From Natrinema mahii (GTDB lineage: Archaea > Halobacteriota > Halobacteria > Halobacteriales > Natrialbaceae), in contig JHUT02000013.1 of NCBI GenBank assembly GCA_000690595.2, forward strand, positions 1-64,000: a DNA stretch of 64,000 bases, given 5' to 3'. Position 1 is the first letter of the stretch. Every line of letters starts with the position of its first letter. This document shows, in pieces, positions 1-64,000 of the stretch. Position numbers and translations under genes: made by a program. Under the pieces are notes generated by a model. The model saw only the letters and a program-made list of their open reading frames with translations. It did no database searches and was not told the origin of the DNA.

Positions 1-38
1 CGCGTGATCTCGAGGAGCACATCGTGAAGACTGCGTAA
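1..38 (+). CDS. C-terminal tail of a gene cut by the window start
   Basis: Reading from base 3 gives the open tail RDLEEHIVKTA followed by TAA at 36-38. The acidic, helical character fits a haloarchaeal protein end, but only eleven residues are visible, so neither family nor function can be given. The next 167 bases hold no gene that I can support. Confidence 0.4.
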   Translation, partial: RDLEEHIVKTA

Positions 39-205
39 GTACTGGATGCGAATGTGAGAACATGCTGGAGATTCCTGTTGAGCGAGAAAATACGTCGATA
101 GTTCTGAACAGAGAGCGACGTAACTCGCTGAATGAAGCAGAAATAATTCAGCGTGCGGTAGATATATGACCGATCACATCGTTAGCTGGATGTAGGTGAA
201 CACTG

Positions 206-772
206 ATGGACTTAACTGATACTCCCGACGACATTCGTGATTCAACTGAGAGTCCACCTGATTTTACCGAATGGGACTCTCCTGAAGAGGTCTTGAAAGG
301 AGGCCCAACGCGAGAACGATTGCTCAGTGTTATTTTACAGTTACGGACTCCAACAAAAGTGTCCAGAATTGCAGAGCAAGCAGACTGTGATACTGAGACT
401 GCACGGGACTATCTTGAATGGTTCACCTCGATGGGAATGACGCGTGAGATCTCGGGACGACCTGTGAGATACGAACGCAACGAATCGTATCTCCAGTGGC
501 GCAGAGTTGAGCAAATCCGAGACGAATATTCTGAGGCAGAGATCGTCAAAGAGCTCAAAGAGACGATGAAACGAATCGAGGAGTATCGTGCTCAGTTCGA
601 TGCTGACAGTCCGGAAGACGTGTCTCTCATGGATCGCACCGAGGAAGCGTCAGTTGAAGAAGTGTGGGAAGCACTGAGTGAGTGGAAAACGCTCAAACAA
701 CGTGCAGAGCTCTTAGATACAGCGCGTCAGAACGGCCATTCCTCGAGTGGCGGTGCCAAAGTCGATGCCTGA
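206..772 (+). CDS. DUF7342-like winged-helix protein, probable antitoxin of a TA-like pair
   Basis: This 188-residue acidic protein has a central winged-helix segment (about residues 35-100, with SRIAEQADCDTETARDYLEW as the likely recognition helix). A helical region rich in Glu and Lys follows. It closely parallels the protein at 4265-4792 in length and layout, including the shared pattern RYERN..YL.W. I recall such proteins as the haloarchaeal DUF7342 family. The ATG at 206 is the only good start. Its end overlaps the next gene by eight bases, so the two are translationally coupled. The role as DNA-binding antitoxin and autorepressor is inferred from the HTH and the pairing. Confidence 0.8.
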   Translation: MDLTDTPDDIRDSTESPPDFTEWDSPEEVLKGGPTRERLLSVILQLRTPTKVSRIAEQADCDTETARDYLEWFTSMGMTREISGRPVRYERNESYLQWRRVEQIRDEYSEAEIVKELKETMKRIEEYRAQFDADSPEDVSLMDRTEEASVEEVWEALSEWKTLKQRAELLDTARQNGHSSSGGAKVDA

Positions 773-1211
773 ACGCCGGCCAGCTGACGACGATACTGTC
801 CCAGAGGTCGGTGGCATCGATACCGACATTCTCGAACAAATTGGGCAGCATCTTGAACGAAGTAATCGCTTTGCAGAGACCGTCTTTCAGCCGGAGTACG
901 CACCAAGTTCAGTCGTCGCAGAATACGACATGGGGTACTTTCCAACTGCTATCGAGCGTGCGTATCTTCAGGTTCGCTGGTACGAGACAGACGATTTCAA
1001 TATCCACTACTCTGAACAATACGCCACTGGAAACCACTGGGAGTGTCGGTGGGACCGCCATCCAAACGATCACAATACTCGCTCACATTTTCATCCACCG
1101 CCAGATGCAGCGACACCAGGGGATGATGTGGAGTATGAGGAAGACTGGCGAGATATACTCTCAGACGTACTCGGCGACTTAGACGATCGAATCGAAGCGT
1201 TTTGGGAGTAA
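765..1211 (+). CDS. TumE-like (DUF6516-like) small protein, probable toxin partner
   Basis: The product is 148 residues when started at the ATG at 765, which matches its 148-residue paralogue at 4793-5239. A GTG at 747 is an alternative start. The conserved core is a beta-rich segment ending in WECRWDRHPNDHN followed by a His-rich stretch (HFHPPP). This recalls the C-terminal pattern of the TumE family of toxin-antitoxin proteins. The coupling to an upstream winged-helix gene, seen twice in this window, supports a TA pair. The biochemical activity of this branch is not known to me, so toxicity is an inference. Confidence 0.75.
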   Translation: MPERRPADDDTVPEVGGIDTDILEQIGQHLERSNRFAETVFQPEYAPSSVVAEYDMGYFPTAIERAYLQVRWYETDDFNIHYSEQYATGNHWECRWDRHPNDHNTRSHFHPPPDAATPGDDVEYEEDWRDILSDVLGDLDDRIEAFWE

Positions 1212-1272
1212 ATCTGACCGCAATCTCACTCATATCAGCACATTTTTGTGAGACAATCTATATTTTTTATCA

Positions 1273-1324
1273 GCGGCGTTGGATTCGAACCACTGTTTGG
1301 AAGCACCGGGTGACCCAACGCCGC
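1273..1324 (+). terminator. Long hairpin downstream of the TumE-like gene
   Basis: A perfect 10-base inverted repeat (GCGGCGTTGG at 1273-1282, CCAACGCCGC at 1315-1324) encloses about 32 bases and is followed by CTTTTG. It lies 61 bases after the stop codon at 1211, so it could end the upstream transcript. The T-run is short and the loop is long, so terminator function is only a guess. Confidence 0.35.
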
Positions 1325-1403
1325 CTTTTGATCGTGACTGACAAAGTGGAATGACTGTTCGTTGAAAGAGCCTGTGGTGCTGCCAAATAGTCGTCCGAAG
1401 TCT

Positions 1404-1419
1404 GAAGTCCATGGACTTC
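1404..1419. promoter_or_regulatory. Perfect 16-bp palindrome, candidate operator of the HTH-PIN pair
   Basis: GAAGTCCATGGACTTC is a perfect palindrome lying 12 bases upstream of the ATG at 1432, which I take as the start of the HTH gene. It contains an earlier in-frame ATG at 1411. Its position and symmetry fit a binding site for a dimeric regulator, and autoregulation by the HTH protein is the simplest explanation. Confidence 0.45.
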
Positions 1420-1431
1420 GAACAAGTGACT

Positions 1432-2133
1432 ATGACTGCTGACGATCGAATTCGTCCTGACGGCGGGACCGATGCGTTGGATCCGCCACCAACAGACATC
1501 ATGGATAAGGAAACGCTCGAGCCAAAGGCGCTGGCCCAGAATGCGCCGAAGCTCGAGATACTGACGCAACTGCTCAACCAGCCAGCACTCGCTCGTGTGT
1601 ACGTGTATGTCTGCTACTGGGGGCCGGTTTCACCGCCGGAGATCATGGACGCTCTCGAGCTCTCAAAATCGACGGCCTATGAATACGTCGACCGGCTGGT
1701 TGACTTTGGGCTCGTTGATCGAGATGAATCGACGCGTCCGCAGCAGCTGACTGCTGAGCCCCTCATCATTGTCGAGCAGTACGCGCCGATCGTGATCACA
1801 CCAACAGTCCTGCATGCGCTTGCACTACAGGAGGTTGACGACGATATCGACTACTTTTTGGACCGTTACGGAACTGGAAAACTCATCGCTGCACTAAGGG
1901 GTGCAGGGCTCCATTTCGCGGGGAAGACAACCCAGCGGATGGTCGCCACCGATATCGATGTTCGGGAGACTGAGGCGATGATGATCATCTATGCGCTCCA
2001 GCCTGCACTCGCTGTTGGGAGAGAGCACGATCCGTTCTTCGAGTATCTATTTCCCGATGTCGCCGACCAGATGGAGGTTCCTGATCTCGACGGTGCAGAT
2101 GGTGCCCCAGCGAAGTCAGAGTCGCACGAGTGA
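1432..2133 (+). CDS. HTH protein (DUF7437-like), probable antitoxin to the PIN protein
   Basis: The protein is 233 residues from ATG 1432, or 240 from ATG 1411. I prefer 1432 because the earlier ATG sits inside a perfect palindrome. Residues of about 45-105 form a winged helix (PPEIMDALELSKSTAYEYVD is the likely HTH). The rest is an all-helical domain of unknown fold. It is followed after nine bases by a PIN-domain gene, and this HTH/PIN arrangement is common in haloarchaea. It probably represses its own promoter and neutralises the PIN RNase. Direct evidence for neutralisation is absent. Confidence 0.75.
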   Translation: MTADDRIRPDGGTDALDPPPTDIMDKETLEPKALAQNAPKLEILTQLLNQPALARVYVYVCYWGPVSPPEIMDALELSKSTAYEYVDRLVDFGLVDRDESTRPQQLTAEPLIIVEQYAPIVITPTVLHALALQEVDDDIDYFLDRYGTGKLIAALRGAGLHFAGKTTQRMVATDIDVRETEAMMIIYALQPALAVGREHDPFFEYLFPDVADQMEVPDLDGADGAPAKSESHE

Positions 2134-2142
2134 GTCCGTTCG

Positions 2143-2673
2143 ATGGGTCATGCAAATCCACTATCGGCTGAGAAGGATGTCCTTGTCGATGCGAACATCT
2201 TCTTCGCGATCGGTCACCCTACTAACCCACAATACGCACGATTCCGGAGTGCTGTCCGTAACGCGGGCGTTGTGGTGAAACTTCCCCAACGAGTTATCGG
2301 GGAACTCGGCGGCTCAGATACAGAGCGCGTACGGACAGCCATCGACGAGGGATGGGCCGAAATCATCGATGCACCAGCACCAACAGATGGCGACGCTGTC
2401 GCAGCCAGCGATATCGCCATGCGAACTATTGCTGCTGAAACCGACCAGCCTGAGTATGAGGTCGAAAAAACAGATGCGATCCTTGCAGGGCTCGTCGTCC
2501 AATACGTCAGAGACCGCTCAACACGCGGTGTGATCGTCCTCACTGATGATCAGCCTGCCAGGGAGGGTATTAAAAATGCCGTCACTGCGCAGGGGTATAC
2601 CGATGCAATCTCTGTCTACGGATTAGCGGAGATCATTGGCGATGACCCAGGCGACTCGATGCGACTAATCTGA
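2143..2673 (+). CDS. PIN-domain protein, probable RNase toxin
   Basis: The 176-residue product begins with the PIN-type strand VLVDANIFFAIG (first catalytic Asp near residue 16). Further acidic positions lie in the middle (the GELGGSD region), at EKTDAILAGL and at VLTDDQPAREG near the C-terminus, as expected for the metal site of PIN ribonucleases. PIN toxins typically cleave RNA. The gene follows the HTH gene by nine bases, so the two form an operon. The length is slightly above the usual 130-150 residues. Cellular target unknown. Confidence 0.75.
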   Translation: MGHANPLSAEKDVLVDANIFFAIGHPTNPQYARFRSAVRNAGVVVKLPQRVIGELGGSDTERVRTAIDEGWAEIIDAPAPTDGDAVAASDIAMRTIAAETDQPEYEVEKTDAILAGLVVQYVRDRSTRGVIVLTDDQPAREGIKNAVTAQGYTDAISVYGLAEIIGDDPGDSMRLI

Positions 2674-2756
2674 GTTGATCCAGTCATCTCGTGTGTTCTG
2701 TACTACCTCCTAATCTCGGAAGCTTCATCACTCAATACATATACATACATTCAAAC

Positions 2757-3050
2757 ATGTACGATCTCACCGCATTTCAGCGTGATATCTTGTACGTGAT
2801 CGCCGGCCAGAACGAACCACATGGCCTCGCGATCCAAGATGAACTCGAGGAGTACTACGAGAACGAGATCCACCACGGGCGACTGTATCCGAATCTCGAC
2901 GATGTCGTCGACAAAGGGCTTGTTGAGAAGGGCAAGATCGATCGTCGGACGAACTCCTACACGATCACAGCGCGTGGCCGACGCGAACTCGAGGCCCGCC
3001 GGGAGTGGGAAGATCAGTACGTCGGTGAGCTACTCTCGAATTCGGAGTGA
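2757..3050 (+). CDS. PadR-family winged-helix transcriptional regulator
   Basis: From ATG 2757 the protein has 97 residues and opens with MYDLTAFQRDILYVIAG. The PadR hallmark GRLYPNLDDVVDKGLVEKG lies in the middle, with RRTNSYTITARGRRELEARR as the wing and C-terminal helix. PadR proteins are small dimeric repressors that often answer to small molecules. The paralogue at 3240-3512 shares the same layout and most of these motifs. An AT-rich stretch with ACAT/ATGT half sites precedes the start and could be promoter and operator. The upstream extension to 2691 lacks coding character. Confidence 0.85.
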   Translation: MYDLTAFQRDILYVIAGQNEPHGLAIQDELEEYYENEIHHGRLYPNLDDVVDKGLVEKGKIDRRTNSYTITARGRRELEARREWEDQYVGELLSNSE

Positions 3051-3239
3051 GACGGTTACGACGGCTGATCGTGCATACTGAGTCGAATCCCTCGAGTGTT
3101 GTTCCATTACGATCACAGTGTCAGGATGGCGTGAATGAAACGAGAGTCAGCTAGTGGTATAAAGAACCGACTAGTTTGATTACCTTACATCTACGTACGT
3201 GTAGAATAACAAATATCATCTCGCCTGAATGGCTGGGCC

Positions 3240-3512
3240 ATGGACGACCTTACAGGATTCCAACGAGACCTCCTGTACGTGATCGCGGGCGCTGACCAGC
3301 CATCTGGACAGGATGTCAAAGACGAGATCGAGCAGTACTACAGCTCAGAGATCAATCATGGTCGGCTGTATCCAAATCTCGATACGGTCGTGAATAAGGG
3401 CCTTGTCGAGAAAGGACAACTCGACAGGCGCACAAACTATTACGCGATTACAGACGAGGGAGAGCAAGCAATTGAGGATCGGCGTGAGTGGAAATCCCAG
3501 TACACCGGTTAG
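3240..3512 (+). CDS. PadR-family regulator, paralogue of the preceding gene
   Basis: This 90-residue protein (MDDLTGFQRDLLYVIAGADQ at the start, HGRLYPNLDTVVNKGLVEKG in the middle) is a near copy of the PadR protein 190 bases upstream. It ends slightly earlier. The two genes are separately spaced, so each probably has its own promoter. A partly symmetric element with CTAC/GTAG arms lies at 3191-3204, about 35 bases before the ATG, and may be its operator. Tandem duplication followed by divergence is the likely history. Target genes are not evident; the membrane protein at 3663 is one candidate. Confidence 0.85.
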   Translation: MDDLTGFQRDLLYVIAGADQPSGQDVKDEIEQYYSSEINHGRLYPNLDTVVNKGLVEKGQLDRRTNYYAITDEGEQAIEDRREWKSQYTG

Positions 3513-3662
3513 GATACGAAACCTATCACCAAGATGTCGTCTAGTTCTACGAAAATCCAGTATGTATGATTAGCACAGCGGTATTTTCCTCGATATTCAG
3601 TGATAGTCTTCAAATTTTCAGATATACTGAAGTTAGCTAGCGGCCTACGACAATACTACGAC

Positions 3663-4055
3663 ATGTCTATACTAATATCATACCGGTCACGCCAACTTGC
3701 ACGAATTAGCTTACTGGGTATCATTGCTCTCTTCACAGGAACACGTGTCATTGAGTACGAATCAAGTCCATGGGGGTGGGTCGCAGTATTTGCTATCGTG
3801 ACAGCTCTCATTTTTGGCCCAGCCACGTGGATTATTCGCGATCGTGTTTCCAAAGCACAGCGTGAACGTCTCAGTTACGTTGTGACTGGTTTCGTTTTAC
3901 TCTGCGTACCATTCGTCATTGGACTTGGACTCGTTGTTGATGGCTTACTATTCTTCATCAATGTCGGTGTACTTGGCAGTGTTATCGGCCTTGCAGTCAC
4001 GTTTCTCGTCGAGCGAACAGTTGTTCCCGAACGGTTTGGTGGTACAGCCCAATAA
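3663..4055 (+). CDS. Small multi-span membrane protein, unrecognised
   Basis: From ATG 3663 the protein has 130 residues. It has four hydrophobic segments (around ISLLGIIALFTGTRV, WGWVAVFAIVTALIF, LSYVVTGFVLLCVPFVIG and LLFFINVGVLGSVIGLAVTF) separated by short charged loops. A GTG at 3600 would add 21 residues but reads poorly. I recognise no family. It lies behind the PadR pair on the same strand with a gap of about 150 bases, so it may be controlled by them. PadR regulators often govern membrane transporters, but that link is inference only. Confidence 0.55.
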   Translation: MSILISYRSRQLARISLLGIIALFTGTRVIEYESSPWGWVAVFAIVTALIFGPATWIIRDRVSKAQRERLSYVVTGFVLLCVPFVIGLGLVVDGLLFFINVGVLGSVIGLAVTFLVERTVVPERFGGTAQ

Positions 4056-4232
4056 CATCCCTCTGATGTGAATAGCAAGGGAGTGAAGATCTCTTGACCA
4101 GGCGGGCGAAACTCGACAACGCTGAGGTTTTCCACGCATTGGGCGGTTCTGTCTTACAGTCAGCAGCTTGTTCTCTCGGTGTGGACCCTCTGCAGATCAG
4201 ACATCAGATTGCACATATCTGAGTGATACAAA

Positions 4233-4240
4233 GATATATT
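4233..4240 (+). promoter_or_regulatory. TATA-like box for the second winged-helix/TumE-like module
   Basis: GATATATT ends 24 bases before the ATG at 4265. That spacing suits an archaeal TATA box driving a leaderless transcript. Confidence 0.45.
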
Positions 4241-4264
4241 GAGCATGACCGCGTACAGTTGGAT

Positions 4265-4792
4265 ATGACTGAGTTCGATCCGGCCCCAGAATCTGACGCT
4301 GCTCAGCGACGGTGGCAAGAGGGCACGGACACGTTTGGTCGTGTCTACGATGTTGCCCTTGGAGTGACATCGCCCACCGCGTACACTGAGATTGCGGAGC
4401 TTGCCGATTGCTCTCCGAACGCCGCGAAAAAGCATCTCGAGCGTCTGACCGAGATGGGTATCGTTCGATCAGACCGTGATAGTCGCCCCGCGCAGTACGA
4501 ACGGAACGATGGGTATCTCGAGTGGCAGGAGGCCAGCCAAATTGCAGATGAGCTCTCCATCGACGAGATAATCGACCGCGTGGCAGCACTCGAAGAACAG
4601 TTCTCAGAGTATGAGGAGCAGTTCGGAACCACTGACCCGACGGCGGTCTCGGTCGTCGAGCATGACGACCATGAGATGGTTCATGAACGGATGACTGCGA
4701 TCAGTGAGTGGCAAGGCATTATTCGAGAGATTCGGCTGTATGAGCTTGCTCGACAGCTCTCCCAGAACGATGGGCACCTGATCCCTGCCTGA
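4265..4792 (+). CDS. DUF7342-like winged-helix protein, second copy
   Basis: The product has 175 residues from ATG 4265, and the TATA-like box upstream supports this start over ATG 4223. It repeats the plan of the protein at 206-772: a winged helix (EIAELADCSPNAAKKHLERL as the recognition helix), then RPAQYERNDGYLEWQEASQI, then a long charged helix and a C-terminal helical part around MTAISEWQGIIREIRLYEL. The stop codon directly touches the ATG of the next gene (TGAATG), so the two are coupled. Role as antitoxin and repressor is inferred from the pairing. Confidence 0.8.
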   Translation: MTEFDPAPESDAAQRRWQEGTDTFGRVYDVALGVTSPTAYTEIAELADCSPNAAKKHLERLTEMGIVRSDRDSRPAQYERNDGYLEWQEASQIADELSIDEIIDRVAALEEQFSEYEEQFGTTDPTAVSVVEHDDHEMVHERMTAISEWQGIIREIRLYELARQLSQNDGHLIPA

Positions 4793-5239
4793 ATGAGTCG
4801 GCCACCATCGGATTCACACCCTGACTCGACAGGGCCACCGGATCGGCAGACACTGCGATTGCTCGAGCGACATCTCACATCGGATTCACTCGTCGCCGAG
4901 ACAGCATTCGATCCAGATTCCTACGAGCCGCGACTCCTCAAGGCGTTCCTTGATCTGGAGCGATATCCAGAACCAGTCTCAACAGCCCGGATTGACATTC
5001 GGTGGTTCACGACTGGGGATTTCACATTCCACTATGTCGAAGATCACGACGATAGCAGCCGGTGGGAATGCCGTTGGGATCGGCATCCAAACACGCACAA
5101 TGCCCGGTTGCACTTTCACCAGCCACCGACTGCGAACGACATTACTGATCTTGAACTCCCGTCGCTCCACCCACTCGAAGTGTACTCGACGGTACTTACT
5201 GCGATCGAACAGCGTCTTGAGACTCTTTGGTCTCAGTGA
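4793..5239 (+). CDS. TumE-like (DUF6516-like) small protein, second copy
   Basis: This 148-residue protein is paralogous to the product of 765-1211. Both carry the core WECRWDRHPN.HN.R.HFH.PP near residue 90-110, preceded by a beta-rich segment with R/DIRWFTTGDFTFHY. The N-terminal 20 residues are polar and variable. Its start abuts the stop of the winged-helix partner. The conserved His, Arg and Asp residues could form an active site, but I know of no demonstrated chemistry for this haloarchaeal branch. Confidence 0.75.
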   Translation: MSRPPSDSHPDSTGPPDRQTLRLLERHLTSDSLVAETAFDPDSYEPRLLKAFLDLERYPEPVSTARIDIRWFTTGDFTFHYVEDHDDSSRWECRWDRHPNTHNARLHFHQPPTANDITDLELPSLHPLEVYSTVLTAIEQRLETLWSQ

Positions 5240-5346
5240 AAATGTGTGACTCCCGCTAGCCTCTCGTATATAGTATTTGCGAGGATGTCGGCGGGGTTCT
5301 TTCACTGGACGGAACACTCAAACGCGTCTCGTGAGATGATCCGTGT

Positions 5347-6795
5347 ATGAACCGAGCGATCCTCGTGGTTTCCGTGGCGCTCCTCGTCGTTCTTGCGGGA
5401 TGTGCGAGCGACACCGGGGGTCCCGAGAATGCGATCGATGACTCTCAGACTGTTGGGAATGCCATCGAGGTTGTTGACATGAACGTCGAAGACGTGTCGC
5501 CCGGCGAGGAGTACATCGTCCTCGAGAATACCGCCGATGAACCCGTTGATTTGTCTGGGTTTGAACTCCGAGACCGAGAGGGAGGACAGGTCGATGGCGG
5601 CCTCTCTCCGTTTTCGTTTCCAAATGAGTTCGTCCTGGAGTCTGGGGAGACGGTGAAGATAACCACCGGTGAAGGCGACCCAACGGAGACCGAACTGTAC
5701 TGGGGGTACAACGTGAATATCTGGCGGGATGCCGGCGACGTGGTTCGGCTCGTCGACGCCAATGGCCAGGTCGTGCTCGAGCACGCCTACGGTGATATCG
5801 ATCTCGATGGGTCTGAGTCGGACGGCGATGTAGAGGACGATAACGGTGACGAGAGCGATGGACTCGACGGGAGCACTGTCGAGGGAGAACTCGAGATTCA
5901 CCACATCGACGTTGGACAAGGTGATTCGACTCTCATCATCACGCCAGCCAATGAGACGATCCTGATCGATACCGGCGACTGGCGCCAAGACGGCAGTGAG
6001 GTCATCGCCTATCTCGAGGCCCAGGGGATTGATCGGATTGATCACCTTGTCGCAACGCACGCTGATGCCGACCATATCGGTGGCCACGCCGCTGTGATCG
6101 AGCACTTCGAGACGACTGGTGAGGGTATTGGAACCGCATACGATTCGGGTGTCCCATCGGATTCTGCGACCTATGGGAACTACCTCGATACCGTCGACGA
6201 GTACGGCGTCGAGCTGCTCATTGTCGAAAGCGGCGATGAGCTACCGCTTGAGGGCGATGTCTCTGCTCAGGTGATGAACCCGCCTGCTGAGGATTCTGGG
6301 AGTGATGTCAACGATAACAGTGTGGTACTGGCGTTCGAGTTTGGCGACTTCCAGTATTTAGCGCCCGGCGATGTCGATACTGGCGTCGAGCAGCGGATAG
6401 TCGATGAGTGGGGAAGCGACCTCGAGAGCGATGTCTACAAGGCTGGCCATCACGGGTCATCGACCTCCTCGAGTGACGCCTTCGTGGATGCCGTAGATCC
6501 GGAGATGTCTATCATTTCGAGTGCCTACGACTCACAGTACGGGCACCCAAGCGATGAGGTCCTCGAACGGTTTGCCGAGCGAGAGATCGAAACGTACTGG
6601 ACGGGAGTCCACGGCGATATTGTGGTTCGCACTGACGGCACGTCGGTCGACGTAGAGACGAGAGAGTCGTTCTCGACGAACGCCGAGGATATCCTTGCGG
6701 AGACACCTGATTCCGACGACGAGACGAATTCCCTGATATCTCCTCCGCTGGTCGCCAGTGGAATTGATGGAGCTGTCGCTCCTGCTATGGGGTGA
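5347..6795 (+). CDS. Secreted lipoprotein: lamin-tail domain plus metallo-beta-lactamase fold hydrolase
   Basis: The 482-residue protein opens with a hydrophobic signal ending in a lipobox (VVLAGC, Cys near residue 19), so it should be lipid-anchored outside the cell. Residues of about 40-150 resemble a lamin-tail (LTD) domain (EEYIVLENTADEPVDLSGFE). A Ser/Asp/Gly-rich linker follows. Then comes a ComEC/Rec2-type metallo-beta-lactamase domain with the metal motif THADADHIGG near residue 237 and further ligand positions at APGDVD and AGHHGSSTS. Such domains are often linked to DNA uptake or extracellular nuclease activity. Substrate unknown. The next gene follows at once, suggesting an operon. 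Confidence 0.85.
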   Translation: MNRAILVVSVALLVVLAGCASDTGGPENAIDDSQTVGNAIEVVDMNVEDVSPGEEYIVLENTADEPVDLSGFELRDREGGQVDGGLSPFSFPNEFVLESGETVKITTGEGDPTETELYWGYNVNIWRDAGDVVRLVDANGQVVLEHAYGDIDLDGSESDGDVEDDNGDESDGLDGSTVEGELEIHHIDVGQGDSTLIITPANETILIDTGDWRQDGSEVIAYLEAQGIDRIDHLVATHADADHIGGHAAVIEHFETTGEGIGTAYDSGVPSDSATYGNYLDTVDEYGVELLIVESGDELPLEGDVSAQVMNPPAEDSGSDVNDNSVVLAFEFGDFQYLAPGDVDTGVEQRIVDEWGSDLESDVYKAGHHGSSTSSSDAFVDAVDPEMSIISSAYDSQYGHPSDEVLERFAEREIETYWTGVHGDIVVRTDGTSVDVETRESFSTNAEDILAETPDSDDETNSLISPPLVASGIDGAVAPAMG

Positions 6796-6800
6796 GAAAG

Positions 6801-7079
6801 ATGGATGGGACTTACACTGGCGTTGTCGATCGAATTGAGGACGGTGAGATTGCCGTCATCTTGCTCGAGGAGAATGAGCAGGTGATCGAGCAAGTCGATG
6901 TCCCTGTGGCTCGATTGCCTGAGCCCGCTCAAACAGACGGTGGCGTGCTTTTGGTGACGCTTGAGGATGGTGAAATCACGTCGATGGAGTACCGACCGGA
7001 CGCCACTCGCGACCGCCGAGAGTCTGCGCAGGAGAAACTGGATCGGTTGTCGGAGAAGTTGTCTGATCGCGAAGAGTGA
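6801..7079 (+). CDS. DUF3006-like small acidic protein
   Basis: From ATG 6801 the product has 92 residues. A GTG at 6792 overlapping the upstream stop is an alternative. The pattern YTGVVDRIEDGEIAVILLEE..E.....DVP..RLP and a C-terminal helix resemble DUF3006 proteins. In my recollection these often sit next to ComEC-like metallo-beta-lactamase genes, exactly as here. The fold is probably a small beta-barrel. Function unknown; the genomic pairing suggests joint action with the lipoprotein hydrolase, though this protein has no signal peptide. Confidence 0.75.
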   Translation: MDGTYTGVVDRIEDGEIAVILLEENEQVIEQVDVPVARLPEPAQTDGGVLLVTLEDGEITSMEYRPDATRDRRESAQEKLDRLSEKLSDREE

Positions 7080-7320
7080 GTCGACGCTGGCGGTGATGAA
7101 GAGTGACTCTCGAGGAAAAGTCTGTAGTGGACACTTGGTTCTGTTCGAAGTTCCGTCTGATGAGAGGAGAATCGTGGATTGTCAAACGCTCAGTACAGGG
7201 GTCTCACGTACTGGTCAGATCGTTGAATTGCGCAATACCTGTCAAGAACACCGTGCGAGATACAGAGGATATACATCAGTGACATATACTAGGGGTGGTA
7301 CTCCAGTTCAGTCACGAGAT

Positions 7321-7422
7321 CTAGATTCTTGAGAGAGCATCGTATTCGGTGAAGTCGCGTTCACTCACTTCCTCGAACTGAAGGCGGGCAGCAGCCTTAT
7401 GCAGGCTCTGTAAACACTTCAT
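7321..7422 (-). CDS. Possible 33-residue ORF, perhaps a gene remnant
   Basis: An ATG-started frame reads MKCLQSLHKAAARLQFEEVS and continues with ERDFTEYDALSRI to a TAG at 7321-7323. Its helical, acidic composition looks coding. The N-terminal pattern recalls the helix-rich repeats associated with haloarchaeal homing endonucleases, though weakly. It overlaps the last 26 bases of the nuclease-like gene in another frame. It may be a real small protein or the stump of a lost gene. Confidence 0.3.
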   Translation of the reverse strand: MKCLQSLHKAAARLQFEEVSERDFTEYDALSRI

Positions 7423-8377
7423 GGCCTAGCGTAACCAATTCTGCATATCGCTCTGCCACCTCATCGAGAAAGCGCTCATCGTTCAGATCGCTGGCATCCA
7501 CACTCTCCCAGTAGTCATGGACAACGCCAAACGTTGAGTTGCCGGTATATTCGAACCCTTCTTGCTCGAACCGAGCCGCCTTTGCCTCTATCTCATTCGA
7601 AAGGTCTGCATCGCTCTCGATATCCAATCGTACCTCGACATCACCCGGGGTGATCGTCCTTTGATTCTGTTCCAACTGGATTTTGAATTGGTACCTGATC
7701 GCATCTGGATGACCCTCAGTCTGTGATTGCAGCCACGGGCTCCGAGTATCAATTTCATAGTTCGGCGTAGCAGACGTTTTATCAGAGACGAGATGGCGTA
7801 TCTTGGACAGCGCGCGCTCCATGATACGCCCATTGAGATCTGCATACAGCGGATACGAGTTCTGCTGCTGTTCGTGACGTTTCTCGATTGCCGATTCAAG
7901 GACAATCTGGAAGTACGGGACCCCATCGTGGTCAATCGAATCAAGATACGAAAGCAGCTCTTCGTACGTCACGACACTATCAAACGCCTCTCGTTCTGTG
8001 TTGTTCACATATTGGCTAGGAGCGACCAATCCGACGGTAAAAGACTCGCAGTCGCCGTTCGACACGTACTGCTCTCCCCGTTCGTAGTAGCGTTCTATCT
8101 GCTGGTCCTGGAATGTCGCGGTGATTTTGTTTTCAATGAGGATGAGCTGGCGGTCGCCACGGTCTGTTTTGAACCCAAGTTCGATGTCCGACTCGCCGTT
8201 GGGGGTCACGACAGAATGACTGACGCCGAGGAACCGTGACTGGTCTGTGTTTGGTGCGAGTTGTTCACGGAACCACTCCCGGAAGGGTTGAGATGTCTGT
8301 ACAAGCTGGACGAGAACCAGATCAACATCTCGTTCCCGGACAGAAGCTGAGAGCAGCGGACGTTCCTTGATGGCCAT
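7397..8377 (-). CDS. PD-(D/E)XK nuclease-superfamily protein
   Basis: From the ATG at 8377 (MAIKERPLL) the protein has 326 residues. The longer frame to 8503 adds residues without coding character. The nuclease signature lies around residues 70-105: GESDIELGFK supplies the Asp, then LILIENKI supplies the Glu-x-Lys pair, then a helix DQQIERYYERG. This is the arrangement of the PD-(D/E)XK core. The C-terminal half is a mixed alpha/beta region of unknown role. It stands alone, so a restriction or repair function is possible but not shown by context. Confidence 0.75.
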   Translation of the reverse strand: MAIKERPLLSASVRERDVDLVLVQLVQTSQPFREWFREQLAPNTDQSRFLGVSHSVVTPNGESDIELGFKTDRGDRQLILIENKITATFQDQQIERYYERGEQYVSNGDCESFTVGLVAPSQYVNNTEREAFDSVVTYEELLSYLDSIDHDGVPYFQIVLESAIEKRHEQQQNSYPLYADLNGRIMERALSKIRHLVSDKTSATPNYEIDTRSPWLQSQTEGHPDAIRYQFKIQLEQNQRTITPGDVEVRLDIESDADLSNEIEAKAARFEQEGFEYTGNSTFGVVHDYWESVDASDLNDERFLDEVAERYAELVTLGHEVFTEPA

Positions 8378-8639
8378 GGTGACATATAGTACCAATTTAT
8401 TTCTGATGAATCTTCGGTCGGCCTGTACGACCAGAGTAATTGCTGTATCTAACGTCAGAACAAGCTGAACTGCCGTGACCGATACGCGCGCTGTATCTCG
8501 CACGACTGTCAGAACATCTCTTTGTACTGGTAGAAACCTCGGCGATCAATACGCATCTGTAGTGTGCGGATGGGTCACTGAAACAGTTGTGAAGGAGTAG
8601 GTCTCGGTAAGTGGCTTGCAACCATCGCTTTTGATAACA

Positions 8640-9344
8640 GGGAGAAAGCCCCTGGCACGCTCGAGTCCCGCGTCTCGCTGCGCTCCTCACAGGTTGCGGT
8701 GCTTGCGTCGGCGGGGTTCCTCGAGTGCGCCAGCCCCTTTCAGCCCCACCCACGTGGACTAATCGGGCTGCTGTTGCGTTGGTTGCCCGCTCTTGGTAGT
8801 TCGGCCCGCCCCGCTCGCCGCGTGCCGCCCTCCGCGTCGCTCGCGACCGACCATTCCGGGCTGCGGTTCGCTCCTGATGTCGCTCACCGTTCCGGGCTAA
8901 AATGAATCTGGTCTCGACGCCAGCATTAAGCGCGTTTTCGGTTGCGCCCCTCGCGGGCTTTCGCGTTCCAGCGCTTGGTGCCGCCTGCGCTGTCGCGCGC
9001 CACATCGCGGCGCGCGTTCTCGACGACAGTCGCGCTGGACACGGACCCGCAGTCCGGGCCGGACACGAGAAACGGCTTAAAGCTGGCCGCTCGCTTCGGG
9101 CGGATCGCCGAGGCGCTCATACCGTTCGCGCCTCGAGCCCTGCCTCGCTTCGCTCGGCAGGACGCCGCGCGGTGCTGGTTGGGACACTTCATTCAGGCGC
9201 GCTCTCGCTCGCGCCCAATGGGCGCTCACGAAGGCGCGAGCGCGAGCGCGCAGATAGATCTAGTCGGTCGGTGTCGTCGGAAAACCGCGATGTCACAGCA
9301 TCGCGGTGGCAGGCGCGTGAACGCCTTCGGAGATTAGAACTCCA
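8640..9344. other. Long GC-rich untranslated region with many hairpins
   Basis: The stretch upstream of the OB-fold gene is unusually GC-rich and contains repeated CGCTCG/CGAGCG-type words. The open frames across it encode Arg/Ala/Ser-rich low-complexity sequence unlike haloarchaeal proteins, so I treat it as non-coding. Visible stems are CCTGCC 9139-9144 with GGCAGG 9156-9161, CCGC/GCGG at 9087-9103, and the perfect 8-bp stem CCGCGATG 9285-9292 with CATCGCGG 9299-9306. It may be a structured leader RNA or a replication-related element. From 8378 to 8639 I see only the promoter side of the nuclease gene. Confidence 0.5.
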
Positions 9345-10241
9345 ATGTCTAGTAACAACTCGAGTAGCAAGGTGGTTACGGTCGATGAACAGGCACTCAA
9401 ACAGGCGGACGAGCAGGCAGTCGATGAAGACGGCTTCCCGGTCGTCGGCGAGACGCCGGAGTTCGAGGCAACAGTCGAGCAAGAGGTCCAAGCAAAGGTG
9501 GATGCGAACCACCCAGACGGAATCGTCGATACAAATGATGAGCGGATCTATGGCGCGACCCTCGAGCAGGAAGAGCGGATTCGAGCACGAGAGGATGAAC
9601 TCGAGCGGATCAGTGCCCAGACCGAGATAGGAACGCAGGAGGGTCGTGCAAAGCGGACACGAGCGATCGCTGCGGACCAGAACAAAGCGAGCCGTGTGGA
9701 ATTCCAGAAACGGGCGGCGAGCGTGGACCCAATGGCGGACCCGGAGCAGGCAGATCCCCGTACAGAACTCTCTCGAGAGCAGCTGGCGGCCGTGAACAAG
9801 CAGTCGATGCGACTCACAAAGCAGTTGGATGGCTGGTCTCGAGCAGCGATCAGCCGTCGGTTGAGTGAAGCCGTCGTCGGTGGCCAAGACCTGACGAGTG
9901 CGGTCGTCAACGTGTTCGAGGAGCTGCAGACGGCGCCTGGACACGTCATCCCCATTGGAAAACTCGAGGAGGTCTCTCGAAAAGAGGTGAGCATCGAAGG
10001 GCGTGTCGAAACCCTGTGGGATCCCTCGCATCCGAGTATCGCACAGGTCGGGCTCATCGCGGACGACAGTGGACAGACACGCGTGACCATCTGGAAGTCA
10101 TCAGACGCACCGTGGATCGAGGAAGGTGAACAAGTGCGGATTCACAAGGCTGCCCGGAACTGGCACGAAGGCCGTGTCTCACTGGCCGTGACCGGGTGGT
10201 CGATGATCCACTTCCCGGAGCGCGGCCGCTGGTGGGAATAG
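9345..10241 (+). CDS. OB-fold (RPA-like) single-stranded DNA-binding protein
   Basis: The 298-residue protein has a charged N-terminal half with predicted coiled-coil character (EQEERIRAREDELERISAQ). Its C-terminal domain of about 100 residues is an OB fold: VSIEGRVETLWDP..., VGLIADDSGQTRVTIWK, EGEQVRIHKAARNW and VSLAVTGWS form the expected strands. That strand pattern is typical of archaeal RPA/SSB domains. It most likely binds single-stranded DNA in replication or repair of the replicon. A terminator follows directly, so it is monocistronic. The very long GC-rich upstream region is unusual. Confidence 0.8.
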   Translation: MSSNNSSSKVVTVDEQALKQADEQAVDEDGFPVVGETPEFEATVEQEVQAKVDANHPDGIVDTNDERIYGATLEQEERIRAREDELERISAQTEIGTQEGRAKRTRAIAADQNKASRVEFQKRAASVDPMADPEQADPRTELSREQLAAVNKQSMRLTKQLDGWSRAAISRRLSEAVVGGQDLTSAVVNVFEELQTAPGHVIPIGKLEEVSRKEVSIEGRVETLWDPSHPSIAQVGLIADDSGQTRVTIWKSSDAPWIEEGEQVRIHKAARNWHEGRVSLAVTGWSMIHFPERGRWWE

Positions 10242-10243
10242 CC

Positions 10244-10262
10244 GGGGCGAATCCCCTTTTTT
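10244..10262 (+). terminator. Hairpin with T-run after the OB-fold gene
   Basis: GGGG and CCCC (10244-10247, 10253-10256) enclose CGAAT and are followed by six T residues, three bases after the stop codon. This is a good transcription terminator. The rest of the gap to 10553 holds no gene I can support; a 37-codon ATG frame near 10390 has weak coding character. Confidence 0.65.
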
Positions 10263-10553
10263 GCTGGTGTACGCAGTCACCGCCACCTCCCACCACCTCC
10301 ACGGTCCGGGCTGCTCACGGCTGATTGCCGTTCGCTGCCGGGCTTTCGCCACCGCATGAATCCGTCCCACGACTTCTTCATTCAGAAGTATGCCTGAAAC
10401 TGAGTCGAGCAATTCGGTAACTACAGATGCAAACTTAACGCTGTATCTCTGCCAATTACCGGAGATACTGATGGAGTTGGCTGTATTTCAGCGTCATCTG
10501 TGAAGTGATGACCAAGTAGTACAGACTAAGCAGTGAGGATTAGATTCTAAGAA

Positions 10554-11216
10554 CTAGACTTTCTTGGCTAAATGGTCATTAGCGTCACCAGCATATTGAA
10601 CTGCTTTTCTATAGACTTCAGTAGGGGTCCCTATGAAGTTCGGGTCATCTCTGTAGGTTTCTTCCCTACATTCCCATAATAGATTAATTCTCTTGCCAAA
10701 GGGGTCCCAGTTTTTGATTTCAGTATGGTGATACCCCTCTTCTGAATTTCTTCGTAATCTCTCCCACAGATCACCTTTGTCTGATGTCGTTACGATTTCA
10801 CACCCATGATGGTTTATGAAGTCGTCAAGTAAGATCTGCCCTTGTTCCCCTCCCATATCAAATAGATATTCATTACTAGATTTCACAACAAGATCTGACG
10901 AATCTGACATGGATTCTAATCTTAATTGATAGTTGTATAGAAATCGGTTAAGTTCCTCTACTCTTCCATCAAACATCACAAGCCAACCATGAAGGTCGTC
11001 CTCTCTAATTTTGTCCTGAGTATAGCTGTCAAATGACTCCCACATTTTAGAAAACTTACCACCATCCCGATCATAATTTATATTTTCGTTTACTTTATTA
11101 TATGCGGGTGCGTATACATCTCGCTTTTTAGCTAGTAATCTAGAATTTATTATGATAGCGACTGATCCGATAACAGCCACTATGATAGAAATGATCTGAA
11201 TATGGTCAGTCATCAT
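10554..11216 (-). CDS. Membrane-anchored protein, unrecognised, AT-rich
   Basis: The 220-residue protein starts with a short tail and one transmembrane segment (IISIIVAVIGSVAIIINS, residues 8-25). A cytoplasmic-looking helical domain of about 190 residues follows, rich in Trp, Asp and Glu (WLVMFDGRVEELNRF, GEQGQILLDDF). I recognise no family. The gene is distinctly AT-rich beside its neighbours, with few of the CTCGAG words common elsewhere, which suggests recent transfer. Such single-pass proteins occur in phage or defence regions, but nothing here fixes the function. Confidence 0.6.
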   Translation of the reverse strand: MMTDHIQIISIIVAVIGSVAIIINSRLLAKKRDVYAPAYNKVNENINYDRDGGKFSKMWESFDSYTQDKIREDDLHGWLVMFDGRVEELNRFLYNYQLRLESMSDSSDLVVKSSNEYLFDMGGEQGQILLDDFINHHGCEIVTTSDKGDLWERLRRNSEEGYHHTEIKNWDPFGKRINLLWECREETYRDDPNFIGTPTEVYRKAVQYAGDANDHLAKKV

Positions 11217-11459
11217 TCCTCACTCCCATAATGACAACAGAGTATATTAAATATTGCAGTGGCCCCTTCTCGTAAGTAATATTAACTAAGAATAAATTGA
11301 ATATATTTGAATTCTGGTCGGTAAGTGCATATATTCAAACCTTTGATATAATATGGTAGGCTTGGTTGAGAGTCTGTTACCTACTTGATCTGTACTTACC
11401 GCTTGTCGGGTAATCACAGAATGGGTATAAGAAATGCTCTATGATACCTTCTGACACTC

Positions 11460-11573
11460 TCAAAAAAAGTTACCTACAGAACTCTTTCCTAATATCATTT
11501 GAACGAAGATATAGACACTACCGATTATGATGGCAAGTGCCCATAGGTACATCAGTATCTCTAAGAGACCCAT
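11460..11573 (-). CDS. Small 37-residue membrane protein
   Basis: An ATG at 11571-11573 opens the frame MGLLEILMYLWALAIIIGSV, continuing YIFVQMILGKSSVGNFF to a TGA at 11460-11462. It encodes one hydrophobic helix with a Lys-containing tail. A TATA-like TTTTTAAAATT lies about 25 bases upstream, the right place for a leaderless transcript. The flanking 240-300 bases on both sides are AT-rich and show nothing else coding. Small single-helix proteins like this are plausible but hard to prove from sequence. Confidence 0.45.
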   Translation of the reverse strand: MGLLEILMYLWALAIIIGSVYIFVQMILGKSSVGNFF

Positions 11574-11882
11574 ATGATAAATATGTCACTGAATTTTAAA
11601 AATCTATGGGTGATTGTTGGCGGCTATCGAGAAAATCGATAAGTTACCGGCAGCGCCTTTACCTGTACTGACCAGTAGCTACGTGTGTAATCTCACCAGA
11701 CATTATTTGTTAATGATGTTGATTTTCTCCAGGGGGCGGCGGCACACACACTCCTTGTTCGTTGAGCGCTCTCGTGACGGATATTGGCCGTGAAGTCCCA
11801 ACAGGTGCTGGAATTCGACCACGTCGTTATTCCACAAAACATATGGCTAGTTCTTCTGTTTTATTTGTTGAATGGATACAAG

Positions 11883-12497
11883 ATGAACGAACCCGGCCCA
11901 AACGAAGACGCGCCTGCTGGCGACGGGAGTAAACCCCCAAGAACGGGGCGCTTTCGCTGGTTCGAGACTATCGATACTCGCTTGCTCTTGGTGGGCGCGC
12001 TCGCCGCGGGCATCGCCATCGGCGCACTTTTCGCCGGTGGAGTACCGGCTTTGGAGGAGTCACCGCCCGATCCCGAGATCGAATCAGTCGAAGTTCTCGA
12101 CACGGGTTGTCACGACGATGTGCGATCCCGGGCAATGTCGAGTTCTGATGGGATCTGGGTCAGTACGATCAATAACACCTCGAAAGATACCGAGGTGTCC
12201 GCACAGATTCGTCGAACGTCTCCTCCGGATGCGACGGTCGCCGCGTATCGGGTGGATCTGGAAACGCACAATACGACGATTGAGTCTGATGAGTGCCCAG
12301 GCAAGATCGTCTATCGTGTCGAGTACGACGCACCCTACCCTGACGCTGCGGACGCGATGCGGACGGAACGGTACGTTGACGGTGAGTTCCACACCTGTGG
12401 TTACTCAAGCAGCGGTCCGGAGGCGGGCTGTGTCGCGTTATATGAGGAACGACCAACCCATTACTCGAATGGCACCGTCACATATGAGTCGCCCTGA
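11883..12497 (+). CDS. Membrane-anchored exported protein, unrecognised
   Basis: From ATG 11883 (MNEPGPNED) the protein has 204 residues. A polar cytoplasmic tail of about 35 residues precedes one transmembrane segment (LLLVGALAAGIAIGALFAG). The rest is an extracellular domain with beta-rich composition and several Cys (GCHDDV, ECPGK, TCGY, GCVAL) that could form disulfides. The pattern VSTINNTSKDTEVSAQIRR resembles immunoglobulin-like domains of exported haloarchaeal proteins. The frame to 11784 adds residues before the tail that look non-coding. Function unknown. Confidence 0.65.
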   Translation: MNEPGPNEDAPAGDGSKPPRTGRFRWFETIDTRLLLVGALAAGIAIGALFAGGVPALEESPPDPEIESVEVLDTGCHDDVRSRAMSSSDGIWVSTINNTSKDTEVSAQIRRTSPPDATVAAYRVDLETHNTTIESDECPGKIVYRVEYDAPYPDAADAMRTERYVDGEFHTCGYSSSGPEAGCVALYEERPTHYSNGTVTYESP

Positions 12498-12677
12498 ACC
12501 GGTTTGGTTCGGTCACCGCTCTCGGAGCGCGTCTTAGATTCCACCTTCGGCAACTGGTTCACCTGTACTGAACGCGAGTTTCACAAAGAACTCTGCTACC
12601 GTCTCCTGAGAGAGGTTTCTGTGCCCCACGAGTGGGTGAGGGGCAGTCGGAGTTGCTCATTGCCCTTCGTGAGCACC

Positions 12678-12863
12678 ATGACTTTCAAAGAGATCTACGA
12701 GACAACATTCGACGAAGACGTCCAGACCAACTTGAGCACCAGTCCATGTCCCAAGTGCAATGGCCGAGTCATCACCAACGCAGTCGAAACTCGTTGTGAG
12801 GACTGTGGACACCTTATTGAACCGCAACAATACCAGACCCAGAAAAGAGTTAATCCCACTTAG
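12678..12863 (+). CDS. TFIIB-type zinc-ribbon protein, short form
   Basis: Starting at ATG 12678 the 61-residue protein reads MTFKEIYETTFDEDVQTN and then a zinc ribbon with CPKCNGR and CEDCGHLI, four Cys spaced as in transcription factor B. A full TFB would continue with cyclin repeats, which are absent, so this is an isolated ribbon domain or a truncated relative. It could act as a small regulator or be a remnant. A GC hairpin lies at 12623-12644 upstream. Confidence 0.7.
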   Translation: MTFKEIYETTFDEDVQTNLSTSPCPKCNGRVITNAVETRCEDCGHLIEPQQYQTQKRVNPT

Positions 12864-12938
12864 ATAGAATGCTATTTAGCAAAACTACACAAGTATTGAA
12901 ACAAGATATTTACTGGAGTAACAACATCGGTTTGGATA

Positions 12939-13076
12939 ATGCCAGAATGTGATGGCTGTGGCTCTCATGTCACCGAGAACTATTTCCGGGTTTTTGCTGT
13001 TGATGGTGATCTGCCAGCATGTATCCATTGTGCCAGCAACCGTGAAGCTCGAGAAGCAGGACTCCGCGAGCAATAG
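12939..13076 (+). CDS. Small zinc-finger protein, DUF7563-like
   Basis: A 45-residue frame from ATG 12939 reads MPECDGCGSHVTENYFRVFA, then an acidic stretch, then CIHC and a charged helix. The two Cys-x2-Cys pairs form a treble-clef or ribbon zinc site. I recall near-identical small haloarchaeal proteins annotated as DUF7563. The gene is short but the motif is clear. Its function is unknown; it sits among other zinc-ribbon genes (12678, 13163). Confidence 0.65.
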   Translation: MPECDGCGSHVTENYFRVFAVDGDLPACIHCASNREAREAGLREQ

Positions 13077-13162
13077 CGTCTCAGTGATCTCATTTCCAGA
13101 TCATCTCTCCCGAACTGGAACCTGCATCGAGACATGAGACAATACAACCCACTACCCACTCA

Positions 13163-14053
13163 ATGACCGATCGAGATTCTGACTTTGAGGAGCTTCGTCC
13201 GACCGGCGAAGCGTCGCATATCCCAGATGAAACACTCAGCGAGGATGATGACGGCGAACCTGATCGACAGCGGAGTGCGACGGCGACGACTGGATATCCG
13301 GATACTCCAACGGAAACGGATACCGAGTGTCGGTCCTGTGGTGCACCGATCCCAGCTGACCGGACCAAATGCCTGTTCTGTCTCACCAACCATCTCAAGG
13401 ACTCCTCTTCTGAGACAGACGCACCAGCAACGGAGTGGACACTGCTTGGCGTCGTCCACATGCTTGTCGAGTCATCGACGTTCTACGGCGCCGTCGCGAA
13501 AGGCGGGGCCGCTGCGACGCTTCTTGCGTCGAATGCGACCGAACAGGCTGTCGACGACTGCACAACCATCTATGATCTCGAGGACGAGCCTGCAGCCCAA
13601 CTGGCTGATCGGTGGCCCGTGCTTCCTGCTGCAGCACAGATTGAATCTGCCAACGGTGAGCAACTTCTCGCGGCCGCCTGTGATCGAACAACATGGAGTG
13701 ACCAACTCCACCCAGCCGCAGATAGTGACCACAAGCCAACAACGTATCTCTACGACGAAGGTGGAACTGGTATTCGCAACGAGCAGAGACTTGCGACGCT
13801 GCTCGACAACACTGGTGATGATGCGTGGCTAGTTCCTGCAATTGCCCTCCAGCAGGCACCTCAAGAACGTGAACCTGAGCATCGGGACAGTGACATTCCG
13901 ACCAAAGAACGCCTCGAGTGTCACCAGTGCGGACGCACAACCGATCATCGATTCAGCGATCACGAATCGGTTCCCGACGAAACCTGGACCGGCCACGCAA
14001 TCTGGGAGTGCCAGGTCTGTGGGATGCCGCGCTATGGGCCGAACCCAGAATGA
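13163..14053 (+). CDS. Double zinc-ribbon haloarchaeal protein
   Basis: The 296-residue acidic protein has a low-complexity N-terminus, a first zinc site CRSCGAPIP..KCLFC near residues 56-73, a central alpha-rich region, and a second zinc site near the C-terminus (CHQCGRTTDH...WECQVCGMPR). I recall homologues in related haloarchaea carrying the uninformative label 'biosurfactant protein 1'. I cannot support that activity from the sequence. The paired ribbons suggest nucleic-acid or protein binding. Expression is probably independent of the small zinc-finger gene upstream (86-base gap). Confidence 0.75.
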   Translation: MTDRDSDFEELRPTGEASHIPDETLSEDDDGEPDRQRSATATTGYPDTPTETDTECRSCGAPIPADRTKCLFCLTNHLKDSSSETDAPATEWTLLGVVHMLVESSTFYGAVAKGGAAATLLASNATEQAVDDCTTIYDLEDEPAAQLADRWPVLPAAAQIESANGEQLLAAACDRTTWSDQLHPAADSDHKPTTYLYDEGGTGIRNEQRLATLLDNTGDDAWLVPAIALQQAPQEREPEHRDSDIPTKERLECHQCGRTTDHRFSDHESVPDETWTGHAIWECQVCGMPRYGPNPE

Positions 14054-14070
14054 CTTGCTCGCGTCAGGGC

Positions 14071-14113
14071 TTAACCAACAGACAGGCAATGGTGCAGCGT
14101 GGCTGTTGGTTAA
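14071..14113. repeat. 11-bp inverted repeat after the zinc-ribbon gene
   Basis: TTAACCAACAG (14071-14081) and its exact complement CTGTTGGTTAA (14103-14113) flank 21 bases, beginning 17 bases after the stop codon. The stem is stable enough for a transcript end or a protein site, but no T-run follows. Confidence 0.4.
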
Positions 14114-14177
14114 CAGAACGGTCGCCCGTGCTATCGTGTCATGTTTGTCTGCGCCGCGATCGGCTGAGGCGCATGCA

Positions 14178-14351
14178 ATGGACCCACGCAACACACCAGG
14201 ATACAGACTGCATCGTGCACTCAGCCAACTCAATGATCTCGAGGTCAATCAACTGACTGACGCAGACAGAGAACGAATCGAGACAGCAACGGCGCTCTTG
14301 GAGGAGGTGAGTCTTCTCACTCGGATAGAGCGCAGTGAGACTGCTCGATGA
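14178..14351 (+). CDS. Small helical acidic protein, unrecognised
   Basis: From ATG 14178 a 57-residue frame reads MDPRNTPGYRLHRALSQLND and continues with an acidic helical pattern (LTDADRERIETATALLEEVS) to TGA. The amino-acid make-up is typically haloarchaeal, unlike the longer frame upstream, so I take this ATG. Its family is unknown to me. It is convergent with the CapA-like gene that ends at 14462. Confidence 0.55.
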   Translation: MDPRNTPGYRLHRALSQLNDLEVNQLTDADRERIETATALLEEVSLLTRIERSETAR

Positions 14352-14461
14352 AACCTGCAGCTTCTATGCGGTCAACATACTGGACGAAAGCCAGGTAGGG
14401 GCGCTTCTATCCGTACAGCAAGGAGCCCGCGCCCCTTGAGGAATGCGAATGGTAGACTCGA

Positions 14462-15823
14462 CTATGGGATATTTATCACGCCTGTCTCCTCCTCAATATG
14501 GATAGTAGTCCCAAACGCCGCGGAGCGTTCAGCGACAGTCTTGAGGATGTCACGGGCCTCGTCACCGGTTGCGAGAGTTGGTGTCCCTCGCCGCGAATGC
14601 GGTGACTGGGGGTGGAGGGTACATGGATGTAGTGTTACGTCTACAAGCGTCCCTGACGGTGCAAATTCGCATCGTGGGATGATAGACATCCAGTTCTCCG
14701 CATCGTGTGTGACTGTCGAGTCCGACTCCGAAGAGGCATCTTCCCCGCGCACGTCCGGCACAGTGGAGTCGACTGTCTGGTCAAGGGAGTCGGGTACCCG
14801 ATGAATGACGTCCTCGTGGAAGAAGAAGTTTCCCAAGGAATAGAAGATCGGTCTTTCCCGATGGATTTCCACCCCACGGAGCGCGTGTGGTCCGGTCACG
14901 ACGACTGTGTCGGCGCCTGTCTTGACACACTCGTGGGCGAACTGCTGGAGGAACTGAGGTATCTCCTTTGTATTTCGGTTCCCAGCTCTGGCCTGATGAG
15001 AGTGAAGGGCTACAACAACCCAGTCAGCAGTGGCAGCTGCCTCCTCGATCCCCGCGAGGAGTGTCTTGCGATCGCGTTCGTGGAGAGAGTGATAGATTCC
15101 TGGTGGCTGTGCCTCCGTCATTGGGGCACACCGCATCTGCATGAAGTAGTACGCATCATCGGTCTGCCAGTCGGAGTTTTCGCGCCGGAGCCATTCTCCT
15201 TTGACCTGATCGATCCCAGTGTGGGAAGCGATTGTCCGTAGTTGTTCGAGATGTTTGGGTGACATTCGATACGTCCACTCCACGTGAAGCGGATTGACGC
15301 CGCACGTACCGTCGAATCCGGGCGTTGAGACTCGTGCCACCCCACTGGGAGGGATACTCGTTGTCGCATTAAGGAGGGCGACGCGGCCAGCGTCAGTGTC
15401 CAGATAGCTGGGAGAACTCGCCTCTGTTAAGTCCCGTCCGATCCCCGCGAACGTTAGGTCCCGCGTGCGCATCGCAGAGATGGTCGTTCGAAGTCCTCGT
15501 TCCCCGAAATCAAGGGAGTGATTCGAGGCAGCTGTGAACAGGTTGAGGCCCATTTCGGTTAGTTCGTCGAGGATGTCAGGGCTGGTTCCTATGAGAGCGC
15601 CTGGGAATGGCGCAAGGTACTGGTACTGATCGGTCACCTGCCGCAAGGCTGCGTGAGGGGTCTCCTCGTTCAATAGGACGGGCTCAACTTGAGTGACTGC
15701 AGCGTCGGCAGTACGGAGCACGTTGAGAAGGTCGTCAAACCGCTCCACGTTTTCCGGTTTGGAGACCGACGGTGCGATAATCGCGTCTCCCGTTGCAGCG
15801 AAGGTGAACGAATCAGATGTCAT
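14462..15823 (-). CDS. CapA-family protein (poly-gamma-glutamate synthesis-type metallophosphoesterase)
   Basis: From ATG 15823 the protein has 453 residues. It carries the CapA/PGA_cap pattern: an N-terminal FAATGDAIIAPSVS, EPVLLNEE, TAASNHSLDFGERGL (the conserved Asn-His region), FAGIGRDL, DWVVVALHSHQ, TVVVTGPHALRGVE and SLGNFFFHED. These are the metal-site motifs of the calcineurin-like CapA family, linked to capsule poly-gamma-glutamate. No signal peptide or membrane anchor is seen, and no CapB/CapC genes lie nearby, so its role here may differ. A TTG at 15835 is an alternative start. Confidence 0.85.
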   Translation of the reverse strand: MTSDSFTFAATGDAIIAPSVSKPENVERFDDLLNVLRTADAAVTQVEPVLLNEETPHAALRQVTDQYQYLAPFPGALIGTSPDILDELTEMGLNLFTAASNHSLDFGERGLRTTISAMRTRDLTFAGIGRDLTEASSPSYLDTDAGRVALLNATTSIPPSGVARVSTPGFDGTCGVNPLHVEWTYRMSPKHLEQLRTIASHTGIDQVKGEWLRRENSDWQTDDAYYFMQMRCAPMTEAQPPGIYHSLHERDRKTLLAGIEEAAATADWVVVALHSHQARAGNRNTKEIPQFLQQFAHECVKTGADTVVVTGPHALRGVEIHRERPIFYSLGNFFFHEDVIHRVPDSLDQTVDSTVPDVRGEDASSESDSTVTHDAENWMSIIPRCEFAPSGTLVDVTLHPCTLHPQSPHSRRGTPTLATGDEARDILKTVAERSAAFGTTIHIEEETGVINIP

Positions 15824-15959
15824 AGCTATTGCCAATATGAGTTATACTTTAATTCTGCTGATCTAGTCAGCCTGCGTACGAATAGGGGTACTCCCTAAGT
15901 CCTCATCAGGACGTGCGTGTGTACAGGTCAAATAGACATGCGAGCGACGAGTTCACGGT

Positions 15960-16150
15960 CTATATACGGGGAACATGCTCTTTGTAGACTGAATGGCGAG
16001 TCGCCAGAGCGGTCGAGTCGGTTCGCGCTTCGATACCTCGCAGTGCTTGTCGATCATGGCCGCGGCGTCGCCGGGAACGTCCGGTAAGACGACGAAATCC
16101 GGTTCAGTCGGCATCTCGGTCAACGCCTCCTCGAGCGTCGAGACTCACAC
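15960..16150 (-). pseudogene. Gene remnant, unidentified
   Basis: On the minus strand a stretch reads STLEEALTEMPTEPDFVVLP and PGDAAAMIDKHCEVSKREPT, strongly coding in character, but it has no start or continuation. It seems to be the stump of a signal-transduction or metabolic gene. Otherwise the gap 15824-16328 shows nothing I can support. Confidence 0.3.
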
Positions 16151-16328
16151 CTATCGACGAGTCGGGCGCCTTGACGATCACTGTCGATACCACTACCGAT
16201 CAGAATCTCTTTACTCCATGAGACAGACGCGTTCCAGCAGTGATTTTGTGAGCCGGTGATGGGTGCCGGCGTTCTGAGCAGGATCAAGCGAATACTGACC
16301 AGAGCGGCGGCGCAGTGAGGTATCCAAG

Positions 16329-16829
16329 ATGCATATGATCATTTACGCATTGGTAGAGGCATCGACAGCAGAAGAAGCGCTTTCAACTGGACAGACGGTG
16401 TTCGACCGACTGGTTGGCGCGGAGCCGGATTCTTGTTCAGTGTTCGACTACTACGTCACCTTTGACGAGAAGGAGACGACAGTGGCTGGAAAAGCACGGT
16501 GGGGTGACTTGCCGACAGCTGCACCCGTTACGTCCGACGAAGGTGAAGAACTCCTCGAGCGGGCTTGGGAAATCACAACGGAAACGTTCCAGCGCAATCT
16601 GAATCGGGTGAAGAAGGCACTCGAGGAACACAGCGACGACGAGATCATGCGCGATGAGGGCCTCGCTCGGCATGCCTTCCAGCGCGTCGGTGTTTCCCGT
16701 GGCCCGTCGATCTGCTTGTATGATCAGCACGCGACAGGCATCCGTCATCGCGGGCACCTCGATCGCCTCCTCGAGGAGATTGATGAGCGCAAGACATGCT
16801 GGATCGTACCGGTAGATGTCCATTTCTGA
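16329..16829 (+). CDS. Conserved-looking haloarchaeal protein, unrecognised
   Basis: The 166-residue product begins MHMIIYALVEASTAEEALST, a ferredoxin-like beta-alpha opening, followed by FDYYVTFDEKETTVAGKARW and a long helical part. The C-terminus (ICLYDQHATGIRHRGHLDRL) contains several His. The pattern suggests a small alpha/beta enzyme or binding protein, but I recognise no family. It is followed after six bases by the zinc-ribbon gene at 16836, so the two are likely co-transcribed and may act together. Confidence 0.65.
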   Translation: MHMIIYALVEASTAEEALSTGQTVFDRLVGAEPDSCSVFDYYVTFDEKETTVAGKARWGDLPTAAPVTSDEGEELLERAWEITTETFQRNLNRVKKALEEHSDDEIMRDEGLARHAFQRVGVSRGPSICLYDQHATGIRHRGHLDRLLEEIDERKTCWIVPVDVHF

Positions 16830-16835
16830 GTAATC

Positions 16836-17201
16836 ATGCCCCGAATCACGAACTGGACACGAGAGAGCCGAACACCTACGCTGGCATATCGAAACACGGA
16901 GACTGGAGCGCGAGCGGTCCTGCATCGTGCCCCGGATTCCTACGCGTACAAGTGGCGAGCAGCGATCCTCGTCGATGGCTATCCAGTGTGGTCGCGCGGC
17001 TTCGAGACAAAAGAAGCGACCAGCGTTCGGGATACACTTCGGGATCGACCAGCTCCCGAACTCGCTTGTCCGGAGTGTCCGAACAACGACGTTATTGTCG
17101 GCCAGAAATCTGCTGCTGGTGCAAAAGTCAAACGATGGTTCGACTGTCTTGACTGTGGCTACGAAGCCCCCTCGAAAATCGTCTATGGCGCAGAACGCTA
17201 A
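16836..17201 (+). CDS. DUF7568-like zinc-ribbon protein
   Basis: This 121-residue protein has an N-terminal beta-rich region (PTLAYRNTETGARAVLHRAP) and a C-terminal zinc ribbon with CPECPNNDV and CLDCGYEAPS, spaced as a four-Cys site. I recall very similar haloarchaeal proteins labelled DUF7568. The start ATG at 16836 follows the upstream stop by six bases, which indicates an operon. A nucleic-acid-binding role is likely from the ribbon, but there is no direct evidence. Confidence 0.7.
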   Translation: MPRITNWTRESRTPTLAYRNTETGARAVLHRAPDSYAYKWRAAILVDGYPVWSRGFETKEATSVRDTLRDRPAPELACPECPNNDVIVGQKSAAGAKVKRWFDCLDCGYEAPSKIVYGAER

Positions 17202-17270
17202 CAGCTGGTGAGAGCGAGAGCGCAAGCTAATTGCTCAGAGCAATCATGTGTCTCGAGGAGCAGTCGCAGT

Positions 17271-17570
17271 TCAACTAGTCGTCGTTACTTTGTCTTCGAT
17301 CAGCTGTTCGAAATCTCCTACTCTCCTGTACTCGTCTCTGTGAGCGAGTGCTGCTTGCCCCTTTGGTGTGATTTCATACAGCCCAGATCGTTCTTTGGGT
17401 CCGATTTTGCGTACGAGACCATAATCTGCAAGCACCGGTAGCCGAGTATTGAGATTTTGCCGACTCTTCCCCGTGTGTGCCGCAAGATTCGATGCAACGT
17501 TTCGTCCCGTCTCATTCAGTGCCTCGAGGATCAAGAAGTCTGTTGGGCGTCGGAGTCTCATTATCGCCAT
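17271..17570 (-). CDS. Winged-helix regulator resembling phage phiH1 repressor
   Basis: The 99-residue protein is one winged helix: TDFLILEALNETGRNVASNL, then TGKSRQNLNTRLPVLADYGL as the recognition part, then LYEITPKGQAALAHRDEY as wing and end. This is the plan of the haloarchaeal phiH1-repressor-like family. An AT-rich region with TATA-like words upstream (17585-17612) should be its promoter. It stands apart from any visible phage genes, so its target may be the small membrane gene at 17737 or a lost element. Confidence 0.75.
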   Translation of the reverse strand: MAIMRLRRPTDFLILEALNETGRNVASNLAAHTGKSRQNLNTRLPVLADYGLVRKIGPKERSGLYEITPKGQAALAHRDEYRRVGDFEQLIEDKVTTTS

Positions 17571-17736
17571 TCCCCATCCATTGTATGATCATTATAGTGA
17601 TTTTATAATAATAATGGCCATTCGCCGACAGTATCCAAGACCGCCGTTTTCACGACTGGAAAAGATCTTACGAGGATGTTCGCTGTTGAACCTAATCAAT
17701 GGGGAACAGATGGTCACTACACATGTGAACTGTCCG

Positions 17737-17937
17737 CTATGGGTTTTGCCACATACGGATGAGAGGGGGTACAAATGCGTACAAGCAAACGAGTATCGTT
17801 ATTGTGAAGAATGGGAAATCCAGTGGGTCACCTTCGATAATAAGCCCCACTGTAATAACTGCGAGTGCTAAGCCGACGATGGCAGTACGAATCGCACGAA
17901 GATGTGCTATAAATATCGAATACTGTTCATCATTCAT
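17737..17937 (-). CDS. Small two-span membrane protein
   Basis: From ATG 17937 the frame gives 66 residues: MNDEQYSIFIAHLRAIRTAI, a first hydrophobic helix (VGLALAVITVGLII), a short loop, a second helix (FFTITILVCLYAFVPPL) and IRMWQNP. The layout of a short acidic head and two helices is common among small haloarchaeal membrane proteins. The overlapping plus-strand frame lacks such structure. Function unknown. Confidence 0.5.
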   Translation of the reverse strand: MNDEQYSIFIAHLRAIRTAIVGLALAVITVGLIIEGDPLDFPFFTITILVCLYAFVPPLIRMWQNP

Positions 17938-18041
17938 ACATGATATCGGAGTTCTCACTATATCGGTCTTTTTGTTTATTGAGGTCTGCAAACTGAGCGA
18001 TGACCCGAAAATATATGTCTTCTCGATAAGGTATTCGCTGT

Positions 18042-18290
18042 ATGCCTGCATTCGGAATTGGTACCCCCATCTACCTTGCCATCCAAGCGTTCATTGCACG
18101 CTTCGTGTATCGTGAGGCCTCAACTCACAACCGCCGCTCGCCGCTTGTTTTAGCCGGTAGCATCTTTATCCTGAGTATCGTTGCTGTGTTTATCGTGGGT
18201 AGTATTCTACCTGTTCTCCTTGTCGAAGCAGTGGTCATTATAATGTACCGTGCTGCTACATCTAGAAATAAACCACCTACTGCACAATAA
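18042..18290 (+). CDS. Small membrane protein, two to three spans
   Basis: The 82-residue product has a hydrophobic start (PIYLAIQAFIARFVY), a short charged loop and a long hydrophobic stretch (LVLAGSIFILSIVAVFIVGSILPVL...) that can form two helices, ending in a basic tail. No family is recognised. It is divergent from the small membrane gene at 17737, sharing a 100-base promoter region, and the two may be functionally linked. Confidence 0.5.
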   Translation: MPAFGIGTPIYLAIQAFIARFVYREASTHNRRSPLVLAGSIFILSIVAVFIVGSILPVLLVEAVVIIMYRAATSRNKPPTAQ

Positions 18291-18436
18291 TCACACCCTC
18301 CTGTTTAACTGAAAATCAAACAATTCTTTACCTGTACTGATCAGCAACTACGTGTGCAGACACATCCATTATGCATGATCGAGAGAAGTCATTGAATACC
18401 AGAAAATAGTTCACCAACCGTAGGATTGTCAGGAAT

Positions 18437-19021
18437 GTGAATAGACGTGAGTATCTCGCAGCAGTCTGTAGTACTGGAGTCGTCGCAACGGCTGGGTGTA
18501 GCGAAATAAGAAGTGCACAGACACTCTCCGACCCGACCGTTCGTGCGGACTCGAGCGGACGAAAGACGCTCGTCTTCGCAACCAACAATGGGGAAATCGG
18601 GAAATTTGGGATAAATGGCCGTGTTGACTCTGGGGTAATCGATGCACCACTCGAGATCTGGCACCGCGAAGGGACGGCTGTGAAGTCCATCAAACTCAGA
18701 GTGTGGATGCCTGAAGTAGCGACGGAATCACCCCCAAAGGTCGCTATCGTCTCGCCAGTAGAAGGTGATAGTTCGCCACCGCCCTCAGTGACACTCTACA
18801 CGCCTGACCGCGCTCTCGGAACAGTCATCGAAGTCTCTGATTTGAATGACCTTGCAGACGAGACTATCAGTATCCTCAACCTGCTCATCAAACCAGTAGC
18901 AGAAACCGCCACCAAGCTCACTATTCACGCGACAATCGAACTCACAAGTAGTGGCGTCCTCGAACGTGACTACACGCTCAGCGGAGAACTCCAGTTAACG
19001 TACTCCGAACTCAATAACTGA
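18437..19021 (+). CDS. Tat-exported lipoprotein, unrecognised
   Basis: From GTG 18437 the 194-residue protein begins with a twin-arginine signal (NRREYLAAVCSTGVVATAGC) ending in a lipobox Cys at about residue 21, so it should be folded, exported by Tat and lipid-anchored, as usual for haloarchaeal lipoproteins. The mature part is beta-rich with LKLRVWMPE-type and ATIELTSSG strands, like an immunoglobulin-like domain. An ATG two bases upstream is out of frame, which supports the GTG start. Function unknown. Confidence 0.65.
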   Translation: MNRREYLAAVCSTGVVATAGCSEIRSAQTLSDPTVRADSSGRKTLVFATNNGEIGKFGINGRVDSGVIDAPLEIWHREGTAVKSIKLRVWMPEVATESPPKVAIVSPVEGDSSPPPSVTLYTPDRALGTVIEVSDLNDLADETISILNLLIKPVAETATKLTIHATIELTSSGVLERDYTLSGELQLTYSELNN

Positions 19022-19200
19022 TCGTCAGACTTGGCCGACAACTTCTATTGAAATCCTATGAGTCCAGCATTTCCACTACTGAACCAGCCGTTAGGTCGTT
19101 GTTCTGTACGTACCGTAGCAAGTGGTCATCCCTCACTTGCGGAAAGAGCCAGAGAGCAGTACAGTTTTTCGTGCCCCACCAGGAGCGGAAGCGGTACTCA

Positions 19201-19431
19201 ATGAGCGATACATCAGTAAACTCTCAAGACTCGAGCGAACTCTCACCAGCACAGCGACTCGAGGCACCGAACACACGACTGATTGACGCCAGCATCGCAA
19301 CGATCAACGATATGGAGACTCTGCGAGCCTGCATTGCCTACGAAAACCAGCACCAACAACGTGTTCCGATCCTCCGCCTGCTCGAGAAGCGGGCCAACGA
19401 ACTCCGTTCGAACGACAAGGATGACGACTAA
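19201..19431 (+). CDS. Small acidic helical protein, conserved-looking
   Basis: From ATG 19201 the 76-residue protein has a polar head and then RLEAPNTRLIDASIATINDM, LRACIAYENQHQQRVPILRL and LEKRANELR, a helix pattern I remember in small haloarchaeal proteins without assigned function. The longer frame from 19048 adds non-haloarchaeal sequence. Whether it works with the DoxX-like gene 167 bases downstream is unclear. Confidence 0.6.
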   Translation: MSDTSVNSQDSSELSPAQRLEAPNTRLIDASIATINDMETLRACIAYENQHQQRVPILRLLEKRANELRSNDKDDD

Positions 19432-19598
19432 CTCGACACGTCATCTGACATAGTATTTCACCGATAGGGTTCTGTTGAACATCTTCGGAAAGATGCCACA
19501 ATTCGCTGTGTGCCACTGTCTATGTACTCTTCTCGAGATAGCGGCAGGAGCGTCAGAGATAGTGGCAGTTAACCCGCCAGCGTCCTCTGTGCTAGTTG

Positions 19599-19991
19599 AT
19601 GTCTGATTCCGACTCTGTTCACGAGAGCCCACCGTCGTTGCTCGGTCGACTCCTCTTTGGGAGCGGGCTTGCAGCACTCGCACTCCGCAACCTGACGAAT
19701 CTTGACGGCCGGATCGCCTATGCAGATGCCAAAGGCGTCCCCCTTGCAGACAAACTCGTCCCTGCCTCGAGTGGTCTCCTTCTCGGCGGCGGCCTTGGCA
19801 TTGGCCTCTGGAAACTGCCCAAGCTGTCTGCAGCCAGTGTTGCCGCGTTCTTCATCGGCGTGACTCCGGTGATGCACGATTTCTGGGCAGTCGACGAAGA
19901 CTCGCGTGACGAAGAACTCACCTCGTTCCTCCAGAACCTCGTGCTCCTCGGTGCTGCCATCGCCTTCTTCAAGCGAGCACGGCAGAACTAA
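19599..19991 (+). CDS. DoxX-family membrane protein
   Basis: The 130-residue protein shows the DoxX plan of four hydrophobic helices: LLFGSGLAALALRNL, a second after ASSGLLLGGGLGIGLW, SAASVAAFFIGVTPVMHDFW and LTSFLQNLVLLGAAIAFF. The pattern TPVMHDFWAV...EELTSFLQN is characteristic of the family. DoxX proteins are small inner-membrane proteins associated with redox or quinone functions in other organisms; the role in haloarchaea is not settled. ATG 19599 is preferred over 19596 by two residues only. Confidence 0.75.
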   Translation: MSDSDSVHESPPSLLGRLLFGSGLAALALRNLTNLDGRIAYADAKGVPLADKLVPASSGLLLGGGLGIGLWKLPKLSAASVAAFFIGVTPVMHDFWAVDEDSRDEELTSFLQNLVLLGAAIAFFKRARQN

Positions 19992-20078
19992 CAGAACACT
20001 ATTTTGCGTGGAGTGACCCGTCTCGGGCATCATTCCACCGTTTCGCGGAAGACACTGGGATACACAAGCCGTCAGTAG

Positions 20079-20789
20079 TCATCCCTGTACCTCCGTCCCT
20101 GCTCGGAAACTCGTGAGGTCATCGATCCGCTCTTCGAGTGCTTCGATTTCCTGTTGCAGCTCCTCGGCTTCGGTCTCCTCGCTGGCAGCAAGTTGGTCCT
20201 TCAAGCCCTGGAGGCGTGACTCCTTGACGTCGTCGTCGACCTCCGCCTTGCGAACGTACTCGCTCTCATCGATTTCGTAGACATCCGACTCGGTGAGTGT
20301 CGTCACCTCGAGTGCCTCGTCGACCTTCTGGCGATCAACGCTCATGACGCGCTCGCGGTCGATCCCTTCCGCCTCGAGCATCGAGAGGACGTCCTCATCG
20401 TCTTTGAGCGAGCGGTTACGGCGACTCGTGCGCTGGACCGAGCCGTACTGACCGGCAACAGGACGGTCGTGATGAAGCCGTGAGAGAAGTACGTCAGCAA
20501 CCTCCTGGCGAAAGTCGTTGGCATCACGCTGGACATCCGACAGCAGCGTATAGAGATTCACCAGTGTGGCTGTCTCCAACTCAGGCAGGTCGGTTACGTC
20601 GTGGCGCTCGAGTGCATCGATCAGTAGCAGCGCATCCGAGTAGATATCCAGACCGTCGGGTTCGGTTCGGTCGTCATCGGTATCTGGTTCGTATGCTGTG
20701 TCGGCCAGTTGGGTCGTCGTCGGTCCGTCTGTCTCGGCGATCACACCCGCGTCTTCATCGATCTCGAATCGGGGATGGACACTCAACAC
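20079..20789 (-). CDS. Acidic coiled-coil protein, possibly 5'-interrupted
   Basis: The first ATG/GTG-type start is the GTG at 20789, giving 236 residues: an acidic N-terminal part, a helical middle (ALLLIDALERHDVTDLPELE), then RQKVDEALEVTTLTESDVYE and a C-terminal coiled coil (EETEAEELQQEIEALEERID). However, convincing coding sequence continues in frame for another 73 codons upstream to a TAG at 21009-21011, with no ATG or GTG between. The gene may therefore be a 5'-truncated or nonsense-interrupted version of a longer protein. Family not recognised. Confidence 0.6.
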   Translation of the reverse strand: MLSVHPRFEIDEDAGVIAETDGPTTTQLADTAYEPDTDDDRTEPDGLDIYSDALLLIDALERHDVTDLPELETATLVNLYTLLSDVQRDANDFRQEVADVLLSRLHHDRPVAGQYGSVQRTSRRNRSLKDDEDVLSMLEAEGIDRERVMSVDRQKVDEALEVTTLTESDVYEIDESEYVRKAEVDDDVKESRLQGLKDQLAASEETEAEELQQEIEALEERIDDLTSFRAGTEVQG

Positions 20790-21063
20790 CGCTGGATACG
20801 AGTCAGCATCTGGTGGCAGCCGGTCGAGATCAAACCCATCGTGCGCGGTCTGTATCTGATGATACAGCGACTTGAACTGATCGCGTTGGAGCGGGCGCTT
20901 CTCGTTGGACTCATCAAACTGGACGATAACGCGGTGTTCTTGGGCATCTGTGATGTGGATGCGAGAGTGCGACAGTGGTGTGATCAGTGTCGCGTCCGCC
21001 GGCAGCTCCTAAGTGGTTTGATACACCGACTGCTGCGATGAATTGGCTAGTAAGTAGGTTTGC

Positions 21064-21285
21064 TTACTGATCGACCGTGATAGTGCCGCTATCTACAGTT
21101 ATATTGTATCCAATATACTCAAACTGAATCTTACTTGATTCAGCAAGACGGTCTAATGCATCAGGGTCAATGCTATCATATAGAGGTGGCAAGTCCAGCG
21201 GATCCTGTTCCTCCATTTCAGCCACTCTATCTACAATTTCAATGGCTGGACTGGCTCGTGTACTCGTCGTTAGATTCCCCATCAT
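21064..21285 (-). CDS. HalOD1 output-domain protein
   Basis: The 73-residue product consists almost entirely of a HalOD1 domain: AIEIVDRVAEMEEQDPLDLP, PLYDSIDPDALDRL, and the two final strands FEYIGYNITVDSGTITV. HalOD1 is a haloarchaeal output domain often found alone or behind response-regulator modules. The stand-alone form, as here, is common, and its molecular role is not established. ATG 21285 or 21282 can both serve. A related but broken HalOD1-like frame lies at 22833-23057. Confidence 0.75.
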   Translation of the reverse strand: MMGNLTTSTRASPAIEIVDRVAEMEEQDPLDLPPLYDSIDPDALDRLAESSKIQFEYIGYNITVDSGTITVDQ

Positions 21286-21488
21286 GGACTCAATTTGACG
21301 GCCCCGTTTATAATTGAATCGTGGATTAAAGTAGGCAATTATAAACTATGATAGTTGATGCCTCCCGGTAACTGATTTTTCTGTACTTATTGCTAACTCA
21401 AGATCGTCCGTCCGACCGTGTGGGAGTTCTCGGACACCCGATTAGGAAGTATAGTGGCGTACATATCGATTTAGAGACAGGTGATTTT

Positions 21489-21740
21489 ATGTACACCTTC
21501 TTAGAAAATAGAGATATGTCTGGTTGGTCACCACCAACAATTCCCCAGAAATGGTTTATCGGAATCGGTGTCCTCTACGGGCTTTTGGTAGTCTACTTAT
21601 TTCTCACTCAACATATAACATCTATAATCTGGCTTGGCATATTGCTCGGGGTACTTTATCTCTCGTGGCGGTTCGTCGCTGCTGTGGAGGCGATCGCTGA
21701 CGCTCTCCAACGGATTGCTGATCAACAGGAACAGAACTGA
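21489..21740 (+). CDS. Small two-span membrane protein
   Basis: From ATG 21489 the protein has 83 residues (ATG 21516, MSGWSPPTIPQKWF, is also good). Two hydrophobic helices (IGIGVLYGLLVVYLFLTQ and SIIWLGILLGVLYLSW) precede a polar amphipathic tail (VAAVEAIADALQRIADQQ). This head-two-helices-tail pattern recurs in small haloarchaeal proteins of unknown function. Confidence 0.6.
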   Translation: MYTFLENRDMSGWSPPTIPQKWFIGIGVLYGLLVVYLFLTQHITSIIWLGILLGVLYLSWRFVAAVEAIADALQRIADQQEQN

Positions 21741-21850
21741 TCGGTTTGCATTTGTAGTTACTGCTACTCGAGACCCCGGCGGCCGCCGATTAGCGGCTCT
21801 CCAACTGCTCGAGTCCGGCGTATTTTTCAGACCCCAGAGGGGCAGAGGTC

Positions 21851-21891
21851 TTCTCGAGTTCAATTCGATTCAGTTCGATTCGACTCGAGAA
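21851..21891. promoter_or_regulatory. Inverted repeat with internal direct repeats before the ArdC-like gene
   Basis: TTCTCGAG (21851-21858) and CTCGAGAA (21884-21891) frame two tandem copies of TTCGATT, ending 13 bases before the ATG at 21905. The position fits an operator overlapping the leader or core promoter. Confidence 0.4.
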
Positions 21892-21904
21892 GCAGTGATC
21901 AAAC

Positions 21905-22840
21905 ATGGCTACGAGCAACAGCTCCCGGGAAACGTTCGACGATTCGGACACCCGACACGATGAGATGCACAGTACGATCGAGGCATGGATCCAAGACCTC
22001 GTCGACGAAGTCGATGACGCCGTCTCGAGCGAGCAGTTCAAAGAATGGTTGGACGTCCAGAGTCGCTTCCACGACTACTCGCACCGAAACACGCTGTTGA
22101 TCAAACTCCAGTGTCCGCAGGCAACACGCGTTGCCGGCTACCGAACATGGCAAAATGAGTTTGATCGACACGTCAAAGAAGGGGAGACAGCGATCTGGAT
22201 CTGGGCACCCATCATTGCAAAGCAGTGCCCTGACTGTGGGAACTCCCCCTCGTACCACGAGCGCAGTGACTGTGAATACGATGAAACCCCGCCGGACAGC
22301 TGGGAGAAAGGACTCGTTGGCTTTCGACCAGCGCCCGTCTTCGATATCTCACAGACTGACGGCGAGCCACTGCCCGACCTCGAGACCGAAGCAAAGGGAC
22401 AGGCTGACGAGTTGGTTCCCGCACTCCTCGAGGCAGCAGACCCACTCGAGGTGGACGTAGAGGTCGTGTCCCCCAAGGACTGGTCGCATGGGAACGCCAA
22501 GGGCGTCTGTGAGTACCGCCCTCAAGAGCAGCCACGCGTCGCCGTCCGTGATCGCGAGAACGAGGCTGACCTCGCCGTCACGCTCGTTCACGAGTACGCA
22601 CATGCGCTGTTACACAGTGGCGTCGACGACGAGGCTGAGCGATCGAAGCGTGAGCTCGAGGCCGAAGCGGTCGGTTACATCGTTGGACGGCACTTCGAGT
22701 TGGATACCAGTGGGTCAGCGTTCTACCTTGCCGCGTGGCACGGTGACGAGCCCGAAACGATCCTCGACCGGCTTGAGCGAATCAGTTCGACCGCCCAGGA
22801 GGTCATCGACATCGTCAGTGAAGAGGTCGACGATGAGTGA
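21905..22840 (+). CDS. ArdC-like N-terminal domain fused to an M78-type metallopeptidase
   Basis: In this 311-residue protein, residues of about 25-110 resemble the ArdC single-stranded-DNA-binding domain (FKEWLDVQSRFHDYSHRNTL, RVAGYRTWQNEF..HVKEGE). A Cys-rich insert follows (CPDCGNSPSYHERSDC). The C-terminal part holds the metalloprotease motif VTLVHEYAHALLH near residue 230 and a downstream Glu-rich helix (ELEAEAVGYIVGRHF), as in ImmA/IrrE-type peptidases. ArdC proteins are plasmid-borne and protect entering DNA from restriction. The context of a haloarchaeal replicon fits. A decayed HalOD1-like gene overlaps its end. Confidence 0.85.
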   Translation: MATSNSSRETFDDSDTRHDEMHSTIEAWIQDLVDEVDDAVSSEQFKEWLDVQSRFHDYSHRNTLLIKLQCPQATRVAGYRTWQNEFDRHVKEGETAIWIWAPIIAKQCPDCGNSPSYHERSDCEYDETPPDSWEKGLVGFRPAPVFDISQTDGEPLPDLETEAKGQADELVPALLEAADPLEVDVEVVSPKDWSHGNAKGVCEYRPQEQPRVAVRDRENEADLAVTLVHEYAHALLHSGVDDEAERSKRELEAEAVGYIVGRHFELDTSGSAFYLAAWHGDEPETILDRLERISSTAQEVIDIVSEEVDDE

Positions 22841-23057
22841 TCGACCGCTTCTGCTCGAGATCATCAGTGCGCTCGAGGAGCAGGGCTTCGATTGAGGCGA
22901 GTACCAACTACAGAGGATGATCGACGCCGAAGCACTTGGGCGGCTTGTAGACTCGACGGGCCCACAGACAGGTACTGATCTCGAGATTCGATACTCGGTT
23001 GGTGAGTTCTGTGTGGTGGTTACATCATCTGATGAGGTCACGGTCAAGGTTTCGTAG
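22833..23057 (+). pseudogene. HalOD1-like gene interrupted by one in-frame TGA
   Basis: From ATG 22833, overlapping the ArdC-like stop, the frame reads MSDRPLLLEIISALEEQGFD, then TGA at 22893-22895, then continues without other stops as GEYQLQRMIDAEALGRLVDS and on to strands FCVVVTSSDEVTVKV and a TAG at 23055-23057. The continuation matches a HalOD1-type output domain, so this was one 74-residue gene. The TGA is at a place where Trp would fit (one-base change from TGG). I call it a pseudogene; readthrough is unproven. Confidence 0.6.
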
Positions 23058-23170
23058 AACGGGATGCCAAAACAAGGCCGTCATAGATTATCTGATCTGT
23101 TGAGCTGGTAATCGCAATAAATGATAAGTACAGGGAACGCATGTATCGATCAGTACGGTAGAGACTCTTC

Positions 23171-24439
23171 TTACGATTCTAACGCGTAGGTTCCGGAATA
23201 CGTAGATACGATAACATTCTCATCGACGACGAAATCATAGATCTGTTCGTTCTGACTCGGGTTCTCTCGCGGAGTCCACTTTCGAGTGATTTCACCGTCG
23301 GGGTTTACTCTCTGAAGTTCTTGACTAGTTTGAACAAACACTGATTCTTCAGAGCCGAATTGTTCTTCGCTAACAATTTCCCACGACTCGATTTCACTAC
23401 CGACATCTGTACTCCAAAGTTCGGTTCCATCATCCAACTTAAATGCAGATATTTTTTGTTCGCCGCGTTTGCCACTGTATATTCGATTCTCGTAAATGCG
23501 CAGATCCCCTTCGTACAGGCGATTTGGGCTTCGACGATGACGTGTCATCTCTCGTTCCCATTGTTTCTGCCCGTCGGCGACAGCATACAGGTAGGAGTCG
23601 TCCTTCGCGAGCACGAGATCGGAGGCAACTCCGTGAATCCGTAATGAACTCGAGGAAGGAGACAATTCCACTCGCCAACGCTCTTCCCCGTCAGCGATCG
23701 CGACAACAGCCTCGTTGTTCGCTGCATAGACTACACCGTCAGAAACGTCAAAAGACGTATAGTCGTTATTGGACTCGTATCGCCACTGTACCTTCCCCTC
23801 CCCCTCGCCCACATTGAGTGCAGTGATATCACTGTCAGTCACCCCGTAGACAGAGGCCGTTTCAGCAGTAGTACCAGCGTCAGTATCAAAGATCGATCCT
23901 ATTCCTGCGAATTCCCAGAGGAGATCACCGGTGTTAGGATCAAGCGCTTTGAGGGTCTCATCAGACACGTAAACGGCATTCTCAGTGACGTGCTCAAGCC
24001 TCCCTTCCGGCGTGACGTGTCCAGGTCCTCTCCATCGCCTCGTTCCATCGAACTCAATCGCTGAGACCCAACTATTAGCAGCATCATCAGCTGTCTCGTA
24101 ATATATCGCATCTTTTACAACTATATTCGAAAGTGATCCACTGAACCCCTGTGTCCACCGAAGATTGCTATTTTGTAGATCCAGAGAAAAGAGATCACCA
24201 CTCCCAGTCTCTCCGGTGAATTGGTCGTTTTCGTCTTCCGGGCCAATTTTGTCACCATATAACATTCCGTCTGAGACGTTCAAATAGCCGCCCGAGATCC
24301 GGTGTCGCCATTTGTAGTCGTCGAATGCGCTCTTGTGATCCGTATTGGAATCAGGCACAGGACCTCGAGTATTCGAAGGTGCCGTACAGCCGGCGAGACC
24401 TGCTGTAGCGGCTACTGTGAGGAGAGAACGACGCTTCAT
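23171..24439 (-). CDS. PQQ-like beta-propeller lipoprotein
   Basis: The 422-residue protein starts MKRRSLLTVAATAGLAGCTA, a Tat/lipobox signal with lipid-anchored Cys at residue 18. The mature part is built of about seven or eight repeated blades with the PQQ-repeat pattern (ALDPNTGDLLWEF, ALNVGEGEGKVQWRYES, AIADGEERWRVELSP, AVADGQKQWEREM, AFKLDDGTELWSTDVG). Such propellers are extracellular binding or scaffold domains. No enzyme motif is seen. It stands between the ArdC-like region and the helicase, transcribed away from the helicase gene. Confidence 0.8.
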   Translation of the reverse strand: MKRRSLLTVAATAGLAGCTAPSNTRGPVPDSNTDHKSAFDDYKWRHRISGGYLNVSDGMLYGDKIGPEDENDQFTGETGSGDLFSLDLQNSNLRWTQGFSGSLSNIVVKDAIYYETADDAANSWVSAIEFDGTRRWRGPGHVTPEGRLEHVTENAVYVSDETLKALDPNTGDLLWEFAGIGSIFDTDAGTTAETASVYGVTDSDITALNVGEGEGKVQWRYESNNDYTSFDVSDGVVYAANNEAVVAIADGEERWRVELSPSSSSLRIHGVASDLVLAKDDSYLYAVADGQKQWEREMTRHRRSPNRLYEGDLRIYENRIYSGKRGEQKISAFKLDDGTELWSTDVGSEIESWEIVSEEQFGSEESVFVQTSQELQRVNPDGEITRKWTPRENPSQNEQIYDFVVDENVIVSTYSGTYALES

Positions 24440-24639
24440 AGCAATTTATTCTAAACTCCCGGTAAATGCTTTCGGGTGAGCTGTTGAGTTTGCAGATCCA
24501 TTTGCCAATCTATTCATCGAGAAGTGGAAGTAATTAACTCATGAGAAGTGGTCTGTGACACACTCTATCAAAACTACTAGCCATGTGATGACTTCACTGA
24601 ACGGGAAGATTTAGGATTCAGTGCTTCGTTCTGATCGAC

Positions 24640-26892
24640 ATGTCTCTCCTCTTCGAGAGTGCGATCGGCAAGTTCGACCTCTCGAGTGCTGCCCTCCATT
24701 CACTGGCAGACGAGACGTTCGAACCAGTGCGAGATGACCCCATTCCAATCGATGGGATCGTTGAATATGCGAGCTACCACGACCAACTCGCACATCCCGA
24801 GAAAGACGACTGGATTGTGGTTCCACTCCATGCGCGCAATAGCGCAGCACTCTCGGGCGAATATCTCGCCTTCACAGAACACGCACTCCATGGCGATGTT
24901 TTCATCTACGATGATGGCGACGACTATGCTTCGGTCGATCAAGACACGTTTGCCGTCTCGTCGCTAGCCGACCGGGTACGCTTCTGGCACTCCGATTACG
25001 CACCTGACGATCCGCCGTCGTACTTCGACTCACCCATTGCAGAGCGGGAACCACCGCGAAATCCGCTTTCCGACAACACGGACTCTTTCTTTGACGAACT
25101 CAAGTCGTTTGTCCAAGCAGAGATGGACGCCCAACGTGATGAAAACCGAGCGAAAGCAGCCGCGTCGACGCCCGAATCACTCCGTGCCGAGGGGTTCGGT
25201 GCGATTCCATCGCTTGCATCCCTTGGCCACCCAGAAGATGGTGTCTACCGATTCAGAATCGATGACGGCCAAGTTGATCGGCAGCATGATACGTATCGAG
25301 TCGTCCAGAGTGAATTCCGGATCTTCGAAGGAAACGAAGTACTCCTCCACCCACCAAACAAAGAGCACTCACCAGACGCGTTCCCGATTCCAGCGACAGT
25401 CGATGCGATCGAGGGACTAACCGTCAGTCTCGCTATCGACTGGTATACGATCGAGAACCGGTCGGCTGTCGGTGCGTTCCTCCGCCAGAAGCGACGGGAT
25501 TTTGCACTCACCCAACTGTTGAATCCCGTTCCGTACGAGCGCGAACTTGCTGCGATTGCGCGCGTTCGCGAGCGTGATGATCAACGTGCGCTCTTGACAG
25601 GCGACACAGCAGTCACCTTCGGGGACACGGCTGGTGTCAAGAGTAGTCAGCAAGACGTCGAACTGAATCAAGAACAGGAGCTTGCAGTGTCCTGTGCTCT
25701 CCTTGCTGATCACCTCTTCTGCATCCATGGTCCACCAGGCACAGGCAAGACGCGAACGCTCGTCGAAGTCGTCAGGCGCTCAGTCGAAGCTGGAGATAAC
25801 GTCCTCGTCTGTGCCGATTCAAACCAAGCAGTCGACAATCTCGTTGCTGGCTCGAGCACAACGACTGAGACCGACGACCGATCACTGCACGCCCATGCGC
25901 AACACGGCGCCGGCGAGTTCGTACTCCGACGCGTGAACGCCAGCAGATCATCGAACGAAGTCGTCAGCACCCAGTATGCCACCTGTGACGGACTAGCCGA
26001 TGTCGTCGCAGCGACGAACAGCAGTGCAGCGACCCTCGAGCGAGAGTTCGATGTGCTCGTCCTCGACGAGGCGACACAGGCGACATGCACCGCCTCGTGT
26101 ATTCCGCTTGCGCGAGCGGACAAAGTAATTCTCGCAGGCGATCACAAGCAATTGCCGCCATTCAGTGCAACCGAAGAACCACCGGAGTCTGCAGCCGGCC
26201 TCTCCCTGTTCGAACACCTCTACGCTGACGGCGGTATTTACGAGGGTGTCGGTATCCAGCTCCGAACGCAGTACCGGATGCATCGCGACATCTCCTGGTT
26301 TCCCAACAGCCGCTTCTACGACCGGGCCCTGCGGCAAGGGCGTGACGTTACCGCACTTGAGGAGCGTCCGGCGTTCGTCAGCTATGATATCGGTGGGAGC
26401 GAGGAGACGATCGACCACTCCAAGCGCAACGACGCAGAGGTGCGACTCGTTGCACATATCGTCGGCGAACTGCTCGCCGATGCAGATCTCAGCCCATCCG
26501 AAGTCGGCGTCATTACGCCATACACGGCCCAGGCTAACGCTATTCGAAAGAAGTTAGCGAGACATATTGATTCTGGAAGGGACATCTCGGTCGACACGAT
26601 CGACTCCTTCCAAGGAAGCGAAAAGGTCGTAATCGTAATTTCGTTAGTTCGAAGTAATGCAGCGGGCGAGACAGGCTTCCTCGGGCGACCCATTGACGGT
26701 CCTCGGCGATTGAACGTCGCGATGACTCGCGCCCAGCGGTTCTGTGCGATCATCGGTGACTGGTATACGTTACGCTCATCCGCAGACGGCACTGACGAAG
26801 ACACTGGCCTGTACGACGACCTCTACTCATTCCTCGAGAGCACCGGGAGACTACGTCAAGTCGAACCAGAGTTCATTCCTGTTCCCAAGTGA
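24640..26892 (+). CDS. Superfamily 1 helicase (DNA2/NAM7/Upf1-like)
   Basis: The 750-residue protein has an N-terminal half without obvious motifs, then a complete SF1 helicase core. Walker A GPPGTGKTRT is near residue 364, DEATQ (Walker B) near 476, GDHKQLPPFSATE near 507, QYRMH near 545, TIDSFQGSEKVVIVISLVRS near 652 and LNVAMTRAQRF near 690. This is the pattern of Dna2/Upf1/NAM7 5'-3' helicases, here lacking a Dna2 nuclease motif. The GHKL gene follows after 41 bases on the same strand, suggesting one operon and a joint function. Confidence 0.85.
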   Translation: MSLLFESAIGKFDLSSAALHSLADETFEPVRDDPIPIDGIVEYASYHDQLAHPEKDDWIVVPLHARNSAALSGEYLAFTEHALHGDVFIYDDGDDYASVDQDTFAVSSLADRVRFWHSDYAPDDPPSYFDSPIAEREPPRNPLSDNTDSFFDELKSFVQAEMDAQRDENRAKAAASTPESLRAEGFGAIPSLASLGHPEDGVYRFRIDDGQVDRQHDTYRVVQSEFRIFEGNEVLLHPPNKEHSPDAFPIPATVDAIEGLTVSLAIDWYTIENRSAVGAFLRQKRRDFALTQLLNPVPYERELAAIARVRERDDQRALLTGDTAVTFGDTAGVKSSQQDVELNQEQELAVSCALLADHLFCIHGPPGTGKTRTLVEVVRRSVEAGDNVLVCADSNQAVDNLVAGSSTTTETDDRSLHAHAQHGAGEFVLRRVNASRSSNEVVSTQYATCDGLADVVAATNSSAATLEREFDVLVLDEATQATCTASCIPLARADKVILAGDHKQLPPFSATEEPPESAAGLSLFEHLYADGGIYEGVGIQLRTQYRMHRDISWFPNSRFYDRALRQGRDVTALEERPAFVSYDIGGSEETIDHSKRNDAEVRLVAHIVGELLADADLSPSEVGVITPYTAQANAIRKKLARHIDSGRDISVDTIDSFQGSEKVVIVISLVRSNAAGETGFLGRPIDGPRRLNVAMTRAQRFCAIIGDWYTLRSSADGTDEDTGLYDDLYSFLESTGRLRQVEPEFIPVPK

Positions 26893-26933
26893 CCGCCCAG
26901 TTCGGTTTATGTGGTGCCAGATGGGTGCGCACC

Positions 26934-28640
26934 ATGACAGATCATCCGACGTTATCGGAGTTCGCGACGAACGAAGCGACTGACTCGAGGCCGGCCAGTC
27001 AGCCATCGACTGACGAGACCGTGACGATGACGGCTGACGAGCGGGTTGCAACGTACCTCATCGAAGATCAGATGGCAGATCTCACAGACGCGATCCGCGA
27101 AGCTGTCCAAAACGGCATCGACAGTCCGGGTTCATCCCGTGTACTAGTCAGCGTCTTGCCTGAGCGATCAATCATCCTCGACGACGGTGCTGGCGTTGAC
27201 CTCGAGTCGACCGAAGGGCGACGCAACCTCTCAGTGCTGGGTGCAGGAAGCAAGCAACGAGCAGACGACGAGACAATCGGCGAGTGGGGCATCGGTAAGG
27301 GTGCGATCATCGCAAAGGGAGCCGTTCGCATCTGGAGTCATAATACCGCACTGTGTTTCGATTATCGGGATCGACGCGATTCGGGACCGTGGGCAGACGT
27401 CAGCGGTCGCGATGGCCAGGTCGTGGACACTGAGCATCATCTCGAGGGGATGCTTGTCGAGATCGATCACTACGAAGACGAAGTGCCGGACCCGGACAGC
27501 TACCGGTGGCGGCGCTACGTTCGCGATCTTCGCAAGCGCTTCGCGTACGTGCAGTCCCGGACAGGCGTCTCGGTCGTGATCAACGGCGAATCGGTCGACA
27601 ACGGCGATCCATTCGAAGCAGTGGCTGACTCCCCACATCCGTCGCTCACACGGGAAACCGACGATGCGATCCTCGCACTCGAATACACACCCCACGAGGG
27701 ACTCGACATCTACAGTAACGGGTTGTACGTGACGACGAAACGGGAGTACGGACTCGGTGGAGTTGTCGTCTCGAAGGGGAACTTGACGCTGAACTTTGCC
27801 CGCAACGATATCCAGTCGGGCTGTGATCGCTGGCAGCGGATCGACAACGCACTTGAGCAAGCACGTGACGATCTATATGCTGAGGTCTCGGACGATCGGC
27901 TGACTGCCGAGAGTCGAGAGGTGATGATCGAGGCGATGGCATCCGACAGCAGTGATGCATTGGACGTGGAGTGGACCGATCGCAAACTGTTCCAGCTAGC
28001 GACTGAGTCCCGAATCAGTCTCGAGGAGATCCAGGCGGCCCCGAAAATAGGGTGGGTCGACGGAGCCCAGAAAGGTGCGGACAAACTCGTCGAACGTGGT
28101 TACGTCGTCCTCGATACGAGTGATTCGGCGACGCAGCGGCTTCGCGACCTCGCCACTGATCAGGACACATCGATAACAATGCCAGAGACATTCGATGTTG
28201 GCGAGCAAGCAGAGTCAGAAGGTGTCTGGACGGGCTATCATCGCATCGAGGACAAATCGCAGTTGAACGCTGATCAGCGGCGGTATCTCCGCTTCGCTCG
28301 AGTGCTCGCACAAGAGCTTGGGACTGAGCGAGATGTGTACTACGGCGAGGCGAGTGCCGATGCCTGGACCGACGGCAGGACGTACATCGTGATCACCGAC
28401 TCAGCCGTGACGAGCCGCCAGCGTGCAGTCTGGATGCACGACCTGTATCTCGTGATGTTACACGAAGCCGCTCACGAAACCTCGAGTCGGGATCGACCCT
28501 CGCACGGACATCACTTCGAGAGCACGTATCGGTCACTCGTGGAGGATCCAGATAATCGAAGTTCGTTCGCGAAGCTTGTCCAGCAAGTCGTTGACGAGGG
28601 ATTCGAGTCCGTATTCGACGAGTATGAGGTGGGGCTCTAG
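26934..28640 (+). CDS. GHKL-type ATPase with C-terminal HExxH metallopeptidase-like domain
   Basis: From ATG 26934 the protein has 568 residues. The N-terminal part is a Bergerat ATP-binding fold: EAVQNGID near residue 56, DDGAGVD near 83 and GEWGIGKGAI near 117, the N, G1 and G2 boxes of the Hsp90/MutL/histidine-kinase ATPase clan. A middle region follows. The C-terminus carries VMLHEAAHETSS near residue 508, with further His in HGHHFESTYRSL, a zinc-peptidase-like site. It lies directly behind the SF1 helicase. A truncated second copy exists at 36135-36727. The combination suggests a chaperone-like ATPase/protease device in genome conflict; function unproven. Confidence 0.8.
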   Translation: MTDHPTLSEFATNEATDSRPASQPSTDETVTMTADERVATYLIEDQMADLTDAIREAVQNGIDSPGSSRVLVSVLPERSIILDDGAGVDLESTEGRRNLSVLGAGSKQRADDETIGEWGIGKGAIIAKGAVRIWSHNTALCFDYRDRRDSGPWADVSGRDGQVVDTEHHLEGMLVEIDHYEDEVPDPDSYRWRRYVRDLRKRFAYVQSRTGVSVVINGESVDNGDPFEAVADSPHPSLTRETDDAILALEYTPHEGLDIYSNGLYVTTKREYGLGGVVVSKGNLTLNFARNDIQSGCDRWQRIDNALEQARDDLYAEVSDDRLTAESREVMIEAMASDSSDALDVEWTDRKLFQLATESRISLEEIQAAPKIGWVDGAQKGADKLVERGYVVLDTSDSATQRLRDLATDQDTSITMPETFDVGEQAESEGVWTGYHRIEDKSQLNADQRRYLRFARVLAQELGTERDVYYGEASADAWTDGRTYIVITDSAVTSRQRAVWMHDLYLVMLHEAAHETSSRDRPSHGHHFESTYRSLVEDPDNRSSFAKLVQQVVDEGFESVFDEYEVGL

Positions 28641-28766
28641 CAGAACGCGGCCATCACTTCTGGACAATTCCGGTAATGGAGTGAATGGGGCGGTGAGATG
28701 TCGAACTGACTCGAGTTGAGTGCAGTGGCGCGAGATCGGTATGCAGGACAACCCTTCGAAGAGCCG

Positions 28767-29039
28767 TTAACAATGCTTATCTGGGGACGTTACCCGAAGT
28801 TCGTTTTCAACTTCGTAGAAGTAGCCCCGCTCGAGGAGACGCGTCAGTGCGTACTCGACGTCCCGTTGCTCGAGTGCTAACTCTGTATCGGCGGCCAGAA
28901 TGTCAGTAGCATCGTCATAATTGATCAGCGGAACACTGTCTTCGCCAGCATCTGGTCGACATGCCTGCGTACACAGCCGGTCGTAGCACTCGAGAATTCA
29001 CTCCGGAAGTGGTGGCCGTGGATCTGTGACGCGAGCCAT
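28767..29039 (-). pseudogene. Short gene with one in-frame TGA near its start
   Basis: From ATG 29039 the frame reads MARVTDPRPPLPE, then TGA at 28998-29000, then ILECYDRLCTQACRPDAGED and a clear acidic helical continuation (ATDILAADTELALEQRDVEY, LTRLLERGYFYEVENELRV) to TAA at 28767-28769. Apart from the TGA it is open for 90 codons. Its second half looks like a winged-helix-like domain. A Trp at the TGA position would fit. I regard it as a nonsense-disrupted gene; the family is not recognised. Confidence 0.5.
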
Positions 29040-29122
29040 TGCAGTTCTGTATGGTGGTTTCGACAGTCATCCGCTTAACAGTACCCGTTGAATACGGATT
29101 TTGCTCGTACTCGAGTGAGTTT

Positions 29123-29212
29123 TTATGGTGCGGCGGCTGCCGTATCGCCAGCCTCTGGGTCGAACGGGAGGTTGGTGACGAGTTCGTCGACAGCTTCCAT
29201 CGAATTTGACAT
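29123..29212 (-). CDS. Possible 29-residue ORF or gene start remnant
   Basis: ATG 29212 opens MSNSMEAVDELVTNLPFDPE and ends AGDTAAAAP before TAA. The first codons recur at 36812-36834 as MSNSKEAVDELETGLQ, followed there by a stop. The shared head suggests a duplicated promoter and start region of a lost gene rather than a functional peptide. The 280 bases from 29213 to 29492 hold nothing else I can support. Confidence 0.3.
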   Translation of the reverse strand: MSNSMEAVDELVTNLPFDPEAGDTAAAAP

Positions 29213-29492
29213 CACGCACAAAGGTGGTCGATCACAAAGCCATACAGGACAGTTCCAAGCACCTCAACGGAACAGTGGGGGTGATCACAGAGTCGGTGGA
29301 GACGGTTCTGACCAGCTGGGAATCGAAGCGAGGTTGATAGTAACTCTCACAAACATCTCATCTGTCGCGTTACCGCGCGCGACAGGCCAGTCAAATCATC
29401 CACGACCCTATTTGTCTCAGTCCGCCCGGCGGCCACCACTCTACGCCCATCCGGGTGGCTTTTGAGGTCTGATCAAGGACAGTGAGCGGCAG

Positions 29493-29693
29493 CTACTCGA
29501 ACTCGAGTGCCCCCATGGCTTCGTGTGGTTCGACATCGTGCTTGAGGAGGCGATCAGCGGCCAGCTGCCACACTCTTCGCGAGAGTTCAGGATCAGCATC
29601 CTCGTAGTGAACCGAGAACTCGGTCAGTGCAACGGCGATCAGGAGATCTTCGCGACGATCGGTCAGTGGCATCACGGGCGTTGGCCGCGGCAT
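29493..29693 (-). CDS. Small acidic helical protein, unrecognised
   Basis: The 66-residue product reads MPRPTPVMPLTDRREDLLIA, then VALTEFSVHYEDADPELSRR and a helical end with LAADRLLKHDVEPHEAMGAL. The composition is typically haloarchaeal and the frame is compact. No family is recognised; it resembles small plasmid-borne proteins in related genomes by general character only. Confidence 0.6.
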   Translation of the reverse strand: MPRPTPVMPLTDRREDLLIAVALTEFSVHYEDADPELSRRVWQLAADRLLKHDVEPHEAMGALEFE

Positions 29694-30178
29694 TTTATAT
29701 AAAATCTCACAGAAAACGCTGACTTTGAGCCCTATCCCGTGATAGTACTAATCGAACATTCTCCCGTCATCAGCCATTTCCCAGCTTGTTTGAGTAAATC
29801 GCTGGCCAACTCTCGTGGTCATTTCGTTCGCGGAAAGTAGCCATTCCAAGCAGTTGCATTCCTTGTCATTTGATTCCACGGGTTTTAGGATAGAATCGAC
29901 ACCGTGATCACACCGCAACCTTGCGGGGTTGTTTCGCGCTCTGCTCAAAAGCCCTCTTGGCGGGTATCCCAAGCGGACAGAGATAAAATCACAACGACTC
30001 ACACCCACATTTGCTCTTTCCAGTCGAATTTTCTGTTCCACGCGAAACAGCCAAAAGAAGAGTCTACTGAAATAGTACCAGAATCAACGATATATTCATA
30101 TTTTATTGTGAATTTACCATATCGCTTGATTACAAGACATACCTAAGATATTTACTACTGATACTCTTGCTTTTAACT
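29694..30178. other. Intergenic region, AT-rich toward the right
   Basis: I see no convincing gene here. Open frames on both strands lack haloarchaeal composition. A TATA-like ATATTTA at about 30149-30155 lies 24 bases before the GTG at 30179 and probably serves the large membrane gene. Confidence 0.4.
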
Positions 30179-32344
30179 GTGAGCTCAGCGGTCCATAATA
30201 ATCAGGACTCTGATAAGGAACAATTCTCATCCAATATACCTTTAGAATTAAAAATATCTTTAATAATTATACCATTTATTTTATCCATATTTGGCTATTT
30301 TTTCACATATCCAGCTAGCCAAGAGAATACAAGGGTGTTTCTACGGACACTTGTTCAAGCTGAGTCCAGTGTAATTGCGATTGTATTCTCGGTCATTTTC
30401 CTCGGTGTACAGGTAATCTCGTCGCGATATACTACACGTATGGGGAGGCTTTTTTTCAGAGATCACTTAATACAATTCACAATATTCATACTTTCTTTAA
30501 CCATTGCAGTGGATCTATATCTTTTATATATACTACCAGAAACAATAGGTCAAATGTTTGTGGGCTATCTATACTTTTCAGTAGGTCTGAGTCTTGTGGC
30601 CTTCTATTCGCTATACTTATCCATTCGTAGAATGATTGAAAGTAGTACCCCAGAGGGAGTGATACATACCTCAAAGAATCTAATCAATTATTCTGACTTT
30701 ATCGATTTTTGTAAAGGGAAAGGTCTCTCGGGACCGCCAACCAGAGGGTTATTCTCTTTTACAACAGCATCTCTCTCTGAAAATGAGAGGGTAACAAGCA
30801 AGATTGCCTTTGAGCAGTACATTGAATTGGTAGAGGGCCTTTTCAGAGAGTTTTTAGGTAATGAAGAAGAACAAGAATTAACAAATTCCGAAATAAGAAC
30901 GGGATTCAGCCCGATATTCAAACAACAACTTGCCAATATATATTTAATATCTGAATCAAAGTCTAACAAATACGTCCAGAGAGAAACTGCAGCATGTTAT
31001 AGACAGCTAACGCAGCTGTTCCACAGTGAAATTGAAATTCTAGATATCGCTTCAGAGGGGTTCTCAGAATTAGTATCAGAAGCTGATAACTCTAATTTAG
31101 TTTTTGACCAATACTTTGGGCTAATATTGATTCTCTCTGAGAATGAACAATTCACTGGATCCGAGATATTCATTAGAGAAATAACATCGATTGTTTCAGA
31201 AGAGGGGTCCAAAGAAATAGCACCAGATAGGATAATTGATTCCACTATAAGATATGCACCTGCGATATACCAACGCTCGTTATCTAATTCTATGAAGGAA
31301 ATCATCGTATTTAATAATAAACCAACAACAGAGAGATACTCTGGGCGTAAAGATAGAGATCCACCGGCTGATGCAGCGATTGAATTAGAAAGATTATTAT
31401 TAAAGTTAACTCTATCTGAACATTCTCGATCGCAAGGCATCCGGAGGTTATCTGGCTTTGATTCTCTGTTAGAATGTTGGAAAGAAATGTGCATAATAGC
31501 ATTCAGACTCTCAAGTAAAGATCATGCCCAGTACCTCTCTCAGCTCTTAGTAGAAATAGCACTAGTTGATTTGGATAACAGACGATCTGGATTATCGATC
31601 TCTGAATGGGGAGAGGTAATTGGTGAGATCCAATTCTATGGGAATTACGATATTGTCAGTGCAGCTTTTAAGGAAGCCCACACACACCTAGAGTCCCAAC
31701 GTACATCTGGGAGTTATCAAAGTGTGTCCGAAGAAAGTGGTGAATTAGAATTGATCGATATTGAAGTCGACACTAGTTATAACAAGTTAGAAAATCTAAT
31801 GACTAACCTTCAGTCAGAGGCGGATAATTGTCATGAGATTCTGGTATGGGATAATAACGATGTTAAGAGCATAAGGAAGGTCATTCAAAATCATCCTGGA
31901 CTTGTTGGCTTGAAGGCCTCTCAGAACTATTTGTCTTCTGCACGAATCCGTGGCCAATACCGGCTATATGATCAAGCATACTCAGAACGTCGTTTGATCG
32001 GTAAAGATAGTCTACTTATGAGGAATTCTGATGGCCACATGATTTTTATTAAACTTGTTCAATCCATAGAAGTAGAGGACTTTGAGAATATTGATAAAGT
32101 CAGAAGTGAAGTGTACAATCAAGCAATACATCACTATCCAGCAGTTTATGGACCACATCCTTTCAGGACACTTCTTGTGACTCCAAATGTGACAGATGAG
32201 ATAATAGAACGTTTTGAGAATGATGGAATAGAAATAAAAACAATCAAATCCAAAGAGCTATTTTCAAACGGATTAGTGAGGCAAACTACTCTCGATGAAT
32301 TCGTTCAAAAGTCGCCCGAGACATATTCTTCCGACTTAATTTAG
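30179..32344 (+). CDS. Large AT-rich membrane protein, DUF2254-like N-terminus
   Basis: From GTG 30179 (TTG 30167 is an alternative) the protein has about 721 residues. The first 150 hold four hydrophobic segments, among them IIPFILSIFGYFFTYP and VIAIVFSVIFLGVQVISSRY, followed by TTRMGRLFFRDHLIQFTIFI. This SS-x-Y-x-x-R...F-x-R-D pattern recalls DUF2254 membrane proteins. The rest is a long cytoplasmic helical region. The C-terminal part (DGHMIFIKLVQSIEVEDFEN) reads like a small alpha/beta domain. The gene is AT-rich, and I saw no CTCGAG words in it, suggesting transfer. It converges on the next gene with a 4-base overlap. Confidence 0.65.
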   Translation: MSSAVHNNQDSDKEQFSSNIPLELKISLIIIPFILSIFGYFFTYPASQENTRVFLRTLVQAESSVIAIVFSVIFLGVQVISSRYTTRMGRLFFRDHLIQFTIFILSLTIAVDLYLLYILPETIGQMFVGYLYFSVGLSLVAFYSLYLSIRRMIESSTPEGVIHTSKNLINYSDFIDFCKGKGLSGPPTRGLFSFTTASLSENERVTSKIAFEQYIELVEGLFREFLGNEEEQELTNSEIRTGFSPIFKQQLANIYLISESKSNKYVQRETAACYRQLTQLFHSEIEILDIASEGFSELVSEADNSNLVFDQYFGLILILSENEQFTGSEIFIREITSIVSEEGSKEIAPDRIIDSTIRYAPAIYQRSLSNSMKEIIVFNNKPTTERYSGRKDRDPPADAAIELERLLLKLTLSEHSRSQGIRRLSGFDSLLECWKEMCIIAFRLSSKDHAQYLSQLLVEIALVDLDNRRSGLSISEWGEVIGEIQFYGNYDIVSAAFKEAHTHLESQRTSGSYQSVSEESGELELIDIEVDTSYNKLENLMTNLQSEADNCHEILVWDNNDVKSIRKVIQNHPGLVGLKASQNYLSSARIRGQYRLYDQAYSERRLIGKDSLLMRNSDGHMIFIKLVQSIEVEDFENIDKVRSEVYNQAIHHYPAVYGPHPFRTLLVTPNVTDEIIERFENDGIEIKTIKSKELFSNGLVRQTTLDEFVQKSPETYSSDLI

Positions 32345-33288
32345 TCACGATCAATATTCTCAATTTCGATGCCAGACTGTATACATTTCTCAGTGTAATA
32401 TTCAATCTGACGTTCATAATTAGATTCGAATTTTTCTATCCTTTGATTCATCTCTTGAATAAGATCTTTTTTATGGGGACCCACTGCAGTCTCTTGAGAT
32501 ATGAATAAACAAGGGTACTGCCATGCATGCATGAAATAAAGTCTGTTTGTTTCTTCTAGTATCGTTATATGGTGTCGATTGATCTCGTTACTATCGAGAT
32601 TACAAAGTTGCTGAATTACTGGTTCCGTATGTATCCTAAATTTGTTAAAGGATCTTGTTGTGTGGTTCAAAGTCGAATTATTAGCTAGCTCTAGTTGAAT
32701 ATCTTCGACTAAGCTGGTGTATTCATCATGGTAATCGGGAACAATATTATTTGTTCCGCCGGAAAACTGAGATAGTGATGCCTGTTTCTGTGTATCGCTT
32801 GTCTCTTTAAAATCCTCAATTGCCTGTTTAAACATCACTCTCAAATCTAAACTCTTCAAATAGAGTGATTTGTACTCCTCAGGAGCTTCTTCTCGGTAGA
32901 ACTCCCTCAGAAACTCGTTAAGTTCAGTGAACCAGATCCGCTCTATGACTTTTTTATAAAAAGCCCGGTACTCGTTAACGTTCTGTGATAGGTTCGTGCT
33001 TGTCCTGTTATCAACGAATTTTCCACTAGAAAAATTCCTGTTGACTGATTCATAAGACTGCTCAAAGTCTTCAAGTGAGACTCTTTCTGGGGCAATATGC
33101 GCACCTGCAAGGTACCAGCTATATGTGACTGGTAAGTCAAACTCATCAACAGCATAATACAATAGTTTATGTATTTTTGTCTCATTTAGATATCTCCCAG
33201 GATCGCTCAGCCCGCAATCTTTTACAGCAAGAGATAAACCATTATAGAGGTCACGGACAACATCCTCTTCAAAAGAGACAGTGACCAT
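32341..33288 (-). CDS. Panacea (DUF4065)-like protein with long helical C-terminus
   Basis: From ATG 33288 (33303 is also possible) the protein has 315 residues. The N-terminus contains TKIHKLLYYAVDEFDLPVTY and SWYLAGAHIAP, which resembles the Panacea/SocA antitoxin-like pattern KL.KLLYYA....F..P.....W..G. A long helical region with many Asn, Gln and Glu follows. Panacea domains are known as versatile antitoxins in hyperpromiscuous TA systems; here the domain would be much extended. The gene is AT-rich like its convergent neighbour, and the two overlap by four bases at their 3' ends, which argues for joint transfer. Confidence 0.55.
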   Translation of the reverse strand: MVTVSFEEDVVRDLYNGLSLAVKDCGLSDPGRYLNETKIHKLLYYAVDEFDLPVTYSWYLAGAHIAPERVSLEDFEQSYESVNRNFSSGKFVDNRTSTNLSQNVNEYRAFYKKVIERIWFTELNEFLREFYREEAPEEYKSLYLKSLDLRVMFKQAIEDFKETSDTQKQASLSQFSGGTNNIVPDYHDEYTSLVEDIQLELANNSTLNHTTRSFNKFRIHTEPVIQQLCNLDSNEINRHHITILEETNRLYFMHAWQYPCLFISQETAVGPHKKDLIQEMNQRIEKFESNYERQIEYYTEKCIQSGIEIENIDRD

Positions 33289-33303
33289 CCTACTATGGTA
33301 CAA

Positions 33304-33662
33304 TCACCGGGAAAATTATAACCCTTGTGAAAATTGTCTGTCCGATCGCACCGTTAATAATCTACCACAGCTGGAATCGCCCTAAAAGATTTCTCACTCT
33401 CTTTTTTCCTATGGTCTCTGGAATTGTAGGCCAGTAGAATACGATAAGTTTGCCAAACGGGATTCCGGTGACAGCTGACGTCTTCAGACACACCCATAGG
33501 GAAGTCATTGGAATAAGACCGACAACGACCGATCAAATGACGGACTACGGAGTAACAGTACACTGCATACAACCGCTCCTGTGCTGGATATTAGGTGGAC
33601 GGATAGAGTGATACCCTTCTCAGGGGTTGTGGGTAGTCGGGAGACACCCTCATCTGTCGACG
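33304..33662. other. Intergenic region without a supported gene
   Basis: Frames in this stretch lack coding character. It changes from AT-rich on the left to moderately GC-rich on the right, and so may mark the right border of the transferred AT-rich pair. Confidence 0.35.
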
Positions 33663-34529
33663 TCAGGTGTCTCCGGAACCGGCCATCTCACCGGGGATGT
33701 CGACATCGTCCATCAACAAGACACGTCGTTCAGTATACTCGAGGCCGTTCTTGCGCTGCGTCCGCTTTTTGACTGCCAGCCTGCTCTTCGAGAGATCGAG
33801 CAACGCATCGATCGTTCGGGAGACCAATTTCTTCGCGTAGTCGTCGCTGATGCCCTTCTCCTGCCGTCGGATCCAGTGTTTCATATCTCCGGCGGTGACG
33901 TACTCTCGAACGCTTGTGCTCCCCTTCCGCCAGGGGTTGTCTCCAACCGCTGGATCGGTACGTGCCTTCCAGAGCTTTGCAGCGAGCCGTGACGGGAGCG
34001 ACGATGTCGTCGCCCGGAGCATATCCTCGTCCATCTTCGCGAGCTGCTGGAGTGGAAGCAGATCTCCATACGAGAGGGAGACATCGCCACCACGCTCGAG
34101 TGGGTCGTCACTCTCGGGCAATCGGAAGTAGCTCTCACCGTTGTCTTTCTGGATGCGCTCGAGGCGACCATCCACAACGTCGATCTCGCCTTCGTCGACG
34201 TGATCCTCCAAGAGGTGTGCACCCTTCTCGAGTTCGCGGGCTTGGAGTTCACCGACGCGGTCTTTGTTGGCGTTGAGTTTCTTCTCGTGGGCGTCTAATC
34301 GGGCCTCGATGGATGTCTGTGATTCTTCCAGGTCCTCGAGCCGTGCTTCGAGAACCTTGTTTTCCGTGTGGGCCTCCTTGAGTTCGGCTTCGAGGTGACC
34401 GATGCGGTCGTCCTTTTGGGAGAGTTCGTCTTCGAGGGTTGTGACACGCTCGTGAAGCCGCTCGAGTTCGTCGACGAGTGTTTGGAGTGTCTGTGCATCA
34501 GGGTCGGGACAGTCTGTGTTCGCGCTCAT
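33663..34529 (-). CDS. Coiled-coil haloarchaeal plasmid protein
   Basis: The 288-residue protein begins with a long coiled coil of about 100 residues (ELERLHERVTTLEDELSQKD, EAELKEAHTENKVLEARLED). A beta-containing middle (GESYFRLPESDD) and a helical C-terminal domain with a basic patch (DYAKKLVSRTIDALLDLSKS, VKKRTQRKNGLEYTERRVLL) follow; the C-terminal part could be a DNA-binding winged helix. I recall similar proteins on haloarchaeal plasmids without assigned role. It is upstream of no obvious operon partner; 250 bases separate it from the next minus-strand gene. Confidence 0.65.
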   Translation of the reverse strand: MSANTDCPDPDAQTLQTLVDELERLHERVTTLEDELSQKDDRIGHLEAELKEAHTENKVLEARLEDLEESQTSIEARLDAHEKKLNANKDRVGELQARELEKGAHLLEDHVDEGEIDVVDGRLERIQKDNGESYFRLPESDDPLERGGDVSLSYGDLLPLQQLAKMDEDMLRATTSSLPSRLAAKLWKARTDPAVGDNPWRKGSTSVREYVTAGDMKHWIRRQEKGISDDYAKKLVSRTIDALLDLSKSRLAVKKRTQRKNGLEYTERRVLLMDDVDIPGEMAGSGDT

Positions 34530-34785
34530 TTGGTTCTGGATTCGGTGTCGTTATCGGGCGATTCGACTCGCGCTGCTGGTCGATATCGGGAACGCTGGTC
34601 GAGCAGTAGACTACCAACTCGAGAGCCGTCGAGGGAGTGCAGTGGCCGTCTCCCTGAAAGACGTCTTCGTGTTCGAAAGTCCGGTGTCGGCCTATCAGGG
34701 TTAGTGGCTCCGTCTCGACTGGCGAGGCCGGTGGTCTACTGCACTGGATAAGTCAACGCGATCCCGAGGTGGTGTGCTGGATCAG

Positions 34786-35415
34786 CTAGCCACCCTCGGG
34801 TTGGAGTCGACAGTCATGGCTTGCCAGCGTGGTGAGCGAGTCGAACGGACACTCGCAGATATCGCAGTAATGGCTCTGCTCCGTGAGGAACGTCTCACGG
34901 TTCATGTGGCCGCCATCGGGCACGGCAGACTGTTTTTGATCGCTTTCACTGGAACCGTGCTCGCTGGGCCATTCCTGTACGTCAAGGTCGACTTCGGTAA
35001 TCGGTTCGCGACCAGTTTCTCTCCAATCGCTATTGCGGCGTTCGTGTTCGATCCGCCAGGCTTCGCCACCGGTATCGGGGACAACCATCACCCGTCGGCG
35101 ACGGCCGTTGATCGTCGTGTACTCGAACACGAATTCGACGGTCGTCTCGGTGGGCAGGTCACAGCCGCCGTCGGTTGCAAGACGTGGGTCGTCATCGGCA
35201 TCGACGAATAGAATTCCGTCCTCGGTCTCGAGAGTGTTGGCTTGGGTATCGTCGTCGGCGATAATGATCTCTGAGCCGTCAGTCGCTTCGATGTCGCCCG
35301 GTTCGTAGCCGGCGACGGCGCGGGCCTCCGCTCGCAGGCGCATCTCGCGAGCGCCTTTGCGCTCGAGTTGTTCGGCACGCTTTAGGACAGCTTCGTGGTC
35401 GGTGACCATCGTCAT
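34786..35415 (-). CDS. Acidic protein with C-terminal zinc-finger
   Basis: The 209-residue product starts with a helical segment (AVLKRAEQLERKGAREMRLR), has a beta-rich middle (TTVEFVFEYTTINGRRRRVM) and ends in a zinc finger YCDICECPFDSLTTLASHDC, a C2HC-type site. Its ATG overlaps the stop of the upstream gene by four bases, so it is translated in coupling with it. Both could be controlled from the operator-like repeats at 35826-35860. Function unknown; the pattern suggests a DNA-associated plasmid protein. Confidence 0.65.
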   Translation of the reverse strand: MTMVTDHEAVLKRAEQLERKGAREMRLRAEARAVAGYEPGDIEATDGSEIIIADDDTQANTLETEDGILFVDADDDPRLATDGGCDLPTETTVEFVFEYTTINGRRRRVMVVPDTGGEAWRIEHERRNSDWRETGREPITEVDLDVQEWPSEHGSSESDQKQSAVPDGGHMNRETFLTEQSHYCDICECPFDSLTTLASHDCRLQPEGG

Positions 35416-35717
35416 TGGTCGCCCACCTCGACAGCGCCGACGATCGCGTCAGCCATCGTCTTGAACAGGTACTGCACTTCGAAGCCGCCGCGACGGTCAG
35501 CGATGTAGTCGATCCAGTCGTCGATCGTCTTCTCAACGTCCTCGAGGTCGTATCGGACGGTGCGCTCGCCGTTCTCGACAACATGAACGGACTCGTCGAT
35601 CGTCCGGTAGACGTGGTGTGCGCCCTCGTTGTCGACGCCGACAGGGATGTAGTCGTCGCGTGGGTCGGTAGTCTGTGCTTCCGAAACCGTTTCGTGGGTC
35701 CGCGGTTGAACACTCAT
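35412..35717 (-). CDS. Small acidic protein upstream of the zinc-finger gene
   Basis: From ATG 35717 (MSVQPRTHETVSE) the protein has 101 residues. It contains YIPVGVDNEGAHHVYRTIDE, a short beta-rich part, and a helical end (LEDVEKTIDDWIDYIADRRG) with EVQYLFKTMADAIV. The longer frame from 35819 has non-haloarchaeal sequence. The four-base overlap with the next gene marks a two-gene operon. It is divergent from the small HTH gene at 35892, whose product may repress both. Confidence 0.65.
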   Translation of the reverse strand: MSVQPRTHETVSEAQTTDPRDDYIPVGVDNEGAHHVYRTIDESVHVVENGERTVRYDLEDVEKTIDDWIDYIADRRGGFEVQYLFKTMADAIVGAVEVGDQ

Positions 35718-35825
35718 TGTCCTTCTTGCCTGGAGGACGCAGGTCGGCTGCTCCAACAGCCGGCCGAGAATCGGTTTTCCCAGCCCCCTGCGCCTCACAG
35801 CTACTACTCTATCAGCCAATCTATT

Positions 35826-35860
35826 AAACCTATTGGTTGTAGGTTATCACCAGTAGGTTT
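35826..35860. promoter_or_regulatory. Three AACCTA/TAGGTT repeats between divergent genes
   Basis: AAACCTA at 35826-35832, TAGGTT at 35840-35845 and TAGGTTT at 35854-35860 lie between the minus operon start (35717) and the HTH gene (35892). The first two form an inverted repeat, and the second and third repeat directly at 14-base spacing. This is a plausible operator for the nearby winged-helix protein. Confidence 0.45.
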
Positions 35861-35891
35861 TTGGCAATCGCCATCAACTTATCATACACCG

Positions 35892-36134
35892 ATGAGTATA
35901 GCAACCAAATCCATGGACGCAAACGATATGCGCGACGCTGATTGGGAAATCCTCAACGTGCTTCGCGAAGGGCGTGCAAATGCACCGCTTATCGCCGAAG
36001 AAACGGGCTACTCTTCGCAGTACGTCCGAGAGCGACTTGGGCGTCTGAAACAGGATGATATCGTCAAGCCACTGGGGCATGGCATCTATGAGATCAACGA
36101 AGACCAAGTGCCGGAGCGTAATCACGATGAGTAA
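35892..36134 (+). CDS. Small winged-helix regulator
   Basis: The 80-residue product is a single winged helix: ANDMRDADWEILNVLREGRA, then PLIAEETGYSSQYVRERLGR as the HTH, and a wing KPLGHGIYEINEDQ. It resembles the many short MarR/ArsR-like haloarchaeal regulators. ATG 35892 is used; ATG 35913 is also possible. The AACCTA repeats 30-65 bases upstream are its likely operator. The truncated GHKL copy begins immediately after its stop codon, so a recombination joint lies there. Confidence 0.75.
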   Translation: MSIATKSMDANDMRDADWEILNVLREGRANAPLIAEETGYSSQYVRERLGRLKQDDIVKPLGHGIYEINEDQVPERNHDE

Positions 36135-36727
36135 CTGAACTTTGCCCGCAACGATATCCAGTCCGGCTGTGATCGCTGGCAGCGGATCGACAACGCCCTC
36201 AAGCAAGCACGTGATGATCGTATGCCGATGTTTCGGACGCCCGGCTGACTGCTGAGAGTCGGAAGGTAATGGTCGAGGCGATGGCATCTGAGTCATCGGA
36301 TAAGCAGTGGGCCGATCGCAAACTGTTCAAGTTGACAACCGAGTCCCTCATCAACCTCAAAGAGATCCGAGCAGCCTCGGAAGTTAGGTGGGTTGGCGGA
36401 TCCCAAAAAGGAACAGACCAGTTCGTCAAACGCGGCTACGTCGTCCTCAATATAAGTGATTCAGCGACGCAGCGGCTTCGCAATCTCGCCACCGACGAAG
36501 ATACATCAATAGCGGTGCCAGAGACGTTCGATGTTGGCGAGCAAGCAGAGTCAGAGGGAGTCTGGACAGGCTATCATCGCAACGAGGACGAATCGCAGTT
36601 GAACGCTGATCAGCAGCGGTATCTTTGCTTCGCACGAGAGCTTGGAATTGAGCGAGATGTGTACTATGGCGAGGCAAGTGCCGATGCCTGGACCGACGGC
36701 AGGACGTACATCGTGATCACTGACTCT
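36135..36727 (+). pseudogene. Truncated, frameshifted second copy of the GHKL/HExxH gene
   Basis: From CTGAACTTTGCCCGC the sequence follows the gene at 26934-28640 from about base 27791 onward (NFARNDIQSGCDRWQRIDNA). A one-base deletion near 36220 breaks the frame. The rest reads in frame as WADRKLFKLTTESLINLKEI and on to ADAWTDGRTYIVITDS, close to the full copy. It ends before the HExxH domain. The ATP-binding N-terminus is missing too. It is therefore a dead internal fragment, and it diverged from the full copy by many silent and replacement changes. Confidence 0.75.
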
Positions 36728-36799
36728 GAGCGGCGCAGAGAGACAGATACCGTAGGTATTCCTGAACGCAGCAAAGCGTCACTGCAGGCCGGTCTCAAG

Positions 36800-36842
36800 T
36801 TCGTCGACAGCCTCCTTCGAGTTTGACATCACGCACAAAGGG
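36800..36842. repeat. Copy of the segment at 29183-29226
   Basis: This stretch, TTCGTCGACAGC near its left and TGACATCACGCACAAAGG at its right, repeats 29183-29226 with few changes. In both places it lies shortly behind GHKL gene sequence, so one duplicated block carried both. On the minus strand it encodes the head MSNSKEAVDEL. Confidence 0.55.
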
Positions 36843-36932
36843 ACGGTGACAGTTTTCGTGAGAATTACTTGGGGGAAGAACCTGATCATCTCGCAGTCGA
36901 GATGATGGATGAGGCAGGGCTTAGATAACCGG

Positions 36933-37322
36933 CTACTTTTCGAAGAGCATACTTTTCACCAGCGTTGCGACGAACACGACCCCCGAAATGATTCCGAGGA
37001 TAGCAGTCTTGATCCCGGCAGCCAACAGTGCTACGGCGTATCGTCCGTATCGATAGTCGGAGTGCCAGAGGTCACTAAACACCCCAACTACGAATTGGGC
37101 TACTGTTGCTAACCCATCGAAGATTAGCACGTAGAGGACGCTGTAGATCGCTGATCCCGTTCGATGGATGAAGATGTATATGAGTGATTCTCCGGTACGA
37201 GTGTAGTCTCGGGTGAAAGGGCGGGTCATGCGACTGCCACTCCAAGGGTCTCGACACCAGCCAAGGAACGATGAGACTCTTCGCTTGATTAGGTCGATCA
37301 CGGCCCAAAGCAATCCAAACAT
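36933..37322 (-). CDS. Membrane protein, unrecognised
   Basis: From ATG 37322 (MFGLLWAVIDLIKRR) the protein has 129 residues with hydrophobic segments at the start, at IYIFIHRTGSAIYSVLYVLI, ATVAQFVVGVFS and ALLAAGIKTAILGIISGVVF. Positively charged loops lie between them. No family is recognised. It is separated from the next plus-strand cassette by a 237-base divergent region. Confidence 0.6.
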   Translation of the reverse strand: MFGLLWAVIDLIKRRVSSFLGWCRDPWSGSRMTRPFTRDYTRTGESLIYIFIHRTGSAIYSVLYVLIFDGLATVAQFVVGVFSDLWHSDYRYGRYAVALLAAGIKTAILGIISGVVFVATLVKSMLFEK

Positions 37323-37559
37323 TGTACTTCTGAGTATATGTCGGTGGTAATGTAAATCTGTGTAGCACACTATTTTTGAGCCTGTAACACACTCAGGATG
37401 ACAAAGAGAGTTTCCCTCCGGAAGCCAGTTTAACTAATCTCCCGATTTATGACGAGAGAACTCCAGACACGGCGAGTTTCTACTTTCGCTCCGAATGGGG
37501 AACTAATATACGCCCCGATGTAGCACATTCAACAAACAACGCTGTCGGAGGTACCCCAA

Positions 37560-38657
37560 ATGCACATACCCGAAGGACAATACAATCTCAAAGAATTCTG
37601 CCGAGTCATCTTTGACTCGCCAGAGCGTGTCCTAGAAGGGTACCACGGCCAACGCATCAAATCGTTTCTCTATCTCTCCGACGACGGCTGGAAAGACTAC
37701 CTCGACGAACACTACGAAACCAAAGAACTCGGTGACATCACGAAGTTCGTCGGCGAGTACCGAAACCGAAAGGGTACAGAGCAGCCTGCCAGATTCTACG
37801 TTGGAGAGTATAAAGACGATCTCCAGATGGTCGTCACCGCCGAAACTGAAGAAGCCATTCGACAAGCTCTCCGTCCAGTCTCGGAACATAGCGACTGTCT
37901 GTCGCCGATGCCGATTATGACCGAGGACTTCCAGACGATGAACGAAATTGTCCTCAATACCTACGAGGACATGCGGATTTCTGAATTTAATTCGAAGCGC
38001 GTTCCAAGCTTGGCAGATGCCCGAACTCGACCGGATGTCGATCGTGAAATCGAATACAAAGGAATTGATGGCAGAGACCGGCTTGACGAGTTCCGTGAGG
38101 AATACGGTGTGGTTCCCACCCGTATCCAGTATGAACACGAGAACGTCTCCATCAGGATCGACACATCCGGAAAGTTCACCTTAGAGACCGTCAACCAAGA
38201 GAGCTTCAACATCCTATTTGAGCTGCTGAGTGAGGTTGTCGTGAATGTTCTTGAGCTATTGGACGTGGCGAATCAGATCAAGTTCAAGAAACGGGAGGTG
38301 GTGCCGGGAAACTTGAAAGTGCAGGTGCCGGAAGTGAGTTCTGGTGAAATAGATTTTGACCAACAAGTGTCGTTGATGCAGGCCGAGAATTTTATCAAAG
38401 GAACGAAGAATAGCAATGATCTGAATTTCAGCTTCACGGACGTTACGAAACAGGCTGGGTCGTTGGACTTCTCTGCGCAGGTAACCGACGAGAATCGAGG
38501 ATCGTTGTTCAATGTCAGCGCGACCGAAGAGTCAATGCGGATTGTCCCAAAACAGAACTGTTCGTTCCCATCACTCGTCGAGTTCTATCTGGCCGTGATT
38601 CAGTTGTTGGATGGTGGCGCTGAAATGCGTCTCTATGAGTCTCAGACGGCAGCATAA
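37560..38657 (+). CDS. First gene of a two-gene cassette, unrecognised
   Basis: The 365-residue protein has a mixed alpha/beta composition without membrane parts: YNLKEFCRVIFDSPERVLEG at the start, ITKFVGEYRNRKGTEQPARF, DRDEFREEYGVVPTRIQYEH-like segments in the middle and a beta-rich C-terminal half. I recognise no family. The partner gene follows after only three bases, which marks a tight operon. The cassette is independent of its neighbours on both sides. By analogy with other tight pairs with a nuclease, this one could be a sensor or specificity subunit. Confidence 0.6.
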   Translation: MHIPEGQYNLKEFCRVIFDSPERVLEGYHGQRIKSFLYLSDDGWKDYLDEHYETKELGDITKFVGEYRNRKGTEQPARFYVGEYKDDLQMVVTAETEEAIRQALRPVSEHSDCLSPMPIMTEDFQTMNEIVLNTYEDMRISEFNSKRVPSLADARTRPDVDREIEYKGIDGRDRLDEFREEYGVVPTRIQYEHENVSIRIDTSGKFTLETVNQESFNILFELLSEVVVNVLELLDVANQIKFKKREVVPGNLKVQVPEVSSGEIDFDQQVSLMQAENFIKGTKNSNDLNFSFTDVTKQAGSLDFSAQVTDENRGSLFNVSATEESMRIVPKQNCSFPSLVEFYLAVIQLLDGGAEMRLYESQTAA

Positions 38658-38660
38658 CAC

Positions 38661-39788
38661 ATGACGAATGTTGACCCTCCTAAATCGGTGCCGGAGGGTC
38701 AAGAAACGAAGTATCGCGGGTTGTACGGCAAGTGCATCGAGCACAAACTCGACGTATTTCCGGAACAGTCTAAGCGTGAAGACCTTCGGAAGGAAATAGA
38801 TGTTCAGCGCCAGCACCGAAAACTGATCAGTTACTCCATTTTCCCGTTCGTACAGGATCGTCCAGCTGGGTATAAATTCTTCACCGCGGAACCGCTAGAG
38901 GAGCTTGGTGTGCCGAACTTTGATTTCCTCCTGTGGAACTTGGATGGGAGTGTAATTTTCGGAGAGGCAAAATCGTCGATTCCAAACAGCGCTGAGTCGG
39001 TCGTGAATCAGCTCAAAGAGCGTAAGCAGATCGCTGAAGAGCACAAGGAGTACATTGAGGAGGAATACCTGGGGAACGAAATTGACCATATGGAGTTCGT
39101 GCTATCAACGTACGCCAACCATGGCGATAAGATTGCGAAGGCCATTATCGAGGAGGGCGCGAAGTTCATTACATGGGTCGTAGATGCCTATTACGACACG
39201 TTATGGGTTCGACAGGCACGGCCGACATCTTTCCCAGACAACTTGGAGGCTGAAGAGCCAGATGCGATGCTTCAGGAGTTGGAGCGACGGCATACACACG
39301 ATATGGCGGCGCTAAATGGTGAGTTAGACCGGGTGACGACAAGTTTTGGGCAGGCAGATGTCTTACCGACTGCGATTATCGTGGATCAGCTGCGGGTAGT
39401 GGTACAGGCTCGTCGTGTCGAGGGGCGACATCCATGCGTCGATCGTGCAGACATTGAGGAATACGTCTCGAATAGCTCACTGAACTACACTGAGGAACGT
39501 GTGACGGGTATTGTTGATGACTTGATTGGGGCTGGTAAACGAATCAATTTCCTATCTGAGTGGGACGATGAGCGTGCTGATCTGAAGGTAGTCTCAAACT
39601 ATACAGCAAAAGATGATTTGGAGACGATTCTTGAGGACAAGTGGATTGATTGGCGGATTGAGGATATGAAGGAAGACTTGCGTGATGAGTGTGAGGAGCG
39701 GGTGACTGCTGAGCTTGGCAAACAAAAGCAACTCAACGAGTACGGTGTAGGGGTACCAGATAGTGAAGTAGAAGAAAATTTGGAGTGA
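38661..39788 (+). CDS. PD-(D/E)XK-like nuclease candidate, second gene of the cassette
   Basis: The 375-residue protein shows a nuclease-like core near residues 75-105: VPNFDFLLWNLDGSVIFGEA followed by Lys (Asp ... Glu-Ala-Lys), then helix SAESVVNQLKERKQ. This fits the D...E-x-K pattern of restriction-type nucleases. Downstream it has AKFITWVVDAYYDTLW and a helical C-terminal half with a possible winged helix. The start ATG lies three bases after its partner's stop. The pair may be an undescribed restriction or anti-phage system; only motif and context support this. Confidence 0.65.
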   Translation: MTNVDPPKSVPEGQETKYRGLYGKCIEHKLDVFPEQSKREDLRKEIDVQRQHRKLISYSIFPFVQDRPAGYKFFTAEPLEELGVPNFDFLLWNLDGSVIFGEAKSSIPNSAESVVNQLKERKQIAEEHKEYIEEEYLGNEIDHMEFVLSTYANHGDKIAKAIIEEGAKFITWVVDAYYDTLWVRQARPTSFPDNLEAEEPDAMLQELERRHTHDMAALNGELDRVTTSFGQADVLPTAIIVDQLRVVVQARRVEGRHPCVDRADIEEYVSNSSLNYTEERVTGIVDDLIGAGKRINFLSEWDDERADLKVVSNYTAKDDLETILEDKWIDWRIEDMKEDLRDECEERVTAELGKQKQLNEYGVGVPDSEVEENLE

Positions 39789-39825
39789 CTACAGTTCTGG
39801 TAGAGAATGTAGAAATACTCCCGCG

Positions 39826-40010
39826 TCAGCCGTGCCGTTTTTTGAAGAACTCTTGTTGATCTTCCACACATAGCCATTCGTCTCCTGGCCCGCGTACTGC
39901 GTCGCGTTCGAACGCCTGATCTTCAGCTGAATTCCATGTATAGAAGAAGCTGGCAGAAACAGGCATCGACTCGAAGAAGACCTCTCGCCGCGTTTCAACT
40001 AACGGACCTA
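39826..40010 (-). pseudogene. C-terminal gene fragment, unidentified
   Basis: A minus-strand frame reads VETRREVFFESMPVSASFFY and then WNSAEDQAFERDAVRGPGDE, WLCVEDQQEFFKKRHG to TGA at 39826-39828. It is strongly coding in character but has no start, so it is probably the tail of a broken gene. Confidence 0.35.
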
Positions 40011-40016
40011 CTACCG

Positions 40017-40256
40017 CTACAGTTCGACCTGATCGATGAACTCGACAGTGTCTTCGAGAACCGATTCGACCGCTTCGCGTTCATCGGGATTGGTCTGCAG
40101 CGTGTCGAGGTAGCCGTAGTCGTGCGCCAGGTTGTTCCGATACTCCACGACCGTTTTCAGAGTGCCCTGATACTGGTCGAACAGGTCGAGGACAAACGCC
40201 ATGTGCCGGTACCGGCCAAGCCCGTCATTGCCGTACAGATCTTCGAACTGGTCCAT
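40017..40256 (-). CDS. Small HEPN-like protein or remnant
   Basis: The 79-residue frame begins MDQFEDLYGNDGLGRYRHMA and contains FVLDLFDQYQGTLKTVVEYR, then RNNLAHDYG, an R-x4-H arrangement as in HEPN ribonucleases. The helical pattern and the acidic end fit a HEPN core, though short. HEPN domains usually act as RNases in TA and defence systems. It is not paired with an obvious antitoxin. It could be a truncated remainder, because a gene fragment lies directly downstream. Confidence 0.45.
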   Translation of the reverse strand: MDQFEDLYGNDGLGRYRHMAFVLDLFDQYQGTLKTVVEYRNNLAHDYGYLDTLQTNPDEREAVESVLEDTVEFIDQVEL

Positions 40257-40376
40257 AGTGATGTCGTACCAGGTTCTGTTGGTAACTCTCTATCGCTCCA
40301 AAACCCACAAAATTACTGTAGCGTATTAGAGTGGATGGAAAATATTAAGCGTCGATATAGCCTAGCTGAGTGTACG

Positions 40377-41378
40377 ATGACTGAGTACGTTTCGACCACG
40401 CCGGGGCTGTATCCGCTTCCGGACTGGGCGAAAGACGACCTTTCGCATCTCAAAGGCCACCAGAAACACGACCTCATCAGCGGCGACGAGGGCGAGGAGA
40501 TCACCGCGGTCTACGAGGAGGCCCGCGACGAAGTGATCGGCGTCCAGGAAGACGCCGGCCTCGACCGCATCGTCGAAGGCCAACTGCGCTGGGACGACAT
40601 GCTCGCCCACCCGCTCGCAGTCGCTGACGCCGTCGAAACGCGCGGGATCGTCCGCTACTACGACAACAACAACTTCTATCGCGAGCCCGTCGTCACCGAC
40701 GACCTCGCGGCCACCGGTGACATCGCCTCGGAACTCGAGGCGGCGGCCGACCTGACCGACGGCACCCTTCAGGCCGTCCTCCCCGGCCCGTACTCGCTTG
40801 CCGACCTCGCGACCGACGAACACTACGGTGACGAAGCCGACTTCCTCGCTGCGATCGCTGACTTCCTCGCCGACGAGGCCGACGCCTTCCACGATGTCGA
40901 GACGCTATTCTTGCTCGAGCCCTCGCTGGTCGAGAACGCACCCGCAGACGGCCACGACGAACGCGCGAGCGAAGCGATCGATCAGGTCGCCGGCGCGGTC
41001 GACGCCGACGTCGTCGTCCACCCCTACTGGGGCGCACTCGAGGAGAAGGTCTACGCCCATCTGCTCGACGCCGACATCGACGCCGTCGGCTTCGACTTCG
41101 TCTCGAATCAGGACGACAACCTCTACAACATCCAGGAGTACGGCGCAACCGACGATATCGCACTCGGGCTCGCTGACGGCCAGAACACCCTCGTCGAAGA
41201 CCCCGAAGCGATCCGCGACCGCGTCGAGTGGGTCGAGGGACAGCTGCCGACGGCTGACTTCGAGACAGTCTACCTGACAACGAACACGGAGACGTTCTAC
41301 CTGCCATACGCAAAGTACGTCGAGAAACTCGAGGTCCTTGCGGAAGCCGCAGACCTCGCGGAGGTGACCCCAGCATGA
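40377..41378 (+). CDS. MetE-like methionine synthase N-terminal-type subunit
   Basis: The 333-residue protein starts MTEYVSTTPGLYPLPDWAKD and belongs to the UROD/MetE-like barrel fold: DRIVEGQLRWDDMLAHPLAV, PGPYSLADLATDE, LFLLEPSLVEN and DIDAVGFDFVSNQDD. It lacks the clear zinc-ligand Cys residues of the downstream gene, so it is probably the non-catalytic or substrate-binding partner. Haloarchaea often carry the two methionine-synthase genes adjacent, as here with a 4-base overlap. GC content and codon use are higher than around it, in keeping with a core, well-expressed gene. Product: methionine from homocysteine. Confidence 0.85.
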   Translation: MTEYVSTTPGLYPLPDWAKDDLSHLKGHQKHDLISGDEGEEITAVYEEARDEVIGVQEDAGLDRIVEGQLRWDDMLAHPLAVADAVETRGIVRYYDNNNFYREPVVTDDLAATGDIASELEAAADLTDGTLQAVLPGPYSLADLATDEHYGDEADFLAAIADFLADEADAFHDVETLFLLEPSLVENAPADGHDERASEAIDQVAGAVDADVVVHPYWGALEEKVYAHLLDADIDAVGFDFVSNQDDNLYNIQEYGATDDIALGLADGQNTLVEDPEAIRDRVEWVEGQLPTADFETVYLTTNTETFYLPYAKYVEKLEVLAEAADLAEVTPA

Positions 41379-42445
41379 GCGAGAACAAAGATCAATTCCG
41401 ACCCGAGGACCACGAGAACGACCACTTCCTGCTGACGAGCGTCGTCGGCTCCTACCCCAAACCCAAGTGGCTCAACCGCGCGAAAGAGCTCTACGAGGAC
41501 GACGAGGCCGACTTCGACGAGGACAACTGGCAGGAAGCGAAAGACGACGCCGCCCGCGTCATCACGAACGAACACGAACGCGCCGGCCTCGATACCGTCG
41601 TCGACGGCGAGATGCGACGCAACGAGATGGTCGAGTTCTTCGCCCACCGGATCGACGGCTACGAGTTCAACGGCCCCGTCAAGGTGTGGGGACACAACTA
41701 CTTCGACAAGCCCTCCGTCGTCAGCGAAGTCGAGTACGACGAAAGCTGGCTCGTCGACGAGTACAAGTACACTGCAAGCGCTACGAGCCGCCCCGTGAAG
41801 GTCCCGATCACTGGCCCATACACGCTCGCAAGCTGGGCGTTCAACGAAGCCTACGAGGACGATGCGGACCTCGCCTACGCCCTCGCCGACCTCGTCAACG
41901 AGGAGATCGAAAAACTCGTCGACGCCGGTGCCCGCTACATCCAGATCGACGAGCCCGCGCTCGCGACCACGCCCGACGACCACGCTATCGTCGGCGAAGC
42001 CCTCGAGCGCATCGTCGCCGACATCCCCGAGGAAGTCCGTATCGGCCTCCACGTCTGTTACGGTGACTACTCCCGGATCTACCCCGAAATCCTCGAGTTC
42101 CCCGTCGACGAGTTCGACCTCGAACTCGCCAACGGCGACTACGAGCAACTCGACGTCTTCAAAGATCCCGAGTTCACCGCCGATCTCGCACTCGGCGTCT
42201 GTGACGTCCACGTCGCCGAGGTCGAATCGGTCGAGCAGATGGAAGCAAACATCAAGAAAGGCCTCGAGATCGTCCCGCCGGAACAGCTGGTCGTCTCGCC
42301 GGACTGTGGCCTGAAGCTGCTGCCCCGTGAGGTCGCCTACGGCAAGATGGAGAACATGGTGCAGGCGGCCCGCAACGTTGAGGCAGACCTCGACGCGGGG
42401 AACATCGACATCGAGCGCGAGACGCCGACGCCCGCCGACGACTAA
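41375..42445 (+). CDS. metE: Cobalamin-independent methionine synthase, MetE catalytic-domain type
   Basis: The 356-residue protein is the single-domain archaeal MetE form: VVGSYPKPKWLNRAKELYED at the start, VVDGEMRRNEMVEFFAHRID, VPITGPYTLASWAF, ARYIQIDEPALATTPDD, RIGLHVCYGDYS and LVVSPDCGLKLLPREVAYGK. The His and Cys in LHVCYGDY and the Cys in SPDCGLK are the expected zinc ligands for binding homocysteine. It transfers the methyl group to make methionine, without cobalamin. It is translationally coupled to the upstream paralogue. GC-rich sequence with strong CTCGAC/GAC-type codons marks it as a core gene, unusual in this accessory setting. Confidence 0.9.
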   Translation: MSENKDQFRPEDHENDHFLLTSVVGSYPKPKWLNRAKELYEDDEADFDEDNWQEAKDDAARVITNEHERAGLDTVVDGEMRRNEMVEFFAHRIDGYEFNGPVKVWGHNYFDKPSVVSEVEYDESWLVDEYKYTASATSRPVKVPITGPYTLASWAFNEAYEDDADLAYALADLVNEEIEKLVDAGARYIQIDEPALATTPDDHAIVGEALERIVADIPEEVRIGLHVCYGDYSRIYPEILEFPVDEFDLELANGDYEQLDVFKDPEFTADLALGVCDVHVAEVESVEQMEANIKKGLEIVPPEQLVVSPDCGLKLLPREVAYGKMENMVQAARNVEADLDAGNIDIERETPTPADD

Positions 42446-42689
42446 TCGGTCGATCGGCACGCAACCTATTCATCTCTTGTATTATAAAGTAAAAAGTCAA
42501 TGAACACCCGATCATGTCTCGATTGACGGGATTCCAGTCGATATCGAGAACACCTAATCAGGTAACGCCGATCCCACTGAAGTACCTGCAGAAACTGAGC
42601 CGATCATCTGTGGGTTCGCCACGTAGCTGTAATAGTACTCTTTAGCGGTTGATTTATAATATTTCGACGCATCTGGATCGGCGGTCATT

Positions 42690-42985
42690 ATCTTTACGTC
42701 GGCTGAGTCGATTCAGTAGGTTAAACCGAAGACACCACCAACGACGTGTTCGATCGAAGCCACAGCCAAGCATAGACAGACATGTTCTGAAGTTCTTGTT
42801 CGACAGGGTATATGTCGTAGATGTCTTGTAATAGTAATTCAGAAACTCATATGTGATCTCGTATCCGTCCCGTCTCCGGCGAGGCGAACACGTTGAGCTC
42901 TTCGAGAAACTCAAAGGAGAGATACTCAAACAACGCCAGCGCCTCCAAGACATTGAGTAACGCCTCCACCGAAAGACCATCTCAC
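42690..42985 (-). pseudogene. Decayed DDE transposase of a haloarchaeal insertion sequence
   Basis: Read in shifting minus-strand frames, this stretch gives LLNVLEALALFEYLL, then FEFLEELNVFASPETGRIRD, FLNYYYK, DIYDIYPVEQELQNMS and LGCGFDR. These pieces appear in the order I remember from the N-terminal half of an abundant haloarchaeal transposase family (the fragment order is what I rely on; the exact IS name I cannot give). Several frameshifts and stops separate them, so the element is dead. I see no clear terminal inverted repeats. The remainder of 42446-43105 holds only the promoter of the defence operon. Confidence 0.55.
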
Positions 42986-43105
42986 AGGGAACTGAGTATA
43001 TCATTTCAGCATCTCCTACATTAATTTGGGAGTTGTTCTACGAAAGCAACCGACTTAGACTAAGTAAAGGTTATAACACACCCATCAATTGATATGAGTA
43101 TCTAG

Positions 43106-43333
43106 ATGACTCAGAAAATAATTGGACAGAACACCGGCCATTCGGGCCGAGTAAACTTGTCCGGGCCTGAACTCGAGAAGTTCGATGCGGAGGTCGGGGA
43201 CGCAATCAAAGTCGATATTGCTGAGTCGAAAAAGATCGCCAAGGCAATTATTGATAACAGTTCGAAGAGTGAATTCGTAATTGTGTCTAAACCCGGAAGT
43301 AATTCATCAACGACAGAGGGAATCGATGAGTAG
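43106..43333 (+). CDS. AbrB-like small protein, first gene of the defence operon
   Basis: The 75-residue protein reads MTQKIIGQNTGHSGRVNLSG, then ELEKFDAEVGDAIKVDIAES, matching the swapped-hairpin AbrB/SpoVT pattern of small DNA-binding antitoxin or transition-state proteins. Its 3' end overlaps the DUF499 gene by eight bases, so both are in one operon. A TATA-like TTATAAC lies about 36 bases upstream. It probably regulates the operon. A plus-strand gene start at 43106 directly after a dead transposase may also indicate that this island was inserted here. Confidence 0.7.
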   Translation: MTQKIIGQNTGHSGRVNLSGPELEKFDAEVGDAIKVDIAESKKIAKAIIDNSSKSEFVIVSKPGSNSSTTEGIDE

Positions 43334-46300
43334 CGAATACCCCTCTCTTTTCAAGAGCTGTCAGCCGCGGGATGACGTCTTAGACGGCTCGCTTCAGGAG
43401 GAACAGTTCGCTGCAAAGCTCTCGACCGTCGTCCATAACCCTGATAAGGCAGCACCGGTCTACCGAGATCCCGATTCGTTCTACGATATGACGTATCCCA
43501 CCGAGGGGCTCAGAACATTACTTTCCAATCTCACAGGACGTTTCGTGGCGACGACAGAGTACGACCCTGGGTCATATACTTCGAGTATCCTCTGTCTCGA
43601 CACGCGATTCGGTGGTGGGAAAACGCACGATCTCATCGCAGCCTACCATCTTGCTGAGAACCCTGCCAACATTGACAACCTCTCCCATTACCTGCTGGAC
43701 GGTGATGAGGAACTTGCAGCTAACTATCAAGATGCGGTAGCAGAAGGTATTGACATCGCGACGGGTATATTCATCGGGACAAAGGCCGACAGCAAGGATG
43801 CCCGGCACGCCGACGATGATCCGAATGCCCCGAATACTCAGACGATGTGGGGCGAACTTGCGTACCAGCTCTACGGGCTTGATGGTTACGAGTATCTCAA
43901 GGACTACGATCAAGACCGAGACGCACCCGGTGAGGGAACGCTTTCAAAGCTCTTCGCTCAATACGACCAGCCGGCTCTCATCCTGATCGACGAGATCGCC
44001 GACTATATGAATAAGGCCGCGGGCACACCCGTCGGCGATAAGACGCTCGCCGACCAGACGCTTTCGTTCATGATGGCGCTCCTCGAGGCGGCTGCCGAAT
44101 CAGAGCATGTGACGGTCGTCTACTCCATCGCAGATACCGCCTTCGGCGAACAGGCTGACCGAGTTCGTGACGGTGTCCGTGATCACATTGAGGAAGTCAA
44201 CGAAATTGGCCGTCGGCAGCATAAGACGGTCACACCGACCGACGAAAACGAAATCGGACAGGTCCTCCAGCACCGTCTCTTTACGGAGGTTCCTGACGAG
44301 GCCGCACGCGAGGCCGCTGACGCATACTTCCGATTTTATGACCAAGAAGGCCGCCAGTATCCACAGGAAGCTACTGACGCCGGCTACGTGGATGTCCTCG
44401 CTCGCGAATACCCCTTCCATCCCTCACTAATCGACGCCCTCACAGACAAGATCGATACAATCCCACGGTTCCAGCGAACTCGTGACGCCCTCCGATTGCT
44501 CGCACGAGCCGTCTACTACCTCTGGAATCACCAACCCGACAGCTACGACCGCCATTGGATCCGCATTTACGACCTCACAGTCGCCGACGACGATCCTGGC
44601 GGCGGGATTCAGACAATACTTCGCGAGCGGCTGTTCGACTTCGTCGACCTCGGTCCTGCAGTTACCGCCGACATCTACGACGATGATGGCACAGCTCACG
44701 CCCAACTCGAGGATCGGAAATGGACTGAGAACGGCCTGCCACCCATCGGAACCCATCTGACAATGGCGGTCCTCTGGCACAGTCTCGCGTACGGTGAACA
44801 GGCAGCTGGCCTCACCCACGCCGATTTGAACCTCGCCATCGGCCACCCCGACCTGAACTTCGACGACTACGATGCCGCGCTCTCGGCCCTCCGGGGCGAC
44901 GATATGGACGCCGCGTGTTACTTCCTCTACGAGGAAGAGCGGATTCGGTTCAAGCAAGAACCAAACCTCATCCGAATCATCGATCAGCGGATCGAGTCTA
45001 CTCCAGAAGGGACCGCTCATTCGCGTTTCGAGAACCGTCTCACCTCGAAGGAGATCGGGGATGGCGGCTTCAAGCCAGTCGTATTCCCCGAATCGCCGGC
45101 GGACTTACCGGATACATCCGACACGCCGAAGCTTGCGGTTATGCATCCAGACACAGCTGCCGTTGAGGACGGCGGCGATACGCTGCCGAGCCGAGTGACC
45201 CAACTCTACGAGCAGCAGGCCGCAAAACACGAAGGGGAAACAGAGACACGCATCTACAAGAACTACGTTCTATTCCTCGCGCCTGACGACGATCGAATGG
45301 ATGCAGCGATCGATGAGGCGCGGCGTCTCGAAGCAATTGAAGCCCTGCTTGATAGCCCCGAGCAGAAAGCCGATCTCTCCTCTGAGCAAATCGAAGAGCT
45401 CCGGGAGCGAAGTGACGAGGCCCAATTGATGCTGGGGGAACTCGTCCGCAACGTCTATCGCCACCTCTACTACCCGGAACGGAACGGACTGACGCACATT
45501 ACCATCGGTGCGACTGAATCCAACGGCGGGACAACGCTGGTCGATGCTGTCCAGACAACGCTCGAGGATAAGATCGTAAAACGAGACGCTGGCGCACGTG
45601 GGTCCGCTCACGTCCAACAGAAGCTCTGGCAGCAGACGCAAGACGCTATGTCTACCGAAGCGCTGGTCAACCAGTACGCGAAGAAGCCGGGATTGGACTA
45701 CCTCTTCAGCACCAAACCGATTCGAGAGACTGTCTCCTCTCTCGTTAGTGACCACGGGTACGCCTATTGGGATGGCGAATCCGGGACAGCGTACTGGACC
45801 GGGACGACGGAGCCCGAGACGTGGCCACACCCTGAACCGTTCGCGGAATCCCCTGATGTTGAGACATTGATTCGGGACAGCGACGTCCAGATCGGGAGTG
45901 AGTTCGTTGTCTACCGGGACATCGACGCGCTCGTCGACGACCATCTTGATGAAATCGACCGGCCAGAACAGACGGTTGCCATCTGCGCCGAGTGTGGTTC
46001 GGAGGTTGAAAACCCAGAAGGCAGCGAACCCTACTACTGTGAGGAACACCAGTCCGACACGACGTGTAGTTCCTGCGGCAAAGAGGTCGCCAGCAAGCAG
46101 CTACTGGACGAACGAGGGCGATGCAAAGAGTGCCAGCCCGACGAGTCCTGGGAGGCGAGCAAGAAAATGATGTCTGCCTCACGGGCGTTCTCGGAAGTCC
46201 GTCGGGATGCGGAATCGAAGGCCGGAACTGACCGGACGCCGCTGCTCGAAGAAGTGACCATCCAGGTCGGCGGGGACGATCCCTTCCAGGCGGCTAAGTT

Positions 46301-46625
46301 CGTAAGTCAGCGGCCCGGATTCAAAGCCCGTGAAGACGCGGTGACGGTCCGAATGCAGTACGAGACCCGAACTGACGACGGGACGTACAGCGCGGAATTC
46401 ACCGGCTCACCAAGCCGATTCCGGGACGTGATCGACCAACCGGGCTCGTTTGGCGATGATCGAGAGACCATCCAGTTCCGGTTCCAATTCGACGAGCCTG
46501 AGCCAATCACTGACGAGGGCAAGGACCTCCTTGCTGCTCTCAATAACGACCTCGATGCAGACAATATTGACGTCCGTGTCGAGGGGAGTGGCCCGATTCG
46601 GGCGAGTTTGGAGGTGACGGTCTGA
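43326..46625 (+). CDS. DUF499-type P-loop ATPase of an Hma-like defence system
   Basis: From ATG 43326 the protein has 1099 residues. Near residue 91 it carries LDTRFGGGKTHDL, a Walker A motif, and near 216 PALILIDEIADYM, a Walker B motif. This is the pattern of DUF499 ATPases, which I know from anti-phage gene clusters. Near residues 886-940 lies a double zinc site (CAECGSEVEN, CSSCGKEV, CKECQP), an addition worth noting. A beta-rich C-terminal part follows. It overlaps the AbrB-like gene by eight bases and touches the next gene. Together with the methylase and helicase it forms the core of the island. Confidence 0.85.
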   Translation: MSSEYPSLFKSCQPRDDVLDGSLQEEQFAAKLSTVVHNPDKAAPVYRDPDSFYDMTYPTEGLRTLLSNLTGRFVATTEYDPGSYTSSILCLDTRFGGGKTHDLIAAYHLAENPANIDNLSHYLLDGDEELAANYQDAVAEGIDIATGIFIGTKADSKDARHADDDPNAPNTQTMWGELAYQLYGLDGYEYLKDYDQDRDAPGEGTLSKLFAQYDQPALILIDEIADYMNKAAGTPVGDKTLADQTLSFMMALLEAAAESEHVTVVYSIADTAFGEQADRVRDGVRDHIEEVNEIGRRQHKTVTPTDENEIGQVLQHRLFTEVPDEAAREAADAYFRFYDQEGRQYPQEATDAGYVDVLAREYPFHPSLIDALTDKIDTIPRFQRTRDALRLLARAVYYLWNHQPDSYDRHWIRIYDLTVADDDPGGGIQTILRERLFDFVDLGPAVTADIYDDDGTAHAQLEDRKWTENGLPPIGTHLTMAVLWHSLAYGEQAAGLTHADLNLAIGHPDLNFDDYDAALSALRGDDMDAACYFLYEEERIRFKQEPNLIRIIDQRIESTPEGTAHSRFENRLTSKEIGDGGFKPVVFPESPADLPDTSDTPKLAVMHPDTAAVEDGGDTLPSRVTQLYEQQAAKHEGETETRIYKNYVLFLAPDDDRMDAAIDEARRLEAIEALLDSPEQKADLSSEQIEELRERSDEAQLMLGELVRNVYRHLYYPERNGLTHITIGATESNGGTTLVDAVQTTLEDKIVKRDAGARGSAHVQQKLWQQTQDAMSTEALVNQYAKKPGLDYLFSTKPIRETVSSLVSDHGYAYWDGESGTAYWTGTTEPETWPHPEPFAESPDVETLIRDSDVQIGSEFVVYRDIDALVDDHLDEIDRPEQTVAICAECGSEVENPEGSEPYYCEEHQSDTTCSSCGKEVASKQLLDERGRCKECQPDESWEASKKMMSASRAFSEVRRDAESKAGTDRTPLLEEVTIQVGGDDPFQAAKFVSQRPGFKAREDAVTVRMQYETRTDDGTYSAEFTGSPSRFRDVIDQPGSFGDDRETIQFRFQFDEPEPITDEGKDLLAALNNDLDADNIDVRVEGSGPIRASLEVTV

Positions 46626-47266
46626 TGGCAAGTCGCGGATCGGAATTTGAGTCATCACCCGCCGAGGGAACAGAGGAAGATCGGTTGGTCCGCTATGGAA
46701 CAAGTATGTTCGGTGGCCGACCAACGTTCACGCTCGTTCGGCGAGAGACGGACAGTGGCGGCGAATGGACGCTCCACGAACTCCTCCCCCATGAGCAGGC
46801 TGAAGCCCGTCGTAATCGCTTGGAGCGGGATGGTCGCTCGCTGAGTATCACTCCAGTCGAAGACCTCATTTCGGACGTCGCCGGCGATGACCTCCTTTCC
46901 AAGCTCGACGGCTGGACATGGGATGAATGGGTTGGGGCAAAGGTCGCACGCCTTGACCCGACCCGCGTTCGTGCGCTCCAGGATGTCGTCCGGGGGGCGA
47001 TCGAGGACACGCCAGGGGAGACATCAGAAGTCCTCCGTGGCGGTGCTGGATTCGTGTTCCTACCTGAGACGGCGGGCGTTCGGCTTGCTGTTGCCTTCCG
47101 TGGCGTGAAGCCGCTCCAGCGAATCGACCGAATGCGGTCGCTGGCTCGAGGCGTTGCACGGATGAGTGATGAGGAGTGTTACTACTGGTATGCAAAGTGT
47201 CGATCCCCGTCGAGTCCGAACGGTGAAAAGGCCCTTCGAGTGTTGCTGACGGACCACATTGAGTGA
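46625..47266 (+). CDS. Small partner protein between ATPase and methylase, DUF3780-like position
   Basis: The 213-residue protein contains EEDRLVRYGTSMFGGRPTFT, LHELLPHEQAEARRNRLERD, WTWDEWVGAKVARLDPTRVR and FRGVKPLQRIDRMRSLARGV, the last ending in YYWYAKCRSPSSPNGEKALR. It occupies the slot of the anti-phage-associated DUF3780 proteins, and its arginine-rich C-terminal helix fits such a nucleic-acid-associated subunit. I am not sure of the family. It starts inside the stop of the ATPase gene (TGATG) and ends seven bases before the methylase ATG. Confidence 0.75.
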   Translation: MASRGSEFESSPAEGTEEDRLVRYGTSMFGGRPTFTLVRRETDSGGEWTLHELLPHEQAEARRNRLERDGRSLSITPVEDLISDVAGDDLLSKLDGWTWDEWVGAKVARLDPTRVRALQDVVRGAIEDTPGETSEVLRGGAGFVFLPETAGVRLAVAFRGVKPLQRIDRMRSLARGVARMSDEECYYWYAKCRSPSSPNGEKALRVLLTDHIE

Positions 47267-47273
47267 TCTAACT

Positions 47274-50162
47274 ATGAGTCAAAACCCCGAAAGTCAGGAT
47301 AGCGATTCAGAACTGAAGCGTGTCGCAATTGAGGGGACGCTTCCTCTGAAGGCAGTTGGTGTCGAGAATCTGAAGGAGGCTAACCCCTACTTTATGCCTC
47401 CTCATCGTTACCTCCATCCTTGGTTTGCTCGCCGCCCAACCCCCGCTTCTAGACTCGCTATTCTTTCGTCTGTACTCCCCCCAGAGGTGGATGCAAACAC
47501 GCTGCTTGATTGGATGCAGATCAAGCCTCGTGACAATATTGATGTCGATATTGAGGAGTACGTAGCTGAAAAGAAACGAACTGAAGATGACCGGGATGGG
47601 AACCTAGAGGACCACTACGGATATCCTCGTCCGTACACTCGGACGCCGACTTCAGATGAGAAGGCGGAGATGCACGAGTTGCTCCGGGAACATTGGGAAG
47701 GAGAGCTACCCACCGTCTTAGACCCGACTGCTGGTGGAGGCGTTATTCCGTTTGAATCTCTACGCTATGGCCTGCCGACAGCAGCGAACGAACTCAATCC
47801 CGTCCCAACTGTAATGCTCAAGGTCCTCCTTGAGTGTGCCCCCAATGTTGGTTCTCTTCAGAGCGAACTCAATCAGTGGGCCGACCGAATCAATGAGATC
47901 GCCGGGGAGGAGCTTGAACCATACTTTCCCAGTGACGGTGACAGACAGACCCCTTCACACTATGCGTGTACCTATGCGGTAGGCTGTCCGGAATGTGGCT
48001 GTGATATCCCGATAACGAAGAAGTGGTGGCTTCAGAAACAATCCTCTTCGAAAGGAGTTGCAGCACGTCCTTCTGTGTCTGAGGACGGGACCGAGATCAA
48101 GTATGAGGTTGTTAGATTGCCGGATGACGTTGAAAAGTCAGAATACAACCCTCAAGACGGACCTCATACTCGGAGTGGGGCTGAATGCCTCAATTGTGGT
48201 ATTGTAATGGAATCTGATACTATTCGAGACCGGATTCGTGATTATGAATTCGAGTATGAAATCTACGGCGTGAAATATGAGAAATCGGCCGGAGGAACCG
48301 CTTGGCGAGCGCCCATCCCAGAAGACTACGAAGCACAATCTAAAGCCGCTGATCGAATCGAATCTGACTTCGAACTTAGCTCCCTTTTGGATGTACCGCG
48401 CTATATTGGAGACGAGGATCGTGCGGGGCCGTACGGTGTCACCAAGTGGAAGGATGCTTTTACCCCAAGACAGCTAGTTACTCAATACGCGTATCTCCAA
48501 GCTTACAAGCAGTGCCAAACCGAGATCTTTGATCAGTACAATAACCAAAAAGCAGAGGCGATACTAGCAGTATTGGCGTTGGTTGCTGGGAAAACTGTAG
48601 ATCGAAATGTTCGATTTTCCCCACTGGACATTAGTAACGGTCTCCTCGGGAACGCCCTAGGTGGAAAGCACTTCACTCTCCAGTGGTCGTTTGTTGAAAA
48701 CAATCCTTCGGCAGGAAATCAGAGCTATCTGGATACTCTAGATCGAGTTAGAGACTCTTACGAAGAGATAGCTAATTATCTTCGTGATGAGGATGCAGAG
48801 GATGTCCATGTCTCACAAAGAGATGCTGCTGATCTGTCGTTTGATGCGGATTCCATTCAGGCAATTGTAATTGATCCTCCTTACTACGATAGCATCATCT
48901 ATTCGGAGATGTCTGATATGAGCTACGTCTGGCTCAAAGAATATCTCCAAGATATCTACCCAGACGTTTTTTCTGACGACCTTACGGACAAAAGCCAAGA
49001 AGCGGTCGCCAATGTGGCTGAATATGAGGAGGTTGCTACTGACTCAAAGTCCAAGTCCGAATTAGCTGCCGAGGACTATGAGAACAAGATGGCGGAGATT
49101 TTTCAGGAACTCTACCGTGTTCTTGAGCCCGGTGGCGTAATGACCGTCATGTTCACTCATAAGGAATCCAGTGCATGGGACACGCTCACGAAGTCGCTGA
49201 TTCGATCTGGATTTACCATCACCTCTACCCATCCGATTACTAGTGAAATGCCTCAGCGGACAGATACCCGAGGAGGAGGTTCAGCTGACAGTACCTTGTT
49301 GCTTACAGGGAGAAAACCGCACGACAGCAAGACGGACTCTGAGACATTACCAACCCTGTGGAGTGATGTTCGTACTGAAACCCGTGAAGTAGCGAAGGAG
49401 GCAGCCAGAGACCTGCTTGATGCTGGCCTCTCTCTGACGAAAACAGACGTCATCATTTCGGCTTTCGGACCGACATTGCAAGTCTACGCAGAGGCCTATC
49501 CTGTTGTCGATGACCAAGACAACGAGATTCCTCCCCGAAAGGCATTAGAAGAAGCACGTGAAGCCGTAACGCGAGTCCTCGTCGAGGAATATCTTGTGGG
49601 AGAGCGGCTCGGTGACTTAGATGACATTACAGAGTGGTATATTCTTTCCTGGTTAGTCCACGAATCAGACACCTTCCACTACGATGATGGCCACCAGCTG
49701 GGGCTTGGTATTGGTGTCGACATCGACAATATCAAACGCTCTACGAAAATCTGGGGGAAAAAACGCGGTGACATTCAACTGAAAACCCACGAGGATCGCG
49801 TCCAAGATATCACACTCCCACCCGAAGAAAGATCCAACCGGACGCCTGTCGACCCCGAAGCGCTGTCCTACACGATCGCCCTCGATGCGGTTCATGCCGC
49901 GATGCACATCTACAAGAAACAGGGCGAGGACATCGCGATTGATTGGCTCAAAGAACGTAACTTCGACACAGACGCTGGGTTCAAGGCAACGCTGAAAGCT
50001 CTCCTACAAGTCCTCCCCCAGAACAGTTCGGAATGGGAGGCTGCTCGCGACCTCGCCTTAGGCCGGACCCACGACGCGCTGGGTCTCGAATTCACCCCCA
50101 CAGATTTCACTGACAGCTCAGAAGAAACGCTCGAGCAGAGCGAACTCGGAGACCATATCTAA
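47274..50162 (+). CDS. DUF1156-type DNA methylase (adenine/cytosine-N) of the island
   Basis: From ATG 47274 the protein has 962 residues. Near residue 5-65 is HRYLHPWFARRPTPASRLAI, the DUF1156 opening. The cofactor motif DPTAGGGVIPFESLRYG is near residue 149 and the catalytic DPPYYD near 533, followed by SEMSDMSYVWLK. This is the amino-methyltransferase pattern. Two zinc-like pairs (CPECGCD near 238 and CLNCGIV near 305) are inserted between. Such enzymes mark host DNA in anti-phage systems. The gene up to about 49,800 is less GC-rich than its flanks, which hints at mosaic exchange. Confidence 0.9.
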   Translation: MSQNPESQDSDSELKRVAIEGTLPLKAVGVENLKEANPYFMPPHRYLHPWFARRPTPASRLAILSSVLPPEVDANTLLDWMQIKPRDNIDVDIEEYVAEKKRTEDDRDGNLEDHYGYPRPYTRTPTSDEKAEMHELLREHWEGELPTVLDPTAGGGVIPFESLRYGLPTAANELNPVPTVMLKVLLECAPNVGSLQSELNQWADRINEIAGEELEPYFPSDGDRQTPSHYACTYAVGCPECGCDIPITKKWWLQKQSSSKGVAARPSVSEDGTEIKYEVVRLPDDVEKSEYNPQDGPHTRSGAECLNCGIVMESDTIRDRIRDYEFEYEIYGVKYEKSAGGTAWRAPIPEDYEAQSKAADRIESDFELSSLLDVPRYIGDEDRAGPYGVTKWKDAFTPRQLVTQYAYLQAYKQCQTEIFDQYNNQKAEAILAVLALVAGKTVDRNVRFSPLDISNGLLGNALGGKHFTLQWSFVENNPSAGNQSYLDTLDRVRDSYEEIANYLRDEDAEDVHVSQRDAADLSFDADSIQAIVIDPPYYDSIIYSEMSDMSYVWLKEYLQDIYPDVFSDDLTDKSQEAVANVAEYEEVATDSKSKSELAAEDYENKMAEIFQELYRVLEPGGVMTVMFTHKESSAWDTLTKSLIRSGFTITSTHPITSEMPQRTDTRGGGSADSTLLLTGRKPHDSKTDSETLPTLWSDVRTETREVAKEAARDLLDAGLSLTKTDVIISAFGPTLQVYAEAYPVVDDQDNEIPPRKALEEAREAVTRVLVEEYLVGERLGDLDDITEWYILSWLVHESDTFHYDDGHQLGLGIGVDIDNIKRSTKIWGKKRGDIQLKTHEDRVQDITLPPEERSNRTPVDPEALSYTIALDAVHAAMHIYKKQGEDIAIDWLKERNFDTDAGFKATLKALLQVLPQNSSEWEAARDLALGRTHDALGLEFTPTDFTDSSEETLEQSELGDHI

Positions 50163-50180
50163 CTCGGAAAGCTTCCAGTT

Positions 50181-53100
50181 ATGACTAATTTACGTGAACG
50201 CGAGTGGCAGTCCATCTACGAGAGCAAACCCGAACAGGGTCGAGCACACTTAGTCAAAGACTTCTACGAGCCCGCACTAGAACGCAGTCAGCAATACGAT
50301 CGGATCGCAGGCTACTTCTCCAGTACAGCACTCGCGGCTGCTGCCAACGGCGTTCACGCCCTCGTAGAGAACAACGGTGAAATGCGGCTCATCGTCGGCA
50401 CCGAACTCTACGAGACAGATCGACCGGTCCTTGAGGCGCTCACCGACCGTCTCGAGGAGAACCTCGAGGATCTCGATGACGAACGCCTAGATGCGAATCT
50501 CCGAATTCTCGCACGTCTCCTCCGCAGAGGCCGTATCCATATTAAGGTCGCCTATCCACGCTCCTCCTCTCACGATTGGGAGATTTTCCACCCAAAAGTC
50601 GGACTCTTCCACGATAGCGATGGCAACACGATTTCGTTCGAGGGCAGCGTCAACGAGACTGTCGGCGGCTGGGCTCGCAACTACGAGCGGTTCAAAGTCC
50701 ACCGTTCGTGGGTTCCTGAGCAGGCAGACTACGTTGCCGGCGACGAGGAGACCTTCGAGCGGCTATGGAGTGGTGAACACCCCTTCGTCGAAGTGTATGA
50801 CCTCCCCAAGGCGATCGAAGAGGACATCATCGACTGGAAAGCTCCCGACACCGAGAGCGACCTCCAGGAAGCGATTCAGATTGCGAACGGGACAGCCCCG
50901 CCGACGGAGCTGGACAAGGCGAATATCATCCAAGATGGACCCCTCTCCCCCGGCGGGCTCGCACTCGCCGAGGAAGCGAGCACGATTACGCCGTGGCCAC
51001 ATCAACGAGTCGTCTCGGATACACTGGTCAACACCTACCCGCAGAGCTTCCTTCTGTGTGACGAGGTGGGGCTCGGGAAGACGATTGAGGCGGGTCTGAC
51101 CCTTTCTCGGCTTGGGCTCACTGGCGAGCTCGAAACCGGGCTGTTGCTGGTCCCGGCAAGCCTCCAGCAACAGTGGCAGGAAGAGCTCTGGGAGAAATTC
51201 AACATCAACGCCGTTCGCTTCGACCGGGACACAGCGGGAGATCATGTATTCCGAGACGTCCGTGGTCACGACCACTATCCACCATTGGTGGCGGACCTCG
51301 ATCTCGCCGGCGAGGCCGAGTGGGTGGAAAGCCCCATTTGGCGGTTCCTCTACGAACAGCAGTCGAACGACACCGATGCATCGTCGCCGCTGGATGGGCC
51401 GGTGATCGTCATTATGTCCTGGCACACTGCTCGTCTCGACGACCGGTGGGATCAGGTCGCTCCCTTAGACCAGGTGTCCGACAGGTCACGGAATGTCATC
51501 CCGGCGAGTTGTCGCGGCCGTGACCACGATCTGGAAGATCGCATGGGTGTTTGGGACGCCGTCATCGTCGACGAGGCACACAACGCCCGACGCGGCAGTA
51601 ATTTCTACGCTCTTCTCGAGCAGCTTCGCGACTATACGCACGCCTACTATCTCCTGACTGCCACGCCGATGCAATTGCATGCTGGCGAACTCTACGATCT
51701 GATGCAGCTGCTGGACCTTCCGGGTGGTTGGGATAACCGGGATACCTTCGTTGAGTTCTTCGAAACCCGAGACGGGCTGTCGCAGGCCCTCGACGAGGTT
51801 TTCGATGACTCCAGTTCGGAGTCTGACGAAGCGGACGCTTCCTGGAACACGCAAGCCACGCTCGATGGACTGGAATACCAAGACCGGCTTCCGATGGATC
51901 GACCATTCTCCTCAAAAGTCTTCCAGCACCTCGCAGATGAACTCGAACTCAATGTGGACGGACAAGACCGTGCCATCGCCAAAGAGCGCGTACTGACCGC
52001 GTGTCGGCTCGCACGAGCCTACGGGGACGCCTACGACGGCTATCTCGACCGCGTCGACGACGCGATGGCAGACTATGATATCGACCGCTTCGAGGCAAGC
52101 GAAGATACGAAACTCAAACGGCTCCTCTACCCCGACGACGCCGACGAATGGTTGATGGCGTCCCGCAGCGACCGGCAGGACGCACTTGATGAACTCTCCC
52201 CGGGCGGTTGGCGAGTTATCCGCGATGTTCTCGCAGAGTCTACGCCCGTCGACGCGCTCATCCACCGGAATACACGGGACACCCTCCGGAAGTACGAGGC
52301 GGTCGGTCTCCTCGACACGACCGTTCCAGACCGCAACCCCGAACAACGGAAAATCGAACTCACCGAGGAGACACGGGCGGTCTACGACCAGATCGACGAG
52401 TACACACGTGAGTTCTACAAGCGAGCCCAACAGACTGACGAAGCCCAAACACGCGCCATCGGGTTCGTGATGACCACGTACCGGCAGCGACTCACGTCGA
52501 GTGTCTATGCAATCAGTCAGAGTCTGAAACACCGACTCGAAACGCTTCGGGCGCAACGAACCGTGCTGGCCGGTCGAGAACGCGCTCGCGACCGTGACTA
52601 CGGTGATGCAGAGCAGGTCGTCCTCGAAACGCTACAAAATGCGGACCTCGAAGACGGGGACGTTCTGGATGAACTCGACGCTAGTAGCGACGACTTGGAC
52701 CTCTCTGAACTCATCCCAAGCGTGACTGAAGAGGGGAAACAGCTGATCGAGGAAGAAATCGAGGCCTTGGAGGCATTCGTCAACGACTTAGACTTGGTTG
52801 ATACAGACCCGAAGATCCAGCAGTTGTACGACGACCTCGACGAGCTGGACCGGGCTGGCCACAATCGGGTGATTGTCTTCACGCAGTACGCGGACACAAT
52901 GGACTTCATCCGGAACAGTCTCGCGGACCTTCTCGGAGCGACTATCGCGACGTATTCCGGTCGTGGCGGCGAGCTGTACGATCCTGATTCTGAAACTTGG
53001 GAGCACGTCGGGAAAGAGCGTGTGAAGCGTGAATTCTCACGTGACGATGGACAGGTCGACATCCTCGTCTGTACCGACTCCGCGAGTGAGGGGCTAAACC

Positions 53101-54131
53101 TTCAGGAGTGTGGGGCGCTCATCAACTACGACCTGCCGTGGAACCCGATGCGGGTGGAACAGCGTATCGGTCGGATTGACCGTATCGGCCAACGGTTCGA
53201 CGAGATCCGTATTCTCAACTACAGCTACGAGGATACGGTTGAGACAGATATCTATGATCGCCTTGACGACCGGATTGGCCTCTTCGAAAACGTCGTCGGT
53301 GAGATGCAACCCATACTCTCCGGCGTCAGCCAACAGATTCGGGATGCGACCTTGAATGCGGACAGCGCTGACGACCAGTCTGCGGTCGAATCAGCTGACC
53401 GTGAGTTCTCTGAAGAACTCGAAGAACGCGATCAGGGCGACCGCGTTGATGTCAGTGAGTCACTCGAGGACGTCGACGACCTCGTCGCTCAGGACGTCGT
53501 TGACGAAGCAAAACTTGATGCGTGGCAATCCTACAACCACCCGGATCTCGTCGATGTCGGCGAGGAGGAATACGAGTATCAACCGCCCTTCGAGACACCG
53601 AGTCTCCAGTCAGTGTTGGTCGATAACGACGCGCTTGCCGAGGCCGGTGTCGAATTCACCCCGGTTCACGAGATTGATTTCGAGTACGATGACGGGGACT
53701 TCGACTTTGCGGACAGTACGTATCGTCTCTCAGTAGGTGATGCACCGATTGAGGTCCCAGCCGGGGATGGGGAACAGACGATTGCACAGGCTATTGCGAC
53801 TGCTGCAGATGAAGTGGCAGTAACGTTCTCGGCTGAGTGTGCTGACGAGTTCCCATCGGTTCAGCATCTTGCGCCAGGTCATCCCCTTCTCGGGCAGCTC
53901 CTCACAGTACTGCAGGATGTGAGTGAGGATCCGTCGCGATTCCAACAGCGAATCGTGACCCGACCTGATCAAGACCAGGAGCCAGTAGTGTGTGCGTGGG
54001 GGCGGGACGGCGTGTTTACCCGGGTTACACGCGATGGGACAGTAGCTGAAAATGGACCGATGGATTCCCTTCCGACGTGGTGTGATCAATTCCTCGATAA
54101 CCGAGAGAAGTCAACAAAGCAGCCACAGTAG
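50181..54131 (+). CDS. PLD-domain SNF2-type helicase of the island
   Basis: The 1316-residue protein starts with a phospholipase-D-like domain holding HPKVGLFHDSDGNTISFEGS and NETVGGW near residue 137-165 (the HxK...GS.N pattern). The helicase core follows: CDEVGLGKTIEAGLTLSRLG near 293, IVDEAHNARRG near 462, VFTQYADTMDFIRNSL near 895, and GALINYDLPWNPMRVEQRIG with RIDRIGQ near 977-1003. This SNF2/COG0553 type helicase fused to a PLD nuclease is typical of archaeal defence clusters. The gap to the methylase is 18 bases. It probably moves along or cuts foreign DNA that lacks the host mark. Confidence 0.9.
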   Translation: MTNLREREWQSIYESKPEQGRAHLVKDFYEPALERSQQYDRIAGYFSSTALAAAANGVHALVENNGEMRLIVGTELYETDRPVLEALTDRLEENLEDLDDERLDANLRILARLLRRGRIHIKVAYPRSSSHDWEIFHPKVGLFHDSDGNTISFEGSVNETVGGWARNYERFKVHRSWVPEQADYVAGDEETFERLWSGEHPFVEVYDLPKAIEEDIIDWKAPDTESDLQEAIQIANGTAPPTELDKANIIQDGPLSPGGLALAEEASTITPWPHQRVVSDTLVNTYPQSFLLCDEVGLGKTIEAGLTLSRLGLTGELETGLLLVPASLQQQWQEELWEKFNINAVRFDRDTAGDHVFRDVRGHDHYPPLVADLDLAGEAEWVESPIWRFLYEQQSNDTDASSPLDGPVIVIMSWHTARLDDRWDQVAPLDQVSDRSRNVIPASCRGRDHDLEDRMGVWDAVIVDEAHNARRGSNFYALLEQLRDYTHAYYLLTATPMQLHAGELYDLMQLLDLPGGWDNRDTFVEFFETRDGLSQALDEVFDDSSSESDEADASWNTQATLDGLEYQDRLPMDRPFSSKVFQHLADELELNVDGQDRAIAKERVLTACRLARAYGDAYDGYLDRVDDAMADYDIDRFEASEDTKLKRLLYPDDADEWLMASRSDRQDALDELSPGGWRVIRDVLAESTPVDALIHRNTRDTLRKYEAVGLLDTTVPDRNPEQRKIELTEETRAVYDQIDEYTREFYKRAQQTDEAQTRAIGFVMTTYRQRLTSSVYAISQSLKHRLETLRAQRTVLAGRERARDRDYGDAEQVVLETLQNADLEDGDVLDELDASSDDLDLSELIPSVTEEGKQLIEEEIEALEAFVNDLDLVDTDPKIQQLYDDLDELDRAGHNRVIVFTQYADTMDFIRNSLADLLGATIATYSGRGGELYDPDSETWEHVGKERVKREFSRDDGQVDILVCTDSASEGLNLQECGALINYDLPWNPMRVEQRIGRIDRIGQRFDEIRILNYSYEDTVETDIYDRLDDRIGLFENVVGEMQPILSGVSQQIRDATLNADSADDQSAVESADREFSEELEERDQGDRVDVSESLEDVDDLVAQDVVDEAKLDAWQSYNHPDLVDVGEEEYEYQPPFETPSLQSVLVDNDALAEAGVEFTPVHEIDFEYDDGDFDFADSTYRLSVGDAPIEVPAGDGEQTIAQAIATAADEVAVTFSAECADEFPSVQHLAPGHPLLGQLLTVLQDVSEDPSRFQQRIVTRPDQDQEPVVCAWGRDGVFTRVTRDGTVAENGPMDSLPTWCDQFLDNREKSTKQPQ

Positions 54132-54174
54132 CTGGGTAGTTTTGTAAGTATGGACTTCCCAGATAAACCAATAG

Positions 54175-55326
54175 ATGCCAAACACTGCTCTCGAAGCAAA
54201 TCTCCGCGCTATCGGAGACGGTGCGAGACTGGAACAGTTAGCTGTTGACTTGCTTGGTCGAGACGGATACGACGTCGATCCAACCGGCGTGAGGGGTCCG
54301 GATGGCGGGAGGGATGCACTTCTTGAGCGTTCGGGAAAATCTGGCGTGCTCCACTGTAGCGTGACCTCGAGTAATATCGAAGAGAAGATCCGTTCAGATG
54401 CAAATTCAGCTGCTGACTATCCGGAGGAGTTCGATTTCTTCATATTTGCTACCACCACGGAAATTGCCGGGGTCAAACGGGACCGACTAGAGAACGAATT
54501 GGCGGATACGTACGGCTGGCGCGTTCACATCAAGGATTTTGCCCGATTGAGAAAAGACCTGATGGTTGTCGACAACCACGATGTCGCCCAAGAACATCTC
54601 CATGTTGACCCTCTGAATGCTCTCGACGATCCAGAACAGGATATCGACGAATTATATGAGGCTCAACTCGACCGATTACGGAATCGACAGCCACGCCACG
54701 GTGAATTAGTAGATGAAGGACCGATTGTGGCGGTTCATGTCATTCCCGTTGAGTCGGTTTCGGATCCTCCTGGAATGATCGCAACCGATCTCCCTGGCCC
54801 ACCAAAATTCCGCTCACGGTCGGCTGGTACCGAAGGTTTCGGTGATTTCGCAATTACAGCTCCGTATACGGAGCTGTCTGAAGGGAAATTTTCCGAATAC
54901 GTCTGTTTAGACGGTAATGGGTGGGTAGAAGCTGTAACAACCAAGCTGGCTATGGAGCGGAACGGGAGGCACGGGATAGCGTGGTTCATCGATAAAGAGA
55001 TCGTCTCTCTAATGGATCGGCTCCGAGAAATGTATCAGACTTCGGGCATTTATCCGCCGTTGTACGTATATATCACGATAATCGATGCAGCGAACTATCC
55101 GATTGAAAAACCACAACGAGTTGTCGGCCCAGACACCACCCGTCCGATCAGCGAGAATATCTTCCAATTGAAACGAGTGGAGATTGAAGATTGGGACTCT
55201 AATATCGCGGTGGCCCTTCGCGAACCCCTCTATCAGCTCTGGAACCGTATTGGCTGGCGAAACGGTTCGATACACTATTCGCAAAATGAGGATGGTTCTT
55301 TTGAGTGGGAGCCATATGAATCATAA
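54175..55326 (+). CDS. Mrr/restriction-endonuclease-like N-terminal domain protein, active site incomplete
   Basis: The 383-residue protein begins with an Mrr-like core: RLEQLAVDLLGRDGYDVDPT, GVRGPDGGRDALLERSGK and then GVLHCSVTSSNIEEKI. The Asp of GGRD is in place, but the usual Glu/Gln-x-Lys after the next strand is replaced by CSV, so catalysis may be lost or use other residues. The rest is a beta-rich domain and helical end. It starts 43 bases after the helicase stop on the same strand, so it belongs to the defence operon as a nuclease or recognition subunit. Confidence 0.7.
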   Translation: MPNTALEANLRAIGDGARLEQLAVDLLGRDGYDVDPTGVRGPDGGRDALLERSGKSGVLHCSVTSSNIEEKIRSDANSAADYPEEFDFFIFATTTEIAGVKRDRLENELADTYGWRVHIKDFARLRKDLMVVDNHDVAQEHLHVDPLNALDDPEQDIDELYEAQLDRLRNRQPRHGELVDEGPIVAVHVIPVESVSDPPGMIATDLPGPPKFRSRSAGTEGFGDFAITAPYTELSEGKFSEYVCLDGNGWVEAVTTKLAMERNGRHGIAWFIDKEIVSLMDRLREMYQTSGIYPPLYVYITIIDAANYPIEKPQRVVGPDTTRPISENIFQLKRVEIEDWDSNIAVALREPLYQLWNRIGWRNGSIHYSQNEDGSFEWEPYES

Positions 55327-55379
55327 ACGGGCCTGTTGAACCGCGCATCCGTACAAATTCAGCAGAAGAGAAAACGGCT

Positions 55380-56450
55380 CTATTCTGGCTGTTCTTCGTC
55401 AAAACCGAAGAGCTGTGATTTTGCGTGCGTTTCTCCTCTGATGGCTTTTTGCGCTGCTGCAACGGCATCCTGTAGATTACTGTCCCCCTTCAAATGTGAG
55501 ACCGCCTCTTCAGGAGTCGCCACACCAATTCGATACTTCGCACTGTTTACGTACGAATTGAGTGTCCGAGCCTTCATAATGGAGAATAATAGGTTCTTGC
55601 TCAGGGCTTCAAAGTCGATATCCATAATTTGCACCCCGAATCGAGAGTGAATCCCGTGGATGAGGTCGTTTCTGTACTTCCACGCTTCACGAATTACCTC
55701 TTCTTCTTTCTGGGTGAGCAGTGGCGTGATATTGTCGATTTTATTCGAGAATCCGCAGTGCATATACGACTTCTTGATTTCTTTATCGTTGCCTTGCTCC
55801 AGGTGGTATCGGTTTACTAGCTCGACGATTTCTTCGTCGACAATTGAGTACGCCACAAACAGCGGTGCGTACACCGTTTCGTAGAACTCGCCCTGTTGAA
55901 ACGTATCTGAATCGTCATTCCAGGACTCATGCCACTCTTCGATTTCACCGCTCTCCGCGAGGAGATTCAAAATCGCTGCAAACAACCTTGGTGCAATATC
56001 TGCTGGGCTGTCCCCGACTCCTCGAGCAGATGGCTCAGAATCGAGGATGGGGAGACCCATTTCGTCCTGATAGGTAACATTCAGAGTCCGCTCCATCCCC
56101 GGTGACAACCGATACACAGGGAGATATTCATCTGATCCGTATAGCGACCCCACTTTCTCCATTCCGAATTGTTCTTCTATCCGTCCGAAATTAAGCAATA
56201 TTTGAACTTTCTGTCCGTCATCGAGGGTCGGCAGCTTGGTGAGGGTAGGGATTACTTCGTCGACATTCCGATACCCAGAGCCAAGGTGTCTGTATTCCCA
56301 CCGATTCGTGCCCTCCTCGCTTGTCACATACCGTATGACGTACTCTGTCTCATCATCACAGATATCTGAATGGGGGACGCGACCGTGTCGGATACCTTCT
56401 ACGTAGCGTATATCATATCCATCATTGTCCTGTTTATACTCAATATCCAT
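55380..56450 (-). CDS. HEPN-like protein, convergent to the defence operon
   Basis: From ATG 56450 (MDIEYKQDNDGYDIRY) the protein has 356 residues. The N-terminal half is beta-rich. The C-terminal part carries EVIREAWKYRNDLIHGIHSR, with R-N-D-L-I-H matching the R-x4-H motif of HEPN ribonucleases, embedded in helices. Its long N-terminal domain may sense the trigger. It converges on the Mrr-like gene with 53 bases between stops. Placement next to an Hma-like operon suggests an abortive-infection companion, but it may be separate. Confidence 0.65.
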   Translation of the reverse strand: MDIEYKQDNDGYDIRYVEGIRHGRVPHSDICDDETEYVIRYVTSEEGTNRWEYRHLGSGYRNVDEVIPTLTKLPTLDDGQKVQILLNFGRIEEQFGMEKVGSLYGSDEYLPVYRLSPGMERTLNVTYQDEMGLPILDSEPSARGVGDSPADIAPRLFAAILNLLAESGEIEEWHESWNDDSDTFQQGEFYETVYAPLFVAYSIVDEEIVELVNRYHLEQGNDKEIKKSYMHCGFSNKIDNITPLLTQKEEEVIREAWKYRNDLIHGIHSRFGVQIMDIDFEALSKNLLFSIMKARTLNSYVNSAKYRIGVATPEEAVSHLKGDSNLQDAVAAAQKAIRGETHAKSQLFGFDEEQPE

Positions 56451-56644
56451 CGTACTCTGCGAATCTATTGTGTAAAAGTGATATATAAGCACCCGCTGCG
56501 TCCGTCCTGTGACCTCAGCTCTCGATAGACATCGGAAGGTTGTGTGGTGGCCGGGTTACCGTTCCAGTGCTTCTCTGAGGTCACTTCCTTCTGAATTCTA
56601 CAGAAGATGGCGATCAGCCGCCAGAAATTGATTTCTCTGGGCAG

Positions 56645-57130
56645 ATGATTGAAGAGGATCTAGTCTATCAGATGGCAGCAAATGAAGAGAAAGAGCGTCC
56701 ATACTGTGTGAATTGGAGCTCAACTAGGGAACTATCTGAGGCTATTGAGGGAACACTCGGACCAAAAGGTAATCGCGAACCGACTAATCTACGGAAAGTA
56801 CTCCCCGACCTGACGCATGTCGGTGCCGGACGATCAGTACCAGTACATGAGGAACAACCCGGTCCAGTCAAAGCTGCCTTCTGCCGACATCCAGGGTCAG
56901 GATATTCGATCGGGCTGTGGTATCCAGAGGGCCCGATAAATGTTGAGAATATCTGGAAGGTCGCTGAAACGCTAAACGCCCACTTCGTGAGTGCTATCGA
57001 AGTGTTTCCAACGGGGTTCAATTGGGCTGTTTCACCAGACCTCTGGAATCAGATGGCAGTTCGGTCAAATGTCCAGCCGCTGGTTCAAATAACGTGGGGG
57101 ACACCTCAGGACCTACCGTTCACACTGTAG
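56645..57130 (+). CDS. Hypothetical protein, possibly N-terminally truncated
   Basis: From ATG 56645 the protein has 161 residues with RPYCVNWSSTRELSEAIEGT, GPKGNREPTNLRKVLPDLTH and a beta-rich C-terminal end with several Trp. The coding character continues upstream of the ATG (SGQ, IDFSGQ-type residues) back to a TGA near 56575, so it may have begun earlier. No family is recognised. It sits 194 bases after the divergent HEPN-like start and 58 bases before the CoiA-like gene on the same strand. Confidence 0.5.
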   Translation: MIEEDLVYQMAANEEKERPYCVNWSSTRELSEAIEGTLGPKGNREPTNLRKVLPDLTHVGAGRSVPVHEEQPGPVKAAFCRHPGSGYSIGLWYPEGPINVENIWKVAETLNAHFVSAIEVFPTGFNWAVSPDLWNQMAVRSNVQPLVQITWGTPQDLPFTL

Positions 57131-57188
57131 AGAGTCTGTTCCACAGCGCTATTTTAATATATCTGAAACCTCATTTCTGGGGTATCCA

Positions 57189-58376
57189 ATGCCCTTCCGG
57201 GCGATCCGAAACGGCGAGATCGTCGCACCGACCGCAGTTGCAGGCAACGAGTCCGTAACGTGTCCCGACTGCGGCGACTCGATGCATACTCGGAAACGAA
57301 CAGGGGAGGCTCGCCACTTCGTTCACTCCCATTCCGGCGGGGGAAGTAACTGTCCGACCGCCGGGACAGGTGAGTCGGACACCCACGCTCGTTGCGTTGC
57401 GCTGGCGGCTGAAGCCCTCTCCGATCGGTTTGATTCACAACCAACCCAATGTGACATCGAAAAGCAGATCGATCTCGAAAAGAGCTACCTTGGCCACGAC
57501 CATCGACGGGCGGACGTACTCCTCGGGTTCGAATCCGAGAACGCGTACTTTGGGCACGGGATCGTGATCGAGGTCCAGCACAAGAATAACGAGAAGAATA
57601 TTGAAGCGGCAACGTACGACTATCTCAAAGAAGGCTACTCGATCGCGTGGCTATCGACGAGTGACTTCGGAACAGAGTCCTTAGAGTACGCTATCGTCGA
57701 AGAGGCGTTCCAGTCCGATGACGGGAGGGGATATACCCCGCGTGAGAACAATCCACGCTATCAAATCGACTGTCAGCACTATCTGTATGAGGGTGAGCAC
57801 ATTTGGAGATCAGTTCCATCGTCCGTCTTAGACGACGTCGATGAGTACGAGCTGTGTATTGGGCAAGAGTGTGATATCCGACGACGGTATGATGAAGAGA
57901 CAGACAGCTACGAGTATGGCATAGAGTCTGGTTTACCGTCGTATTTCTGGTTGAAGATGCTTCGAAAAGCCATCGTCAGAAAAAGCAATTTTGGTGGTTT
58001 CAACGAAATGAAGCAGACGCTCAGGCAGAGACATCGGGTCGCAACGGCAGAGAAGGCACTTGCTGCCCGTCCCGAGATCGAGTACTGCCGAGGCCCGAAA
58101 GGGTTCCACGAATGGAAGTCACCAGAGACTATCTGGTCAGACTTTAGCGATCAACCACAGATCGAACTTCGGGAGTGTCGATACTGTCCAGTGCACCTCC
58201 TTACGAATTTTCGGGGACGTCGGCGCGATCGAACGGATATCTTCTTTGGCGGACCCCCAGACTCGGACCTGAACCTGGTTACGCTCGAGAAACACCCCGG
58301 GAGATGCAAACACCGGAGCCACAATCCGGAGAAGTGGTTCGAGTACTGTCCTGAATGCGGCGATACGGACCCATGA
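57189..58376 (+). CDS. CoiA-like nuclease-family protein with zinc ligands
   Basis: The 395-residue protein starts MPFRAIRNGEIVAPTAVAGN and holds CPDCGDSMHTRKRTGEARHF, HRRADVLLGFESENAYFG and GIVIEVQHKNNEKNIEAATY, which is the pattern of CoiA-like competence nucleases (Asp ... Glu-Val-Gln). A zinc-like CPDC and a C-terminal CPEC (YCPECGDTDP) flank the nuclease. CoiA proteins are associated with DNA uptake and recombination. The gene lies just right of the defence island, and its relation to it is uncertain. A decayed short gene follows downstream on the minus strand. Confidence 0.75.
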   Translation: MPFRAIRNGEIVAPTAVAGNESVTCPDCGDSMHTRKRTGEARHFVHSHSGGGSNCPTAGTGESDTHARCVALAAEALSDRFDSQPTQCDIEKQIDLEKSYLGHDHRRADVLLGFESENAYFGHGIVIEVQHKNNEKNIEAATYDYLKEGYSIAWLSTSDFGTESLEYAIVEEAFQSDDGRGYTPRENNPRYQIDCQHYLYEGEHIWRSVPSSVLDDVDEYELCIGQECDIRRRYDEETDSYEYGIESGLPSYFWLKMLRKAIVRKSNFGGFNEMKQTLRQRHRVATAEKALAARPEIEYCRGPKGFHEWKSPETIWSDFSDQPQIELRECRYCPVHLLTNFRGRRRDRTDIFFGGPPDSDLNLVTLEKHPGRCKHRSHNPEKWFEYCPECGDTDP

Positions 58377-58388
58377 TCGGTGGGTCAG

Positions 58389-58496
58389 CTACGGCTCGTC
58401 TACAGCCAGCCACTCGAGCGCTGCACTGAGCGCTTGACTGTTCGTCGCGACGCGATCGACCTAAGCGGTGTCGTACTCTCCTGTTGTCTCCGGCAC
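58389..58496 (-). pseudogene. Short gene remnant with an in-frame TAG
   Basis: From GTG 58496 the frame reads MPETTGEYDTA, then TAG at 58461-58463, then VDRVATNSQALSAALEWLAV to TAG at 58389-58391. A single base change from TGG would explain the first TAG. It overlaps no other gene. I treat it as a remnant; function unknown. Confidence 0.4.
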
Positions 58497-58558
58497 TTTG
58501 AATATGTTTCTTGATCCTTCAGCGACAATTACTTTAGGAAAAACGATAATATCGGCCC

Positions 58559-59359
58559 ATGATAATTTCAGGCGGGTCTCTTCGTTTCGCCCGCAAGCAC
58601 ATTGAACAACTCTTCATACATTCAAAAACAGCCGCAATCTCCAGTTTTTCCGTATTCGCCTATTCAGTCGCAATCATCGTTACGATTATTCTTGGAGCGG
58701 CCTCCCTTTCTCTTCCTACCACAGACCTTCTGACCATTGCGATTAACACCTTCTTCGAGTCACCAGTCAAAATCTTCTTTTTCAGTATGTTAACCATCAT
58801 TGTCCAAAAAATTGAATTGCTAAAGTGGATGTCGTTTTTTGATCCACATGACCATCACCCAGTTGTGGATTTTATTATCGGCTTCCCAATATTCGTAGTC
58901 GGACTGGCCCTCGTATTGAGCGTACTTGAACAGCTACAGAACCTTTCAACGTCTGCTAGCGACGGCCTTTACGTGCTGGCGGAAATTTTCCTCCTTGTTG
59001 GTGCCTTTAGTGCTGCCATGTTTTGTGCCGCAGTCACTGTGAATGGCGGGTGTCGCATACTTTCGAACGGATTCACTGGGTTACTGCTTCTCGGGGAGAT
59101 TAGAGAGTTGCCTACACTGGCTTCCGAGTGGATTCTCCGACACTGTGATCGAATTTTGTATCTTGTAGAAGCTGCCAAAACCATCTCTAAGTATGCTGAT
59201 GAGCAGGATATACCGAAGTATTCAGCAGCAATTGAAATTTTCGATAACGGGTTGAACCAAGTTGGTTTAGATGATGGGCATTCTGATGAAGAGCAAAAAG
59301 GTCAGCGGGACGGTGACGATGATGGTGATGATGTTGTTGTGTCGCATCGAGAGCAATAG
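58559..59359 (+). CDS. Membrane protein with acidic C-terminal tail
   Basis: The 266-residue protein has hydrophobic segments near residues 35-60, 68-85, 100-125 and 135-160 (SFSVFAYSVAIIVTIILGAA, ESPVKIFFFSMLTIIV, DFIIGFPIFVVGLALVLS, VLAEIFLLVGAFSAAMFCA). A helical stretch and an Asp/Glu-rich end (QRDGDDDGDDVVV) follow. No family is recognised. It stands alone between the CoiA-like region and the SWIM gene; an ATG start with an AT-rich upstream region supports it. Confidence 0.65.
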   Translation: MIISGGSLRFARKHIEQLFIHSKTAAISSFSVFAYSVAIIVTIILGAASLSLPTTDLLTIAINTFFESPVKIFFFSMLTIIVQKIELLKWMSFFDPHDHHPVVDFIIGFPIFVVGLALVLSVLEQLQNLSTSASDGLYVLAEIFLLVGAFSAAMFCAAVTVNGGCRILSNGFTGLLLLGEIRELPTLASEWILRHCDRILYLVEAAKTISKYADEQDIPKYSAAIEIFDNGLNQVGLDDGHSDEEQKGQRDGDDDGDDVVVSHREQ

Positions 59360-59557
59360 TGATTGTCCGAGAATTGGGGCATCACAGAGACCATCACTCT
59401 CAAACAGCACGAGAACCGTGACGACATGAAATCTGGCTCAGCAAAAAAGAAGTAGAGCGGTTTCTCAAGGCTACCGACGGAACCCAATAGCGGATCGAAT
59501 TCGGTTTTTCTGCGCCTGAGAGGATGAGGCGCATACTCGTGTGCCTCGAGGCCACGA

Positions 59558-60118
59558 ATGAGTACAAATCGACCACTCCAGAGCGACTCGCATCGAGATC
59601 AACCAACAAACGAGTACACAAGCGACCGCGATCGCAGCTATCCAGGAGACGTTGCCCGACTGAACGGACATGAGCTCGTCGCGATCGACGAGTGGCTACC
59701 AGGCACGGAGCCAACACCGTACGAACTCAATCTCACTGATGGCTACGAGTATCGGACACGCTACTGGCGCTGCAGAAAGTGCAGCCAAGAACGCAACCAT
59801 CGCGACGAGTTCACCGTCCCCTGCGACAACCCCCAGCCGTCGACTGCCCTCGAGGCAGGTGGCTACTCGATCGACGACCCACGAACGCGCCGTGCACTGA
59901 ACGAAAGACTGGACGTCCGCTTTGCGACAGCGGGCCCGATCTACGAGGTCCATAGTGAGAGCGGGAACACCTACACGGTCGACATCGAGGCAGCGACGTG
60001 TACCTGCCCTGATTTCGAGCAGCGCCAGCCAGACAACGGCTGCAAGCATCTTCGCCGTGTTGACCTCGAGATCCGGACGGGACTTGTCCCTGCGCCAGAT
60101 GGGACGTTCAGCCACTGA
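59558..60118 (+). CDS. SWIM zinc-finger protein
   Basis: From ATG 59558 the 186-residue protein has a polar N-terminus, a Cys-rich middle (YWRCRKCSQERNHRDEFTVP) and a SWIM finger at the end: TCTCPDFEQRQPDNGCKHLR, the C-x-C...C-x-H pattern. SWIM fingers occur in haloarchaeal plasmid and genome proteins and probably bind DNA or proteins. Three hairpins begin six bases after its stop codon. The two small genes downstream (60277, 60441) may share its context. Confidence 0.8.
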   Translation: MSTNRPLQSDSHRDQPTNEYTSDRDRSYPGDVARLNGHELVAIDEWLPGTEPTPYELNLTDGYEYRTRYWRCRKCSQERNHRDEFTVPCDNPQPSTALEAGGYSIDDPRTRRALNERLDVRFATAGPIYEVHSESGNTYTVDIEAATCTCPDFEQRQPDNGCKHLRRVDLEIRTGLVPAPDGTFSH

Positions 60119-60123
60119 CTGTC

Positions 60124-60189
60124 GAGTGACGAGATCACTCAAGACGGTTTGTGACCCCCGAAAGGGGTGCGGGGGCTCGAAGGGAGCCC
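60124..60189 (+). promoter_or_regulatory. Three tandem hairpins between the SWIM gene and a small zinc-finger gene
   Basis: Stem 1 is GAGTGA 60124-60129 with TCACTC 60135-60140. Stem 2 is ACCCC 60154-60158 with GGGGT 60164-60168. Stem 3 is GGGCTC 60173-60178 with GAGCCC 60184-60189. They stand one behind another with loops of five bases and no T-run. The row could be a terminator array or a structured leader RNA for the gene at 60277. Confidence 0.45.
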
Positions 60190-60276
60190 ACCGCAGCAAC
60201 CCATGAGACAAAGAGAGACAGCAGTCGCGTCGACAGCCACTGAAACGACTCAGCTCCGGAACCGAGGAATCTCCAG

Positions 60277-60441
60277 ATGACTGACCGCGACGAGTGCCGG
60301 ATGCCGACGTGTTCGGAACCTGCCCGCGATCGGACAGGGTATTCTGGTCGGTTCTGTTCGGACAGCTGCGAGGTCCGCTACGAGCATCTCCAAGCGGACG
60401 CTCGAGATGCTGCAGTGGATGAAGCCGAGGATCTGTACTGA
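60277..60441 (+). CDS. Small zinc-finger protein of 54 residues
   Basis: ATG 60277 opens MTDRDECRMPTCSEPARDRT, then GYSGRFCSDSCEVRYEHLQA and a helical acidic end to TGA. Four Cys (CRMPTC and CSDSC) fit a zinc finger, and the helix may contact DNA. I remember similar small proteins on haloarchaeal plasmids. The next gene begins within its stop codon (TGATG), so both are coupled. Function unknown. Confidence 0.65.
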   Translation: MTDRDECRMPTCSEPARDRTGYSGRFCSDSCEVRYEHLQADARDAAVDEAEDLY

Positions 60442-60653
60442 TGCTCAAGCAGATCGATCACCGTGGTAAGCGTTTCACGATTGATGACAAGGACGGTGTC
60501 GACGATGTCGCTCGTGAACGGTGTCGGCGGGACGAACTGCTCGAACGACAGGCTCAGCGAGAGATCCGTGAACTCGAGCGTGCGAAAGCAGTCGCTGGAC
60601 CAGACAGTGAAAATTCTGATATTGGAATGCTCGACCAGCGACATGAAACATAG
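60441..60653 (+). CDS. Small charged helical protein coupled to the zinc-finger gene
   Basis: The 70-residue product starts MLKQIDHRGKRFTIDDKDGV and consists of one long charged helix (DELLERQAQREIRELERAKA). It shares ATG/TGA overlap with the preceding gene, which marks a small operon. It is typical of short plasmid-borne haloarchaeal proteins; no activity is assigned. Confidence 0.55.
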   Translation: MLKQIDHRGKRFTIDDKDGVDDVARERCRRDELLERQAQREIRELERAKAVAGPDSENSDIGMLDQRHET

Positions 60654-61195
60654 GGAACGAAAGACACACCGTATTTCCGGAGATAACTGCTCAAGCAGAG
60701 ATCTGCTATAAGCAGTGATGAAACGCACCTTCACAGATAGTTGATACCCCGGGCACACAGAGTACACTCTGCACACAGTGCGTCTCGAGTCTCGAAAAGC
60801 GGTACGTCTGGCGGATCGGGGACAACGATCAACACCGGACGCGACTGTGAGATGGACGATGATTGGAATCGGGCAATGTCGCCCGATCCGTGCGTGAGTG
60901 ATTTGTTCAACGTTCTTGTTATCAATTCCCCTACATATCCATGAGAACAGCTCTATTGTTACATTCGAAGATGTAGAAACATCTGTTAGATGCAATCATG
61001 TTGCTACAATCTATAAATCAAATCAAGGAAATCAGTACAGCCTGCAGTGGCGTTAACAGACGTACCGACACGCGAATATTGTCTAATATTCTGGAAATAG
61101 TAGATACATTATGCCATGTAGGATTGGGAATAAGATAGGATCCTAACTAAAGAACCCATTACGTCCGGTTGACCCCTGAATGTCCAGAAAAGCTG
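60654..61195. other. Intergenic region behind the orc gene
   Basis: I support no gene here. Toward the orc gene it holds GAATATT/AATATTC (61074-61091), the motif ACATTCGAAGATGT (60961-60974), related to one upstream of parA, and an ORB-like GTCCAGAA word near 61181. These may be part of the replication region. A minus-strand frame near 60731-60925 has some coding character but reads poorly. Confidence 0.4.
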
Positions 61196-62419
61196 TTATG
61201 GTCTATCAATCAGGCTAAGAACATCATTAAACCGATTTTCCTCAGTCAAGACATTGACCGTAGTATCCAAATCCGTGTTCAACTCCCAGTAGTACTTTGG
61301 ACCGCCACGCGATCCACCACTGCGTTTCGCCCCTGAGACGACACCAATCATATCTAGATCATGGAGATGACTGCGAACCCGACGCATTGCGATCGAGTTC
61401 GTGTCGACATGAGATGTGATATCTGTGTACCGCGAGTACACCTCTGGTGTTGGCGCTGGCGTTTCATTCCCTGTTGCCAACGAAGTGAGTGCTAGCAATG
61501 CCAACTGATCCTGTATTGTCAGATCACGAATGCTCTGCGCGATATTCATCTGCTCAACATGGTCCTCGGCCTTGCGGACATGCTCCTCACCGACCTGCGG
61601 TTCGTCGTTAAGAGCGGCGAACTCACCGGCCTTGTACAGATACCGAATTGCCTGCCGTGCCGATCCTAGATCTTGGGCAGCAAGCGCCGCTGCTAGTGCG
61701 ATAGCTTCCTGCGTGACAGCACTATCGACAAACGCTTTCTCTGACCGACGGTTGAGAATGCTCCGCAGTTGATCAGCATCATACGGTGGAAAGTGAATTT
61801 CGACCTCGCATAGCGAATCCTTAGCTCGAGGGTCGAGTTCCTCGTAGAACGTCATATCGTTGCTGATTCCGATCACGGAAACGTCCATATCCTCAATATG
61901 ACTGTTGTCACGCGCGCGTGGCAGCTCATAGAGAATCATATCTTTGTTTCCGATGTTGTCGACTTCATCAAGGACAATAACGACAATCCCACCAATTTCT
62001 TGAAGAGCATCGTAAAGCCGGGCGAATACTTTCCTCTTCGGATGGCCGTTCGGGTTGTCACCAGTTAATTGTTCTACAAGATCACACGCAACCTGATACG
62101 AAGAGTGATGGCCCTTACACGTTTGAAAAATAGTAGTCAAATTGATTCCGCTCCGCTCATCGACTTCCTCTTGCAGTTTCTCAAGGAGAAAACGTGCAGC
62201 TGCTGTTTTCCCCTGCCCGGGCTTACCGTACAGAAACGCGTTGTGAGGGGGTGCATCGTTGAGAACTGGAGAAAGAACCTCCAACCCAAGTCGTTTGAGT
62301 TGCTCTTCTCGTTCTGGAAGATCATTTGGTGTGTAACTCTCTTTCAGGATACGTTCGCTTTCGAAGATCTCTGATCGGTCCTGAAAGTACTCGGTCATGA
62401 TAGGAGACAACGTACTCAT
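61196..62419 (-). CDS. Orc1/Cdc6-family replication initiator
   Basis: From ATG 62419 the protein has 407 residues; a later ATG at 62398 (MTEYFQDRSEIF) is possible. It holds the AAA+ motifs AFLYGKPGQGKTAAARFLLE (Walker A near 65-72) and IVVIVLDEVDNIGN (Walker B near 150). The sensor region and RQAIRYLYKAGEFA follow, then a C-terminal winged helix (IAMRRVRSHLHDLDMIGVVS). This matches the haloarchaeal Orc1/Cdc6 initiators. It lies directly beside an origin with inverted ORB-like repeats and thus should start replication of this replicon. Confidence 0.9.
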   Translation of the reverse strand: MSTLSPIMTEYFQDRSEIFESERILKESYTPNDLPEREEQLKRLGLEVLSPVLNDAPPHNAFLYGKPGQGKTAAARFLLEKLQEEVDERSGINLTTIFQTCKGHHSSYQVACDLVEQLTGDNPNGHPKRKVFARLYDALQEIGGIVVIVLDEVDNIGNKDMILYELPRARDNSHIEDMDVSVIGISNDMTFYEELDPRAKDSLCEVEIHFPPYDADQLRSILNRRSEKAFVDSAVTQEAIALAAALAAQDLGSARQAIRYLYKAGEFAALNDEPQVGEEHVRKAEDHVEQMNIAQSIRDLTIQDQLALLALTSLATGNETPAPTPEVYSRYTDITSHVDTNSIAMRRVRSHLHDLDMIGVVSGAKRSGGSRGGPKYYWELNTDLDTTVNVLTEENRFNDVLSLIDRP

Positions 62420-62436
62420 TATACAAATAACCGTAG

Positions 62437-62822
62437 TGTCCAGAACCCTCCATAATGTCCAGAAATACGGGTGGCTGAGACCCACCCCCACCCGGGGGCG
62501 TCCGGAATTAGCGAGAAAAAGAGGCCCGCAGTGAAACCAAGTTATCAGAGCCTGGAACCACAAGATTTCACAGTTACTTCCTCAATAAAAGAGATTAGGG
62601 GGAACCAGTCGAAAGCGCGGTCGGATACTTATCCTTCCTTGCTTTCTACTAGCTGCTTTGCGGTTCTGTACAGTAGTACACCTCTTATAGATTTCGAACT
62701 AGGATATATTTCACTAGAGAAAGATGCAATCTTACTAGAAAGATATTTTAAAAGGGCCTCTGCGATCGTGAGGTGAATCGCTCTTTCTTCCGTCTTTTCT
62801 GGACGCCCCCGGGGGTGCCCCT
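62437..62822. other. Replication origin: inverted ORB-like repeats around an AT-rich core
   Basis: On the left, GTCCAGAA words occur at 62437-62445 and 62456-62464, and a longer element with a G/C string and CGTCCGGAA at about 62484-62507. On the right the same type of element lies inverted at 62797-62822 (TTCTGGACGCCCCCGGGGG). About 290 bases between them are AT-rich and would serve as the unwinding region. This is the usual haloarchaeal origin plan next to an orc1/cdc6 gene. Confidence 0.75.
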
Positions 62823-63011
62823 TCTGTCTCGAAATTCTCTTAATTCTCAATTGTTCTTCTGAAGATCTTTGAGGTCCAATTCTCTTAACGAGCTCCACAC
62901 ATGAACTACTCTGCTCTACTCGCTCACGGCTGATTCCTCCTTGAGGACGGGAGTTTAGCACCCTCTCTTTCAGCTAATTCGCCGACTGTCCATGCTAATC
63001 TTTCTATCCCT

Positions 63012-63169
63012 ACATTCGAGAATGTGGCTACATGGGCCACACTTTATCCTGTAAGTCATTTCTATATTGTACAGAATTCACCCACGGGTCTGAATTCCGA
63101 TAACGTGGTGAAGTTCACTCATGTCTCTACATGATCTCTTTCCATCACACTTTATACTGTGGCTACGTG
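63012..63169. repeat. Repeats upstream of parA, candidate partition or regulatory sites
   Basis: ACATTCGAGAATGT at 63012-63025 is a 6-base inverted repeat. CACACTTTATCCTGT (63038-63052) recurs as CACACTTTATACTGT (63146-63160), 108 bases apart with one mismatch. GGCTACATG (63026-63034) recurs as GGCTACGTG (63161-63169). These words stand within 170 bases of the parA start and could be ParA/ParB operator or centromere sites. No gene is seen in 62823-63180. Confidence 0.5.
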
Positions 63170-63180
63170 AACTATCCTCT

Positions 63181-64000
63181 ATGGCTAGCGATTCCGAGCT
63201 CACGAAAAAACCTCGAGCTGTTGCAGTTAACGTCCTCAAAGGTGGTTTTGGGAAATCAACTACCGCGATCAATCTTGCACGAGAACTTGCAGAGCGAAAT
63301 GGCCGTGTTCTCCTTGTTGACCTCGACGATAACGGCCACACCACATTCAATCTTGGCTACCGTGACCAATACGAATCTGACAACCACGTTCAAGAGGTCC
63401 TACTTGACGGCGCTGATCCGTTAGATCATGTCGTTCCAGTTACCGATGACCTTGATCTTCTGCCGTCCCATGAAGCCCTCGAGGAGGTGGAGACGAATCT
63501 GAAATCAGCAATGGCCTCGAGTCAACGACTTAACCGAAACGTCGTTGATCCTCTACTTGGAGATACATACTCCTACATCGTTGTCGATACGCCGGCCAAT
63601 CGAGGAAAGCTCAACGACAATGCCTTGTTTGCAACAAAGAATCTCATTGTCCCACTCCGTCCGGAGAGTGGATGGGAATCTGGAATCACGCAGACGAACA
63701 AACGCTTGATCCAAGAAGCGCGCCAGTACTTCGACCTCCAATTGCTTGCACTTGTTCCAACTGATCTTAGCGAACGCCTCGATCAGGACACTCGAGACCG
63801 AAACCTGCTGTACGCGATTAACAGCCGTGATGAGCTTGCATCGTGCGTCCCAAATTTCGCACATCTCTCTGCGGCTGATTGGGAAGCAATTGACGCTGGC
63901 AACTATAATGGTGATCTCCCGGGTATCCGCCACCGTGCTAGTATCGATAAAGCACATCGTGCTCGCAAACCGCTACGCGATTATGATCCAGAGTGTGACC
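63181..64000 (+). CDS. parA: ParA-family partition ATPase, cut by the window end
   Basis: From ATG 63181 the frame is open to the window end for at least 273 residues. It starts MASDSELTKKPRAVAVNVLK and carries the deviant Walker A KGGFGKSTT near residue 20-28, VLLVDLDDNGH near 43-53, and later YIVVDTPANRG near 123-136. These are typical for ParA/Soj ATPases that segregate plasmids or chromosomes. Its promoter region contains the repeats at 63012-63169. The 3' end and any ParB partner lie outside the window. Confidence 0.85.
   Translation, partial: MASDSELTKKPRAVAVNVLKGGFGKSTTAINLARELAERNGRVLLVDLDDNGHTTFNLGYRDQYESDNHVQEVLLDGADPLDHVVPVTDDLDLLPSHEALEEVETNLKSAMASSQRLNRNVVDPLLGDTYSYIVVDTPANRGKLNDNALFATKNLIVPLRPESGWESGITQTNKRLIQEARQYFDLQLLALVPTDLSERLDQDTRDRNLLYAINSRDELASCVPNFAHLSAADWEAIDAGNYNGDLPGIRHRASIDKAHRARKPLRDYDPECD

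Follow-up and report, generated by a model that had tools for sequence, protein, structure and literature searches.

A DUF7680-bearing variant of the DUF499-centred BR/Hma systems in Natrinema mahii, and the exchange of its methylase gene

Which defence system is encoded at positions 43106-56450 of the Natrinema mahii window (the whole 64,000-nucleotide stretch of DNA that we analysed), and which of the genes found there belong to it? The original prediction read the locus as an Hma-like helicase-methylase-ATPase operon, extended beyond its three core parts by an AbrB-like opener, a Mrr-like gene and a convergent HEPN-like gene, with a small protein between the ATPase and the methylase. Our analysis arrives at a core of four genes, and places the locus as a so far unnamed variant, marked by DUF7680, of the BREX-related (BR)/Hma systems built around a DUF499 ATPase, real and broadly distributed.

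The operon lies on the plus strand and is tight, with overlaps or gaps of -8 to +44 nt, and runs from the small opener through a DUF499 ATPase, a DUF7680 protein, a DUF1156/N6 methylase and an HKD-SNF2 helicase to a Mrr-like gene, which is followed by the convergent HEPN-like gene. All of the predicted open reading frames were found at their positions; the HEPN-like gene spans 55380-56492 and therefore runs slightly past the predicted edge at 56450. In a promoter and terminator scan of the locus, promoter matches were no better than in shuffles. The features are as follows.

43106-43333, plus strand: small opener, possibly AbrB-like (75 aa), overlapping the ATPase start
43326-46625, plus strand: DUF499 AAA+ ATPase (HmaC / BR ATPase; Pfam, PADLOC, motifs); likely start ATG 43326, overlapping the opener stop
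43611-43625, plus strand: ATPase Walker A motif
43977-43994, plus strand: ATPase Walker B motif
45984-46133, plus strand: ATPase CxxC zinc-finger pairs (motif)
46625-47266, plus strand: DUF7680 protein (213 aa; Pfam), fourth core subunit
47274-50162, plus strand: DUF1156-type N6-adenine methylase (HmaB; Pfam, PADLOC, motifs); ORF 47259-50162, likely start ATG 47274
47721-47741, plus strand: methylase motif I, DPTAGGG
47736-48848, plus strand: methylase hypervariable centre (residues ~160-530), from identity among operon pairs
47985-47996 and 48186-48197, plus strand: methylase CxxC pairs (motif), variable centre
48873-48884, plus strand: methylase DPPY motif
50181-54131, plus strand: HKD(PLD)-SNF2 helicase (Pfam PLDc_2, SNF2, Helicase_C), proposed effector
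50589-50615, plus strand: helicase HKD motif, HPKVGLFHD
50643-50657, plus strand: helicase GSVNE motif
51060-51083, plus strand: helicase Walker A motif
51570-51581, plus strand: helicase DEAH motif
54175-55326, plus strand: Mrr-like PD-(D/E)XK protein (Mrr_cat, Ago-associated REase model), optional cassette gene
54353-56494, no strand: exchangeable cassette (rest of mrr + HEPN gene), from blastn junctions
55380-56492, minus strand: protein called HEPN-like from its RNDLIH motif; optional cassette gene, convergent with the Mrr-like gene

The reading of the three enzymes as an Hma-like defence operon was borne out, with the PADLOC models HmaA, HmaB and HmaC matching the helicase (1e-61), the methylase (1e-54) and the ATPase (6e-82). 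Indeed, the locus unites an ATPase, a DUF1156-type methylase and a Swi2/Snf2 helicase, the combination by which Hma and DUF499-centred BR systems are generally recognised. In Pfam, the ATPase matches DUF499 (E=7e-33), the methylase N6_N4_Mtase (5e-6) and DUF1156 (7e-5; 23.3 against a cut-off of 24, i.e. just under it), and the helicase SNF2 (5e-14), Helicase_C (1e-17) and PLDc_2 (3e-5). Catalytic motifs are intact in all three: Walker A and B in the ATPase, DPTAGGG and DPPY in the methylase, and HPKVGLFHD/GSVNE and DEAH in the helicase. Searches of PDB sequences gave no meaningful match for the ATPase, the DUF7680 protein, the Mrr-like protein or the HEPN-like protein. The NCBIfam 'anti-phage-associated' equivalog models scored far below their cut-offs (203 against 1200, 120 against 1000 and 337 against 1100 bits), a first hint of a divergent variant. 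PADLOC's PLD_Helicase model fits the helicase better than HmaA does (1e-68), and the protein is similar to DrmD of DISARM (E=7e-62, PADLOC), with a weaker DrmA-like similarity; however, no other DISARM part (DrmB, methylase) was matched in the operon. Nor did any operon protein match PglZ, which marks BREX and Type-3 BR, or BrxL, BrxA or BrxB.

The small protein between ATPase and methylase matches Pfam DUF7680 (3e-35), a family named in no paper of the literature library that we searched. A methylase homologue at E<=1e-100 is present in 65 of the 392 genomes of the haloarchaeal class, and we compared the window with the 64 other loci over ~20 kb each; the more distant haloarchaeal DUF1156 methylases (L120-L134) form another group and were left out of these counts. 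The order ATPase-DUF7680-methylase-helicase holds in 64/65 loci, window included, and the sole exception runs off its contig. Amongst bacteria, scanning 84,980 species genomes for DUF7680 yielded 173 stretches, and the 79 loci that we read come mainly from Cyanobacteria, but also from Chloroflexi, Actinomycetota, Bacillota, Deltaproteobacteria and Planctomycetota. The four core genes stand together in most of them, where the contig permits, though in a few from Cyanobacteria the order is changed or other genes intervene. The family also occurs on plasmids, in Rhodococcus, Sinorhizobium, Aminobacter and cyanobacteria; none was found in viral contigs. This recurrence of the four-gene order in haloarchaea and bacteria is far above chance. 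Because DUF7680 occupies the same slot in 64/65 haloarchaeal loci and in bacteria, the small protein of the original prediction is an invariant core member: the core is four genes (DUF499 ATPase, DUF7680, DUF1156/N6 methylase and HKD(PLD)-SNF2 helicase), not three.

Could the locus nevertheless be simply classic Hma (Type-1 BR) decorated with haloarchaeal extras, with DUF7680 as a minor accessory? The Hma models do match all three enzymes (PADLOC; PMC8565338, PMC12839542), and the profile scores of ATPase and methylase are nearer to Type-1 than to DUF3780-type loci. However, DUF7680 occupies one and the same slot across haloarchaea and several bacterial phyla, and the architectures differ. Classic Hma or Type-1 BR systems have three genes only, with a helicase that lacks an HKD and bears an N-terminal TUDOR, and often a C-terminal REase or a HEPN-fused ATPase. 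The Type-1 loci that we examined run helicase-methylase-ATPase, often with a Swt1/HEPN ATPase, whereas here a fourth core gene is present, the order is ATPase-DUF7680-methylase-helicase, the helicase carries an HKD and the ATPase has no fused HEPN or Swt1 domain. HKD-like residues (HxK..D, GSxNE) are kept in DUF7680- and DUF3780-type helicases but were seen in neither of the two Type-1 helicases that we aligned; the predicted PLD-SNF2 helicase is upheld by its PLDc_2 and SNF2 matches and intact HKD, but in this it departs from the classic Hma pattern with which it had been equated. Type-1 loci moreover form their own strongly supported clade in the methylase, ATPase and helicase trees. We consider a decorated classic Hma system distinctly unlikely.

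The claim that the gene order matches Hma was right for the parts and wrong for the arrangement, which fits the bacterial operon DUF499-DUF3780-DUF1156-PLD described in 2026 as a Type-2 BREX-related system (PMC12839542). The two have in common the gene order, the DUF499 ATPase, the DUF1156 methylase, the N-terminal HKD on the SNF2 helicase and a small alpha+beta protein between ATPase and methylase. In the bacterial sister operon, annotated as 'anti-phage-associated', this slot is filled by DUF3780, whereas here it holds DUF7680, with no Pfam match to DUF3780. A bacterial DUF7680 profile aligns with DUF3780 collinearly over 141 columns (hhalign, P=4e-4, reached by 0/150 column shuffles), a match that depends on profile depth: thin or haloarchaea-heavy profiles gave P=0.0025-0.06, weak or not significant, and deeper ones P=4e-4. 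The AlphaFold models of the DUF7680 protein (pLDDT 84.9, pTM 0.80) and of DUF3780 (pLDDT 83.5) have their elements in one common order, beta-beta-beta-alpha-beta and then a C-terminal helical bundle. Modest profile statistics and matching predicted secondary structure together suggest that DUF7680 is probably a remote homologue of DUF3780. When the DUF7680 model was searched by fold in PDB and BFVD, nothing came up at E<=0.001, and LAGLIDADG matches, with a TM near 0.2, were rejected.

Considering this probable kinship, one could argue that the locus falls within ordinary Type-2 BR as surveyed by Rakesh and Krishnan (2026), with DUF7680 as the archaeal DUF3780 and already counted there. Order, HKD helicase, slot and the probable remote homology would all suit this argument, as would the archaeal Type-2 members that the survey lists (PMC12839542), yet the name DUF7680 is absent from that paper and the core proteins here are a separate lineage that does not reach the NCBIfam equivalog cut-offs. 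In each of the methylase, ATPase and helicase trees, the DUF3780-type loci come together in a group of their own with 100% support, and none is nested among the DUF7680 loci; the latter are united with 97% support by the methylase tree and weakly (33%) by the ATPase tree, and are not resolved in the helicase tree. The Pfam DUF3780 model found no match in the window's genome and 59 relatives of the phylum, which might be held against an ordinary Type-2 system too, but the controls were equally silent, and this silence is therefore uninformative on absence. On balance, we think it unlikely that the locus is an ordinary Type-2 BR system, and we return to a DUF7680-bearing variant for what follows.

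What, then, of the additional genes? They had been taken to extend the system, with the question whether they are fixed parts of it put to test, and as fixed parts they do not hold up: an opener homologue is found in 30/65 haloarchaeal loci, a full-length Mrr-like gene in 5/65 and the HEPN-like gene in 3/65. The neighbourhood comparison that was to decide the matter therefore upheld the core, kept in 64/65 loci, and not its extension, since core operons regularly lack the extras. The opener gave no Pfam or PDB match in sequence searches and was missed by the MazE/AbrB model at E<=1, which recovered 15 other proteins of the genome; a weak profile-profile match to the genome's AbrB proteins (hhalign P=0.0015, with 0/100 column shuffles as high) keeps the predicted label alive, and the opener may possibly be an AbrB-like DNA-binding regulator. 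In nine other loci its slot holds an unrelated ORF of 46-64 aa with weak similarity to VapB antitoxins, and degenerate remnants are seen in a few haloarchaeal loci.

At the other end, the Mrr-like protein matches Mrr_cat at 0.017, below the Pfam cut-off, and the Ago-associated REase model of PADLOC at 3e-7. Relatives of its gene are common elsewhere (49/392 genomes of the class), and in several other loci, near-identical operons among them, the gene is cut after the first 20-67 codons. The convergent protein has no Pfam match, and the RNDLIH motif (residues 274-279) is the sole ground for calling it HEPN-like; its gene occurs in 3/392 genomes of the class, in all three at this operon and adjoining a full-length mrr-like gene. 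By blastn, a junction at window position 54353, inside the Mrr catalytic region, is common to loci L059, L062, L063 and L068, and the right border at 56495-56588 is conserved in L059 and L068; as homology resumes at this border, the block of mrr remainder and HEPN-like gene has been replaced in these two loci by two other genes, with the borders kept. A second cargo slot, between methylase and helicase, is filled in 19/64 loci (window not counted) by an SF1 helicase, a PHP-AAA protein, an HSDR_N nuclease, Nmad3, DUF3800 and others, and holds a VapC toxin in Leptolyngbya and Euhalothece. Present in only part of the loci, in exchangeable slots and in some cases bounded by exact common junctions, the extra genes are best seen as optional cargo. 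It could still be posited that the core only senses, and that an abortive response is carried out by the Mrr-like and HEPN-like genes as the effectors proper: they are nuclease-like and adjoin the core, the HEPN-like gene keeps strictly to the full mrr-like gene at this operon, and the cargo of other loci is varied. Yet the full-length Mrr-like gene and the HEPN-like gene are present in so few loci, with mrr truncated in several near-identical operons, and we regard this route as very improbable.

The gene that does vary within the core is the methylase. Its variable region, CxxC pairs included, falls in the stretch from motif I to DPPY, the site assigned to the recognition insert in the literature (PMC12839542), and we expect this centre to be the target-recognition insert. 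Across 54 complete haloarchaeal operons, taking methylase residues 160-530 as the centre, 143 operon pairs reach an identity of 88% or more in the ATPase and of 80% or more in the helicase; for 69 of these pairs, identity of the methylase centres is below 60%. The median identity of the centre is 61% and the minimum 42%, in pairs with a median of 94% for the ATPase and 95% for the helicase, and all six ATPase clusters of at least three loci hold 2-6 methylase alleles each. L068 and L071 illustrate this well: ATPase 98%, DUF7680 100% and helicase 98% identical, methylase centre 46%, with the N- and C-terminal ends of the methylase at ~90% and ~83%. Their DNA is ~97% identical up to the methylase start, 53-68% within the gene, and 97% again from its end. 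The window and L072 show the same divergence limited to the methylase, with the mrr/HEPN cassette present in both. Compared with the window, Halobellus limi (NZ_CP031314) and Haloplanus rallus (NZ_CP034344) each have a helicase of ~95% identity, and methylases of 94% and 75% identity, respectively. The methylase gene is thus swapped between near-identical operons by allele replacement, and, as its ends diverge too, the whole gene moves and not the recognition domain alone, so that the exchange might instead be driven by some other function peculiar to the methylase.

With the methylase replaced and its three partners (ATPase, DUF7680 and helicase) still 93-98% identical, the methylase should be what carries specificity, for marking as well as for restriction, and one gene replacement would retarget the system. 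A likeness to BREX (PglX/BrxC/PglZ) can be drawn here, with the methylase as putative specificity factor beside a large AAA+ ATPase: PglX alone determines the specificity of BREX methylation and defence (PMC11341690), and related BREX islands have been described that diverge within pglX (PMC9009780). By analogy with PglX, ATPase, DUF7680 and helicase are best read as specificity-blind, and the methylase gene probably sets the DNA target. In the published BR model, the ATPase also takes part in invader recognition (PMC12839542).

How might such a machine work? We infer, largely by analogy, both its antiviral role and each biochemical step, and think it reasonably probable that this is a restriction-modification-like antiviral system of the DUF7680-bearing BR/Hma variant, with its target set by the methylase and the Mrr-like and HEPN-like genes as add-ons. 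Using the insert that separates motif I from DPPY, the N6 methylase would read a DNA motif and mark host DNA, with the DUF499 ATPase assembling on DNA alongside it; on an unmethylated motif, the ATPase would load the HKD-SNF2 helicase, which would translocate and cut foreign DNA. DUF7680 could be a reader or adaptor linking modification state to the effector, the least certain of these steps, and the Mrr-like and HEPN-like genes may be swappable backup effectors outside the machine. The wider proposal, in which DUF7680 systems are a separate pan-prokaryotic BR subtype whose methylase acts as a plug-in cassette, switching self-mark and restricted target together while the rest of the core is blind to specificity, seems to us evenly balanced.

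To conclude, a conserved and uncharacterised family, DUF7680, gains a place and a testable role, and a defence subtype common to haloarchaea and several bacterial phyla is defined. Which subunit sets the target has been left open by the literature, which gives the ATPase a recognition role; the natural swap pairs described here, near-identical operons with unlike methylases, could show which subunit of Hma/BR systems sets the restriction target.

A second haloarchaeal group of DUF1156 methylases and ATPases (loci L121-L131) forms a clade of its own, with McrB/McrC-like genes and an MTaX1-HNH protein in its neighbourhood, and is outside the DUF7680-type operon system. The DUF7680 operon is also found in a Halovenus MAG and its kin (L218 and L135), and there the methylase groups with bacterial methylases rather than with those of other haloarchaea, which suggests that this haloarchaeal operon was acquired by a separate transfer.

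Seven related operons carry, between methylase and helicase, a cargo helicase with the same set of Pfam domains as a helicase encoded elsewhere in the window, and a short DNA match also links the two. The window helicase gene overlaps its neighbour:

24640-26892, SF1 helicase of 750 aa (Pfam AAA_11/AAA_12)
26889-28640, gene of 583 aa, without a Pfam match

Perhaps this pair represents a separate defence module. Toxin-antitoxin-like genes also lie within or alongside related operons (L140:11084-11763, L141:7899-8551 and L145:10851-11587); VapC sits in the methylase-helicase gap of cyanobacterial operons, and HicAB adjoins the methylase in a Thermus operon.

Beside the operon in 10 haloarchaeal loci, upstream in some and downstream in others, lies a family of ~190 aa without a Pfam match (L062:4305-4868, L066:3951-4535, L097:16303-16866 and seven more). 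Just upstream of the operon in the window are two neighbouring, mutually similar genes, grouped in one cluster (39936-42445), which by eye look like the halves of a MetE-type methionine synthase. Near the operon we also find:

61196-62563, Orc1/Cdc6-type replication initiator

Considering this initiator, and that many of the operon's close relatives are carried by haloarchaeal plasmids, the contig may be a secondary replicon.
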